Shown in pieces: positions 1 to 50,617 of a stretch of 50,617 nucleotides of DNA; the stretch's first letter is position 1, and each line of letters starts with the position of its first letter. The DNA comes from an uncultured delta proteobacterium. GTDB lineage: Bacteria > Myxococcota_A > Polyangia > Polyangiales > Polyangiaceae. The stretch spans positions 1-50,617 of the forward strand of contig CAIVJW010000271.1 of NCBI GenBank assembly GCA_903906315.1, read 5' to 3'. Under the pieces are notes generated by a model, which worked only from the letters and a program-made list of their open reading frames with translations, was not told the origin of the DNA and ran no database searches. Position numbers and translations under genes: made by a program.

Positions 1-129
1 CCGCCGACGGAGCTCGAGCTCGCGGCGTGGGTCGGCGCGAGCGGCAAGCCCGTGCTCACGTGGCTGAACACGAGCGGCCAGAGCCAGACCCTCGCCGAAA
101 AGCGCTGCCGCCTTGGCGACCGACCATGA
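1..129 (+). CDS. 3' end of an unidentified gene, truncated by window edge
   Basis: Frame 1 is open from the first base to a TGA at 127-129 and gives about 42 residues, including LAAWVGASGKPVLTW. The codons have GC-rich third positions like real genes here. I do not recognise the family. The last 13 or so codons lie inside the palindromic repeat that starts at base 91, so the C-terminal tail (around LAEKRCRLGDRP) seems to be supplied by the repeat. The gene may therefore have been shortened or extended by insertion of that element. The true start lies outside the window. Confidence 0.45.
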   Translation, partial: PPTELELAAWVGASGKPVLTWLNTSGQSQTLAEKRCRLGDRP

Positions 130-270
130 GCCCCGAGTTTCACCACGAAGGCACGGAGACACGGAGCTCAGACTTGATCTTCCTCCGTACCTCCGTGCCT
201 CCGTGGTGAGTTTCTCCTCCGGGTGGCCCGGAATCCCCGCGCGAGGTTGCTGCAAGTCCTTATCGGCGAG
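91..270. repeat. MITE-like palindromic repeat, copy 1
   Basis: This 180-bp element has terminal inverted repeats CTCGCCGAAAAG (91-102) and CTTATCGGCGAG (259-270), which match at 11 of 12 positions. An inner imperfect inverted repeat (about 141-208) is built from the words CACCACGAAGGCACGGAG and CTCCGTGCCTCCGTGGTG. The element occurs again, inverted, at 46942-47113, and a decayed version lies near 17191-17296. There is no coding capacity, which suggests a non-autonomous mobile element or a dispersed extragenic palindrome. It overlaps the end of the first gene and lies just past the 3' end of the hydrolase gene on the other strand. Confidence 0.8.
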
Positions 271-325
271 GGTCGAGCTGCCGCTTCGCAGCGGCGCGAC
301 GGCGCAAGGCCGGCCGGCGCGCGCC

Positions 326-1123
326 TCAAGCGCTGCGGTCCGCCGGGCCGGCGTCGAGGAAGGCGACGACCTCGCGCAGCACCTCGGCCCGGTCCTCGTC
401 GAGCGTGACCAGGTGGTCCGATCGGGTCATCCACGCGAGGCGCCCGCCGCCGGGCAGCCGCGCGGCGAGGTCGCGGGCGCCCGCGGGGTCCACCACGGAG
501 TCACGGGCCCCCTGGACGACGAGGGTCGGCGCGCGGACGCGCGGGGCGGCGTCGACCGCGCGCGCCACGAGGTCGAGCGCGCTCCTCGTCGCGTCCAGGT
601 TGAAGGTGCGGAACGTCGTGCAGCGGGCGACCTCGTCGCGGGTCGCGCGGTCGCGCAGAGGGGGTGGCAGGCGCGGCACCTCGGAGACGAAGCGGAGCGC
701 GCGGACGAGGCGCTCGGGCGCGATCGGCGAGAGCCGGGGCCGGAAGACGCGCACGAAGGGCGCGAGCAGCACGAGGCGGCCGGTGATCCCCGCGTCGGCC
801 GCGAAGAGGAGCGAGAGCGTGGCGCCGGTCGAGAAGCCGACGAGGTGCACGGTCGCGAAGCGCGCTCGCAGGGCCTCGTAGCGCGACGCGAGGGCGCCGT
901 GCCAGTCCGCCCACGCGGAGGCCGGCATGCGCGACGGGCCGATCTCGTGTCCCGGCAGGAGGATCCCGTGCGCGGTGAGGCCGCGCGCCGCGATGGCCTC
1001 GCCGAGGCGCTGCACCTCGTGGGGGCCGCCGCCGAGGCCGTGAACGAGCAGGACCGCGGGGAGATCGGGGCGCCCCTCGACCTCGAAGGCGCGGTTCTGG
1101 AGGGGCGGGGCGCCGTCGACCAT
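326..1123 (-). CDS. alpha/beta hydrolase (lysophospholipase / carboxylesterase type)
   Basis: This 265-residue protein has the alpha/beta-hydrolase layout. An oxyanion-hole HGLGGGP segment lies near residue 28. The nucleophile elbow GFSTG sits around residue 94. A late acid in a VVQGARDSVV strand and a catalytic His in RSDHLVT near the C-terminus complete the triad. The pattern resembles monoacylglycerol lipase/carboxylesterase Est30-like enzymes, so hydrolysis of a small ester or lipid is likely; the substrate is unknown. There is no signal peptide, so it should be cytoplasmic. The ATG at 1123 was chosen because homology-like sequence begins shortly after it and the upstream extension is low-quality. 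It is transcribed alone, divergently from the SnoaL-like gene. Confidence 0.8.
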   Translation of the reverse strand: MVDGAPPLQNRAFEVEGRPDLPAVLLVHGLGGGPHEVQRLGEAIAARGLTAHGILLPGHEIGPSRMPASAWADWHGALASRYEALRARFATVHLVGFSTGATLSLLFAADAGITGRLVLLAPFVRVFRPRLSPIAPERLVRALRFVSEVPRLPPPLRDRATRDEVARCTTFRTFNLDATRSALDLVARAVDAAPRVRAPTLVVQGARDSVVDPAGARDLAARLPGGGRLAWMTRSDHLVTLDEDRAEVLREVVAFLDAGPADRSA

Positions 1124-1273
1124 GCGGCATCGTACGCCGGTCGGGAGCGTGCAGGGCGCGCCCCCGGTCTCGCCGGCCTCGCCCCGCCTCCCCCATGACG
1201 TAGCGCACGGCACGAACGTCCCTAATTCCCTGCGGGGGCCACTTTGAGTAGGTTCTTGTGGTATGGTGAGCCC

Positions 1274-1756
1274 ATGGTCGACACGCTCGAGGTGCGGCTC
1301 GATCGGTTGGAGTCGCTGGAGGCAATCCGGAGGCTGAAGCACGCCTACTGCAAGTACTGCGACGATCACTACGATTCGCAGAAGCTCGCCACGCTGTTCT
1401 GGGACGATGCCGTCTGGGACGCCGGCCCGCAGTTCGGCCAGCACGTGGGTCCCGTGGCGATCGGCGCGTTCTTCGCGCGGATTTCGGGGTCCTTCTTGTG
1501 GGCGCGCCACTACGTCTTCAATGAGCGGATCGACCTCCTCGGGGACGGCGACAGCGCCCGCGGCGAATGGCAGATCCTCGAGCCTTGCACCGTCGATGGC
1601 GAGGCCGGGCCGACCGCTTCGTGGCTGATGGCCCAGTACGACGAGACCTACTCGCGCCGTGGTGGCGTGTGGAAGTTCCAGACTCTGCGGGCCGACATCG
1701 CGTTCCTGGTGCCGCACCTCGACGGCTGGGCCAAGGCCACCACGCCGCGCCCATGA
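1274..1756 (+). CDS. SnoaL-like (NTF2 superfamily) domain protein
   Basis: This 160-residue protein looks like a single SnoaL-like domain. It has an N-terminal helix with the ESLEAIRRLKHAY motif, then LATLFWDDAVWD, and a mid-domain GSFLWARHYVFN segment. A C-terminal strand pair carries the SRRGGVWKFQTLR pattern. SnoaL-like folds bind small hydrophobic ligands or act as hydratases, isomerases or cyclases; no specific reaction can be assigned. The ATG at 1274 is preceded by GGTGAG about 4 bases upstream; an in-frame start at 1244 is possible. Its stop overlaps the start of the next gene (ATGA at 1753-1756), which suggests translational coupling to the hybrid kinase and possibly a ligand-sensing role. 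Confidence 0.75.
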   Translation: MVDTLEVRLDRLESLEAIRRLKHAYCKYCDDHYDSQKLATLFWDDAVWDAGPQFGQHVGPVAIGAFFARISGSFLWARHYVFNERIDLLGDGDSARGEWQILEPCTVDGEAGPTASWLMAQYDETYSRRGGVWKFQTLRADIAFLVPHLDGWAKATTPRP

Positions 1757-3693
1757 TCGACGAGCGCGCGGAGCTGGTCGAGGCGGTGCCCGTTCTCCTC
1801 TGGAGGGCTCGTCCGGACGGGTACGTCGAGTATGTCAATCGAGCGTGGCTCGACCACTGCGGCATGACTCTCGAGGAGGTCCAGGGCGCGGGCTGGATGC
1901 GGGCCCTGCACCCCGACGACCTTGGCCCCACCCGGCTCGCGTGGGCCGAGGCCGTCCGGGCAGGCGACCGATACGAGGTCGAGCAGCGGCTCCTCCGAGG
2001 CGCTGGCGGCCACGGCTGGTTCCTCAGCCGCGCCGCGCCGAGCCGGGACGCGGAGGGGCGGGTCGTGGCGTGGCACGGCGCGAACGTCGACATCACCGAT
2101 CGCAAGCAGGCCGAGCACCTGCTGCGGCAGAAGCAGCTGCAGCTGGAGGCGATTCTCGACTACTCGCCGGCGCTCATCTCCATCAAGGATCCCGACGGCC
2201 TCATCCTGCTCGCGAATCGCGCGTTCGCCGCGCTCGACGCCCCGCCGCTGAACGAGTTCGTCGGCCGGAGCGTGTTCGACGTCTTCCCCGAAGAGGTCGC
2301 CAAGCAGCTGTGGAGTAACGACCTCGCCGCGCTCGAGGCCGGCGCTCCGGTCTACGCCGAGGAGGTCGTCCGGCACAAGGACGGCGCCTGGCACACCTAT
2401 CTCACCGTCAAGTTCCCCATCTTCGAGCAGCCTGGGCTGCCGCTCGGCGTCTGCGCCATCTCGAACGACATCACCGAACGCAAGCGCGCGGAGGACGAGC
2501 GCGAGCAACTGCAGCTCCAGCTGGCCCAGGCGCAGAAGCTCGAGTCGATCGGCCGACTCGCCGGTGGCGTCGCGCACGATTTCAACAACATGCTGGGTGC
2601 CATCCTCGGCAACGCCGAGCTGGCGCTCGACCAGCTCGACCCCGCGAGCGATCTGGCCGCCTTTCTCGGCGAGATCCGCAAGGCCGCCGAGCACTCCGCC
2701 GAGCTGACGCGGCAGCTCCTCACGTTCGCCCGCAAGCAGCCGATCGCGCCACGAATTCTCGACGTGAACCGGACCGTCGACGGCATGCTGAAGGTGGTGC
2801 GGCGGCTCGTCGGCGAGAGCGTCGAGCTCGAGTGGGTGCCCGACGACCGCGTTCGGCCCGCTAACGTCGATCCGACGCAGATTCAACAGGTCCTGACCAA
2901 CCTGTGCGTCAACGCGCGCGACGCGGGAGCGCGGCACATCACCGTTGCCACGGGCAACCGACGGATCGAGAGCGCCGAGGGGGGCGAGGGTGCGGGTGAG
3001 TACGTGATGCTGTCGGTGTGCGACGATGGCTCCGGGCTGGACGAGGCGACGCGCGCCCGAATGTTCGAGCCGTTCTTCACGACGAAGGAGCTCGGCCGCG
3101 GCACCGGGCTCGGCCTGTCCACGATTCACGGCATCGTGAAGCAGAATCACGGGCAGATCGTCGTGGAGGCCGAGCTGGGGCGGGGGACGACGTTCCTCGT
3201 GTATCTGCCCGCCGCCGGGGAGTCCGCGCCCGTGAACGGTAGTCCCGCCGGCGATCCGGTCGAGTCGATCGCCCACGGCACGGTCCTCTTCGTGGAGGAC
3301 GAGCCGGCGCTGCTCGCGATCGGTGTCCGAATGCTCCAGGCGATCGGCTATCAGGTGCTGGCGGCCGGCGGCCCCGACGAGGCCCTCTGCTTGGCGGCTC
3401 AGCACGGGGGCTCGATTGACCTGCTGATGACGGACGTGGTGATGCCGGGGCTGAACGGTCGAGAGCTCGCCGAACGCGTCCGTGCGCTCGTCCCGGACCT
3501 CGCGTGCGTCTTCATGTCGGGGTACAGCTCGAACATCCTCGGGGATGGCGTGCTCGACGACTCCGTGATCTTCCTGCAGAAGCCTTTCGTGCGGCGCGAG
3601 CTCGACGAGAGGGTTCGCGAGGCGCTGCTCGGCCGAGCCACTCGCGCCGCCTCGAGCACCCGACTCGCGCCTCCGAGCCCGCGCACGGGCTGA
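1753..3693 (+). CDS. PAS-PAS hybrid histidine kinase with C-terminal receiver
   Basis: This 646-residue cytoplasmic sensor kinase begins with PAS domain 1 (about 5-120, ending VDITDRKQAE), followed by PAS domain 2 (about 130-245, ending NDITERKRAE). A short coiled coil leads to a HisKA segment with the phosphoacceptor His275 in GGVAHDFNN. The HATPase domain has an N-box (NLCVNARDA), a G1 box (CDDGSGLD), FFTTKELGRGTGLGL and a closing GTTFLVYLP. The receiver (about 510-630) has an acidic pocket (FVEDE), phospho-Asp in MTDVVMPG and the Lys in LQKPF. There are no membrane segments. It is translationally coupled to the upstream SnoaL-like gene. No DNA-binding output gene is adjacent, so phosphate probably passes in trans. 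Confidence 0.9.
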   Translation: MIDERAELVEAVPVLLWRARPDGYVEYVNRAWLDHCGMTLEEVQGAGWMRALHPDDLGPTRLAWAEAVRAGDRYEVEQRLLRGAGGHGWFLSRAAPSRDAEGRVVAWHGANVDITDRKQAEHLLRQKQLQLEAILDYSPALISIKDPDGLILLANRAFAALDAPPLNEFVGRSVFDVFPEEVAKQLWSNDLAALEAGAPVYAEEVVRHKDGAWHTYLTVKFPIFEQPGLPLGVCAISNDITERKRAEDEREQLQLQLAQAQKLESIGRLAGGVAHDFNNMLGAILGNAELALDQLDPASDLAAFLGEIRKAAEHSAELTRQLLTFARKQPIAPRILDVNRTVDGMLKVVRRLVGESVELEWVPDDRVRPANVDPTQIQQVLTNLCVNARDAGARHITVATGNRRIESAEGGEGAGEYVMLSVCDDGSGLDEATRARMFEPFFTTKELGRGTGLGLSTIHGIVKQNHGQIVVEAELGRGTTFLVYLPAAGESAPVNGSPAGDPVESIAHGTVLFVEDEPALLAIGVRMLQAIGYQVLAAGGPDEALCLAAQHGGSIDLLMTDVVMPGLNGRELAERVRALVPDLACVFMSGYSSNILGDGVLDDSVIFLQKPFVRRELDERVREALLGRATRAASSTRLAPPSPRTG

Positions 3694-3977
3694 CGTGCGA
3701 TCGCGCCGAGCGGTCGTCCGGCGCGGCGTCCGGCGCTCGCTCGCGGCCGTCGGCGGGCCGGTCGACGCCGATCGCTCCTCGCGCCGCGGGCGCTTGCGGT
3801 CCGGGCCCTCTCGCCGGCGCGACCGCGGGGCCCTTTCTTGCGGGCGCGTGCGGTGCTTCGAGGAAGCGCATCCCTGGGTGTCGAACGCCGACTGCTGCCA
3901 GCAGCTCTGCAACCCCTACGGGCACTGCGATCCGTGAAGCGCTGACCGCGGCGCGCGCGAGCGGGTAGCCTGCGCGC
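3694..3977 (+). pseudogene. gap with possible cysteine-rich gene remnant
   Basis: A frame opening with GTG at 3695 ends at a TGA at 3935-3937. Its last 30 or so codons (about 3845-3934) have strongly GC-rich third positions and encode a cysteine cluster containing NADCCQQLC and CNPYGHCDP, with six Cys in about 30 residues. The upstream half of the frame is Arg-rich and does not look coding. This resembles the tail of a secreted Cys-rich protein whose 5' part is lost or out of frame. It could also be chance. Nothing else is recognisable before the next gene start at 3978. Confidence 0.25.
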
Positions 3978-5585
3978 GTGACGCCGCCCGATCCGCAGCC
4001 GACGCCGGCCGTGCGCCTCGATCGCGCGCTCGGCCTCGCGGTGGCCGCGGCGTCGATCCTGGTCATCGCGGTCCCGCTCCTCGTCGTGCGCTACCCGCCG
4101 ATGACGGATCTGCCGTTCCACGCGGCGCAGTCGGCGGTCTTCGCGCACCACGGCGACCCGAGCTGGCACTTCGCCGAGCAGTTCGTGCGCCAGCCGTTCG
4201 CCGTGCCGTACATGGCGCTCTTCGCGGTCACCGCGGCGCTGATGCTGGTGCTGCCGGCGGTCGCCGCGACGAAGCTCGCCGCGGCCGTGCTGCTCGCGCT
4301 CTTGCCGGCGGGCCTCGCGGTGCTGCTCCGGGGCATGAAGAAGAGCCCGCTGCTCGGGGCGTTCGGGCTGCTCGCCGTGTGGGGGCCGCTCACCCACATG
4401 GCGTTCCTGAACTTCGTCGGCGCGCTCGGGCTGTTCGCCGGGGCCGTGGGCGTCACGCTCGAGGCCGTCGATCGCCCGACGACGGCGCGCAAGGTCGCCC
4501 TCTCGGCGCTGCTCCTCGCGATCTTCTTCACCCACGTATTCCGCTTCCCGTTCGCGATCGCCGGCGTCGTCGGGGCCGCGGTGATCGCGGGCGTCGCGAG
4601 GCGATCGCTCCGCGCGACCCTCGCCTCGATCGCGCCCACGATCGTCGCCCCGATCGCGGTCTTCGGCGCGTGGATCGTCGTGCGGCCTCGCACCATCCAG
4701 GCCTCGCCCGGGCCGCTCTCGCTGCACCTCGAGCGGCTGCGCGAGCTCGGCTGCCTAACGGGCTCGTTCCGCGATCCCGGCGAGCGGGTCGCGCTCTGGA
4801 TCGCGGGCGCGGCCCTCGCGGCGTACGTCGCGATCGCGATCGTCGGGCGCGCCCGCGCCGCGACCCCTCCGGTGGCGGCCGAGGACGCGAGGGCCCGCCG
4901 CGCGGCCCGGCTCGTCGCGATGGCGTGCGCGATCGCCTCGCTCCTCGCGTACCTCGTGCTGCCGCTCAGCGTCGGCAGCTGGTGGTACGTCTACCCGCGC
5001 GAGGCCACCGCGGCCGCGTTCCTCGCGCTCGCGCTCCTGCCCGACCTGCCTCGGGCGCCCGCGTTGCGTGCGATCGGCGTCGCCTTGGCCCTCGCCGCGT
5101 CCGTGCCGACCACCGTCGTCGTCGCGCGCAACTACGCCGCCTTCGACGACCAGACGCGCGATTTCGACGCCCTCGTGGCCCGCCTGCCGCAGGCGCCGAG
5201 GCTCGCGTACCTCGTCTTCGATCACGACGGATCCACCCGCACCATCTCGCCGTTCACGCACCTGCCCGCGTGGGTCCAGGCGCAGAAGGGCGGCTGGCTG
5301 AGCTTCCACTTCGACCACTTCGGCAGCGCGCCCGCGAGCTACCGGCCGCGCGCGCCCGGCGATCGCGACGTGCCGCCGCCGACCCCGGATGCGTGGGAGT
5401 GGCGCCCCGATGCGTTCGTCATCGACGACGAGCGCGGCCGGTTCTTCGACTGGTTCCTCGTGCGCGCGAAGGAGTCGCCCGCGCGCGTGTTTGCGGCCGA
5501 CCCCGCCGTGGCGCTCGTTGATCGGGCTGGCCTCTGGTGGCTCTATCGGCGCGCGGAGGCGCCCGCCGCCGAAGCCGCGCCGTGA
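3978..5585 (+). CDS. polytopic inner-membrane protein, GT-C-like, function unknown
   Basis: This 535-residue protein has roughly nine to eleven predicted hydrophobic spans: one at about residues 15-35, several between 70 and 235, and more between 265 and 375. A soluble C-terminal part of about 150 residues follows. The first extracytoplasmic loop holds YPPMTDLPFHAA. An Asp/His there recalls the loop-1 acidic residue of GT-C glycosyltransferases using lipid-linked sugars, but overall similarity to a named family is not clear by eye. The C-terminal region (FDHDGSTRTISPF, HFDHFGSAPASYRP) looks like an extracytoplasmic domain. The start is a GTG at 3978 with a weak ribosome-binding site. A lipid-linked sugar transferase is a tentative inference only. 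Confidence 0.75.
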   Translation: MTPPDPQPTPAVRLDRALGLAVAAASILVIAVPLLVVRYPPMTDLPFHAAQSAVFAHHGDPSWHFAEQFVRQPFAVPYMALFAVTAALMLVLPAVAATKLAAAVLLALLPAGLAVLLRGMKKSPLLGAFGLLAVWGPLTHMAFLNFVGALGLFAGAVGVTLEAVDRPTTARKVALSALLLAIFFTHVFRFPFAIAGVVGAAVIAGVARRSLRATLASIAPTIVAPIAVFGAWIVVRPRTIQASPGPLSLHLERLRELGCLTGSFRDPGERVALWIAGAALAAYVAIAIVGRARAATPPVAAEDARARRAARLVAMACAIASLLAYLVLPLSVGSWWYVYPREATAAAFLALALLPDLPRAPALRAIGVALALAASVPTTVVVARNYAAFDDQTRDFDALVARLPQAPRLAYLVFDHDGSTRTISPFTHLPAWVQAQKGGWLSFHFDHFGSAPASYRPRAPGDRDVPPPTPDAWEWRPDAFVIDDERGRFFDWFLVRAKESPARVFAADPAVALVDRAGLWWLYRRAEAPAAEAAP

Positions 5586-5655
5586 GCCGCGCGGCCGCCG
5601 AGCGCTTCGCCCCCGCGACGACCCGGGCGCTCCGCGTCTGCTACGGTGTCGCGCC

Positions 5656-6102
5656 GTGACCGATCCCGCCTCCACCCCCTCGAACCTGCAGGCCACCTGG
5701 AGGCGAATCTGCGTCGTAGGCGCCGTGGTCGTGGGCCTCGCCGACGCCTCGCTCTCCGGCATCGCCTACCTCGGCGGCCTGCCGGGCTGGCTGCCCACGC
5801 AGAGCGGAGGCGACAAAGTCGGCCACCTCCTGATGTTCGGATCGCTCGCGTTCTTCCTCGACGGCGCGCTCGGCTACCGCCGCCTCGCGCGCCGCGCGCC
5901 GGCCTTCGCCCACCTCGGGCCGATCGTGCTGTGGTGCGTGGTCGCGTTCGACGAGTGGGCGCAGCGCTTCTCGCCGATCCGCACGTCGGAGCTCGCCGAC
6001 CTCGTCGCCGACACGATTGGCATCGTGGGCTTCGCCGTGATCTCCACGTGGATCGACGGCTGGCTCGGGCGCCGCAACGCGAGCCGGGTCACGGTGGCGT
6101 GA
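5656..6102 (+). CDS. VanZ-like family membrane protein
   Basis: This 148-residue protein has about four membrane segments. It shows VanZ-like family hallmarks: GGDKVGHLLMFGSLAFFL in the first half, and DEWAQRFSPIRTSELADLVADTIG in the second, matching the usual DE-Q-F-R-DxxDxxaNxxG pattern. VanZ-like proteins are widespread and mostly uncharacterised; VanZ itself contributes to teicoplanin resistance in enterococci, but that role should not be assumed here. The start is a GTG at 5656. It follows the polytopic membrane protein by 70 bases on the same strand and may be co-transcribed. Confidence 0.85.
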   Translation: MTDPASTPSNLQATWRRICVVGAVVVGLADASLSGIAYLGGLPGWLPTQSGGDKVGHLLMFGSLAFFLDGALGYRRLARRAPAFAHLGPIVLWCVVAFDEWAQRFSPIRTSELADLVADTIGIVGFAVISTWIDGWLGRRNASRVTVA

Positions 6103-6137
6103 GGGGATAGCGCAGCGCCCGGCGCTCGGTCGCCCGG

Positions 6138-6156
6138 GCCCTCGCCGGCCGAGGGC
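6138..6156. terminator. possible bidirectional terminator hairpin
   Basis: GCCCTCG (6138-6144) pairs perfectly with CGAGGGC (6150-6156) across a five-base loop. It lies in the 133-bp gap between the convergent VanZ-like and OmpA-family genes. There is no T tract, so intrinsic termination is uncertain; strong GC hairpins of this kind are common in very GC-rich genomes. Confidence 0.35.
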
Positions 6157-6235
6157 GCGCACCCGACCACGCGGCGCGCCGCTGGCCCGCTCGCGTCGCT
6201 GGACGCGCCGACAGCGTCGGACTCGCGCAGTCCGT

Positions 6236-6694
6236 CTACTCGGCGTGAACCTCGAGCTCGAGGTGATACTGCGCCTTGAGCTCGCCGCGGTTTGGATAAT
6301 AGAAGAAGACTTCGGTGCGCCTGTTCTTCGCGCGGCCCTCGTCGGTCTCGTTCGTGGCGACCGGAGCATCCGCGCCGCGGGCTGCGATAACCACCCTGCT
6401 CGCCGCGACGCCTTGATCGAGCAGCAGCCCGCGAACCTTCCGGGCCCGTCGGAGGGAGAGCTCCTTGTTCAGCCGTGCTCCGCCCGTCGCGTCAGCGTGG
6501 CCGATCACGGCCGCGCTGGCGTCGGGGTCGTGCTTGAGGACCTCGAGCGCGGTTCCGACCACGAGGAGCTCGCCAGGCATTCGCGGAACGTCGACGCCGG
6601 TGTCGAACGAAACGAAGACGGGCTCGTGAGGCTTCGCGCACGCGGTGCATGCGAGGAGGACGGCGAGTCCGAATCGTCCAAAAGCGGAGTCCAT
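6236..6694 (-). CDS. OmpA-family peptidoglycan-associated lipoprotein
   Basis: This 152-residue lipoprotein has a signal peptide ending in the lipobox LLAC (Cys about residue 17). An OmpA C-terminal domain follows, with VFVSFDTGVDVP, IGHADATGG, a LSLRRARKVRGLL helix, GADAPVATNETDEGRAKNRRTEVFF and the closing beta strand. These are the peptidoglycan-binding signatures of the OmpA/Pal family (Asp in the GHAD motif, and Arg in NRR). It is shorter than Pal plus linker, so it is essentially a lipid anchor with one domain. It probably tethers the outer membrane to the cell wall. The start at 6694 places the signal peptide correctly. Confidence 0.88.
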   Translation of the reverse strand: MDSAFGRFGLAVLLACTACAKPHEPVFVSFDTGVDVPRMPGELLVVGTALEVLKHDPDASAAVIGHADATGGARLNKELSLRRARKVRGLLLDQGVAASRVVIAARGADAPVATNETDEGRAKNRRTEVFFYYPNRGELKAQYHLELEVHAE

Positions 6695-6890
6695 ATAGTA
6701 TATGGTCGCACGGAGCGCTCGCCGGGTGCAATGCCGACAGGAGCGCAGCAGGGATGCCGGATTGCCGGATGCCATGCGGTGCCGTTTCGGAGGCGCCGCG
6801 AAGTGCGAGGTTGCCGTTCGTCGGACCCAGTTCCCTGCCTGCCCGCCCGTGCGGCTCCGATCGCGAAGATGGGGAGTCGACGCGGCGCGG

Positions 6891-8126
6891 TCACAGCCAG
6901 CCGTGCGGGAAGGTCTGCACGTCGCCGATCGTGCCCGCGCCCATCGCGATGGCGAGCAGCCGGTCGAGCCCGAGCGCGTTGCCCGCGGCCGGCGGCATGC
7001 CCTCCTCGAGCGCGGCGAGGAAGCGCTCGTCGATCGGGTAAGTCGGCTTGCCGAGGCGGGCGCGGAGGTCGCGGTCGTGATCGAGGCGCGCGCGCTGCTC
7101 GACCGGGCAGGTCAGCTCGCCGAAGCCGTTGCAGAGCTCGACGCCGCCGACGTAGAGCTCGAAGCGCTCGGCCACTCGCGGGTCGGCGGGCTTGCGGCGC
7201 GCGAGCGACGCGAAGGGTGTGGGGTAGTCGGTGAGGAACACGCCGTGCGGGACGGCCGCGAGCGCGGGCTCGACGACGTCGACGAGCAGCGCGAAGAAGC
7301 GGTCCTCGTCGGTCGATGCCAGCGCGATCGCCTCGTCTTGCGCGACGCCCGCGTAGCGCGCGAACGCGTCGGCCACCGAGAGCCGCTCGAACGGCCTCGC
7401 GAGGTCCACGGCGCGGCCCTCGGCCTCGACCGCGAGCGTGCCCGCGAGGCGATCGACGACGAAGCGCACGAGCCGCTCGGTGTCGTCGATCACCTGATCG
7501 ACGCCTGCGAAGGCGCGGTACCACTCGAGCATCAGGAACTCGGGGTTGTGGCGGGCGCCGACCTCGCCGCGCCGGAAGCAGTGCCCGATCTGGAAGCACC
7601 GGGGTACGCCGCCCGCGAGCAGCCGCTTCATCTGGTACTCGGGCGAGGTGATCAGGAACGCGGGCTCCCCGGGGCCCACCTCGAACGCGTCGAGGTGCAG
7701 GTCGAGGCCGGGGGAGGGGACGACCGCGGGCGTCTCGACCTCGAGGAAGCCCTCGCGCGCGAACAGCTCGCGCACGGCCGCAATCCCGATCTCGCGCCGC
7801 CGTAGCCGCGCGCCGACGCCGCGCCGGCCGAGGCGATCGGTCTCGTTCGGGTCGCCGGCCGAGGGGGGGCGCACGGGCGCGTGCCGCTCGACCACGCGCG
7901 CGTCCACGATCCGCGGCGCGCCGTCCGATGCGTCCACGTCGCCCTCGACCACGACCAGGTCTCCGGGCGCGACCAGGCCGTCGAGGACGCGCGCGCGCAC
8001 CCGCGCGAACGCGTCGGAGAGCTCGAGGTGGAAGGGAGCGGACTCGCCGAGGACGAGCGAGACGCGCCCGCCGACGCGGACGCGCCCCGTCGCCGCGAAC
8101 AGATCGCTCGGGGCGAGGACGCGCAT
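6891..8126 (-). CDS. epmA: EF-P lysine ligase EpmA-like (class II LysRS paralogue) with N-terminal extension
   Basis: This 411-residue protein belongs to the class II lysyl-tRNA synthetase-like family that attaches beta-lysine to elongation factor P. The catalytic core (about 110-411) shows class II motif 2 (FQIGHCFRRGE with HNPEFLMLEWY), DYPTPFASLARR, AERFELYVGGVELCNGFGELT and motif 3 (ALGLDRLLAIAMG). E. coli EpmA is about 325 residues and lacks the anticodon-binding OB domain. This protein adds about 95 N-terminal residues (GRVRVGGRVSLVLG, APGDLVVVEGDVDA) with alternating beta-strand character that could be an OB fold. A shortened lysyl-tRNA synthetase is the alternative, but the core details fit EpmA better. 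No EF-P or EpmB gene is adjacent. Confidence 0.8.
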   Translation of the reverse strand: MRVLAPSDLFAATGRVRVGGRVSLVLGESAPFHLELSDAFARVRARVLDGLVAPGDLVVVEGDVDASDGAPRIVDARVVERHAPVRPPSAGDPNETDRLGRRGVGARLRRREIGIAAVRELFAREGFLEVETPAVVPSPGLDLHLDAFEVGPGEPAFLITSPEYQMKRLLAGGVPRCFQIGHCFRRGEVGARHNPEFLMLEWYRAFAGVDQVIDDTERLVRFVVDRLAGTLAVEAEGRAVDLARPFERLSVADAFARYAGVAQDEAIALASTDEDRFFALLVDVVEPALAAVPHGVFLTDYPTPFASLARRKPADPRVAERFELYVGGVELCNGFGELTCPVEQRARLDHDRDLRARLGKPTYPIDERFLAALEEGMPPAAGNALGLDRLLAIAMGAGTIGDVQTFPHGWL

Positions 8127-8153
8127 CCGCGGGGGCGCGCTACCGCAGGACTA

Positions 8154-8978
8154 GCGGCAGGAAGCGGGGACCGACGCGCCCATGAGCATGGCGCGGACCT
8201 GCGCGAGCGCGGCACGCCCCTGCGGGTTCGATCGCGCGGCGTTGCAGGCGCCGGCGGCGGCCATGTACATGCCGATCTGCTGCGGGGGCGCGCTCTTCGC
8301 GTTCTGCGAGAGGGCGTTGCAGCAGGCCGCGATCGAGTCGACGCCGCCGACGGCCGCGGTGACCGATCGCATCGAGCCGAACACGTTGGCGAGGTCGCCG
8401 CCGTCGTCCCAGGCGCCGACCACGAGCAGGTTGTTCGCCGTGATGAAGGCGGCCTTCACGTTCGCCGCGCCGCGCTTGCAGACGCCGTCGGCGCCCTGGC
8501 CGGCGAGCTTCTTCGCGCCGATGACGAGCGGCTCCGGCGGGTTCCACGTGCAGCCCGTGAGGCCGAGGGCGGCCGCACCGGCGTTGCCGTCGGGGCCCGT
8601 GCCGTAGGCGATCTTCGCCTTCTGGTCGGTCGACGCCGCGACCTGGAACGCGGCCTTCGTGAGCTGCCAGCCCGTCGGGGCCATGGCGATGGCGGTCGCG
8701 CCCGGCACGGCCACCGGCGAGCCGGTGATGCCGTCGGGCCGGTTGTCGACCTCGGCCTTGACGTGCAGCTCGACGCCGGCCGCGGGCTGCGAGCCCTCCG
8801 GCATCATGTTCGTCGGCGCCGTCGGCGTGGGCGCCGGCGCGGGCACGGGAGCAGCGGCGACGGTCGCAGGCGGCGGGGCCGCTGCAGTATTCGAGTCGTC
8901 GTTGCTCTTGTTGGGGCACCCGGCGAGCCCGAGGCTGGTGACCGCCACGGCGGCGAAGGCGAACAAACGAACGCGCAT
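8154..8978 (-). CDS. secreted lipoprotein of unknown function
   Basis: This 274-residue protein has a lipoprotein signal peptide (AVAVTSLGLAGC, Cys about residue 21), then an Ala/Pro-rich spacer (about 35-65). The mature domain contains several conserved-looking Cys (GLTGCTWNPPEP, GVCKRG, AACCNAL, AACN, PASC). The start at 8978 is fixed by an excellent ribosome-binding site, GGAGG eight bases upstream, so the in-frame start at 8993 is less likely. No enzyme motif is visible. It lies downstream of the MBL/CheR-like pair and ends 27 bp before the epmA start. Proteins of this type are common in myxobacterial cell envelopes; the role is unknown. Confidence 0.8.
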
Positions 8979-9301
8979 GATGGGATCCTCCACGGAGCGA
9001 CCGCGGGCCTCGCGACCCGACGCTTCCGGGCCGGTTATCCGGCCCCGGGCGGGCGCCAGCGTAGGGCGGGCGCGGTCCGCGCGCCAGCTTGCAGCGAGCC
9101 CCGCTACCGATCGCCAGCGCGGACGCGCTTGCCGCGCGCCTCCGCCCGGCGCGTTTCGCCACGCCCACGGTCCTCACCTGGGCCGGAACGCGCGGGCGGT
9201 CGGGCTGCTTCCCGCGATCCGTCGCGGCCGATGGGGACGACCCGCGGCCCGCGCGTCGCGGCCCAGGTCGCCTCGACGACCGGGGCGTGGTGGAGCGCCG
9301 C
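8979..9301. other. 323-bp intergenic region with hairpin
   Basis: This holds the presumptive promoter of the lipoprotein gene and the 3' flank of the hydrolase gene, both minus strand. A perfect hairpin GGGCCGG-TTAT-CCGGCCC lies at 9028-9045, about 50 bp upstream of the lipoprotein start; it could be a terminator for the upstream unit or an operator. No open frame with convincing coding character was seen. Confidence 0.4.
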
Positions 9302-9901
9302 CTAAACGAGCTCGCTCTTGTGCACGCAATCGAGCGTGCGCTCGAGCATCGCGTGCAGGTTGTCGCGCATCGGATCGCCGTGCCCCGGGTAGATCACGTG
9401 GACGTCGAGCCCGAGGAGGCGCTCGAGCGTGCTCACGAAGACCCGGGGATACGCGCCGCCTGGGGTCTTGATGTCGACCTGCGTGTCGCCGCAGAAGAGC
9501 GCGTGCTCCTCGGGGACGTAGATCGAGATCGAGTCGTCCGAGTGGCCGGGCGTGTGGAGCACCTTTGCCGAACGGTCGCCGACGCGCACGAAGCGCCCGT
9601 CGTAGAGGGTCTCGTCGACGCCCGGCAGCAGCTCGAATGCGTACGCCTTGAGCGCGGGGTAGGCCCGCCGGAGCATCGGCAGGCCGCCCGTGTGGTCGAA
9701 GTGGGAGTGCGTGAGCAGCACCTGCTGCACGCGCTCGTGGCCGATGCCCGTCGAGAGCGCGCCGAGCTGGGCCAGGAGGGTGCCGTCGGTGCCGGTGTCG
9801 ACCAGGGTGTTCACGTCCTCCGGACGGTTCCCGTCGCCCAGCACCGCGTAGGCGTTGCCGGTGTAGGCGTCGGAGCAGCCGCGGAGGAGCGTGACCCTCA
9901 C
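9302..9901 (-). CDS. metallo-beta-lactamase-fold hydrolase
   Basis: This 199-residue single-domain protein carries the MBL zinc motif HSHFDH (HxHxDH, near residue 67). A later His sits in LHTPGHSDDS, an Asp in FCGDTQVD, and a final His in IYPGHGDP. This is the full binuclear zinc ligand set of the glyoxalase II/hydrolase branch. The leader VDTGTDGTLL is also typical. It probably hydrolyses a thioester, lactone or phosphoester; the substrate is unknown. The GTG start at 9901 overlaps the TGA of the upstream CheR-like gene (GTGA), so the two are translationally coupled. Confidence 0.85.
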   Translation of the reverse strand: MRVTLLRGCSDAYTGNAYAVLGDGNRPEDVNTLVDTGTDGTLLAQLGALSTGIGHERVQQVLLTHSHFDHTGGLPMLRRAYPALKAYAFELLPGVDETLYDGRFVRVGDRSAKVLHTPGHSDDSISIYVPEEHALFCGDTQVDIKTPGGAYPRVFVSTLERLLGLDVHVIYPGHGDPMRDNLHAMLERTLDCVHKSELV

Positions 9902-10518
9902 GGAAGCTCGGTGACCTTGCGAAACAGGCCCCCGCGCTCGCCGATCTTCTCGAAGTACGGGGCGGCATCCTCCGGCATCGGCTGCGTGGCCTCGAACGCC
10001 GCGTAGCCCCCGAGCAGGAGGGAGCGGGCGAACATCATCGCGACGCCGCCGCGCTCGGCATCGGGCACGTGCAGGAGCACGTTCTTGCAGACGACGAGGT
10101 CGTAGCAGGAATCGACGGGGGAGAGGGCGCGGAGGTCGTTCTTGTGGAACACGATGCGCTCGCGCAGCGCGGCGACCAGGCGGTGGCGGTCGGGCGCGTC
10201 GGTCGCCTCGAAGTACTTCTCGAAGAACGGCCGCGGCACCCACATCGTGTCGGTCGTCGAGAAGACGCCCTCGGCGATGCTCCGCGCGAACTGCGGGAAG
10301 TCGCTCTCCTCGTGGTCGGTCGCGTCGATGCGCAGCGTGCCGAAGGCGCCCGGGTCCATCCACTCCGCGAACAGGATCGCGAGCGTGTAGGGCTCCTCGC
10401 CCGAAGCGCAGCCGGCGTCCCAGATGCGGACCCCCTGCTGCGATCGCACGCGGGGCGCGAGGTGCTCGCCGATGAGGTCGAGCGTCTCGCGGTCACGGAA
10501 GAACGACGTCAATGCCAT
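9898..10518 (-). CDS. CheR-type SAM methyltransferase lacking the N-terminal domain
   Basis: This 206-residue protein matches the catalytic half of CheR. It begins at LTSFFRDRETL and has the SAM-binding DAGCASGEEPYTLAIL, an acidic strand end (DATDHEES), a YF followed by a KNDLRALSP region, and CYDLVVCKNVLLHVP in place of the usual CRNVLIYF. It lacks the N-terminal four-helix CheR domain and the beta-subdomain looks reduced, so it may not target a canonical chemoreceptor. The ATG at 10518 is preceded by GGAG at a suitable distance; a GTG at 10527 is possible. It is coupled to the MBL hydrolase gene by a four-base overlap. Confidence 0.8.
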   Translation of the reverse strand: MALTSFFRDRETLDLIGEHLAPRVRSQQGVRIWDAGCASGEEPYTLAILFAEWMDPGAFGTLRIDATDHEESDFPQFARSIAEGVFSTTDTMWVPRPFFEKYFEATDAPDRHRLVAALRERIVFHKNDLRALSPVDSCYDLVVCKNVLLHVPDAERGGVAMMFARSLLLGGYAAFEATQPMPEDAAPYFEKIGERGGLFRKVTELP

Positions 10519-10684
10519 CAGGGTCACTCCGGCAGGCGCGAGCTTCGCGCCCGCGCCAAGCTTCTAGCGGTCGTGTCGATCGCCCCCCGGAGGACCCCTA
10601 CCACGCCGAGTCGGCTTGCGGTACGAGCGCTGCCCTTGCGTGGCCCACCGCGCTTCGTCGCGCCCGGGGCCACGGCGTCTCGCG

Positions 10685-11089
10685 CTACGTGCCGGCGTCG
10701 TTCGTCGTCGCGGCGCCGCCCGCGCCGCCCGCGCTGGTGCTGCCGCCCGTACCTGCGCCGCCCGCGTGCCCGCCTGCTCCGCCGGCGTTCGACGTCGTCG
10801 AGCTGGTCGTGGTCGTGGTGGTCGTGCTGGTCGCGCTGCCGCCGCCGACGCCGAGCGCGCCGGGGATGCATGCCGGGTTGGTCGCGCCGCTGGGCGGGCA
10901 GCAGATGTCGGACTGGCCGCCGAGCTGCGAGCCCGGCGTGCATACGAGGCCGGCGGCCGTGTCGCAGTCGTCGTCGCTGTTCGAGCGGCTGCAGCGCTGG
11001 CCCTCGCTCTGCTTGGAGCAGCCCACGAGCGAGCTCGCGGTGGCCGCCAGCGCCAGCGCGGTGACAACGAGCCTCAACGTTCGGTGCAT
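10685..11089 (-). CDS. small lipoprotein with Cys-rich domain and Gly/Thr-rich tail
   Basis: This protein of about 134 residues has a lipoprotein signal peptide (lipobox SLVGC, Cys about residue 24). A short Cys-rich segment follows (GQRCSRSNSDDDC, VCTPGS, ICCPPSG, ACIPG), resembling myxococcal EGF/EB-like modules. The tail is low complexity and dominated by Thr, Ser, Gly and Ala. The frame simply stops after the tail, so it may be a surface stalk or a truncated protein. The start is ATG 11089; GTG 11095 is also possible. No function is assignable. Confidence 0.7.
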   Translation of the reverse strand: MHRTLRLVVTALALAATASSLVGCSKQSEGQRCSRSNSDDDCDTAAGLVCTPGSQLGGQSDICCPPSGATNPACIPGALGVGGGSATSTTTTTTTSSTTSNAGGAGGHAGGAGTGGSTSAGGAGGAATTNDAGT

Positions 11090-11162
11090 CGACACGGGGC
11101 CTGTCTAGCAGAACCACCCGCGCGGGGGCAGTGCCTTGTCGCGTGCCGCCACGGTCGCGGCG

Positions 11163-11891
11163 TCACAGGGTGTTCTTTTTGTCGATCTCGTCGGCGAAGA
11201 GGCCCATGTACTGCGCCGCGCTGGTCAGCGAGAAGACGAGCGACAGGTAGATGAGCAGCCGGCCGACGTGGATGAGGTCGATCCGGCCGAAGTCGAGGAT
11301 GCCGAACGTGAGGTCGTAGGGGTAGCCGAGGATGAGGCAGATGATGCCCACCATCTGCAGCGCCGTCTTGACCTTGCCGCTGTCGCCCGCGGCGATGACG
11401 AGGCCCTCGGTCGACGCGATGGATCGCAGGGCAGTGATGGTGATCTCGCGCGAGATCAGGAGCACGACCGCCCAGGCCGGGATGCGGCCCATCGGCACCA
11501 GCCAGACCAGCGTGGCGACCACGATGAGCTTGTCGGCGAGCGGGTCGAGGAACTTGCCGAGGACGCTGACGAGCCCCTGCCGGCGCGCGAGCCAGCCGTC
11601 GAGCATGTCGGTGATCGCGGCGAGGGCGTAGACGATCGCGGCCCAGAAGCAGTCGCGAGGCGTCCCGCGCGAGAGCAGGACGAGCACGCCCGGGATCATC
11701 AGCACCCGGGCGAACGTGAGCAAGTTGGGGAGGTTGCGCGCATCCTCCCAGAGCGACTTGCGCTGCTTGCGCTTGAGATCGCGCCGCGCGGCGCGGATCT
11801 CCTTGCCGGTCGGCAAGGGCGTCTCCGTCGCCGACCCGCCGGTGCCGGGGCTGGAGAGCGGGGGGCTCGGGGCGCGGGCGTCAGTCGACAT
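11163..11891 (-). CDS. pgsA: CDP-diacylglycerol-glycerol-3-phosphate 3-phosphatidyltransferase
   Basis: This 242-residue integral membrane enzyme makes phosphatidylglycerol phosphate from CDP-diacylglycerol and glycerol-3-phosphate. The CDP-alcohol phosphotransferase signature is intact: DMLDGWLARR, then G-K-F-L-D-P-L-A-D, i.e. the DxxDGxxAR...GxxxDxxxD metal site. The N-terminus (NLPNLLTFARVLMIPGV) is also diagnostic for PgsA, and four to six membrane helices follow. A charged N-terminal extension of about 50 residues precedes the core. The start at 11891 overlaps the end of the upstream TPR gene by 11 bases, so the two are translated from one mRNA. Confidence 0.93.
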   Translation of the reverse strand: MSTDARAPSPPLSSPGTGGSATETPLPTGKEIRAARRDLKRKQRKSLWEDARNLPNLLTFARVLMIPGVLVLLSRGTPRDCFWAAIVYALAAITDMLDGWLARRQGLVSVLGKFLDPLADKLIVVATLVWLVPMGRIPAWAVVLLISREITITALRSIASTEGLVIAAGDSGKVKTALQMVGIICLILGYPYDLTFGILDFGRIDLIHVGRLLIYLSLVFSLTSAAQYMGLFADEIDKKNTL

Positions 11892-13374
11892 CGAGGAGCA
11901 CCATGCCATCGCCGGCGAGCGAAACGTAGCCGCGCGCGCTCGAAGGCGCCTCCGCGGCGGTGAGGGCGTGCGGGATCACTCGCCCGAGCCAGCCGAGGAT
12001 CGACGCGCCGCGGGCGATGAGGGGCCGCGCCTCGGTGACCTCGATCGTGGCGGCGGACTCGGGGAGGGCCAGCACGACCGTGCCCGTGCCGCGCAGCAGC
12101 ACCATCGACGCGGAGTCACCGTCGCCGAGGGCGAGGCGCGCGTTCTCGTAGGCGACGCCGGGCTCGAAGCCGGCCACGAGGTCCTCGCGCACGTGGAGCG
12201 GCCGCGCCTCGGACAGGGTGACGGGGCGGAGCGACCGGCCGACCGGGGGGGAGAGGACGACCTCGCTGCGGCCGGCGATCTCGAACAGCGGGGCGAGCGG
12301 GCCGCCGAGGGGCTCGCCGAGCGTGCGGCCGCGCGCGCGCCGCTCGAGGGGCGTGACGGTGGCGTCGGGGGCCAGGGCGAGGGCCCGCACGAGGCCGAGG
12401 CGCGCGGCGAAGCGCTCCTGCGCTTGCACGATCACGACGCCGGTCGCGTGGCGGCAGACCGGCAGATCGCGTGGGAACACGATCAGCCGGTCGCGGAGGA
12501 GCTCGGCGGCGGGCGTCGGCGCCGTCACGTCGAGTGGGCGGCGCGTGGTGGGCGATCCCGACGCCGGCCCGAGGTCCGGCGGTGGGGGCAGCCCGGGCGG
12601 CACCGTGGGCCGGGGCGGAGGCGAGGAGGCGGCCGGCGCAGGCGGGCTCGAGGAGGCGCGGCCGGCGTGGAACGAGGCGCCGAGGCTCGGCAGGCTCGGT
12701 AGCGGCTCGAGGCCGAGATCGACCGCGGTCCAGGACCCGGAGACGGCCGTCGGCCGGCGGTCGTCGGCGGGGGCCGCGCGCAAGCCGCCCGCGGGCGCTT
12801 CGCTGTCCGCGGCGTCGTCGCCGGTGGCCGGCTGCAGCTCGGTCGCGACGACGGACGGGGCGTCCGGCGGGATCGTGTACGCCGGCATCGCCTGCGCCGG
12901 GTCGGTGAGTCGCCGGGCCATGTGATCGTGGCCGCCGCGCCCATAGGCCTCGCGCGCCCGCACCGAGTCGCCGAGCCGCTGGAACGCGAGGCCGAGGTAG
13001 CCCCACGCGCGAGTGTGGCTCGGGGCGAGGTCGACGACCCGCTCGAGCTCGCTCCGGGCGAGCGCCGGCTGACCGGTCTTGAGGTACGAGAGCGCGAGGT
13101 TGACGCGCGGCTCGATGGCCGTCGGGTGCGATCGGACGAGGCGCTCGTAGATCGCGATCGCCCGCGGATACAGGCCGAGGCGGAAGTAGACGACGCCGAG
13201 GAGGTGCTGGCTCTTCGCGTCGCTCGGCGAGTGCGTGAGCGCGGTCTCGAGCTCGCTTTTCGCCTCGTGGACGCGGCCGTCCTGAAGCAGCTCGCTGCCG
13301 CGGTAGAGGTGGAAGAGAAAGTCCTCTCCCGCGACTTCCTGCGAGGGCGGGGGGACGGTCGGGCGCTCGGCCAT
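11881..13374 (-). CDS. TPR protein with C-terminal AIM24-like domain
   Basis: This 497-residue soluble protein has three to four TPR-like repeats at about residues 20-150 (ELLQDGRVHEAKSELETAL, YFRLGLYPRAIAIYERLV, LSYLKTGQPALARSELERVV, GLAFQRLGDSVRAREAYG). A Pro/Ala-rich disordered linker covers about 165-290. The C-terminal beta-rich domain (about 300-497; EIAGRSEVVLSPP, MVLLRGTGTVVLALP, GASILGWLGRVIP) resembles AIM24/TRAP-like folds. TPRs suggest a protein-binding adaptor. It overlaps pgsA, but a functional link is not evident. The start at 13374 lacks an obvious Shine-Dalgarno; the 22-codon upstream extension looks non-coding. Confidence 0.75.
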   Translation of the reverse strand: MAERPTVPPPSQEVAGEDFLFHLYRGSELLQDGRVHEAKSELETALTHSPSDAKSQHLLGVVYFRLGLYPRAIAIYERLVRSHPTAIEPRVNLALSYLKTGQPALARSELERVVDLAPSHTRAWGYLGLAFQRLGDSVRAREAYGRGGHDHMARRLTDPAQAMPAYTIPPDAPSVVATELQPATGDDAADSEAPAGGLRAAPADDRRPTAVSGSWTAVDLGLEPLPSLPSLGASFHAGRASSSPPAPAASSPPPRPTVPPGLPPPPDLGPASGSPTTRRPLDVTAPTPAAELLRDRLIVFPRDLPVCRHATGVVIVQAQERFAARLGLVRALALAPDATVTPLERRARGRTLGEPLGGPLAPLFEIAGRSEVVLSPPVGRSLRPVTLSEARPLHVREDLVAGFEPGVAYENARLALGDGDSASMVLLRGTGTVVLALPESAATIEVTEARPLIARGASILGWLGRVIPHALTAAEAPSSARGYVSLAGDGMVLLDVD

Positions 13375-13549
13375 CGGAGCGGAGGGTACACGAGGATTGG
13401 CGGAGGGGGAGCGCGCGGCGCAGGTGGATTCGCGGTGCAAAAAGTGGAGGAGGTGCGCGCCACGCCGCCCAAGCCGATCATGGACCGGCCGCCGGTCGGG
13501 CCGAGGCCGATGGCCCCCGCCGAGGACGGCGAAGTCGGCGTCGCGCGTC

Positions 13550-13570
13550 GGACCCGGTGCCGAGGGGTCC
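13550..13570. terminator. possible terminator downstream of hisA
   Basis: GGACCC (13550-13555) can pair with GGGTCC (13565-13570), and CCCGGT/ACCGGG words nearby allow an alternative pairing. The element lies 33 bp beyond the hisA stop on its transcript. No T tract is visible. Confidence 0.25.
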
Positions 13571-13602
13571 CGTACCGGGGCGCGCCGGCCGTAACCGGGC
13601 GA

Positions 13603-14316
13603 TCATCGGCAGGCGGCGACGCCCTCCTCGATCGTGAACGCCTTCTCGTACAGGGCGCGCCCCACGATGGCCGCGGCGACGTTCCGCAGGCGCGCGAGCT
13701 TCCGCAGGTGGTCGAGCGTGCCGACGCCGCCCGAGGCCAGCACGGGGTGCGCGGCGGAGCGCGCGAGCTCCTCGGTCGCCTCGAAGTTCGGGCCCACCTG
13801 CGTGCCGTCGCGGGCGATGTCCGTGTACAGCAGCGCAGCGAGCGGGGCGTCGGCGAGCTCGCGCGCGACGTCGGCGGCGGTGCGGCTCGACACGTCGAGC
13901 CAGCCCTCGGTCGCGACGAAGCCGTCCTTCGCGTCCACGGCGACGACGACGCAGCCCGGGTGGCGCGCGGCGATCGCGCGCACGACCGCCGGCTCGCGGA
14001 GCGCTGCCGTGCCGAGCACGACGCGCTCGCAGCCGAGCGCGAAGTAGGCCTCCGCCGCGCCCTCCGAGCGCACGCCGCCGCCGACCTCCACGCCGGGGCC
14101 GAACGCGGCCACGATCGCGCGCAGGGCGTCCTCCTGCACCGGGCGCCCGGCGCGCGCGCCCTCGAGGTCGACCACGTGCAGTCGCGGCACGATCCCGCGC
14201 CAGCGCGCGGCGACGGCGGCGGGGTCGGGGTCGTAGACGGTGACCTGATCGTAGCGGCCCTGGTGGAGCCGCACGGCCTGACCGCCGAGCAGATCGATCG
14301 CGGGGAGGAGATCCAT
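13603..14316 (-). CDS. hisA: phosphoribosylformimino-5-aminoimidazole carboxamide ribotide isomerase
   Basis: This 237-residue TIM barrel has the HisA pattern. The N-terminal LLPAIDLLGGQAVRLHQG carries the catalytic Asp in AIDL, then HVVDLEGA, EVGGGVRS, VVLGTAAL and the second catalytic Asp in LLYTDIARDGTQVGPN. Phosphate-binding loops LASGGVGT and AAIVGRALYE follow. It catalyses the Amadori rearrangement (ProFAR to PRFAR) in histidine biosynthesis. The length is normal. No other his gene is adjacent, so the pathway is dispersed here. Confidence 0.95.
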   Translation of the reverse strand: MDLLPAIDLLGGQAVRLHQGRYDQVTVYDPDPAAVAARWRGIVPRLHVVDLEGARAGRPVQEDALRAIVAAFGPGVEVGGGVRSEGAAEAYFALGCERVVLGTAALREPAVVRAIAARHPGCVVVAVDAKDGFVATEGWLDVSSRTAADVARELADAPLAALLYTDIARDGTQVGPNFEATEELARSAAHPVLASGGVGTLDHLRKLARLRNVAAAIVGRALYEKAFTIEEGVAACR

Positions 14317-14349
14317 GCCCGCGACTGTAGCGCGGCCGTCGCGCGGCGA

Positions 14350-15306
14350 TCACTCCGCGAGCGTGCGCACGGCGAGCCCGAGATCGCAGCCCTCGAGCTG
14401 ATCGCGGTAGAGCGAGGCTGCGGCTGATTTGCCGGGATCGCGAGCCTTGCGGGTCACGCGGAGCAAGACCTTGCCCTCGGCGAGGTCGACGATCGACACG
14501 CGCGCGAGGTCGGTGGGGAGGTCGGCGACCACGATCAGGAGCTCGGCGGCGGCGGCCATCTTCGCGAGGTCGATCGGCGCGGCCTCGAGCTCCTTGCGCA
14601 GCCGGTGGAGCGAGGGAAAGTCGTCCGCGGCGCGCACGGTGGCCTCGAAGGGCGGCGCGGTGAGAGCGAGCGCGGTCCGCGCCTCGGCGAGCCGCCGGAC
14701 GCGGAGGGTGTCGGTGTCGACCTTTGCCCCTGCGAAGTAGACGCCGCGGACGCGGTCGAGGAGATCGTGCTCGGAGGCCGACGGGGGCGGGCGGAACAGG
14801 CACACGAGGAATGCGTCCTTGTCCGAGGCGCGCGCGGCCAGGCCGATTTTCCGGGGGTCGCGCAGATCGGCGGCCGCGCCGCGGACGTAGAGGGCGGGCC
14901 GACCGATCGCGACCTCGAGCGCGCCGCGCACCGCCGGATCGATGCGGTCGGGCGCGGCCGTGGCGCTCGCGGCCTCCGCGATCGGCGCCTCGACGCGCGC
15001 GAGGAGGCCTTCGTGCGCCGGAGGGAGCGCGGCCCGGCGGTCGCCCACCGCGCGCAGGATCGCGCCTCGCTCGGCTGCGACCGCGCGCCGATCGTAGGCG
15101 TAGCCGGCGGCCGCGAACGCCGCGACCACGACGGCCACGATCACCGGGGCCAGGCGCGCGACGCCGAGGCGTCGATCCGCGGCGAAGGTGCCCGTGATCC
15201 CGACGCCCGCCGCGTGCTGCCGCGCCCGCGTCCCGTGGCTCACGGCGCGCTCGACGCGCGCGCGGAGCTCCGGGCTCATCCGATCGGTCGTGAGGAACGT
15301 GCGCAC
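14350..15306 (-). CDS. single-pass membrane protein of unknown function
   Basis: This 318-residue protein has one hydrophobic span (LAPVIVAVVVAAFAAAGYAY, about 52-71) after a basic cytoplasmic N-terminus, then a mainly helical domain of about 240 residues with RRAALPPAHEGLLARVEAP and DRVRGVYFAGAKVDTDTLR. I do not recognise the family. The GTG start at 15306 lies one base beyond the TGA of the MutS-like gene, so the two form an operon. Confidence 0.75.
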   Translation of the reverse strand: MRTFLTTDRMSPELRARVERAVSHGTRARQHAAGVGITGTFAADRRLGVARLAPVIVAVVVAAFAAAGYAYDRRAVAAERGAILRAVGDRRAALPPAHEGLLARVEAPIAEAASATAAPDRIDPAVRGALEVAIGRPALYVRGAAADLRDPRKIGLAARASDKDAFLVCLFRPPPSASEHDLLDRVRGVYFAGAKVDTDTLRVRRLAEARTALALTAPPFEATVRAADDFPSLHRLRKELEAAPIDLAKMAAAAELLIVVADLPTDLARVSIVDLAEGKVLLRVTRKARDPGKSAAASLYRDQLEGCDLGLAVRTLAE

Positions 15307-15307
15307 G

Positions 15308-17014
15308 TCAGCCGTCCTCGACGGGGGCCCGCGCGGCGCGCAGGTTGCGGTCGATCAGGCCCTCGAGCTCGCCGCGCGTGACGCCGAGGCGGGCGGCGGC
15401 CTGCGCCGCGAGCGAGGTGCCGGCGACGCCGGGCACGAACTGGTAGGTCGGCTTCTGGGCGGGATCGAGGTCCACCTGGAGGAAGCGCAGCCCCTCGATC
15501 GCGCCCTCGCGCTCGAGCCGCGCCGCGAACGTCAGGAAGTGCGTCGTGATGAACGCCTGCGGGCGCAGGCGCGCGAGGAGCGACACCACGAGCTCGAAGA
15601 TCTCCTCGCCCTCCGACGGGTTGGTGCCCGAGCAGAGCTCGTCGAGCAGCACCATTGCGCCGGGCCCGAGCTCCTCGAAGAGCGCGCGGATGCGCAGGAG
15701 CTCCATGCCGAGGCGCCCCTCGCTCTGGTCGAACTTCGTCTCCTGGATGAGCGAGACCACGAGGCCCGGCGTGCGCGTGAGGGTGGCGGCGCGCGCGGGC
15801 ACGAACACGCCGCCTTGCGCCAGGAGCTGCACGATCGCGACGGCCTGCAGCAGGCGCGTCTTGCCGCCCGAGTTCGGGCCCGTGACGAGCAGCGTGGTGT
15901 CGGCGCGGTCGGTCTCGAGATCGCAGGGGACCGCGCGGCCGCCGTTCGCGAGCAGCAGCGGGTTGAAGAGGCCGACCACCGACCGCGGGCCGACGTCGCC
16001 CTGGGCGCGGAGGAGCGGCAGGCACACCTCGAGGCCGGCCGACCGGGCGAGGTCGCGGAAGCCGAGCGCGCCGAGGAACACCTCGATCTCGCCCAGCAGG
16101 AGCACGAGCTTGATGACGTGCTCGTCGACGCCCTCGAACACGGCGTCGAGCAGGCGGGCCATGACCTCGCCGTCACCGAAGCGGTAGCCGCGCAGGAAGA
16201 CCTCGATCTTGGCGAGCCAGCGGCGCATCGGCGACAGGACGAAGGGGTTATCCTGCTGCTCGCGCACGGCGCGGACGTCGAACCCGCGCACGCGCCCGTC
16301 GGCGCCGACGCGGATCGACACGCCGATGGTCGCGAGGTGATCGTCGTAGTCGAGCAGGTCGGCCATCGCCCGGTAGCCCTCGGTGGCGCGCACGGAGGCG
16401 CCGAGGCGGCGCAGGCGCGCGAGGCCGGACCGCGCGTCGGCGAAGGACTCGCTCAGGCGGTCGAAGACGTCCTTCACGAGCACGAGCACGTCGAGCTGGC
16501 GCCGGATGGCGTCGAACTTCTTGGCGGCCGCCGCGCCCTCGAGCGCGCTGCGCAGGCGGCAGAGGCGCACGTAGATCTGCTCGAGCTCCTTACGGAACGC
16601 GGGCGTGTCCGCGAGCTCGCCGAGGACGGCGCGGCGGTGGTCGGTCTCGCGCGGATCGCTCGGCGGGTGCGACAGCACGCGCAGGAGGAACGCGCGGTCG
16701 ACGGGCGCCTCGTAGCCTGCGACGTGAACGCGAAAGCAGCGCGCGACGATCTCGTCGAGGAAGAGATCGGGCGCGAAGCTCCTCGGCGTGAACGTGGTGG
16801 CGGCGAGGGGCGCGCGCTCGAGCGCCTGCGCGAAGAGGCCGCCCGAGACGCCGCTCGCGAACGCGAACGCCAGCGACTGGCGCAGCTCGTCGAGGTCGGG
16901 CCGCGCGCGCGCCTCGAGGTGCAGCAGGCTCGGCATCGCGGCGAGGTCGTCGGCCGGCGCCGCGATCGGGACCGCGTCGGACGAGGGAGGTTCCCGGGGC
17001 GCGGCGTCGCTCAT
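15308..17014 (-). CDS. MutS-family ATPase lacking the mismatch-recognition domain
   Basis: This 568-residue protein has the MutS core/lever helices (about 100-360) and a complete C-terminal ABC-type ATPase. It shows Walker A TGPNSGGKTRLLQA, a Q-loop region (SLIQETKFDQSEGRLG), Walker B MVLLDELCSGTNPSEGEEI and the switch His in FITTHFLT. It is far shorter than MutS (about 850 residues) and lacks the N-terminal mismatch-binding domain with its Phe-x-Glu motif. It also lacks the Smr domain of MutS2. It therefore belongs to the poorly characterised short MutS-related ATPases and probably binds DNA structures rather than mismatches. The start at 17014 gives a normal N-terminus. Its downstream partner is a membrane protein. 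Confidence 0.85.
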   Translation of the reverse strand: MSDAAPREPPSSDAVPIAAPADDLAAMPSLLHLEARARPDLDELRQSLAFAFASGVSGGLFAQALERAPLAATTFTPRSFAPDLFLDEIVARCFRVHVAGYEAPVDRAFLLRVLSHPPSDPRETDHRRAVLGELADTPAFRKELEQIYVRLCRLRSALEGAAAAKKFDAIRRQLDVLVLVKDVFDRLSESFADARSGLARLRRLGASVRATEGYRAMADLLDYDDHLATIGVSIRVGADGRVRGFDVRAVREQQDNPFVLSPMRRWLAKIEVFLRGYRFGDGEVMARLLDAVFEGVDEHVIKLVLLLGEIEVFLGALGFRDLARSAGLEVCLPLLRAQGDVGPRSVVGLFNPLLLANGGRAVPCDLETDRADTTLLVTGPNSGGKTRLLQAVAIVQLLAQGGVFVPARAATLTRTPGLVVSLIQETKFDQSEGRLGMELLRIRALFEELGPGAMVLLDELCSGTNPSEGEEIFELVVSLLARLRPQAFITTHFLTFAARLEREGAIEGLRFLQVDLDPAQKPTYQFVPGVAGTSLAAQAAARLGVTRGELEGLIDRNLRAARAPVEDG

Positions 17015-17372
17015 CGCGAGCCAGGATGGCTCCGCGCCGGGGCGTCGCCAAGCGGCTCGCGCGGCAGGTCGCCTGGTGCTCTCCGCGCGGAGACCGTCCG
17101 CGTGGGCGAGCGCGCGGGCCCCGCCGTGTCCGACACTCACGTAGCCGAGAAGCCCTGCCTCGTCGGCAACCGTCGAAGTGCCGTGATCCTCACCATGGAG
17201 GCGCCGAGACACGGAGCTTGGATTCCAAGCTTCCTCCGTTGCCACCGTGACCGGGTGGCCAGCCTCTGCCCCGCGGGGCCGCACGCTTCGGCGAAGTCGA
17301 CGTAAGCCCCTCGGGCGAGGGGCGTGCTACGGTGCCGCTACCCCCACGAAACGCCATGGGAATCCTGCCTCG
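17015..17372. other. 358-bp divergent intergenic region
   Basis: This separates the minus-strand MutS-like gene from the plus-strand receiver gene and must hold both promoters. No convincing -35/-10 pair is visible. It contains the decayed palindromic repeat described at 17191-17296. Confidence 0.5.
17191..17296. repeat. decayed copy 3 of the palindromic MITE-like repeat
   Basis: CACCATGGAGGCGCCGAGAC, the word GAGACACGGAGCT, CTTCCTCCGT and CCGGGTGGCC occur in the same order as in copy 1 (141-250). A perfect hairpin AGCTTGGA-T-TCCAAGCT sits at 17215-17231, and the right end reads CTTCGGCGA. The left terminal repeat is degraded. Confidence 0.55.
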
Positions 17373-17789
17373 ATGACCTCCCGTCGATCAACCGTCCTCC
17401 TGGTGGACGACGTGCCGGACAACATAGCCATCCTGGCAAGTGCCCTCGCCACGCGCTACCGCGTGAGGGCGGCGACGACGGGGGCGCACGCGCTGGCCAT
17501 CTGTCGGTCGGCCGACCCGCCGGACCTCGTCCTGCTCGACGTCATCATGCCTGGCATGGACGGCTACGAGGTCTGCCGGCAGCTCAAGGAGAGCCCGAGT
17601 ACGGACCAGATTCCCGTGATGTTCGTGACCGGCAACGCCTCGGCGGAGGACGAGGATCGGTGCGTCGCCGTCGGGGGCGCGGACTGCCTCGCCAAGCCGA
17701 TTCGCGCTCCGCTGCTGCTCCGGCGGGTGGAGACGCAGCTCGAGCTCGTCGCCGCGCGCAGACGGATTGCCGAGCTGACGGCCGGCTGA
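17373..17789 (+). CDS. stand-alone response-regulator receiver protein
   Basis: This 138-residue protein consists of one receiver domain. It has acidic residues in LLVDDVPDN, phospho-Asp in LVLLDVIMPGMDG, the Thr in VMFVTGNAS and Lys in LAKPI. After it comes only a short helical tail (RRVETQLELVAARRRIAEL), which could be the start of a coiled coil. No output domain is present. It is convergent with the FIST/hybrid-kinase operon and could exchange phosphoryl groups with that kinase's Hpt domain; this is inferred from position only. ATG 17373 was chosen over upstream frame extension, which falls in the repeat. Confidence 0.85.
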   Translation: MTSRRSTVLLVDDVPDNIAILASALATRYRVRAATTGAHALAICRSADPPDLVLLDVIMPGMDGYEVCRQLKESPSTDQIPVMFVTGNASAEDEDRCVAVGGADCLAKPIRAPLLLRRVETQLELVAARRRIAELTAG

Positions 17790-17797
17790 CCCTCGGT

Positions 17798-17818
17798 CGA
17801 GGCCCATTGGGGCCCTCG
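17798..17818. terminator. possible bidirectional terminator
   Basis: CGAGGCCC (17798-17805) can pair with GGGGCCCTCG (17809-17818) with one bulged base. It lies in the 46-bp gap between the convergent receiver and hybrid-kinase genes, the expected site for a shared terminator. Confidence 0.35.
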
Positions 17819-17835
17819 GAGCTGCCCTCAGGCCG

Positions 17836-20700
17836 TCAGGCCGATCTCGGGGCCGCCGCCTCCAGGCGCTGAAGCGCCAACGCAAAATCGTAGTTGCCGA
17901 TGGCCTCATGGATCCCCGCGTAGGCGTCCTTGAGCCCCGCGCTCAGCAGGCCAGCGTGCCGCGACAGGACCTCGCCCGACTGGACGTCGTCGCTCGCGAG
18001 GAGGGATCGGAGTTGCTGGCATACGGCGTCGAGCGCGACCCCGTCCACGTCCTTCACGGGCGCGGGGGCTTCCTCCTCGGGGAGCTGCGCGACCAGTGCG
18101 GAAATGACGGGCGCCAGCAGCTCCTCGCAGGCTCGCAGGAGGTCGTCGACGACGGCCCGGTCGTTGCGCTTCCTGACGGCCGCCTCGAGCAGCGAGGCGG
18201 CTTGCTGCACCCCGGCCAGGCCGATATTTCCGGCGACCCCCTTGAGGGTGTGGGCGACGCGCTCGGCCGTGCTCCAGTCGTCCGCGTCGATCGCCGCCCG
18301 TATCCGCTCGGGGGCGTCTCCCTGTCCCGCCGCGAACTTCCGCAGGAGGGAAACGTAAAACCGCCTCTTGCCTTGCAGGCGACGCAGGGCCGAGTCGACG
18401 TCCAGCCCTTCGATCGCGGGGATGTCGACTGTAGAAGAGGCCTCCGGGGCGCGTGAGGAGGGGGGAGGCAGGGCGGCGCGAGGCTTGATCCACCGGAGCA
18501 GCGTGCGAAACAGGGACATCGGATCGATGGGCTTGGCGACGTGATCGTCCATGCCGGCCGCGAGGCAGGCGTCGCGCTCCGCCTGCATGGCGTTGGCCGT
18601 CAGCGCGATGATGGGCAGCATGCGCAGGTGCGGCACCGCCCGTATCGCCTTGGTCGCCGAGATGCCGTCCATGACGGGCATCTGCATATCCATGAGGACG
18701 AGGTCGAAGTCCCGCTCCTGGACCAAGGCGACCGCCTCCTCTCCGTTGCTGGCCAAGGTCACAGCGAAGCCGACATCCGTGAGGAGGACGGTGGCGACCT
18801 CCTGGTTGATGTCGTTGTCCTCGACCAGGAGGATTCGGGCGCCGCTGATCGTGGTCAGCAGCTCCTCTGTCGACTTCTCGTCCACCGTGCCCTGGGTCCG
18901 GTGGGCCGCGGCGTCGCCGAGCGCGAGCGAGATGCACTCGAAGAGGGCCGAGGCCCCGACGGGCTTGACGAGCACCCCCTGCAGCCCGAGCTCGCGGGCG
19001 TGCTTCGGTAGGCGAGCCTCGGTGTCGTCTGTCAGCACGACGACGTCCGGCAGCCTGGCGTGCGGGGAGGCGCGCAGCTGCTGCGCCCACTCCAGCTCCA
19101 ACATCCCGGGAAGCTGGCTGTCGACGAACACCAGATCGTACGAGGAGTCGGCCTCCTCGGTCTCCTTGATGGCCAGTGTCGCTGCTGCGCACGAGGCGAC
19201 GCGGGTCGTCTTCATTCCGAGGGTGCCCAGCAGGTCGACCAGCTGCGGAGCTGGGCTTGTGCCATCTTCCACGACGAGGACGCGCTTGCCGTTGAGCGCC
19301 GCTTGGAGATCGAACAGGCGAAACGACGCGGTCCCCTTGAGGAAGCGGGCGCGGAACCAGAACGTGCTGCCCTTGTGGGGCTCGCTCTCGATGCCGACCT
19401 CCCCGCCCATCAGCTCCGCGAGCTGCTTCGAGATCGCGAGCCCGAGGCCGGACCCGCCGAACTGTCGCGTGGTCGAGCTGTCGGCCTGCTTGAAGCTCTG
19501 GAAGAGCTGGGCGATCTGGCCCTCGGTCAGGCCAATCCCGGTGTCTTTGACGGAGAAGCGCAGCGAGACGTCGGTGGTCGTCGCCTGCTCGAAGTCGACG
19601 TGGATCTCGACGTCGCCGCGGGCCGTGAACTTGACCGCGTTGCTCGCGTAGTTGATCAGGATCTGGGCCAGCCGCAGCGGGTCGCCGACGAGGTGATTCG
19701 GGATGCGGTCGTCGACGCGCAGCGCGAGCGAGAGGCCCTTTGCGGCGGCCTTGTCCTCGATGAACGTGGTGACCCCGCCCAGCACCTCGTCGAGCAGGAA
19801 GGAGACCGACTCGATGTTGAGCCTGCCGGCTTCTATCCTCGAGTAGTCGAGTACGTCATTGATGACGCCGAGCAGGTGTCGAGACGAGCTCTGGATCTTG
19901 CCGAGGTACTGGCGCTGCTTCTCGGCCAGCGGCGTCTTGAGCAGGAGGTACGCCATGCCCATGATGGCGTTGATGGGCGTGCGAATCTCGTGGCTCATGT
20001 TCGCGAGGAAGGAGCTCTTGGCGCGGTTCGCCGCCTCTGCTTCCTCCTTCGCCCGTCGCAGCACGACCTGCTGCTCGAACAGCGCGCGCGCGTCCAGGCT
20101 CTCGAGGAGCCCCGCGACCTGCTGCGAAAACACGCCGAACGATTGGCATTGCTCCGGGGTCACCGGGTCGAAGATTGCCGCCCCGTCGTCCGTGATGCCG
20201 CCCAGCAGAATCCCCGTCACTCGCTGCTTGGAGTCCCGGCACTTCGCCACGATCGCCTGTCGCAGGCCGAGCAGACGCTGGATATCGGGGAACGCCTCGA
20301 GGTCGAGGATCGTGGCGGACGTCGTGCTCGGGTGCGCGAGCAGGCGGCGCCCGGCCTCGGCGAGGTCCGCCGCGGAGGCGCACGCCTCGGGGATCGCCAC
20401 CGACAGGCCGAGGGCGTCGTCCTCGCGGACCAGCCAGACGGCGCAGATCTCGACCTCGAAGATGTCGACCAGGGCGTCGGCGACCGCGCCGACCAGGGCC
20501 TCGACCGTCGCGTGGTGGACGGCGCGCATGCTGAACCGGTTCAGCCGCTCGAAGCGCGCGAACTCGCGGTCGAGGCTGTTCCGTACGTTGATGAGCTGCT
20601 GCTCGACGACCGAGAAGTGCGTGACCCGACGCTGAAGGTCCGCATAGCGCGCCGCGAGGTCGGTGGCGGCCACGTCGGTGGGTACTTTGGCGTCGGGCAT
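17836..20700 (-). CDS. GAF hybrid histidine kinase with two receivers and Hpt
   Basis: This 954-residue soluble kinase starts with an N-terminal coiled coil (about 15-50) and a GAF-like sensor (about 55-210). HisKA has phosphoacceptor His237 in NMSHEIRTP. HATPase carries [17 protein letters not shown] and [10 protein letters not shown]. Receiver 1 is divergent: its acidic pocket is VVEDGTSP, but the D in VFVDSQLPG and K in LVKPV remain. Receiver 2 is canonical ([24 protein letters not shown]). The Hpt domain has His817 in [10 protein letters not shown]. This is a BarA/ArcB-like phosphorelay architecture in one polypeptide. The upstream FIST-domain gene ends 43 bp away and is very likely the sensory partner. 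The final target regulator is not identified. Confidence 0.92.
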
Positions 20701-20743
20701 CGAGGTCTCGGGAGGTCTGGTGCCCTGGGTCGAGGCCCCGAGG

Positions 20744-21934
20744 TTAGCGGCGGTAGATGGCGTAGAGCGCGGTCGTGTAGTTGTGGTAGGTGTTCGCCCC
20801 GCCGAGGCGGGCAAACTCACCGAAGCCGTACATTCCGAGCCACGGGGGAGGCGCTCCACCGGTGGACAGCGGGTACTGCATCCGGCTGACGAGCTCGTCC
20901 TTCATCACGCGGTTGAAGAGGAAGCGCCCGCGGGCGAGGCAGTCGGCGTGGAACACCGCGACGGGCTTGCGCCCCTTCGCGCGCACCAGCATGGCCTCCA
21001 TCGTGCGGTCGAGGTCCTTGAAGATCCGCTCTTCATCGCGGACGGTGAGCCAGAGGCGGGTGCCCACGGGGCACGTCGTGGCGTAGTGCATCGCCCCATC
21101 GGCGTCGCGCTTGGTGACGACCTTGAGGAGGTGCGCGTTGCCGTATTCCTGCGCGAGCTCGGGAGACAGCTCCTCGGCGAGGGCGCCCACGGGGATCGTG
21201 TCGCCCGGCGTCGCCGTCTCGGGTAGCCCGAGCCGTCCCGTGTACTCCGTCCAGGCGGGCTTGCCGTCCAGCTCGAGGATCTTGTGGCCCTCGGATCGGG
21301 TCACGACCATGGGCTCGCCGACCGCGACGAAGCCGTGGGTCGCCTGCGTGTCGACCTCGAGCGTGGGATCGGCGAACCCCACCGCGAAGGCCGCGTGCTC
21401 GAAGACCTCGCCGTCGACGGCCTGGTAGCTCACCACGCCACGCATGTTGTCCGACGAGGTGGCGCCGAAGACCGTGACCTCGGGGCCGAACACCGACTCG
21501 ATGCCGGCGAGGCAGAGGTCATTGGCGATGTCGATGCCGGAGGCGAGGAAGTAGATCATGTTGATCGCGGGGTTCTTCCGTTTCAACTCCGTCGCCAGCT
21601 CGACGGACCGCTCGTAGGAGTTGTGCCCGTAGATGCCGTCCACGTGGGCGACGGCCAGCTCCGCGCCGCGGACGGCCATCACGGCGACGTCCTTCATCGA
21701 TTCGCTGACGCCCTCCCGGCCGACGACGCCGCAGCACGACGAGGCCACGACGCGGGCGCGGGGGCACTGCTTGCGGGCCTGGTCGACCAGGGCCTTCAGC
21801 GGGTGGCCGAGCGAGGCGTGAATGACGACGAGGTCGCAGTCGGCGGGGTCGGCGCCGAGCGCCACCTCGAGGCACTCCTCGATGGCTCGCTGCGAGTTGA
21901 CCATTCGGACACTAGCGGAGAAAAACTCGAGCAT
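20744..21934 (-). CDS. FIST N/FIST C sensory domain protein
   Basis: This 396-residue cytoplasmic protein has FIST_N features ([45 protein letters not shown]) followed by FIST_C ([61 protein letters not shown]). FIST domains are proposed small-ligand (possibly amino-acid) sensors found with kinases, chemoreceptors and cyclases. GAGG eight bases before the ATG at 21934 supports the start. It is the first gene of an operon with the hybrid kinase and probably delivers the signal to that kinase in trans. Confidence 0.9.
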
Positions 21935-22473
21935 GCTCGTCCTCGTTTCAGGTCACTTGGGGAAGCAGCGCAGCCGATGGGAGGATCTCGGAGCGGTCGC
22001 CGCGGAAGGCGGTCGTCGCCTCCGTGCAATGGGCCGCGGTCGTCGCCCGGAGGCGCGGAGACCTCGGCGTTCGTGCGGTCGAAGTGGGCTCGTGCAGGTT
22101 CACGGAATCGGCGCTACGCTCGCGGGCGGCCTCCGGCAAACGCCGGCCGATCTAGCATCCTGGTGCCGTGGGTCAACCGCGCGTTTGCCGTGGCCTGCGG
22201 TGATGTCGGCAAATGGTAGCCGTGCCCTGTGAGCCAGCGTGCTGTTTATCGTGTCGCCCCGTGTTTCGGGCTGCCGATCGGTCCCGGCCGCGCAGTGCCG
22301 TCGTCGTGGACGTCGCAGGCGATGACGGCGTGGCGCCAGTCGTGGCTGTCGCCGCGGTGGGGGCCGAGTGGGACGGGGACAGGGAGTGGGCTCCTTGGCG
22401 GGAATGGGCTCCCGCTCGGGGTCGAAGCCAGTTGGTCGCCGGAGGCACGGAGAGGCGGCGTGGGGGGCGTCGG
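21935..22473. other. 539-bp non-coding region upstream of the FIST-kinase operon
   Basis: This must contain the promoter for the FIST/hybrid-kinase operon and the 3' flank of the TPR regulator. No clear promoter boxes were found. Two short words resembling the palindromic repeat core (GGAGGCGCGGAGAC near 22060 and GGAGGCACGGAGAG near 22441) may be decayed repeat pieces. No open frame has convincing codon bias. Confidence 0.4.
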
Positions 22474-24585
22474 TCACCCGCGGTCGACGAGCGCGTACGC
22501 GACCCGCGGGGACAGCGCGAAGACCGTGCCGCTGGTGCCCACGGCGTCGGTCGTGCGGCGCGTCTCGAGGATGCCGGGGCCGATCAGCGCGCGTAGGCGG
22601 CTCAGGGCGACCTTGAGGCGCGTGCGCGCGCTGTCGTCGAAGCGGTCGGTGCCCCAGACCTCGCGGTGGAGCTGCTCGGCGTCGAGCGCCCGATCCGGCC
22701 TCTGCAGGAACGCGAGGAGCAGCGGGACGAGCACCCTGCGGCCCGCGAGCGACACGACCCCGCGCGGGGTCACGGCGCGCTGGCGCGGCACGTCGACGAA
22801 GAGCGCCGGGGGGCTCGCGCGCAGGCGCTCGAGGTCGGCCTCCTGCGCGACGCGCACCCCCGACCGGTCGACGATGCGGTAAGGCGCGGCGCCGGCGGTG
22901 CTCGGCCGGGTCGTGACGCCGACCCCGGTGCCGAGGGCGTCGCCGCAGAGCTCCTTCGTCACGGCGTCGCCGTGCGCGAGCCCGAGCTCGAAGAGGGCCG
23001 GGACGGCGTGCGCGTGCGGGAAGCGGTAGCCGCGGGGAACGGCGCTCCGGGCCACGGCGGAGAGGTGTCGGAGCGCCGAGGCCCGCCGGTTCGCGGCGAG
23101 CGCGTTGCGCGCGAAGAGCAGGCGCACTCGGGCCGCGAGGTACGCTGCGCCGTGCCGCACGAAGGCCCCGAGCGCGCGGCGCGCCGCGGACGCCGCAGCG
23201 GCGTGCTGCCTCCTCGCGAGCGCGAGCTCGGCCGTCGCCTCGTCGGCCATGGCGTCGAGCAGCGGGTCGGGCTGATCGAGCGTCTCGCGGATCGCCCGGG
23301 CCGCGCGCTGATCGGCCATGGCGACCTGGATCTCCCCGGCTCGCGCCGCGAAGGTCGATCGGATCAGGTGGATCTCGAGCGACAGCGCCGGGTCGCGGAC
23401 CATCGCCGCGAGGTGGCGGGCGCGCGCCAGCTCCGTCCAGGCCCCCGCCGGGTCGCCCGCGCCCTCGCGCGCCCCGGCGCAGGCGGCGAGGCTGTTCGCC
23501 GCGCCGGCGAGGTCGCCGAGGCGCTCGCGGGTCTCCGCGGCCTCCTCGAACAGGCGCACGGCCTCGGCGAACCTCCCGGTCAGCGCGAGCGCCATTGCGA
23601 GGTTTGCCTGGACGCGCGCGCCGCGGGCGTCGCCGAGGTCGCCGCGGGCGAGGGCTCGCCGGTAGAGCGCGGCCGCTCGCCGCGGCTCGCCGGCGCGCAT
23701 CGCGACGACGCCGAGCCCCGACAGCGCCTCCGCCTCCTCGACGAGGTCGTGCGCCCGCGCGGCCGCCCTCGCGGCGCGCTGGAAGGACGCCGCGGCGACG
23801 CCGATCTCGCCCCGCGCCAGGGCCACGCGCGCGGCGAGGTGCTCGACGGCGGCGAGCGCCGCGTCGGGTGAGAGCCGCCGCGCCTCCGCGAGCCAGCGCT
23901 CCGCGTGCTGGAGGCGCCCGACGCGCAGGGCCAGGCTCCCGGCGCGCGCGGCGATCACGGCCCGGGACGGCAACCAGCGCGGCCCCCGCCCGAACAGCGC
24001 GCGCAGCTCGGGCAGCCGGCTCGCCGCGAGGGCCCGCTCGTAAGCGCCCAGCGCGCCGGCGAGGTCGGCGGTGCGCTCGAGCGCGCGCGCTTGCAGCACG
24101 AGCACGAACGGCGGCGTCGGCGCGTCGCCCGCGGTCCAGTGAGCGAGCGCGTCGAGCAGCGAGGGCACCCACTGCCCCTCGACCGCGGCGAGCCCCCACC
24201 GCGCGAGGATCGACTCCGCCGCAGGGCGATCGCTCGCGGCGAGGTGATGATCGACCGCGAGCGCGAGGTCGCCCTCGGCGCCGCGCCGCTCGAAGAACGC
24301 GGCGCAAACCTGGTGGGCGCGCCGCCACCGCACGGGGTCGCGCGCCGCCAGCGCCGCGGCGGACGCGGACCGCCCCCGCGACGCCCGCGTCCACACGAGG
24401 TCCGCGCCGGCGCGGCGGAGCCACCCGCGCTCCTGCAGCGCGGCGAGGAGGCCCCCCGCGTCGACGAGCGCGAGATCGAGGCAGAGGTCGGCCCAGAGCG
24501 CGGGCGAGTGCCGGGCCGGGACGGCGCCGATCGGCAGCGCGCGAGCGAGGGACCGCGGGAGCGGAGATCCGGTGGCGCGCCTCAT
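22474..24585 (-). CDS. TPR regulator with C-terminal winged-helix DNA-binding domain
   Basis: This 703-residue protein has an N-terminal helical part (about 1-150) and a long series of TPR-like helices (about 150-520; ALGAYERALAASRLPEL, AALYRRALARGDL, AVRLFEEAAETRERLGDLAG). At the end is an OmpR/PhoB-type winged helix (about 600-690; GRRVLVPLLLAFLQRPDRAL, EQLHREVWGTDRFDDSARTR, KVALSRLRALIG). BTAD/SARP regulators carry the winged helix at the N-terminus, so the order here is reversed. No ATPase domain is visible, unlike MalT/STAND proteins. It is probably a transcriptional regulator acting through TPR-mediated partner binding. ATG 24585 was chosen; GTG 24609 is possible. It is divergent from the VWA lipoprotein gene. 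Confidence 0.75.
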   Translation of the reverse strand: MRRATGSPLPRSLARALPIGAVPARHSPALWADLCLDLALVDAGGLLAALQERGWLRRAGADLVWTRASRGRSASAAALAARDPVRWRRAHQVCAAFFERRGAEGDLALAVDHHLAASDRPAAESILARWGLAAVEGQWVPSLLDALAHWTAGDAPTPPFVLVLQARALERTADLAGALGAYERALAASRLPELRALFGRGPRWLPSRAVIAARAGSLALRVGRLQHAERWLAEARRLSPDAALAAVEHLAARVALARGEIGVAAASFQRAARAAARAHDLVEEAEALSGLGVVAMRAGEPRRAAALYRRALARGDLGDARGARVQANLAMALALTGRFAEAVRLFEEAAETRERLGDLAGAANSLAACAGAREGAGDPAGAWTELARARHLAAMVRDPALSLEIHLIRSTFAARAGEIQVAMADQRAARAIRETLDQPDPLLDAMADEATAELALARRQHAAAASAARRALGAFVRHGAAYLAARVRLLFARNALAANRRASALRHLSAVARSAVPRGYRFPHAHAVPALFELGLAHGDAVTKELCGDALGTGVGVTTRPSTAGAAPYRIVDRSGVRVAQEADLERLRASPPALFVDVPRQRAVTPRGVVSLAGRRVLVPLLLAFLQRPDRALDAEQLHREVWGTDRFDDSARTRLKVALSRLRALIGPGILETRRTTDAVGTSGTVFALSPRVAYALVDRG

Positions 24586-24609
24586 GTAACCGAGACGTAA
24601 CTCGACCAC

Positions 24610-24702
24610 CGTGGGCGATCAACGCGACCCTCGCGTCGTGGATCCCCCGCCGAAGCGCGCGCTGCCCGCGCGCGACACCCCGGGGCCCCCTGGAGGACGA
24701 CG
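24610..24702. promoter_or_regulatory. divergent promoter region, TPR regulator / VWA lipoprotein
   Basis: This 93-bp gap separates the divergent starts and should hold both promoters. GTAAC occurs twice, 11 bp apart, just inside the regulator's start region (about 24586-24600 on the minus strand), and could be part of an operator. The lipoprotein has a strong GGAGG site six bases before its ATG. No sigma70 boxes stand out. Confidence 0.35.
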
Positions 24703-25890
24703 ATGAACAGCCTTCGCTTGCCGCTCGCGATCTCGCTTCTCACCCTGGCCGCGTGCGCGGCGGGCGCCCCGTCGGGAGCGGCGTCCGGGGACGGCACCGA
24801 CGGGATCCCCGGCGGAGGCGGGGGGAGCGGCGGCGGCCTCGGCACCGGCGGGGGATCGATCGGCGCGGGGGGGTCGAGCGGCACCGGGACGAACACGAGC
24901 ACCTGTCTCAGCAGCACGTTCAAGGCCGAGGCCACGCCCGCGAGCCTGCTCTTCCAGCTCGACGTGAGCGGCAGCATGAACTGCGCCCCCAAGGACAGCG
25001 GCTGCGGCGTCGCGGACCCGAGCCCCGCGTCGCGCTGGGAGGTGTTCAAGACCCAGCTCGTCGCCGCCATGGAGACGCTGCCGAGCACGAGCAGCGCCGG
25101 GCTGATGCACTATCCGACGGGCAAGGGCGCGTTCCAGGGAGACCCCACGGGCTGCGCGCCGCAGGCGGCCGACGTCGCGCTCGCGCCCATCGCGACGTCG
25201 AAGGCACCGATCACCTCGGCTCTCGCGAAGATCGTCCCGCAGGGCGGGACTCCCACGCACGACGCGGTGACGGCCGCGCTCGCGACGCTCGCGGCCTCGC
25301 AGGCGCCCGGCAGCAAGTACCTGGTGCTCGCGACCGACGGACAGGCCACCTTCTGCGCCGGGTGCGACCTGTTCTGCACGAGTGACGAGCTCGCGGTCGA
25401 CAACGACGCGCTCGCTCAGGCGGTCGGCGCCGCGGCGGCCAAGGGGATCCGGACCTTCGTGCTCGGCGCGCCGGGGTCCGAGGCGTTCCGGCCCGTCCTG
25501 TCGAAGCTCGCCGCGGCGGGCGAGACGCAGGCGTCGGTCGGCTGCTCGGACGCGGGCCCGAGCTACTGCCATTATGACATGACGACGGCCCCGGACTTCG
25601 GAGCGGCGCTGTCGCAGGCGCTCCTCGCGGTCGGCAAGAGCGCCCTCTCGTGCGTCTACGACATCCCGCCTCAGGACGGCAGCTTCGACACGGGCAAGGT
25701 GAACGTCGAGCTCACGGCCGACGGGAAGTCCGAGACGGTGCCGCGAGACCAGTCCCACGCAGACGGCTGGGACTACTCGGCGGACCTCACGCAGGTCATC
25801 CTGTACGGGCAGGCGTGCGAGGACGCCAAGGCCGCGCAGAATGGCGCCGTCACGATCCTCTACGGGTGTCCGACCGAGGTGCCGAAGTGA
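24703..25890 (+). CDS. VWA-domain lipoprotein
   Basis: This 395-residue lipoprotein has a signal peptide with lipobox LAAC (Cys about residue 18). A Gly/Ser-rich linker covers about 30-65. A von Willebrand factor A domain follows with the MIDAS motif DVSGSMN (DxSxS), a Thr in PQGGTPTHDAV and an Asp in LVLATDGQATFC. The C-terminal region has several Cys that probably form disulfides. Myxococcota encode many such secreted VWA proteins with adhesive or complex-assembly roles; the partner is unknown. The ATG at 24703 is well supported by GGAGG. Regulation by the adjacent divergent TPR regulator is a positional inference. Confidence 0.88.
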   Translation: MNSLRLPLAISLLTLAACAAGAPSGAASGDGTDGIPGGGGGSGGGLGTGGGSIGAGGSSGTGTNTSTCLSSTFKAEATPASLLFQLDVSGSMNCAPKDSGCGVADPSPASRWEVFKTQLVAAMETLPSTSSAGLMHYPTGKGAFQGDPTGCAPQAADVALAPIATSKAPITSALAKIVPQGGTPTHDAVTAALATLAASQAPGSKYLVLATDGQATFCAGCDLFCTSDELAVDNDALAQAVGAAAAKGIRTFVLGAPGSEAFRPVLSKLAAAGETQASVGCSDAGPSYCHYDMTTAPDFGAALSQALLAVGKSALSCVYDIPPQDGSFDTGKVNVELTADGKSETVPRDQSHADGWDYSADLTQVILYGQACEDAKAAQNGAVTILYGCPTEVPK

Positions 25891-26043
25891 CGTCGACGTA
25901 GGCCGACCGCGCGCTCCGTCCTCGCCGAATAGCCCTCCGGAGCTCGGCCGTCGCGGATTGCTGAACCTTTGCCCTCAGTCCAACCCCTCTCCCCCTGAGA
26001 TCAGCCCAGCCCCTCTGCCACTGAGAGAGGTCGAACCTCGAAA

Positions 26044-26137
26044 TGCACCGGCACGAATGCCGGTGCAGGGCCGCCAAGAAGCCCTGCATGGCAGGGCTCG
26101 GATCGATCCGAGCCCGGCCGAAGGCTCGGCTTCTTGG
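26044..26137. ncRNA. cluster of nested perfect palindromes (candidate structured RNA or repeat)
   Basis: Several perfect stems are packed into 94 bp. TGCACCGGCA-CGAA-TGCCGGTGCA lies at 26044-26067. GCCCTGC-ATG-GCAGGGC is at 26081-26097. A 22-bp palindrome centred between 26104 and 26105 spans 26094-26115. CCGAGCC pairs with GGCTCGG (26108-26114, 26123-26129). An outer stem CCAAGAAGCC/GGCTTCTTGG (26074-26083, 26128-26137) encloses the last three. Alternative pairings share strands, so the RNA or cruciform could switch. It lies about 150 bp after the VWA gene. It could be an elaborate terminator, a small RNA, a mobile palindromic repeat or a recombination site. Confidence 0.45.
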
Positions 26138-26681
26138 TCGCTTAGGGCCCGCGCAGAAACAAGAGAAGTGATCCCATGGAGACGAAGAGGCAGGAAGTCC
26201 GATCAGCCCTCCCCGCCTCCTCGCCTTCATGTTTCACCAATCCATGCGCGGGCCCTTCGCACTGGCTTTCAAGCCGGTGATCGAAAGGGGCGGTGAAGCT
26301 CGATGTCGCCGATCCATGGATCCGTCCAGGGCCAAACCGGCGCGACCGTCCACGCTGGATGTGTCCGCGGGCCCGCCGGTCGCGCCGGCGTGGCGCGCCC
26401 AACGGAATTAGACGGAGCTGCGGAACGACTGTAGCCCGTCATGGTAAGTACGCCCTTCGGCCCTGCTGGCTGCACGGGCGGAATCGTCGAGGCGACTCCG
26501 CGTCGGCGCAGCGGGAAGCGGCACGATTAGCGCCCATTCCCGAGCGCCACGCTGCGCGCGAGGCGCCGAGGCCGCCGCCGGCCGACGAGGATTGCAGCGC
26601 GGCGGCTAGTAAATCGGACGCGCTTCTCGTAGCGTGATCGAGACTCGTGCATCCCTTCGCCGCGCGCGAGGTCCCATGACG

Positions 26682-26695
26682 CACGTACGTACGTG
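26682..26695. promoter_or_regulatory. 14-bp perfect palindrome, candidate operator
   Basis: CACGTACGTACGTG is perfectly self-complementary and lies about 180 bp upstream of the poly-HAMP kinase start, in a region without genes. A dimeric regulator could bind it. It is also a simple ACGT repeat, so chance is possible. Confidence 0.25.
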
Positions 26696-26877
26696 ACGAG
26701 CGTGGCCCCGTGGCCTGGCCCGTCCCGTCGAGTCCGCAGCGGTCTGGAGAGGTCGGCGATTCGCGCCCGACAGGCCATTGGCGTGCGACAAGGCCGAATT
26801 CGACCGTCCTGGACGGAGCGCAGGAGTTGCGGTGTGCCGCACGCTGGGCCCTTGGGACGCTGCGAGGACCCGACCCC

Positions 26878-31224
<4,347 letters not shown>

Positions 31225-31278
31225 GACGGGTGGGCCGGGGCTCGGGCGCAGCCGACCTCGCCGCCGCGGCAGCAGCCG

Positions 31279-31986
31279 TCAGGCGGCGGCGGGGCTGCGG
31301 CGACGTCGATTGGGCGTCGCGCGGCCGGCCTTCGCCCTGGTCGAGGTGGCCGGCTCGTCGCCCGGCGGGCTGCGGCGGGCGTCCGGCTTGAAGAAGGTGT
31401 AGCCGGCGCCTCGGCAGGTGCTGCACGGCAGGACCGTCGTCTCGTACCGCAGGACCATGCGGCGATAGCGAAGGCGGTAGCTCGCGGTCCCCGGGCTGAC
31501 CCCCAGCATGTTCGACCGCAGGTACGCGGCCCGACTCTGCGACCGCGCCTCGGTGCCCCTCCCGTCGCCGTCGCAGCAGCGGCACTGGCTGCCCGCCACG
31601 CAGATGAGCACGCTGCTTCCCAGGCAGACAGGGCACTGTGCGACGTCGAAGTGGCCAGCGCTCGACAAGCTCGCCACGGTCGTGCCGGCTCCGCCGCAGC
31701 GCTTGCAGCAAACCTCGACCAGCGTGAGGTCGAGGAGATCGGGCGAGATACCGTCGTCGGCCGACGCGAGCTGGTCGCGCTCGGCGAGGCCCTGCGGACT
31801 CAACAGGTACGACTGAGCCTCTCGAAGAGCGGTCAGTCGTCGAGTGGCAGACTCGTGCATTGCCGCGGGTAGGCGGTCTGGATGCCAGACGAACACCGCC
31901 TCACGGTACGCCCTGCGAATCTCCTCGACGGTCGCGTCCGGCTCGACGTAGAGGAGCCTCAGGCAGTGCTCGGCATTGCAGGTCAC
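31279..31986 (-). CDS. J-domain protein with DnaJ-like zinc motifs
   Basis: This 235-residue protein begins with a J domain (about 5-70; LRLLYVEPDATVEEIRRAY, HPD in VWHPDR), implying interaction with a DnaK/Hsp70. Four CxxC-type motifs follow: CCKRCGGAG, CPVCLGSS, CRCCDGDG and CSTCRGAG, like the zinc region of type I DnaJ. However, there is no Gly/Phe region and no C-terminal substrate-binding domain. The tail is basic (RRRRSPAAA). The GTG start at 31986 has a good GAGGTG site. It is convergent with the poly-HAMP kinase and divergent from the chemosensory operon. A specialised co-chaperone, perhaps for receptor or kinase arrays, is speculative. Confidence 0.75.
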   Translation of the reverse strand: MTCNAEHCLRLLYVEPDATVEEIRRAYREAVFVWHPDRLPAAMHESATRRLTALREAQSYLLSPQGLAERDQLASADDGISPDLLDLTLVEVCCKRCGGAGTTVASLSSAGHFDVAQCPVCLGSSVLICVAGSQCRCCDGDGRGTEARSQSRAAYLRSNMLGVSPGTASYRLRYRRMVLRYETTVLPCSTCRGAGYTFFKPDARRSPPGDEPATSTRAKAGRATPNRRRRSPAAA

Positions 31987-32653
31987 GTTTCACCTCGGAG
32001 TGCGCAGGCTACCTGCCTGCGCGCCGAGGCCCAAGAAACCGGTGACCGCGCGCGGTATGTCCTGGGCGCCCGGCGATCCGAGGGCGCCGGTCATCCCTCG
32101 AGGACCCGCGGAGTCGCGCCGCGTGAATGCCCCGGGCGGAACGGTGGCCGTGGGCTGCTTCGGGGGAGGCAACCGCACCATTTGCGTGCGGGTGCTTCGG
32201 TGAATTGCGCTGTATTTGTTTGGCGAAACACGCAAATTGGCACTCAAGATTCCGCGGACGCACCCGACTAATACAGTGACGAATGGGCCCCGAGAATGCA
32301 GCTTCGGCACGTCCAGATCTGCCCGCGCAGGGCGGGAGTGTGGACGGAATCCGGGTCCCCCCGCGCGCCGGGGGATCGGCGAACGACGCCGCCTGCGTCC
32401 GGCGTGAAGCCAGGCGCCGAGTGGCGCTTCCGTGCTGGACGCACGCGGTCGTCGGCTGGCGGGGCCATTCTGCGGGTCGGAGTCGGCGAGTCGCGCGCCG
32501 CGGCTGTCGACCTCCGCGTGCGCCCCGGCACGGCTCGAGGGCACCGCGCTCGAGCTGCGCCGACCTGACCCCCTCCTCGCTTCCTGGGTATCCCCTCCGA
32601 GCTCTCCTGTAGGCGAGCCACGGCTGCAACTACGAAAACGAAGGACACCAAGA
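31987..32653. other. 667-bp regulatory region upstream of the chemosensory operon
   Basis: This separates the divergent J-domain gene from the first chemosensory gene and should hold both promoters. The only AT-rich stretch is about 32200-32285. It contains an inverted repeat AATTGCG (32203-32209) / CGCAAATT (32231-32238) and a TAATAC word near 32269. A sigma54-like match at 32237 fails at the GC element. No open frame has gene-like codon use. Confidence 0.45.
32203..32238. promoter_or_regulatory. AT-rich inverted repeat, candidate operator/promoter
   Basis: AATTGCG and CGCAAATT flank a 21-bp spacer in the only AT-rich patch between the J-domain gene and the chemosensory operon, about 415 bp upstream of the first operon start. 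It is a plausible regulator site; the distance implies a long leader if it serves the operon. Confidence 0.25.
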
Positions 32654-34576
32654 ATGGCACTCATCAAGAAGTTCTCCGGTGCAGCAAAGGCCGTCACCCC
32701 GGCCGCGGGCACGACCTCCGCGGTCGTCGTGCGCGAGGCCGAGGCCCAGCGCAAGAAGGCGCGCACCCTCGGCAAGCAGCAGCAGGCCGCCGAGCGGATC
32801 GCCGCCGCGACCGGGGAGCTCTCCTCGGGCATCAACGAGGCGGCCTCGGCCGCCGAGGAGCTGAAGCGGGCCGCCGACCAGATCGCCACCGGCGCGGAGC
32901 AGGCCTCCAGCGCGGCGCAGGTCTCGATGGCGGCCTTCAAGCTGGTGACCGCCGCGATCGCGCGCCAGCTGTCGAACGCGGACATCAGCCAGGGCAAGGG
33001 GGAGGTCTCGCAGACGCTCGTCGGCAAGACGAGCGGAGACGTCGCCAGCCTGATCACGAACATCGCCGTCGCGGGGCAGCGGCAGATCGCCTCCGTCGGC
33101 ATGGTGGTCGAGCTCGAGAAGCAGGCCGCCAACATCGGCGACATCGTCAAAGCGGTCGCGCGCATCGCCGACCAGACGAACCTGCTCGCCCTGAACGCGG
33201 CCATCGAGGCCGCCCGGGCCGGCAAGCACGGCAAGGGCTTCGCCGTCGTGGCCGACGAGGTGCGCACCCTCGCCGAGACCTCGGAGAAGAGCGCGAAGCA
33301 GATCCAGGACCTGGTCGGGCAGATCCAGCAGGACGTCAAGGCCATCGCCGACGGCATCACGAGCTCGGCGAAGACGGTCGAGGGCGAGGTCGAGAAGGGG
33401 AAGGTCATCACCCTCCAGCTCGAGCAGATCCGCACGGACGTCATCGAGGTCGTGCGCGGCATCACGGAGATCGCGACCGGCGCCAAGCAATCGGACGGCG
33501 CGGCCAACCAGGCGCTCAAGGCCTCCGAGGAGATCGCCTCGGCGGCCCTCGAGCAGTCCGCCGCCGCCGACGAGGCGACCAAGACGGTCGCGCAGCAGTC
33601 GCAGGCGCTCGCGGAGTCCGAGCAGGCGGCCCAGGCCCTGTCGGAGCTGGCCGAGGACCTGAAGAACTCGAGCGACGTCGCCAAGAGCGCCGAGCAGGTG
33701 GCGTCCTCCGCGGAGGAGCTGTCGTCGGCCGTGCAGGAGATCAACCGCGCGAGCGGCCAGATCATGACGGCGATCGAGCAGATCCGAAAGGGCGCGCAGA
33801 CCTCGGCGGCGGCGTGCGAGGAGTCCGCGACGGCGGTGAACCAGATCGAGAAGGGCGTCGAGGTCGCGCAGCAGCGGGCCAAGGCGAGCGGCGAGAAGCT
33901 GCGGACCGTTCAGGCGCTGCTCGTCACGAACAAGACCTCGGTCGACGAGCTCATCATCGGCATCACGTCGTCGGTGCGGGGCACGCAGGAGAGCATCAAG
34001 AAGGTCAAGGACCTCGAGGGCGTGTCGCGGCGCATCGACAAGATCGTCGAGGCCATCACCACCGTCTCGATCCAGACCAACATGCTCGCGGTCAACGGGT
34101 CCATCGAGGCCGCGCGCGCCGGGGAGTTCGGCAAGGGGTTCGTCGTGGTGTCGACCGACATCCGGAACCTGGCCCGCGATTCGGCCGAGAACGCCGACCG
34201 CATCAAGGACCTGGTGAAGGCCGTGCAGGACCAGATTCGGCTCGTCAGCGTCGACCTGGAGGACATCGTCAAGTCCGCCCTCGGCGAGGTGGAGCAGGCC
34301 AAGGCGTCCACCGCGAACCTGGTGCAGATCGAGGCCGGGATCGTGGTGATCGACCGCGGGACCCAGGAGATCCTGGCGGCTTCGATGGACATCGCGACGA
34401 GCATCGTCCAGGCGAAGAAGGGCATCGAGCAGATCGCCACGGCGTCGCAGGAGGCCGAGAAGGCCGCGAACGAGGCCGCCGCTGCCGCGACCCAGCAGTC
34501 CAAGGGGGCCGAGGAGCTGGCGAGCGCGATCGAGGAGATCTCGTCGCTGGCCGACGAACTGCAAAGCGCAGCCTAG
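32654..34576 (+). CDS. soluble chemoreceptor with two MCP signalling domains
   Basis: This 640-residue, almost wholly helical protein has no signal peptide, membrane span or recognisable ligand domain. It contains two complete MCP hairpin tips about 300 residues apart. The first is near residues 165-205 ([21 protein letters not shown], then [16 protein letters not shown] as one continuous segment). The second is near 465-505 ([20 protein letters not shown], then [18 protein letters not shown]). The heptad-rich flanks contain many Gln/Glu pairs that could be methylation sites for the CheR/CheB in this operon. It is probably a cytoplasmic receptor, like FrzCD in lacking membrane segments but duplicated. 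It starts the operon; AAGGA precedes ATG 32654. Confidence 0.9.
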
Positions 34577-34585
34577 GAGGCCGTC

Positions 34586-36151
34586 ATGACGACAGAATCA
34601 CTCGAAGCTTCGGCCGGTCCGTCCCGCCGCGCAGAGAGCGGCTCCGAGGAGCGGTCCTCGGATACCCGGCAGTTCGTCACGTTCATCACCGGCGGCGAGG
34701 TCTTCGCCGTCGACATGGCCCCCGTGCAGGAGATCATCCGGGTCCCCGAGGTGATGCGGGTGCCGCTGGCCCCGCGCGCGCTCGACGGGCTCGCGAACCT
34801 GCGGGGCAAGGTGTTGCCCATCATCTCGCTGCGGCGCATGTTCGGCTTCGCCGAGCAGGAGCACGACGACGCGACGCGCGCCGTCATCGTCGACGTGGGG
34901 CAGCCGCTCGGCTTCGTCGTCGACCGCGTGGCCAGCGTCGTCGGGGTGGAGCCGAGCAAGATCGAGGGTGTCAGCGCGATTGGCAGCACCGTCGATACGG
35001 AGCTGCTGTCCGGCATCATCAAGGACGTGGGCGGCCACGCCATGATCATGGTGCTCAATTTCGAGAAGCTCATCCAGCGTGAGTTCAAGGAGATCGCCAG
35101 CGCGGTGAAGGCCGCGAACGGCGGTGGATCCGTCGCAGCCAGCGGGGAGACGGAGGAGCAGGAGACCGAAGGCAACGACGAGCTTCAGCTCGTGAGCTTC
35201 GACGTCGAGGCGCAGGAGTACGCCATCGCGATCGAGGACGTTCAGGAGATCGTCCAGGCGCCCGAGACGATCATCCACATCCCTCACTCGCAGTCCCACG
35301 TGCTCGGCATGATGACCCTGCGCAGCCGCCTGCTGCCGCTGGTCAGCCTGCGCCGCATGTTCGACCTGCCCGACCGGCCGCTCGACGAGAAGAGCCGTAT
35401 CGTGGTGCTCGCGCTGGGGAGCGCTTCGGTCGGTATGGCCGTCGATGGGGTGAGCGAGGTGCTGCGGGTCTCCAAGGACCACGTGGACGCCATGCCCGTC
35501 CTGCTCGCCCGCATGGGAGATCTCTCGGATATCGCCCAGATCTGTCGCCTCGACCAGGGAAAGCGGCTGGTGTCGATCATCACGGCGCGCGCCCTGTTCG
35601 ACAACTCGAGCATCAAGGAGGCGCTGACCGCCGTGAGCCAGAGGGACGGAGCCGTGGAGGAGAGCGCCGAACGGGACGAGGGCCAGGACGACGACGACGA
35701 GCAGCTCGTGGTGTTCCGGCTGGACAAGGAGGAGTTCGGCGTGCCGATCGCCAGCGTCCAGGAAATCGTGCGCGTACCGGACACGCTCACGCGGGTGCCG
35801 CACGCTCCTCCCTTCGTCGAGGGCGTGATCAACCTGCGCGGGAGCATGCTGTCGGTCGTCGACCTCCGCGTGCGGCTCGGGCTCCGGCCCGTGGCGCGAT
35901 CGGACAGTCAGCGCATCATGGTGTTCCTGCTCGACGGCATGCGCACCGGGTTCATCGTCGACCAGGTGGCCGAGGTGCTCAAGATCCCGAAGGCCGCAAT
36001 CGAGCCGGGGCCGAGGTTCTCCGGGCGTCAGAGCCGGCTGCTGTCGAGGATGGCCAATCTCGAGAAGCAGAAGCGCATGGTCCAGCTGATCGAGCCGGCC
36101 CATCTCCTCGAGGACGAGGAAGTCGCGGCCATGGCCGGCGCGGCGGGTTGA
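34586..36151 (+). CDS. triple CheW-domain coupling protein
   Basis: This 521-residue protein has three consecutive CheW domains at about residues 28-175, 200-345 and 372-510. They start QFVTFITGGEVFAVDM, QLVSFDVEAQEYAIAI and QLVVFRLDKEEFGVPI. Each has the VQEI motif and an RG/RS loop before a strand (NLRGKVLPIISL, TLRSRLLPLVSL, NLRGSMLSVVDL). CheW couples receptors to CheA. Three copies could link several receptors or kinase P5 domains and alter array geometry. Acidic linkers (ETEEQETEG, DEGQDDDDE) separate the domains. GGAGG eight bases before the ATG supports the start; the gene follows the receptor by 9 bp. Confidence 0.93.
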   Translation: MTTESLEASAGPSRRAESGSEERSSDTRQFVTFITGGEVFAVDMAPVQEIIRVPEVMRVPLAPRALDGLANLRGKVLPIISLRRMFGFAEQEHDDATRAVIVDVGQPLGFVVDRVASVVGVEPSKIEGVSAIGSTVDTELLSGIIKDVGGHAMIMVLNFEKLIQREFKEIASAVKAANGGGSVAASGETEEQETEGNDELQLVSFDVEAQEYAIAIEDVQEIVQAPETIIHIPHSQSHVLGMMTLRSRLLPLVSLRRMFDLPDRPLDEKSRIVVLALGSASVGMAVDGVSEVLRVSKDHVDAMPVLLARMGDLSDIAQICRLDQGKRLVSIITARALFDNSSIKEALTAVSQRDGAVEESAERDEGQDDDDEQLVVFRLDKEEFGVPIASVQEIVRVPDTLTRVPHAPPFVEGVINLRGSMLSVVDLRVRLGLRPVARSDSQRIMVFLLDGMRTGFIVDQVAEVLKIPKAAIEPGPRFSGRQSRLLSRMANLEKQKRMVQLIEPAHLLEDEEVAAMAGAAG

Positions 36152-36160
36152 GGTGACGCG

Positions 36161-37225
36161 ATGGTCAAGCTGCTCATCGTCGACGATTCGGCGCTGATGC
36201 GCCGCCAGCTGACGCAGGTCTTTGCGTCCGCTGGCGGTTTCGAGGTCCGGCAGGCCAGAAACGGGCTGGAGGCGGTGGAGCAGAACCGCGAGTTCCAGCC
36301 GGATGTCGTGACGCTCGACATCAACATGCCGGAGATGGACGGCTTGACCGCGCTGTCGCTCATCATGGCCGAGCGACCGGTGCCGGTGGTGATGGTCTCG
36401 TCGCTGACCGAGCGCGGGGCCATCGCCACGTTCGAGGCCCTGAATCTGGGGGCCGTCGACTACATCGCCAAACCGGAGGGAACGATCTCTCTCTCGATGG
36501 AGTCGGTGCGGGAGGCGCTGATCAGCAAGGTGCGCGGCGCGGCCGGCGCCAAGCTGCGGAGGAAGCGGGCGACGCCCGGCGAGCTGTCCGCGCCGGAGAT
36601 CCGGGCGGTCGGCGTGCCCCGGCAGGACCCGGGGCGGCGCGGTGTGGCGGGCGGGGGCGTGGTGGTCGTCGGGGTCTCGACCGGGGGTCCCCGGACGCTG
36701 GAGGAGATCCTGCCGAAGCTGCCCGCCGACTTCCCGTGGCCGGTGCTGATCGCGCAGCACATGCCCGCGGCGTTCACCAAGAGCTTCGCCGACCGGATGA
36801 ACGATCACTGTGCCGTCGAGGTGCTCGAGGCAAATCACCCGATGGCCGTGGAGCCGGGGAAGGTCTACATCGGTCGCGGCGGCGCCGACCTCGTGGTGGC
36901 GAGGCGGGCGGGCAAGCTCTTCGCGCTGCCGAAGCCGGAGTCGTCGCAGTTTCTCTGGCATCCCTCGGTGGAGCTGCTCGGCCTCACGGTGCTCGAGCAC
37001 TGCGACCCGACGAAGGTCATCGCGGTGATGCTCACCGGCATGGGGTCCGACGGGTCGGTGGCCTTCGCGGAGATTCGCCGGCGCGGCGGGCGCACCGTCG
37101 CGGAGTCCGAGCAATCGGCGGTGGTGTTCGGGATGCCCGCGGAGCTCATCCGGCTCGGGGGTGCCACGCTGGTCCTGCCAGCGGAGAGCATCGCCACGCA
37201 AATCATGCTCTGGGCCGGAAGCTGA
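36161..37225 (+). CDS. cheB: chemotaxis protein-glutamate methylesterase CheB
   Basis: This 354-residue protein has a receiver domain (about 1-120; LLIVDDSALMRR, TLDINMPEMDG, Thr/Ser in MVSSLTE, AKPEG) and a basic linker. The C-terminal methylesterase (about 165-354) has the catalytic triad in GVSTGGP (Ser about 173), IAQHMPAAF and TGMGSDGS. It removes methyl groups from receptor glutamates and can deamidate glutamines, with activity controlled by CheA phosphorylation. The length and layout are standard. It follows the CheW gene by 9 bp. Confidence 0.96.
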   Translation: MVKLLIVDDSALMRRQLTQVFASAGGFEVRQARNGLEAVEQNREFQPDVVTLDINMPEMDGLTALSLIMAERPVPVVMVSSLTERGAIATFEALNLGAVDYIAKPEGTISLSMESVREALISKVRGAAGAKLRRKRATPGELSAPEIRAVGVPRQDPGRRGVAGGGVVVVGVSTGGPRTLEEILPKLPADFPWPVLIAQHMPAAFTKSFADRMNDHCAVEVLEANHPMAVEPGKVYIGRGGADLVVARRAGKLFALPKPESSQFLWHPSVELLGLTVLEHCDPTKVIAVMLTGMGSDGSVAFAEIRRRGGRTVAESEQSAVVFGMPAELIRLGGATLVLPAESIATQIMLWAGS

Positions 37226-37234
37226 ATCGAGGCC

Positions 37235-37858
37235 ATGGCACTCATCAAGACGCAAGCAACCGGCGCCGTCCGGGCCGAGGAGCGCAAGCGGGGGCGGTCG
37301 TGCGCGGACCTTCGGGCGCAGCTCGGAGACCCGGATTCGACGGCGCGGCGCTGGGCCGTGCGCGACATCGTCGCCTGTCCCGAGGCCTCCGCCTCCCTGG
37401 TGGAGCGACTGAAGTTCGAACCCGTGGCGATGGTGCGGGAGGTGATCTTCACCTCGCTGACCCGGCTCGGCGACGCGGTCGCGGTCGCGGGGCTGGTCGA
37501 GTGCCTCCGCAGCGAGGACGCCGCCGTGCGGAGCGGCGCCATCGAGGCGATGCAGCAGCTGCCCGACGAGGTGGCGCCGATCATGCACGGGCTCCTGACG
37601 GACCTGGACCCGGACGTCCGCATCTTCGCCGTCAACATCCTCGAGTCCCTCCGTCACCCCGACGTGGAAGGCTGGCTGATCCGGGTGATCGAGACCGACC
37701 CGCACGTCAACGTCTGTGCTGCGGCGGTGGACTTGCTCGGGGAGGTCGGAACCGCGGCAGCGCAGGAGCCGCTCGCCCGGCTGAAGGTCCGGTTCGGCTA
37801 CGAGCCGTACATCCAGTTCGCCGCCGACCTGGCCTTGCGACGCGCGGGAGAAACCTGA
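37235..37858 (+). CDS. HEAT-repeat protein of the chemosensory operon
   Basis: This 207-residue protein consists of about four to five HEAT-like helical repeats (DSTARRWAVRDIVACPEA, MVREVIFTSLTRLGD, DAAVRSGAIEAMQQLPDE, DPDVRIFAVNILESLRHP, HVNVCAAAVDLLGEVG). HEAT proteins serve as protein-binding scaffolds. The N-terminus (MALIKTQATG then basic residues) starts like the operon's receptor (MALIKKFSG then basic residues), which may be a shared docking peptide. It sits between cheB (9 bp) and cheR (1 bp), so it probably acts within the chemosensory complex. The partner is unknown. Confidence 0.85.
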   Translation: MALIKTQATGAVRAEERKRGRSCADLRAQLGDPDSTARRWAVRDIVACPEASASLVERLKFEPVAMVREVIFTSLTRLGDAVAVAGLVECLRSEDAAVRSGAIEAMQQLPDEVAPIMHGLLTDLDPDVRIFAVNILESLRHPDVEGWLIRVIETDPHVNVCAAAVDLLGEVGTAAAQEPLARLKVRFGYEPYIQFAADLALRRAGET

Positions 37859-37859
37859 G

Positions 37860-38711
37860 GTGGCTACGGCGAAGGTCATCATCAGCGACGACGACTTCCA
37901 GAAGTTCCGCGAGTTTTTCTATCGAAAGACCGGGATCAGCTTCGAGCCGACGAAGCGGTACTTCGTCGACAAGCGCCTCGTCGAGCGCATCGAGGCGACG
38001 GGCACGGGCACGTTCTTCGCGTACTTCACGATGCTGCGCTTCCAGGCGTCGTGCGAGGAGCTGCAGCAGGTCACCAACCTGATGACCGTGAACGAGACGT
38101 ACTTCCTGCGGGAGGAGTACCAGTTCGAGTGCCTGGTGAATTCGCTGCTGCCCGACATCGTGGCGCGGAGAGCGGGCCGGACCCCCATTCGTATCTGGTG
38201 CATCCCGTCGTCCTCGGGAGAGGAGCCGTACTCCATCGCCATGTATCTGCTGGAGCGGTGGCCCGGGATCGAGGAGTGGGACGTCGAGATCATCTCCTCC
38301 GACATCGACACCGACATCCTGGACAAGGCGCGTGAAGGGCTCTATTCGGCCCGGTCCGTGCAGAATCTGCCGCCGGAATGGCTGAATAGGTACTTCACCC
38401 AACGAGGCGATCACTTCCAGATCTCCCGGTCGCTTCAGGAGGCGGTGGAGTTCACCCGCGTGAACGTGGCGGACCCGGGCGACACGAGGCACTACCGGGA
38501 CTTCGACATCATCTTCTGCCGCAACCTGCTGATCTACTTCGACGACGTCTCCCGCAAGGCGGCGGCCGAGACGTTCTACGATGCCTTGAGGCCGGGCGGC
38601 TTCGTCTGCCTCGGGCACTCCGAATCGATGAGTCGCATCTCCTCGCTGTTCAAGGTGCGGAAGTTCCCGGAAGCCATCGTGTATGACAAGCCTGTAGAGG
38701 GAGTGCGATGA
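37860..38711 (+). CDS. cheR: chemoreceptor methyltransferase CheR
   Basis: This 283-residue protein is a full-length CheR. The N-terminal helical domain (about 8-70; FQKFREFFYRKTGISF) leads to the VNETYFLREEYQF motif. The SAM-binding domain has IWCIPSSSGEEPYSIAM, an acidic strand end (SSDIDTDILDKAREGLY), and FDIIFCRNLLIYFDD, with the closing LGHSESM. It transfers methyl groups from S-adenosylmethionine to receptor glutamates, opposing CheB. The start is a GTG one base after the HEAT gene stop. Its TGA overlaps the next ATG by four bases. Confidence 0.96.
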   Translation: MATAKVIISDDDFQKFREFFYRKTGISFEPTKRYFVDKRLVERIEATGTGTFFAYFTMLRFQASCEELQQVTNLMTVNETYFLREEYQFECLVNSLLPDIVARRAGRTPIRIWCIPSSSGEEPYSIAMYLLERWPGIEEWDVEIISSDIDTDILDKAREGLYSARSVQNLPPEWLNRYFTQRGDHFQISRSLQEAVEFTRVNVADPGDTRHYRDFDIIFCRNLLIYFDDVSRKAAAETFYDALRPGGFVCLGHSESMSRISSLFKVRKFPEAIVYDKPVEGVR

Positions 38712-39076
38712 AGCGCATCCTGATCGTCGATGATGCGGCCACGGTGCGTATGTATCATCGGAGCATCCTCGCGTCCGCGGGCTACGAGGTACACGAGGCG
38801 ATGAACGGCATCGAGGCGCTCGAGAAGTGCCTGTTGACGCCCTGCGATCTGTACGTCGTGGACATCAACATGCCGAAGCTCGACGGCTACGCCTTCATCA
38901 GCCAGCTGCGCCTCGAGCAGGTGCCCCAGGCGCCGGTCATCATGGTGTCGACCGAGTCCGCGTCTCGCGACGAGCTGAAGGCCTACCGGGCCGGGGCCAA
39001 CAGCTACTTCTACAAGCCCGTCAACGCCGTGCGACTGCTCATCTACGTCCGGCTGCTCCTGGGGGTGCGCGCGTGA
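38708..39076 (+). CDS. CheY-like receiver protein
   Basis: This 122-residue single receiver has LIVDDAATVRM, phospho-Asp in YVVDINMPKLDG, the Thr/Ser position in IMVSTESAS and Lys in YKPVN. It sits between cheR and cheA and overlaps both (ATGA at 38708, GTGA at 39073). It is the first of two CheY-like proteins in the operon. One may carry the output and the other act as a phosphate sink, but sequence does not tell which. Confidence 0.92.
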   Translation: MKRILIVDDAATVRMYHRSILASAGYEVHEAMNGIEALEKCLLTPCDLYVVDINMPKLDGYAFISQLRLEQVPQAPVIMVSTESASRDELKAYRAGANSYFYKPVNAVRLLIYVRLLLGVRA

Positions 39077-41478
39077 CTCCTCTGCTCGAACAATTCCTCT
39101 CCGAGGCCCGCGACGCGCTGCAGGGGATCGGCGAGCGGCTGATCCAGCTCGAGGAGACACCGGATGACCCCGCCGTCATCAACGAGCTGTTTCGGCTGGT
39201 CCACACCCTGAAGGGGAACAGCGGGCTGTTCGACTTCCCCGAGATGACCCGCGTGCTCCACGCGGGCGAGGACCTGCTGGACGCCGTGCGAGAGGGCCGC
39301 CTTTCGTACTCGCACGCGCTGGCGGACCAGCTGCTCGACGCGGCCGATTTCGTCGGCATCCTGTGCGACGAAGCGGAGCTCGAAGGCGGGGTCAAGGCCT
39401 CCCACGGCGCCGACGCCGTGCGGCTGGCAGAGGCGCTGCGAGCCCTGGTGTCGGGGCCGGCCGCTTCGCCGGAGGCGGCCGGAGGCGCCGGCGCCCCGAG
39501 CGACGGACGAGGGGGATCGTCTGCCCCGGGGGCCGCCGCCGGCCAGACGGAGCTGCCGCTCGCGGCGGTTCCGCATGCCATTCGGCTCGATGCCTGGCAA
39601 CGCGCTCGAGACGGTGAAGCTCTGCACTGGCTCTCGTACGTGCCGGCGGCGGACTGCTTCTTCCAGGGGGACGACCCGTTCTTCACGGCCCGCCAGGTGC
39701 CCGGCGTGCTCTGGGGTCGCGTCGTGGTGCGGGAGCCGTGGCCCGGCCTGTCGGAGCTCGACGCCTATCGCTGCGCGCTGAGCTTCGAGGTCCTCGCGGC
39801 CGGCCCGGTGGAGGAGCTGGATTCCCACTTCCGCTACGTCGCCGACCAGGTCCGCGTCCGTGCGGTGGATCCCGGGTGGCTCGTCGCCTCGCAGGAGGGA
39901 GCGCCGCCCGGCGCGACGGTGACCCGCGCGGTGGCGTCACCCGGCCTGCTCGCCGAGGAGCGCGTGGCCCTGGAGTCGATCTTCGCCGCGCAGCGGCGGA
40001 TCCTCGAGCTAGACGACCACCCGCCGTGGGAGCGCGGGCGAATCGAGGCCGTCGCGGGCGTGCTGATTCATTGCTGCGAGGCGACGGGCGACTCCACCTC
40101 GCGAGGGGCGATCGAGGCGGCGCTCGAGCAGACGCTGGCTTTGGGCAACTGCGCTCCTCTGCTGGCCTGGCTCGACCGTCGCACGGTGGTCGCACCGGAG
40201 GCCGCGCTGCCGACGCCGGCTGCGAAGGTGGCCTCGGCGGCGGCCCGCCCGGCCAAGCCGGAGGAGGGCCCGCGCTTCGGCCGGCGCACCGAGGACCAGG
40301 CCGGGGCCAGCCATCTGAAGGTGGACAAGGTCAAGGTCGATCGGCTGATGAACCTGATCGGCGAGATGATCGTGTCGAAGAACGCGCTGCCGTACCTCGC
40401 CCAGCGGGCTGAGGTGCAGTACGGCGTGCGCGATCTGGCGCGGGAGCTGACGGCCCAGTATGCGGTCATCAACCGCATCGCCGAGGAGATGCAGGACGCC
40501 ATCATGCAGGTGCGCATGATGCCCGTCTCGATGGTCTTTCAGCGATTCCACCGGCTCGTGCGGGACCTTTCGCACAAGCTCGGCAAGGAGGTGCAGCTCG
40601 TCCTCGAGGGCGAGGAGACCGAGGCCGACAAGAACATCATCGAGTCGCTCGCCGACCCGCTCATCCACATCGTCAGGAACAGCCTCGACCACGGGCTCGA
40701 GTCCTCGGAGGTGCGCCTCGCTTGCGGCAAGCCGGCCGCGGGGGTGCTGACGCTGCGAGCGACGCACGAAGCGGACCGGGTCCGGATCGACGTCCTCGAC
40801 GACGGTCGCGGGATCGATGTCGGGACGCTCAAGCGCAAGGCTCGGGACAAGGGCCTCATCGACCAGGCCACCTTCGACCGAATGACCGACCGGGAGGCGC
40901 TGAACCTCGTCTTCGAGGCCGGGCTGTCCACGGCCGCGGTCGTGTCCGACGTGTCCGGCCGCGGGGTGGGGATGGACGTCGTCCGGACCGCGGTGGAGCA
41001 CCTCAACGGCACCGTCTTCCTCGAGAGCGAGGTCGGCCGAGGCACCCGCATCAGCATCACCGTGCCGCTCTCCATGGCCGTGACGCAGGTCATGATCGTC
41101 GAGTCGGACGGGCAGCTCTTCGGCGTACCGATAGACCACGTCGTCGAGACCGTGCGAGTGCCTCGCGCGGCCCTCCGGATGATCAAGCACAGCCAGACGA
41201 CCGCGCTCCGCGGGCGCATCGTGCCCTTGAGGGCCCTCAACGACTGGCTGAACATCCCGGCGGAGCCCAGGGTGAACGAGGACGACGAGCTGGCCGTGCT
41301 CATGGTCCGGGTCGGTCGGGAGGTGCTGGGGCTCGTGCTGGACGAGTTCCGCGAGACCGTCGACGTCATTCAGAAGCCGCTGAGCGGCGTGCTCGCTGGG
41401 CTGTCCGCCTACTCGGGCTCGGCCCTCCTCGGCGACGGGTCGGTGCTGATGGTGCTCGATCCGAAGGAGATCGTTTGA
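39073..41478 (+). CDS. cheA: chemotaxis histidine kinase CheA
   Basis: This 801-residue kinase has a P1 Hpt domain with phosphoacceptor His44 in LVHTLKGNSG. A variable region follows (about 150-400), including a small domain with SYVPAADCFFQGDDPFF of the kind seen in other non-flagellar CheA proteins; no canonical P2 is evident. P3 dimerisation starts near VKVDRLMNLIGEMIVSKNAL. The P4 ATPase has HIVRNSLDHGLE, DDGRGID and GRGVGMDVV. The P5 CheW-like domain is at about 670-801. It phosphorylates the CheY proteins and CheB. The GTG start overlaps the preceding stop, and its own TGA overlaps the next ATG (TGATG). Confidence 0.96.
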   Translation: MTPLLEQFLSEARDALQGIGERLIQLEETPDDPAVINELFRLVHTLKGNSGLFDFPEMTRVLHAGEDLLDAVREGRLSYSHALADQLLDAADFVGILCDEAELEGGVKASHGADAVRLAEALRALVSGPAASPEAAGGAGAPSDGRGGSSAPGAAAGQTELPLAAVPHAIRLDAWQRARDGEALHWLSYVPAADCFFQGDDPFFTARQVPGVLWGRVVVREPWPGLSELDAYRCALSFEVLAAGPVEELDSHFRYVADQVRVRAVDPGWLVASQEGAPPGATVTRAVASPGLLAEERVALESIFAAQRRILELDDHPPWERGRIEAVAGVLIHCCEATGDSTSRGAIEAALEQTLALGNCAPLLAWLDRRTVVAPEAALPTPAAKVASAAARPAKPEEGPRFGRRTEDQAGASHLKVDKVKVDRLMNLIGEMIVSKNALPYLAQRAEVQYGVRDLARELTAQYAVINRIAEEMQDAIMQVRMMPVSMVFQRFHRLVRDLSHKLGKEVQLVLEGEETEADKNIIESLADPLIHIVRNSLDHGLESSEVRLACGKPAAGVLTLRATHEADRVRIDVLDDGRGIDVGTLKRKARDKGLIDQATFDRMTDREALNLVFEAGLSTAAVVSDVSGRGVGMDVVRTAVEHLNGTVFLESEVGRGTRISITVPLSMAVTQVMIVESDGQLFGVPIDHVVETVRVPRAALRMIKHSQTTALRGRIVPLRALNDWLNIPAEPRVNEDDELAVLMVRVGREVLGLVLDEFRETVDVIQKPLSGVLAGLSAYSGSALLGDGSVLMVLDPKEIV

Positions 41479-41765
41479 TGCCGATCGAATTCACGGAAGA
41501 CCGGGTGGAGTGTCGCGACCTCGTCGGCGTCGCCGAGGCGGAGGAGCTGCTCGAGTGGCTGCAGTGCTGGCCTGCCGCCCAGGTGGACCTGCTCGGCTGC
41601 ACCCACCTGCACCCGGCGACCTTGCAGGTGCTCCTGGCAGCCGGTACGCGGGTCGCGGCCTGGCCGGAGGACGCGTCCCTGCGGGCGTGGCTGGAGACCA
41701 TCTTGAAGGGCGCCGCGAAGCGCGAGGAGGACGACCGCGATGGCGAAGAGCATTCTCCTCGTTGA
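41478..41765 (+). CDS. small STAS-like protein
   Basis: This 95-residue protein has a STAS-like beta-alpha pattern: an initial strand pair, a helix (VAEAEELLEWLQCW), the strand AQVDLLGCTHLHPATLQVLL and a terminal helix. In STAS proteins the corresponding position is the strand-loop carrying the phosphorylated Ser/Thr; here it reads GCTHLH. The tail is highly charged (KREEDDRDGEEHSPR), and its last 26 bases overlap the next gene. It may be a phosphorylatable switch or scaffold in the kinase complex. The assignment is by fold resemblance only. Confidence 0.65.
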   Translation: MPIEFTEDRVECRDLVGVAEAEELLEWLQCWPAAQVDLLGCTHLHPATLQVLLAAGTRVAAWPEDASLRAWLETILKGAAKREEDDRDGEEHSPR

Positions 41766-42114
41766 CGACTCGGCGACGATGCTGATGAGCGTCAAGTCGA
41801 TCCTGGAGATCGGCGGCTTCAAAGTGGAGACGTCCAGCGACGGGTTGCAGGCGCTCAACAAGCTCAAGGGCGGCAGCAAGCCCGACCTGATCATCACCGA
41901 CATCAACATGCCGAACATGGGCGGGCTCGAGTTCATCCAGAGCGTGCGGGCGCTGCCCGGGTTTCGGTTCCTGCCGATCTTGACGCTGACGACGGAGAGC
42001 CAGACCGCCAAGCGCGACGAGGGCCGTCGGCTGGGCGCGACCGGCTGGCTCGTGAAGCCCATCTCCGGTCCCGACCTGATCAAGGTCATCAAGCAAGTGC
42101 TACCCGGGGTGTGA
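41740..42114 (+). CDS. cheY: CheY response regulator
   Basis: This 124-residue single receiver has LLVDDSATMLMSVKSIL, phospho-Asp in IITDINMPNMGG, the switch Thr in LTLTTES and Lys in LVKPI. Length and motifs match classical CheY proteins that act without an output domain. It starts inside the 3' end of the STAS-like gene (26-base overlap, different frame) and ends one base before the next gene. It is probably the main phosphoacceptor of CheA and the substrate of the downstream CheZ-like motif. Confidence 0.93.
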   Translation: MAKSILLVDDSATMLMSVKSILEIGGFKVETSSDGLQALNKLKGGSKPDLIITDINMPNMGGLEFIQSVRALPGFRFLPILTLTTESQTAKRDEGRRLGATGWLVKPISGPDLIKVIKQVLPGV

Positions 42115-42115
42115 C

Positions 42116-43195
42116 ATGGACGTCGGGAGACGCGGAGGCGACCTCTCCGGCGGCACGCCCCGCGTGCTGACGGCGGCGGAGGATGGGATCCTGGTCGAGA
42201 ACCGCGAGGCTCTGCAGGCGGTCCTGGCGTCCGTGTCTCCTCTGACGGACCTCCTGCAGGCGCACCTCACGAGGACCAGCAAGACGACGGAGGCCGCTGC
42301 GCTGGCCCTCCTACAGCGGCTGACGGACGTGGAGACGGACGCTTCGCGGCTGCTCGTCAGCCTGGGCGTGGCCCGTGACAAGGCGACGTTGCTCAACAAC
42401 GAAGCGCAGACGCTGATCCGAGAGAGCCGGCTGCGTCTCGCCGAGATGGACGTGTACCGGCGCGATCGCGAGCGGCAGACGCAGGAGGACCGGGTCGACA
42501 TCCAGCGGCTGTTCGAGCAGGTCGAGCAGCTGCGGCCGATGACCGAGATGATCCGGGAGATGACCATCCAGACGAACATGCTCGGCATCAACGCCGCCAT
42601 CCAGGCCGCGCACGCGGGGCCGGTCGGGCGCGGCTTCGCCGTCGTGGCGGGCGAGATGCGCGCGCTGGCCACGCAGGTCAAGTCGGGCGTGGTGCGCATC
42701 GAGGCGAGCTTGTCGGGCGTGCTCGGGGCCGTGCAGAGGAGACTGGATGCGACGTGGCGGGCGCAGAGCCAGGTCGGCGCCGAGGCGGCGTGGCTCACGA
42801 CGCTGACGTCGAGCATGGCGAGGCTGTCGGCGAACTGCGAGAACAGCTCGGGGGAGCTGAACGCCCTGGCCGAGAAGACCTACCAGGCGGTGGGTTCGAT
42901 CCGGTCCGTGGTCATCGAGGCGCTGGAGGACGTCCAGTTTCAGGACATCGCCTGCCAGCAGATCGAGCAAGTGAAGACCGGGCTCGCGATGTGCGGCCAT
43001 TCGCTGCGGGAGACGTCGGGGGAGCTCGACCGGGACCACTTCGAGCGGCTCGAGATCCGGACGCTCGAGCACGTCGCGGTGGCGCTGCACGCCACGTATG
43101 CCATGCAGGCGCAGTACACGACCCACCACGCGGTCGCGGGGGGCAGCTCCGCGGCCGGGGACGACCACGGACGGCCGGACATCGAGCTCTTCTGA
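42116..43195 (+). CDS. soluble MCP-like protein with C-terminal CheZ-type DxxxQ motif
   Basis: This 359-residue helical protein has no membrane span. The central region carries an MCP tip (MTIQTNMLGINAAIQAAHAG, then VGRGFAVVAGEMRALA) at about residues 142-185, flanked by helices. Near residues 272-285 lies VQFQDIACQQIEQV: Asp277 and Gln281 reproduce the DxxxQ catalytic pair of the CheY phosphatase CheZ, where the equivalent segment is FQDLTGQ. The protein therefore looks like a receptor hairpin fused to a CheZ-like active site. A degraded receptor whose motif serves only as packing is the alternative. It is the last gene of the operon, one base after cheY. Confidence 0.82.
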   Translation: MDVGRRGGDLSGGTPRVLTAAEDGILVENREALQAVLASVSPLTDLLQAHLTRTSKTTEAAALALLQRLTDVETDASRLLVSLGVARDKATLLNNEAQTLIRESRLRLAEMDVYRRDRERQTQEDRVDIQRLFEQVEQLRPMTEMIREMTIQTNMLGINAAIQAAHAGPVGRGFAVVAGEMRALATQVKSGVVRIEASLSGVLGAVQRRLDATWRAQSQVGAEAAWLTTLTSSMARLSANCENSSGELNALAEKTYQAVGSIRSVVIEALEDVQFQDIACQQIEQVKTGLAMCGHSLRETSGELDRDHFERLEIRTLEHVAVALHATYAMQAQYTTHHAVAGGSSAAGDDHGRPDIELF

Positions 43196-43503
43196 GGGCC
43201 AGCGCAGGGACAGCGAGCGTCAGCTTTCGGGCGCGCTCCCTCCTGGGCGCGGGACCTCGTCGGCGGGGCGCCTGGGTCGAGGCTGCCGGGAAGGATAGCG
43301 TGCTCTCGGTCGAGGGTCGAGCGCGTGCTGTGGGCGGGCGCGATCCGCGCGCGCCACGCGGGGAGTCGCGGGCGGTCGCCGCTCGTGGAATGGTGCCGTG
43401 TATCTGGACGAGGCTCGCGCGATCCGCGGCAAATCCTGGGGTTTGGGCCAATTCGTAGGCCGCGGTCCGCGCGGGGGGCGTTTGGGTGCTATGGTGTTGT
43501 CCC
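43196..43503. other. 308-bp intergenic region after the chemosensory operon
   Basis: Nothing recognisable is present: no clear terminator, promoter, RNA gene or coding frame. It probably holds the operon terminator and the promoter of the beta-helix lipoprotein. Confidence 0.4.
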
Positions 43504-45336
43504 ATGCAGTACCCTCTCGTTCTCTCGACGATTGGCATTCTCATTGGGTCTCTATCGGCATGTAGTGGCTCGATCGAAGGCGCCGCGGAGACCGCTCACG
43601 GCGCCGTGGGCGGCACGATTGACGCCGGCGATCGGGTCGGATCGGGCGGCGGGGCGACGACGACCACGGGCTCGACCACGAGCTCGACGACCGTCACCGG
43701 CACGGGCGGCGGATCGGGCGGCGCCGCGACGACGACCGCGGGCGGCGGATCGGGCGGCGGGGCGACGACGAGCACGACCAGCGGCTCGGGGGGCGGGGCG
43801 ACGACGAGCACGGGCTCGACCACGAGCTCGACGACGGTCACCGGCGCGGGGGGCGCGGGGGGCGGGGCGACGACGATCACGGGCTCGACCACGAGCTCGA
43901 CGACGGTCACCGGCGCGGGCGGCGCGGGGGGCGGTCCCGGCGTGCCGCCGCCGGTCGGCTGCGACCCCGGTGTGAACAAGACCTACGACGTCGGCGACGG
44001 CAAGCCGTATGCGAAGCTCGGCGCCGTTCCCTGGTCGACTCTGGGCCCCGGTGACACGGTGCGTATCTTCCCGAAGCCGGGCGGCTACCACGAGAAATTC
44101 ATCCTGAGCACGCGCGGGGCCGACGGTGCGCCGATCCGCGTGTGCGGCGTCGCGGCCGCCGACGGGTCGCGCCCGGTGATCGACGGCAAGGACGCCACGA
44201 CGGACGCGAAGGCTGCGTTCGGCGGGTACATGCCGCTGCAGGATCTCGGCCTCATCACGATCGCTCGGGGCGCGCAGGCCTACGGCTTCCGGCCCGGCTG
44301 GATCGTGATCGAGGGGCTCGTGATCCAGGGCGCGAACGGCGGCAACACGTACACGGCGACGACCGGCGCCGTGCGCTCCTACGACTCCTTCGCGGCGGGG
44401 GTGAACCTCAACGCGGGAGATCACGTCACCCTCCGCCACTGCGAGCTACGCGACGACGGGAACGGCCTGTTCTCGAACTCGAAGCACGAGGTCGAGGGCA
44501 CGTTGACGCGCGAGGTGCTGGTCGAGGGCAACTACTTTCACGACAACGGGGTGGTGGGGAGTTACTCGATGCACGACGCGTACACGCAGGCGCTCGGCAT
44601 CGTCTACCAGTACAACCGCTTCGGCCCGCTCCGCCCCGGCGCGGCCGGCGCGGCGCTGAAGGACCGGTCGGCGGGCACGGTCGTGCGATACAACTGGATC
44701 GAGGGCACGGTGCGGATGATTGACCTCGTCGACGCGCAGGACCACGCGCCCGACGCGCTCGCCGACCCGCGATACCACCAGACCTTCGTCTACGGCAACG
44801 TGATCATCTCGAGGACGGGCGACGCGACTCGCATGGTGCACTACGGCGGCGACACGGGGGGCTTCGAGCAGAATTTCCGCAAAGGCACGCTCTACTTCTT
44901 CGGCAACACGGTCATCAGCCGGCACGACCTCGGTGATGCCTGGGGAGTCAGCGTCCTCTATGCGTCGACGAACGACGAGGCGATCGATGCTCGCGACAAC
45001 GTGGTTTCGCACGTCGGGTCGAGCCACCTCTGGCTGATGACCGACCTCGGCCACCTTGTGCTCGGCACGAACTGGATCACGAGCGGGTGGAAGGACGGGT
45101 CCGACAAGTTCGCGGGCACGGTGACCGGCGCGGCCAGCGTGGTGGGCGGAGCCGATGCGCTGCTCGACCCGGGGACGTTTCACCCACTGGTCGGCTCGCC
45201 GGTGATCGGCACGGCGGGCGCGCTCGCGCCGGAGGCCGCGCCGTACCCGGTCGATTCGCAGTACGACGGCGCCTCGGGCACGCCGCGCCCGCCGCTCGGG
45301 GTGGCGTCCGACATGGGCGCATTCGCCGGCGGGTGA
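43504..45336 (+). CDS. parallel beta-helix lipoprotein (pectate-lyase-like fold)
   Basis: This 610-residue lipoprotein has a signal peptide with lipobox SLSAC (Cys about residue 20). A low-complexity linker of Thr/Ser and Gly/Ala blocks covers about 45-150. The right-handed beta-helix domain (about 155-610) has short repeated strands typical of the fold (WIVIEGLVIQGAN, HVTLRHCELRDDGNGLFS, VLVEGNYFHDNG, TVVRYNWIEGT, TFVYGNVIISRTGD, LYFFGNTVISRH). It resembles polysaccharide lyases or surface carbohydrate-binding proteins, but no catalytic residues can be assigned. ATG 43504 gives a proper signal peptide. It was probably anchored on the outer surface by the flexible linker. Confidence 0.85.
   Translation: MQYPLVLSTIGILIGSLSACSGSIEGAAETAHGAVGGTIDAGDRVGSGGGATTTTGSTTSSTTVTGTGGGSGGAATTTAGGGSGGGATTSTTSGSGGGATTSTGSTTSSTTVTGAGGAGGGATTITGSTTSSTTVTGAGGAGGGPGVPPPVGCDPGVNKTYDVGDGKPYAKLGAVPWSTLGPGDTVRIFPKPGGYHEKFILSTRGADGAPIRVCGVAAADGSRPVIDGKDATTDAKAAFGGYMPLQDLGLITIARGAQAYGFRPGWIVIEGLVIQGANGGNTYTATTGAVRSYDSFAAGVNLNAGDHVTLRHCELRDDGNGLFSNSKHEVEGTLTREVLVEGNYFHDNGVVGSYSMHDAYTQALGIVYQYNRFGPLRPGAAGAALKDRSAGTVVRYNWIEGTVRMIDLVDAQDHAPDALADPRYHQTFVYGNVIISRTGDATRMVHYGGDTGGFEQNFRKGTLYFFGNTVISRHDLGDAWGVSVLYASTNDEAIDARDNVVSHVGSSHLWLMTDLGHLVLGTNWITSGWKDGSDKFAGTVTGAASVVGGADALLDPGTFHPLVGSPVIGTAGALAPEAAPYPVDSQYDGASGTPRPPLGVASDMGAFAGG
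43650..43940 (+). repeat. in-gene imperfect tandem repeats encoding the Thr/Ser/Gly linker
   Basis: The words GGCTCGACCACGAGCTCGAC and GACGGTCACCGGCGCGGG recur three times with GGCGGGGCGACGACG between them, giving repeated TGSTTSSTTVTG and GGAGGG peptides. These repeats are in frame and probably vary in number by slippage. Confidence 0.7.
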
Positions 45337-45804
45337 GGGCCGCGAGGGCCTCGCGCGTCCGTGCGTGGACGCGCTAGCACCACGGCTGGAGACTTTGGCG
45401 GATGGAGTCTGCGGGCAGGGGCAGCGGCGGCCACGTGAGGCCGGCGAGGCCGGTGAACGGCACGGTTCTGGTCGATCGTGCCGCGGGGCATGCCGGAGGG
45501 CTTGGCCTCCTTCGGCGCTGCGCGGCCCGGGCCGCAGGCGACGGGCTCATCCACCGGTTTCGCCGGTGCTTTCGTGGCCTTGCCGCGCGTCCAGGCGCAC
45601 TCGTCGAGACAACTTTGCAGCCGTGGTGCCAGGTGCGGCGGCCGTCGCCTGGCGGCGGGCCGAAGGGGCCCGGCGAGCGATGGACGGCCCGCGTGCGCGC
45701 GGGCTGCGCGGCCACGGTTGCGCCCGCGCACCGTCGTCGGCGACCATCGGCTCCGCGGGGGCGCGCCGAGGCGGCCCCGTGTCCACGTCCACCGAGGAGC
45801 CCCG
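45337..45804. other. 468-bp intergenic region with a long-range inverted repeat
   Basis: No convincing gene is visible, although frames stay open on both strands because of high GC. A perfect 12-bp inverted repeat GCACCACGGCTG (45377-45388) / CAGCCGTGGTGC (45618-45629) bounds a 253-bp segment, possibly a small non-autonomous element. The following gene has GAGGAG just before its ATG, so its promoter should lie in the last part. Confidence 0.4.
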
Positions 45805-46866
45805 ATGTCCACCGCCGAAGCGCCCGCGATCCCCGATCCGGCAGCCCTGCCCAAGAACCCTTCCCGGCGCCACCTCGCGCAGCTCGCGCGGTTCGAGGCC
45901 GCGGCCACGGTCGCCGTGGCCCAGCACCACGGCACGCCGCGCACCGCAGCCGGTCATTTCCTCTACAAGGCGGACGGCCGCACGCCGATGTTCTACCTGC
46001 AGAGCCTCGCGCGCGTCGGGCGTCGCATTGGCCCGAGCCGCAAGCTCTGGGAGGCCTGGCTGCCGCGCTTCAAGGAGGTCGAGGACCGGATCGGCGGTTA
46101 CGACTACTGGGTCGACCTCGGCACGCGCGCCGCCGGCTGGGGGGCGCCGGCGCCGCTGATTGGCTATTTCGGCGAGCGCGCCCAGCAGGCGCTCGGCGCC
46201 CTGGAATACGCCCTCGCGCGAGGGGGTTTCTGGGCGGCCGAGGCCGGCACGCCGACCGGCCCCGGGCCCGCGTGCGCCGAGCTCCGGGCGGCGCTCGGCG
46301 ACGTCGAATGGGACAAGCCCAAGCGCGAGCGCAAGGAGATCGCCGCGTTCCTGCGTGACGAGGTCCGCGAGATCGTCGACGACCTCGCCAGCGGCGCGCT
46401 CGACCTGGCCGACGTCGAGCACGGCGTCCACGAGCTGCGCCGCAAGCTCCGCTGGCTGCCCATTTACGGCCTCGCGATGGCCGGCAAGGTCGTGCTCGAC
46501 GAGGGCGCCCCGCGCGGCGCGCTCGCGAAGTACGCGACGCCCGATCGCCTCGCCGAGCGCTTCAACCAGCTCCCGGTCAGCCCCGACGAGCCGGATCCCG
46601 TCCGCTACCACCAGAGCGCGTTCCTCGCGGTGAGCTACCTCATCGCCGAGATCGGCAAGCTGAAGGACCGCGCGCTGTGGACGAACGAGATCGGGCGATC
46701 GTGCGGCGTCGTGGGCGTGGATCCAGGCCCCGTGATCGAGGGCCTCGGGGCGACGCGGATCACCCACGCCGAGGTCGAAGCCGCCGTGCGCGCGCTGGCG
46801 AAGGAGACGATCGACGCCGACGGCGCGCTCACGACCCTCGCCGATCACCTCGACGATCAGACCTGA
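45805..46866 (+). CDS. conserved-looking protein of unknown function
   Basis: This 353-residue soluble, mostly helical protein has no signal peptide or membrane span. Visible features are the segments AAGHFLYKADGRTPMFYLQSL, RIGGYDYWVDLGTRA, a mid-region of charged helices (EWDKPKRERKEIAAFLRDEV) and VEHGVHELRRKLRWLPIYGL. The last slightly resembles the H-x-LRR-x-LR pattern of CHAD-type phosphate-binding proteins, but the second repeat expected for CHAD is not seen. The ATG at 45805 has GAGGAG four bases upstream. It appears monocistronic and ends 75 bp before palindromic repeat copy 2. I cannot assign a function. Confidence 0.75.
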   Translation: MSTAEAPAIPDPAALPKNPSRRHLAQLARFEAAATVAVAQHHGTPRTAAGHFLYKADGRTPMFYLQSLARVGRRIGPSRKLWEAWLPRFKEVEDRIGGYDYWVDLGTRAAGWGAPAPLIGYFGERAQQALGALEYALARGGFWAAEAGTPTGPGPACAELRAALGDVEWDKPKRERKEIAAFLRDEVREIVDDLASGALDLADVEHGVHELRRKLRWLPIYGLAMAGKVVLDEGAPRGALAKYATPDRLAERFNQLPVSPDEPDPVRYHQSAFLAVSYLIAEIGKLKDRALWTNEIGRSCGVVGVDPGPVIEGLGATRITHAEVEAAVRALAKETIDADGALTTLADHLDDQT

Positions 46867-46941
46867 TCCGGATCGCGCTCGGGTCGCGGGAGGCCGTCGT
46901 CGCCCGCGACGCGAGGGCGCCTCGCGGCCCCTCGGTCGACC

Positions 46942-47113
46942 TTCGCCGAAAAGGATTCGCAGCAACCTCGCGCGGGGATTCCGGGCCACCCGGAGGAGAA
47001 GCTCACCACGGAGGCCCGGAGGAAGATCGAGTCTGAGCTCCGTGTCTCCGTGCCTTCGTGGTGGAAATCAGGGCTCTTGATCGGTCGCCAAGGCGGCAGC
47101 GCTTTTCGGCGAG
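46942..47113. repeat. MITE-like palindromic repeat, copy 2 (inverted relative to copy 1)
   Basis: This 172-bp element has ends TTCGCCGAAAAG (46942-46953) and CTTTTCGGCGAG (47102-47113), matching as terminal inverted repeats at 11 of 12 positions. The inner inverted repeat spans about 47003-47062 (CACCACGGAGGCCCGGAG and CTCCGTGCCTTCGTGGTG). Read on the minus strand, it follows copy 1 over its whole length, including GGTCGCCAAGGCGGCAGCGC and GCAACCTCGCGCGGGGATTC. It ends four bases beyond the stop of the TusA-like gene, so it may also form that operon's terminator. Confidence 0.8.
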
Positions 47114-47116
47114 GGT

Positions 47117-47365
47117 CTAGATCCGGAGGAGGCACCGCCGCACGCGCCCCGCGCCGGGGCCCTCGGCGGCCTCCTCGCGGAGCCACAGGAGGAGCCTCCC
47201 CGACCTCCGGCAGAAGTCCCGCAGGTCGGTCTCGAACGACGCGCAGTCGGCGATCACCTCGAGCTCGTCGCCGGGGCGGAGCTGCGTGGCGACGACGGCG
47301 ATCTTCAGGGTGGGCTGCGGGCAGCGCAGCCCGCGGGCGTCGAGCAGTCGAGTCGCCAAGGTCAT
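47117..47365 (-). CDS. TusA/SirA-family sulfur carrier protein
   Basis: This 82-residue protein has the TusA fold signature. Early residues DARGLRCPQPTLK carry the persulfide-accepting Cys in a CPxP motif, then LRPGDELEVIADCASFETDLRDFCRRSG. TusA-like proteins relay sulfane sulfur in tRNA thiolation or in Hdr-like sulfur oxidation. A basic tail (RVRRCLLRI) replaces the usual end. The ATG overlaps the stop of the MvhD-kinase gene by three bases, so it is the third cistron of the Hdr-related operon. Whether it carries sulfur to the HdrA-like protein or serves another pathway is open. Confidence 0.85.
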   Translation of the reverse strand: MTLATRLLDARGLRCPQPTLKIAVVATQLRPGDELEVIADCASFETDLRDFCRRSGRLLLWLREEAAEGPGAGRVRRCLLRI

Positions 47366-50283
47366 CCTCCGTCGGGCGCGGAGCTCCGCGACCGTTCGCG
47401 GCCGCCGGCCGCGTGGGTGTCGATCACCTCGCGGAGCTTCGCGCAGAGCTGTTTGGGGCTGAACGGCTTGAAGAGGATGGGGGCCGAGTCCTGGAGCCCG
47501 CCCTGCTGCAGGAGCTCGCCGGTGTAGCCCGACATGAAGAGGAACGGCAGCGTCGGCCGGACGCGCATCGCCTCGCGGGCGAGCTGGCCGCCGCCCATGC
47601 CGGGCATGATGACGTCGCTGAGCATCGCGTCGATGCGCACCTCGGGCGACTGCAGCAGCGCGAGCGCGGAGGCGCCGTCGTGCGCGGTGATCACGTCAGA
47701 GCCGGCGCGCACGAGGATGCCGCGCGCGAGCTGGCGGACGGCCGGGTCGTCCTCGACGAGCAGCACGACCTCGTCGCCCCGGCTCCGGCCGTCGGCGTGC
47801 GTCGTCACGACCTCGGGGGTGACGAGCTCGAGCGACCGGGGCAGGTACATGCGGAACGTCGTGCCCTCGCCCGGAGCGCTCGCCACCTCCAGCTGCCCGC
47901 CGCTCTGGTCGACGATGCCGTAGACCGTGGCGAGCCCGAGGCCGGTGCCTTGCCCCGACGGCTTCGTCGTGAAGAAGGGCTCGAAGATCCGCACGCGGAC
48001 CTCCTCGCTCATGCCGTGGCCCGTGTCGTGGACCTCGAGCACCACGTAGTCCCCCGGCTGGACGTCGACGTGCTCGGTGCGCCTCTGTTCGGCGAGCGTC
48101 ACGTTGCGCGTGGCGATCGAGATCGAGCCGCCGTCGGGCATGGCGTCGCGGGCGTTGACTGCCAGGTTGATGAGCACCTGGTCTATCTGCACGCGGTCGA
48201 CGCGCACCGGCCAGAGGTCGTCCGCGAGCGCGGTGTGGACGGCGATGTGCTCGCCGATGAGGCGCGCGACGAGCTTGCGAAGCTCGCTTATCACGCGGTT
48301 CAGGATCACGACCGTGGGGCTCAGCACCTGCTTGCGCGAGAAGGCCAGGAGCTGACGTGTCAGGCTCGCCCCGCGGTTGCCGGCGGCGAGGATCGTCTCG
48401 AGATCGGCGCGGATCGGGAGGATCGGCTGCAGATCCGCGAGGCAGAGCTCGGCCGTGCTGTTGACGACGAGGAGGATGTTGTTGAAGTCGTGAGCGACCC
48501 CGCCCGCGAGGCGGCCGATTGCCTCCATCTTCTGCGCCTGTCGCAGCTGCTCCTCTTGCTCGCGGAGGGCTTTCTGCGCGGCGATCCGAAAGGTGACGTC
48601 GTCCACGATCGAGACTGCGCCGGTCGTCACGCCCTGATCGTCGATCAGCGGCACGTTGTACCACTCGCAGACGATCTCGTGCCCGGAGCGGGTGACATTT
48701 TGGTTCGTCGATCGCCGCCCGCCGCGCTGGGCGACGAGGTCGCTCCAGACGACGTCGACCTCGGCGCGCACCGTGGGGGCCACGATGAGGTCCGCGGCGT
48801 GCAAGCCGAGGACGTCGGCCTCGCTCCAGCCGAAGATGCGCTCCGCCGCCGCGTTCCACACCGTCACGCGGAAGTCGGCGTCCCACTCGATGACGGCGAG
48901 GGGGGTGTGCTCGATGATCTGGAGCAGGCGTTGCTGCGACTCGGCGATGAGCTTCTCGGCGCGGTTCCGGTCGGTGATGTCGGTCATCGTCGTGATGACG
49001 CCGGCGACGTCGCAGCGAGGCGTGAGGAAGACCGCGCGATCGACCAGGTAGTCGCGGTGCTCGCCGTCGGCGCCGAGGATCGACTCCTCGGCGATGCGGA
49101 CCCCGTCGACCCGCAGGACCTCGTCGTCGCGGAGCGCGTCGAGCGCCGCCGCGGTGGGCGCGAAGAGGTCGGGTGCCGTGAGGCCGACGATCTCCTCGCG
49201 GGATCGCCCGACGAGCGCCTGGAAGGCTGCGTTGCTGCCGAGGTAGCGCCCCGTCGTGTCCTTGAAGCACATCGGGCCGCTCACCGAGTCGAGGAGGGCC
49301 TGCGTCAGGTGGTCGTCGTCGACGCCCTCCCGCGCGGCGTCTTGCGGGGCGTGGCGCGCCGTCGCGAGGGCGGCGCGGGCTTCGGCCTCGAGCAGCGACG
49401 CGACCAGGCGGAGTCCCGCGTGCCGACGGGCGGTGTCGCCGGCCGTTGCGTCGCCCGCGATCGGCGCGGCGACGAGCGTTGCCCGCAGCACGCCCTCCAC
49501 CAGGATCCGAGCACCGATGTCGAGCGCGTCATCGTCGGCCTCGCCCGTCGTCGCGGGTCGGAGCGACAGATCCAGCCCGGTCGCTTCCGCGCCGAGCGCG
49601 AGGACCGCGTCGAGGCGGGCCGAGCCGAGGCCGAGGTCGACGCCGTGCGCGTCGAGCGAGGGAGTGCCGTCGTGCGACTCGGGCGGTGCGGTCATCGAGG
49701 GCTCGTGGACGGAGTCGCCGGCGCCGTCGCGCGGGATCGCTTCTGGACTATCGTCGGTTCGGCCGCCGGGTGTAGGCGACCGCGAGCGCGCGGAGTCGAA
49801 TTCGGTCAAAGGCTGGATCGGGGGGAAGCCCTCGGGCCGGGGGCCGATCCCGGAGACGTCCAGTCCGGACGGTCTGTCGAGCGGACCGAGCGCTCGAACC
49901 GCCTCGACCGCGGCCGATAGCTCGCCGGCGAACCGGTCCGGCTCGTCGGCGGACACGAACGCGAGGCGGCAGCGGTCGCGGTCGACGCCGGTGCCCTCGA
50001 GGAGCCGCAGGAGCAGCCGTTGCCTCTGCAATGCTCGGTAGTTCTGATCCTCGAAATGGCAGTCGCCGGGGTGGCAGCCGAGCACGACGACGCCGTCCGC
50101 CCCGCTCCGGAGGGCGTGCAGGACCAGCTGCGGGTCGACGCGGCCGGTGCAGGGCACGCGGACGAGGCGGATCTCCGGAGGGCAGGGGATTCGGGCCGCG
50201 CCGCAGCGATCGGCGGCAACGTAGGCGCAGTGCTCGCAGACGAAGCCGACGAGGCGAGGGTCGAACGGGGAGGCCGTGGTCAC
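47362..50283 (-). CDS. MvhD iron-sulfur domain fused to a PAS-PAS hybrid histidine kinase
   Basis: The 973-residue product starts with an MvhD/FlpD-like domain (about 8-140). It has FVCEHCAYVAADRCG, IRLVRVPCTGRVDPQLVLHAL, GADGVVVLGCHPGDCHFEDQN and a later FVSADEPDRFAGEL. These are the Cys pattern of the hydrogenase delta subunit that passes electrons to HdrA. A Pro/Asp-rich linker (140-315) follows. PAS 1 (about 325-435, ending TDITDRNRAE), PAS 2 (about 445-560), HisKA with His598 in GGVAHDFNN and HATPase (NLAVNARDA, DTGHGMS, GQGTGLGLATVYG) come next. The receiver (about 850-965) has LVEDDPAV, LSDVIMPGMGG and FKPFS. The GTG at 50283 overlaps the stop of the HdrA-like gene. It is probably a redox-responsive kinase. 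Confidence 0.88.
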   Translation of the reverse strand: MTTASPFDPRLVGFVCEHCAYVAADRCGAARIPCPPEIRLVRVPCTGRVDPQLVLHALRSGADGVVVLGCHPGDCHFEDQNYRALQRQRLLLRLLEGTGVDRDRCRLAFVSADEPDRFAGELSAAVEAVRALGPLDRPSGLDVSGIGPRPEGFPPIQPLTEFDSARSRSPTPGGRTDDSPEAIPRDGAGDSVHEPSMTAPPESHDGTPSLDAHGVDLGLGSARLDAVLALGAEATGLDLSLRPATTGEADDDALDIGARILVEGVLRATLVAAPIAGDATAGDTARRHAGLRLVASLLEAEARAALATARHAPQDAAREGVDDDHLTQALLDSVSGPMCFKDTTGRYLGSNAAFQALVGRSREEIVGLTAPDLFAPTAAALDALRDDEVLRVDGVRIAEESILGADGEHRDYLVDRAVFLTPRCDVAGVITTMTDITDRNRAEKLIAESQQRLLQIIEHTPLAVIEWDADFRVTVWNAAAERIFGWSEADVLGLHAADLIVAPTVRAEVDVVWSDLVAQRGGRRSTNQNVTRSGHEIVCEWYNVPLIDDQGVTTGAVSIVDDVTFRIAAQKALREQEEQLRQAQKMEAIGRLAGGVAHDFNNILLVVNSTAELCLADLQPILPIRADLETILAAGNRGASLTRQLLAFSRKQVLSPTVVILNRVISELRKLVARLIGEHIAVHTALADDLWPVRVDRVQIDQVLINLAVNARDAMPDGGSISIATRNVTLAEQRRTEHVDVQPGDYVVLEVHDTGHGMSEEVRVRIFEPFFTTKPSGQGTGLGLATVYGIVDQSGGQLEVASAPGEGTTFRMYLPRSLELVTPEVVTTHADGRSRGDEVVLLVEDDPAVRQLARGILVRAGSDVITAHDGASALALLQSPEVRIDAMLSDVIMPGMGGGQLAREAMRVRPTLPFLFMSGYTGELLQQGGLQDSAPILFKPFSPKQLCAKLREVIDTHAAGGRERSRSSAPDGG

Positions 50284-50617
50284 GCGAGCGCCCCCTCGAT
50301 CTCGGCGAAGAGCTGCGCGTCGGTGAAGTGGTGGCCCACGACCGCGGCGGCGGGGCAGGCCGCGACGCACGCGCCGCAGCCGAGGCAGATCGTCGGATTG
50401 ACGACCGCCACGCGCTGTCCGGGGCCGACCTCGATCGCCCGGTAGGGGCAGACTCCGAGGCAGGCGCGGCAGCCGCTGCAGCGGCCCGGATCGACGGCGG
50501 CGACCGCCGGCTCGATGGGCAGCTCGCGTCCTGGGCGGAGCGCGGCGAGCGCGAGGCCTGCGGCGGCGGCGCCGGCGGTCACCGCGGCGCGCGCGTCGCC
50601 CGGGCCGCGGCAGGACC
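50280..50617 (-). CDS. hdrA: C-terminal part of an HdrA-like protein (two [4Fe-4S] clusters), 5' truncated by window edge
   Basis: The frame is open to the window end, giving about 111 residues. It begins with SCRGPGDARAAVTAGAAAAG, which corresponds to the CxGPxD(I/A) segment near the end of HdrA. Two ferredoxin motifs follow (CSGCRACLGVCPYRAIEV and CLGCGACVAACPAAAVVG), then the HdrA-typical end HHFTDAQLFAEIEGAL. HdrA is the FAD/iron-sulfur subunit of heterodisulfide reductase complexes and receives electrons from MvhD. An internal GTG at 50582 could start a small ferredoxin, but the upstream homology argues for a longer gene. The stop overlaps the MvhD-kinase start (GTGA). Confidence 0.8.
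   Translation of the reverse strand, partial: SCRGPGDARAAVTAGAAAAGLALAALRPGRELPIEPAVAAVDPGRCSGCRACLGVCPYRAIEVGPGQRVAVVNPTICLGCGACVAACPAAAVVGHHFTDAQLFAEIEGALA

Follow-up and report, generated by a model that had tools for sequence, protein, structure and literature searches.

What could be gained by making the electron-transfer subunit of a hydrogenase complex as one polypeptide with a histidine kinase? This question is raised by the end of the window (the whole stretch of 50,617 nucleotides analysed, contig C271 of a draft genome of 455 contigs), where an earlier note, made from the letters alone, had read three overlapping minus-strand cistrons. This layout is borne out: the C-terminal part of HdrA (50280..50615), a 973-aa MvhD–PAS–PAS–HisKA–HATPase–receiver protein (47362..50283, stop codon counted in) and an 82-aa TusA-family protein (47117..47365) follow one another on the minus strand. 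The GTG start of the fusion sits within the HdrA stop (GTGA), and its own stop overlaps with TusA (ATGA). The HdrA part carries the two [4Fe-4S] motifs (CxxCxxCxxxC) that had been noted and matches NF040770 (HdrA2) at positions 537–640 with E 9e-23; the score is far under the whole-protein cut-off because the window has only part of HdrA, the gene leaving the contig at its end. The CPxP protein likewise proved to match the TusA family (PF01206, E 1e-13, 51 bits versus a cut-off of 28.6; motif CPQP), with a score under the NCBI TusA equivalog cut-off (34.9 versus 78).

Past position 50617 the operon continues in contig C44 of the same genome, which shares 23 nt with the window end, the reading frame being kept. 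This contig contributes MvhG, MvhA (the [NiFe]-hydrogenase), the HycI protease and the N-terminal 545 residues of HdrA (L058:5182-6816), so that the joined HdrA counts 649 aa. The operon, divided between two contigs of the draft, reads MvhG–MvhA–HycI–HdrA–MvhD(–kinase)–TusA, the window holding its 3' half, and is therefore a hydrogenase operon and not a sulfur-oxidation cluster. Sulfur oxidation of the sHdr type features HdrB and HdrC copies and a lipoate-binding protein; this reading, to which the earlier note had pointed through TusA, was dropped, since C271 and C44 gave no CCG (HdrB-type) match and the operon contains no HdrBC. Judged by gene content, the six genes make up a [NiFe]-hydrogenase/HdrA/MvhD/TusA operon that lacks HdrBC.

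The hydrogenase itself is, by its matches, Mvh-type and group 3c-like. MvhG corresponds to the long MvhG-type small subunit with extra clusters (best PDB match 5odc_E, E 7e-58, residues 25-307), and VhuG is its best NCBIfam model, yet scores 179 bits where the cut-off is 450. MvhA (PF00374) matches VhuA best, yet at 319 bits against 800, and in the PDB 7t2r (E 3e-100) stands slightly above 5odc (E 9e-95), groups 3c and 3d being nearly level. The best MvhA matches are of Vhu/Mvh-type and 7t2r, with no HoxC/HupV-type (group 2b) large subunit. Aligned with homologues, the conserved cysteines are kept in MvhA (4/4, comprising both active-site CxxC motifs), MvhG (12/12), MvhD (5/5) and HdrA (26/26). 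Such intact catalytic residues are equally compatible with a metabolic enzyme.

The fusion protein is a single open frame (50283–47362, minus strand). Its first 140 residues (49864..50283) form an MvhD (FlpD) domain, as had been proposed: PF02662 matches at residues ~12–133 with E 2.5e-40, solved MvhD-type chains match with E down to 5e-36 (5odc_D, E 6e-36), and the five cysteines conserved among homologues are present (Cys16, 19, 45, 70, 75). In the alignment with homologues this domain deviates at 4/31 highly conserved columns, against 1/31 in the sister genome G400, and electron transfer via this domain is therefore not assured. There follow a linker (residues 141-330; 49294..49863), two PAS domains (residues ~331-570; 48574..49293; PF08448 and PF00989 with two stretches each), HisKA and HATPase_c (47794..48573) and a receiver domain (47365..47793; PF00072, E 2e-15). 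HATPase_c matches with E 1e-23; HisKA, with 26.2 bits, falls just short of the 26.9 that Pfam sets as cut-off. The sequence has His598 in an H box reading AHDFNN, Asp890 in the receiver, and motifs that we take to be the N, G1, F and G2 boxes; by its His, HATPase boxes and receiver Asp the kinase is classed as a hybrid histidine kinase. Third-position GC amounts to 0.85–0.97 across all segments, including the P/S/G/D-rich linker, within which both other frames of the same strand have stops, and one continuous coding frame, as the earlier note had it, is therefore well supported. Residues 141–330 match no Pfam family up to E 10 and are poorly modelled, and thus no domain is claimed there. In the predicted structure (mean pLDDT 55, pTM 0.41) the MvhD domain has pLDDT mostly 85-97 with one block of 60, and residues 141-220 fall to 31-41; this part of the linker is predicted to be disordered.

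The gene order recurs in two genomes of the same family, G400 and G730, with MvhD free. In the loci examined (frames in limited flanks) no second MvhD–kinase fusion was found, the search being done by phmmer with the kinase parts of the window and a few others, which an unlike fused kinase could escape; a survey for the same fusion and gene order thus returned the order and only the one fusion. The sets covered were 28 of the 29 loci L029–L057, 140 MvhD frames in 133 loci including the window, a further 50 loci (one being the window, and some overlapping earlier sets) and 20 loci. In the class, MvhD was found in 38/317 genomes, some of the listed matches being opened; in the phylum it was found in 71/377, with loci opened for the best only. 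With the MvhD alignment as query, the best 80 of at least 589 relatives (591 stretches) were kept, and genes in GC-rich loci were called from stop-to-stop frames with phmmer. A single genome is known to carry the fusion, so that there is no sign of its being maintained by selection.

From 166 loci we retained 117 related operons (36 were dropped for want of MvhA at E<1e-40 and 13, L250 among them, because HdrA or MvhD was not in reach, 49 altogether): 64 have TusA, 26 have HdrB, 27 have neither, and TusA and HdrB occur together in 0/117. These counts ignore kinship, and an independent-pairs test offered 3 usable pairs, too few for significance. L144 was scored as TusA, its TusA adjoining a second HdrA/MvhD cluster of the same locus. 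Chemotaxis-type (Che) genes lie within 5 kb of 39/64 TusA operons (window counted), 0/26 HdrB operons and 1/27 with neither, again with kinship ignored, and 25/64 TusA operons have none within that distance. The linkage is found in the Geobacter-like set (14/28, with the order MvhG-MvhA-HycI-HdrA-MvhD-TusA often seen in the loci opened), in Nitrospirota (12/18), in named records (5/6) and in the class of the window (8/12, window counted). Two of the 13 dropped loci are also Che-linked, namely L222, cut by a contig end, and L240, where no TusA was found and HdrA lies 4 kb away; in L242, likewise Che-linked, TusA is again out of reach. Histidine kinases within 5 kb are not commoner at TusA operons (17/64 versus 9/26 at HdrB operons), and kinase neighbours therefore prove nothing.

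Single loci illustrate how close this association can be. Behind the operon of G730, in the same orientation, come CheW, CheR, CheW, MCP, CheA, CheY and CheB (its CheA, and CheR of G400, were assigned by Pfam). A Geobacteraceae record has mvhD and tusA separated by an MCP gene, at the very place of the kinase in the window, and in L239, L241 and L247 an MCP domain match stops 111–150 nt ahead of the MvhG match. In G528 and G642, which have a second operon without TusA, Che linkage is confined to the one with TusA. The Che cluster of the window may be a chance neighbour. Its kinship with the operon Che clusters of the relatives was not supported by comparison; for the four own CheAs as one clade the AU test gave p 0.07, in a tree with long branches. 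That chemotaxis-type genes recur beside these operons in several phyla points to a readout of the enzyme as a sensor of H2 or redox state.

We thus favour, with a probability of roughly one in two, the reading that links TusA-type Mvh–HdrA complexes to chemosensory signalling and in which a kinase fused to MvhD has here taken over this part, the flow from H2 or of redox equivalents setting its phosphorylation. TusA-bearing complexes would often be coupled to an adjoining chemosensory system or MCP; here the transducer would be covalently joined, a PAS–PAS hybrid kinase being held on MvhD by a disordered tether of ~80 residues. MvhAG would split H2, electrons would pass from the MvhG clusters via the MvhD [2Fe-2S] centre to the HdrA flavin, and TusA would act as sulfur or persulfide partner at the place that HdrBC would occupy. 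How far the complex is reduced or loaded, whether by H2 or by sulfane sulfur, would be passed on by the tethered PAS domains to set autophosphorylation of His598, from which the phosphoryl group could move to Asp890 and on to some output. The redox module wired into two-component signalling that the earlier note proposed fits these data and is strengthened by the chemosensory neighbours of the relatives in several lineages. A plausible, if tentative, extension is that HdrBC-less, TusA-bearing Mvh–HdrA hydrogenases form an unrecognised sensory or signalling-coupled [NiFe] class that feeds chemosensory arrays in several phyla, the array being replaced in this lineage by an MvhD-fused kinase driven by electron flow.

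Less probable, and on balance unlikely, is a metabolic role as H2:sulfane (TusA persulfide) oxidoreductase or electron-bifurcating hydrogenase, the kinase being merely housed on the complex and either sensing otherwise through its PAS domains, which could have their own ligand, or fixing stoichiometry or location. The catalytic residues are intact, kinase genes are common near operons of every type, and TusA, occurring where HdrBC is missing, may be the thiol-side partner; but the kinase continues the frame of the electron-carrier subunit, and several lineages repeatedly show chemosensory genes beside TusA-type operons. More doubtful still is that the kinase, in the manner of HoxJ, regulates expression of this or other hydrogenase operons and that the Che linkage of the relatives is unrelated neighbourhood. 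HoxBC–HoxJ would be the precedent and a Hox-type locus with hypF and hypD in the same genome a possible target, yet no DNA-binding response regulator was seen in the operon or adjoining scanned frames, and 39/64 against 0/26 is, even with kinship ignored, hard to call neighbourhood alone. That the operon encodes an ordinary electron-bifurcating MvhADG–HdrABC complex with HdrBC encoded elsewhere appears very improbable: HdrA, MvhD, MvhG and MvhA are all there and the genome has CCG-domain matches, but these sit on other contigs (C307, C449, C237), and TusA and HdrB exclude each other in the operons surveyed. An assembly artefact or decayed gene, conceivable in so fragmented a draft with a 23-nt join, is hardly credible for a fusion that lies wholly inside one contig, with unbroken codon periodicity, gene overlaps at both ends and TusA next to it as in G400.

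The preferred reading, that electron flow through the complex sets phosphorylation, would matter beyond this locus. In the available text on HydDB, sensing roles of [NiFe]-hydrogenases are confined to group 2, and group 3c stands for electron bifurcation to heterodisulfide and ferredoxin in methanogens (PMC5037454). If the reading is true, a group 3-type hydrogenase with a kinase as its MvhD would give direct access to the conversion of electron flow into phosphorylation. TusA-type Mvh–HdrA complexes would be candidate inputs for chemosensory systems lacking a known signal, and the TusA/HdrB exclusion and Che linkage in culturable Geobacter-like bacteria lay the idea open to gene deletion.

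Among known systems, the MvhADG–HdrABC complex of methanogens (5odc) has MvhA, MvhG, MvhD and HdrA homologous to those of this operon, which differs in lacking HdrBC, in having TusA and in an MvhD that bears a hybrid histidine kinase. The regulatory hydrogenase HoxBC with its kinase HoxJ (group 2b) is an H2-sensing complex and, like this locus, unites a hydrogenase and a histidine kinase; as far as the accessible accounts go, it belongs to another hydrogenase group and its kinase is a separate protein, whereas here the kinase sits on the electron-transfer subunit, with HdrA and TusA in addition. We know of no HdrA, MvhD or TusA in the [FeFe]-hydrogenase groups C1 and C2. These putatively sensory, kinase-linked and chemotactic groups share the link to kinases or MCPs and are enzymes unrelated to this [NiFe]-hydrogenase, and the available HydDB text lists kinase-linked hydrogenases as a known kind in groups 2b and C1 (PMC5037454). 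MvhD–HdrA fusions on record also place MvhD in a larger polypeptide, the partner being HdrA and not a kinase in the part of the source available (PMC2702500). The Mvh cluster of Geobacter sulfurreducens (GSU2416-2423), as far as its published description is accessible, is likewise a hydrogenase cluster with a signalling gene, already annotated as the MCP MvhV (PMC7894505, PMC8691401); its transducer is a separate MCP, that of our operon a kinase fused to MvhD. The earlier note knew of no system with such an architecture: searches of an open-access library yielded no description of one, but the statement has to be narrowed, as MvhV and links between hydrogenases and kinases were already known.

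At the end of the window, which is contig C271 of its assembly, the minus strand carries the C-terminus of HdrA, followed by a fusion protein of 973 residues and by TusA; the HdrA stop overlaps the GTG start of the fusion (GTGA), and the stop of the fusion overlaps the ATG of TusA (ATGA). The fusion consists of an MvhD domain (residues 1–140), a linker rich in Pro, Ser, Gly and Asp, two PAS domains, HisKA, HATPase and a receiver. Third-position GC is high through the linker too, which argues that the frame is very probably coding from end to end. In the predicted structure the MvhD part has high confidence and the linker is disordered from about residue 141 to 220; the remainder is mostly poor (mean pLDDT 55). 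The other half of the operon is on a second contig (C44, 6816 nt) of the same draft assembly, whose size is 8.79 Mb. An HdrA profile search of this genome matched positions 2–541 at the extreme end of C44 and positions 537–642 on the window, together with the MvhD part; the two contig ends share 23 identical nt, in frame, and joining them gives an HdrA of 649 aa. Upstream of HdrA, C44 carries MvhG, MvhA and a HycI-type protease, with a MurJ gene past MvhG on the opposite strand. The nearest solved structure to MvhG is the MvhG of 5odc (E 7e-58), while MvhA matches the hydrogenase of 7t2r and the MvhA of 5odc almost equally. All conserved cysteines are retained (MvhA 4/4, MvhG 12/12, MvhD 5/5, HdrA 26/26), and at highly conserved columns the window's proteins deviate in 2/50 (MvhG), 5/117 (MvhA), 6/79 (HdrA) and 4/31 (MvhD), those of G400, a genome of the same family, in 3/52, 5/118, 6/83 and 1/31, respectively. 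The window's genome also holds a Hox-type [NiFe]-hydrogenase (L179:3661-12262), with a NuoE/NuoF-like fusion, a HoxU-like protein, small and large subunits, hypF and hypD.

Among the genomes examined, the fusion is peculiar to the window's genome. MvhD is present in 38 of the 317 genomes of its class (E ≤ 1e-20), and two members of its family, G400 and G730, have the order MvhG–MvhA–HycI–HdrA–MvhD–TusA with a free MvhD. No further fusion of MvhD to a signalling domain was seen in 140 MvhD frames from 133 loci, nor in partly overlapping sets of 50, 20 and 28 loci. When the whole fusion was searched against 59 genomes, with about 14 candidates scored per genome, all matches listed except the window's own started at residue 280 or later, and thus cover the kinase part only. 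A quick MvhA tree of 65 rows places the window as sister to G400 (SH-aLRT 90, on a branch that is not starred), within a starred set of six that also includes Nitrospira, Pelobacter, Geobacteraceae and an Acidobacteriaceae sequence. The window's end branch is long (0.85, against 0.4 for its sister) and its residue make-up is odd, so this MvhA may have changed faster.

In the relatives, the operon is often accompanied by chemosensory genes. A Geobacteraceae locus (L108) has, on one strand, CheB, CheR, CheA, CheY, MvhG, MvhA, HycI, HdrA, MvhD, an MCP and TusA (CheR, CheA, the receiver and the MCP called by Pfam, the others by phmmer). This MCP (L108:10460-12142, between mvhD and tusA), with HAMP and no Pfam sensor domain, stands at the position held by the kinase in the window, and is a candidate for the partner that reads the hydrogenase complex. 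In Nitrospira (L099) the operon is followed by CheY, CheW, CheW, MCP, CheB, CheR, CheA and CheY. Within the window's own family, Che genes follow TusA in G730 and G400, and in G024 and G742 the order after TusA is MCP, CheW, CheW, CheA, CheY, CheR. At least two unlike CheA types occur among these hydrogenase-linked clusters. In alignment scores, which here set full-length alignments against partial ones, the G730 CheA comes closer to its counterparts in other hydrogenase-linked clusters (261–324 bits for L287, L099, L285, L080 and L108; L079, at 179, is the exception) than to the four CheA proteins that the window's genome encodes (182–206 bits). Other signalling genes are also found: in a Pelobacter record the gene immediately before mvhG (L100:2693-5014) encodes a PocR–PAS–GAF histidine kinase and is itself preceded by genes for a receiver, a CheY-like protein and an Hpt–receiver–GGDEF protein, and CheY–GGDEF (diguanylate cyclase) genes lie beside Geobacter-type operons (L213-L219, L223, L232, L235, L236 and others), hinting at a c-di-GMP output. 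MvhA matches occur in 159 of 195 genomes of the class of the Geobacteraceae genome; among the matches listed, 38 (the query's own included) have ≥59% identity over nearly full length, and 39 loci were opened, 36 of the ≥59% kind. In the phylum of the Nitrospira genome, MvhD was found at E ≤ 1e-25 in 48 of 245 genomes, and TusA accompanies it in all 20 of the best 20 matches besides the query.

A first count of 60 operons with MvhA, HdrA and MvhD gave 16 with TusA, 24 with HdrB and 20 with neither, many of the last truncated by contig ends. Addition of Geobacter-like, same-family and Nitrospirota loci enlarged this to 117 (L079-L353 and the window): 64 with TusA, 26 with HdrB, 27 with neither and none with both, as if TusA stood in for HdrBC. 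When 14 whole genomes were searched with the Pfam CCG model, ten of them TusA-bearing members of the window's class (window included), none of these ten had a match on the operon contig; in G236, which lacks TusA, a CCG match adjoins HdrA, and every one of the 14 has CCG matches elsewhere. Five changes of the TusA label are needed on the MvhA tree, at least three of them forced by starred branches, so that a single inherited event appears unlikely, although an independent-pairs test of TusA against HdrB had just three pairs on starred branches, too few to reach significance. Che or MCP genes are found within 5 kb of 39/64 TusA operons (38/63 with the window, whose MCP-like gene is 4.35 kb from TusA, removed), 0/26 HdrB operons and 1/27 others; before the last additions the counts were 25/44, 0/24 and 1/27. 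L285, which derives from the same assembly as L136 (633/680 30-mers shared), an assembly identical with G024, was left out. By set, the linked TusA operons number 14/28 in Geobacter-like loci, 12/18 in Nitrospirota, 8/12 in the window's class and 5/6 among named records, and 25 of the 64 lack a Che gene at this range. The Fisher value for TusA against HdrB (1e-8) ignores relatedness. Since the loci were chosen by similarity rather than randomly, and most of the HdrB operons belong to other lineages, the contrast within single genomes matters: besides a Che-linked TusA operon (L235, L232), G528 and G642 each have another Mvh operon, with neither TusA nor a Che linkage (L249, L250). Histidine kinases within 5 kb (TusA 17/64, HdrB 9/26, others 5/27) show no such contrast. 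As single cases, two loci of Nitrospirota have a PAS-type kinase after TusA: L338, with PAS–PAS–HisKA–HATPase and an MCP there as well, and L346, with a 1241-aa hybrid. An Omnitrophota record distant on the MvhA tree (L151) likewise combines TusA in the Mvh operon with a phmmer match to an MCP no more than 2.5 kb away.

The window itself holds a full chemosensory cluster (32432-43195, plus strand: MCP, triple-CheW protein, CheB, HEAT-repeat protein, CheR, CheA, CheY, MCP-like), 3.9–14.7 kb beyond TusA, on the opposite strand and convergent with the hydrogenase operon. The genome encodes four CheAs, that of this cluster included, so that by our estimate chance would bring one this near to the operon roughly once in 100 cases. 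Comparison of its proteins with the Che clusters of related operons revealed no kinship, and two plus-strand frames without Pfam matches separate it from TusA, one of 616 aa (43486-45336, with Gly/Ser/Thr-rich repeats near its start) and one of 462 aa (45478-46866). We do not treat this cluster as part of the hydrogenase system. The simplest history would start from a hydrogenase signalling to a Che system, in a lineage that then gained a kinase on MvhD instead.

In MvhADG–HdrABC the [2Fe-2S] cluster of MvhD sits between MvhG and HdrA, and a PAS–kinase tethered to MvhD could respond to electron passage or to loading of the complex. Alternatively, sulfane sulfur, read via TusA, could replace H2 or redox state as the input. 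In an open-access library we found no paper on an MvhD–kinase fusion and nothing on Che clusters beside Mvh operons of the TusA type, and the word 'hydrogenase' is absent from the main text of a survey of Geobacter che clusters (PMC2577667). MvhD–HdrA fusions and MvhD/HdrA pairs are already described (PMC2702500), and the annotation of the G. sulfurreducens Mvh cluster (GSU2416–2423) includes an MCP, MvhV (PMC7894505, PMC8691401). The HydDB account of sensing roles names [NiFe] groups 2b and 2c, putatively [FeFe] C1–C3, and 2d, which 'may have a regulatory role', and its 3c entry gives bifurcation in methanogens (PMC5037454). H2 sensing by the regulatory hydrogenase is considered to depend on complex formation with the kinase HoxJ and on H2 being cleaved continuously, with transfer of protons and electrons (PMC10073562); by analogy, the complex containing the MvhD–kinase fusion would serve as a sensor of H2 or redox state.
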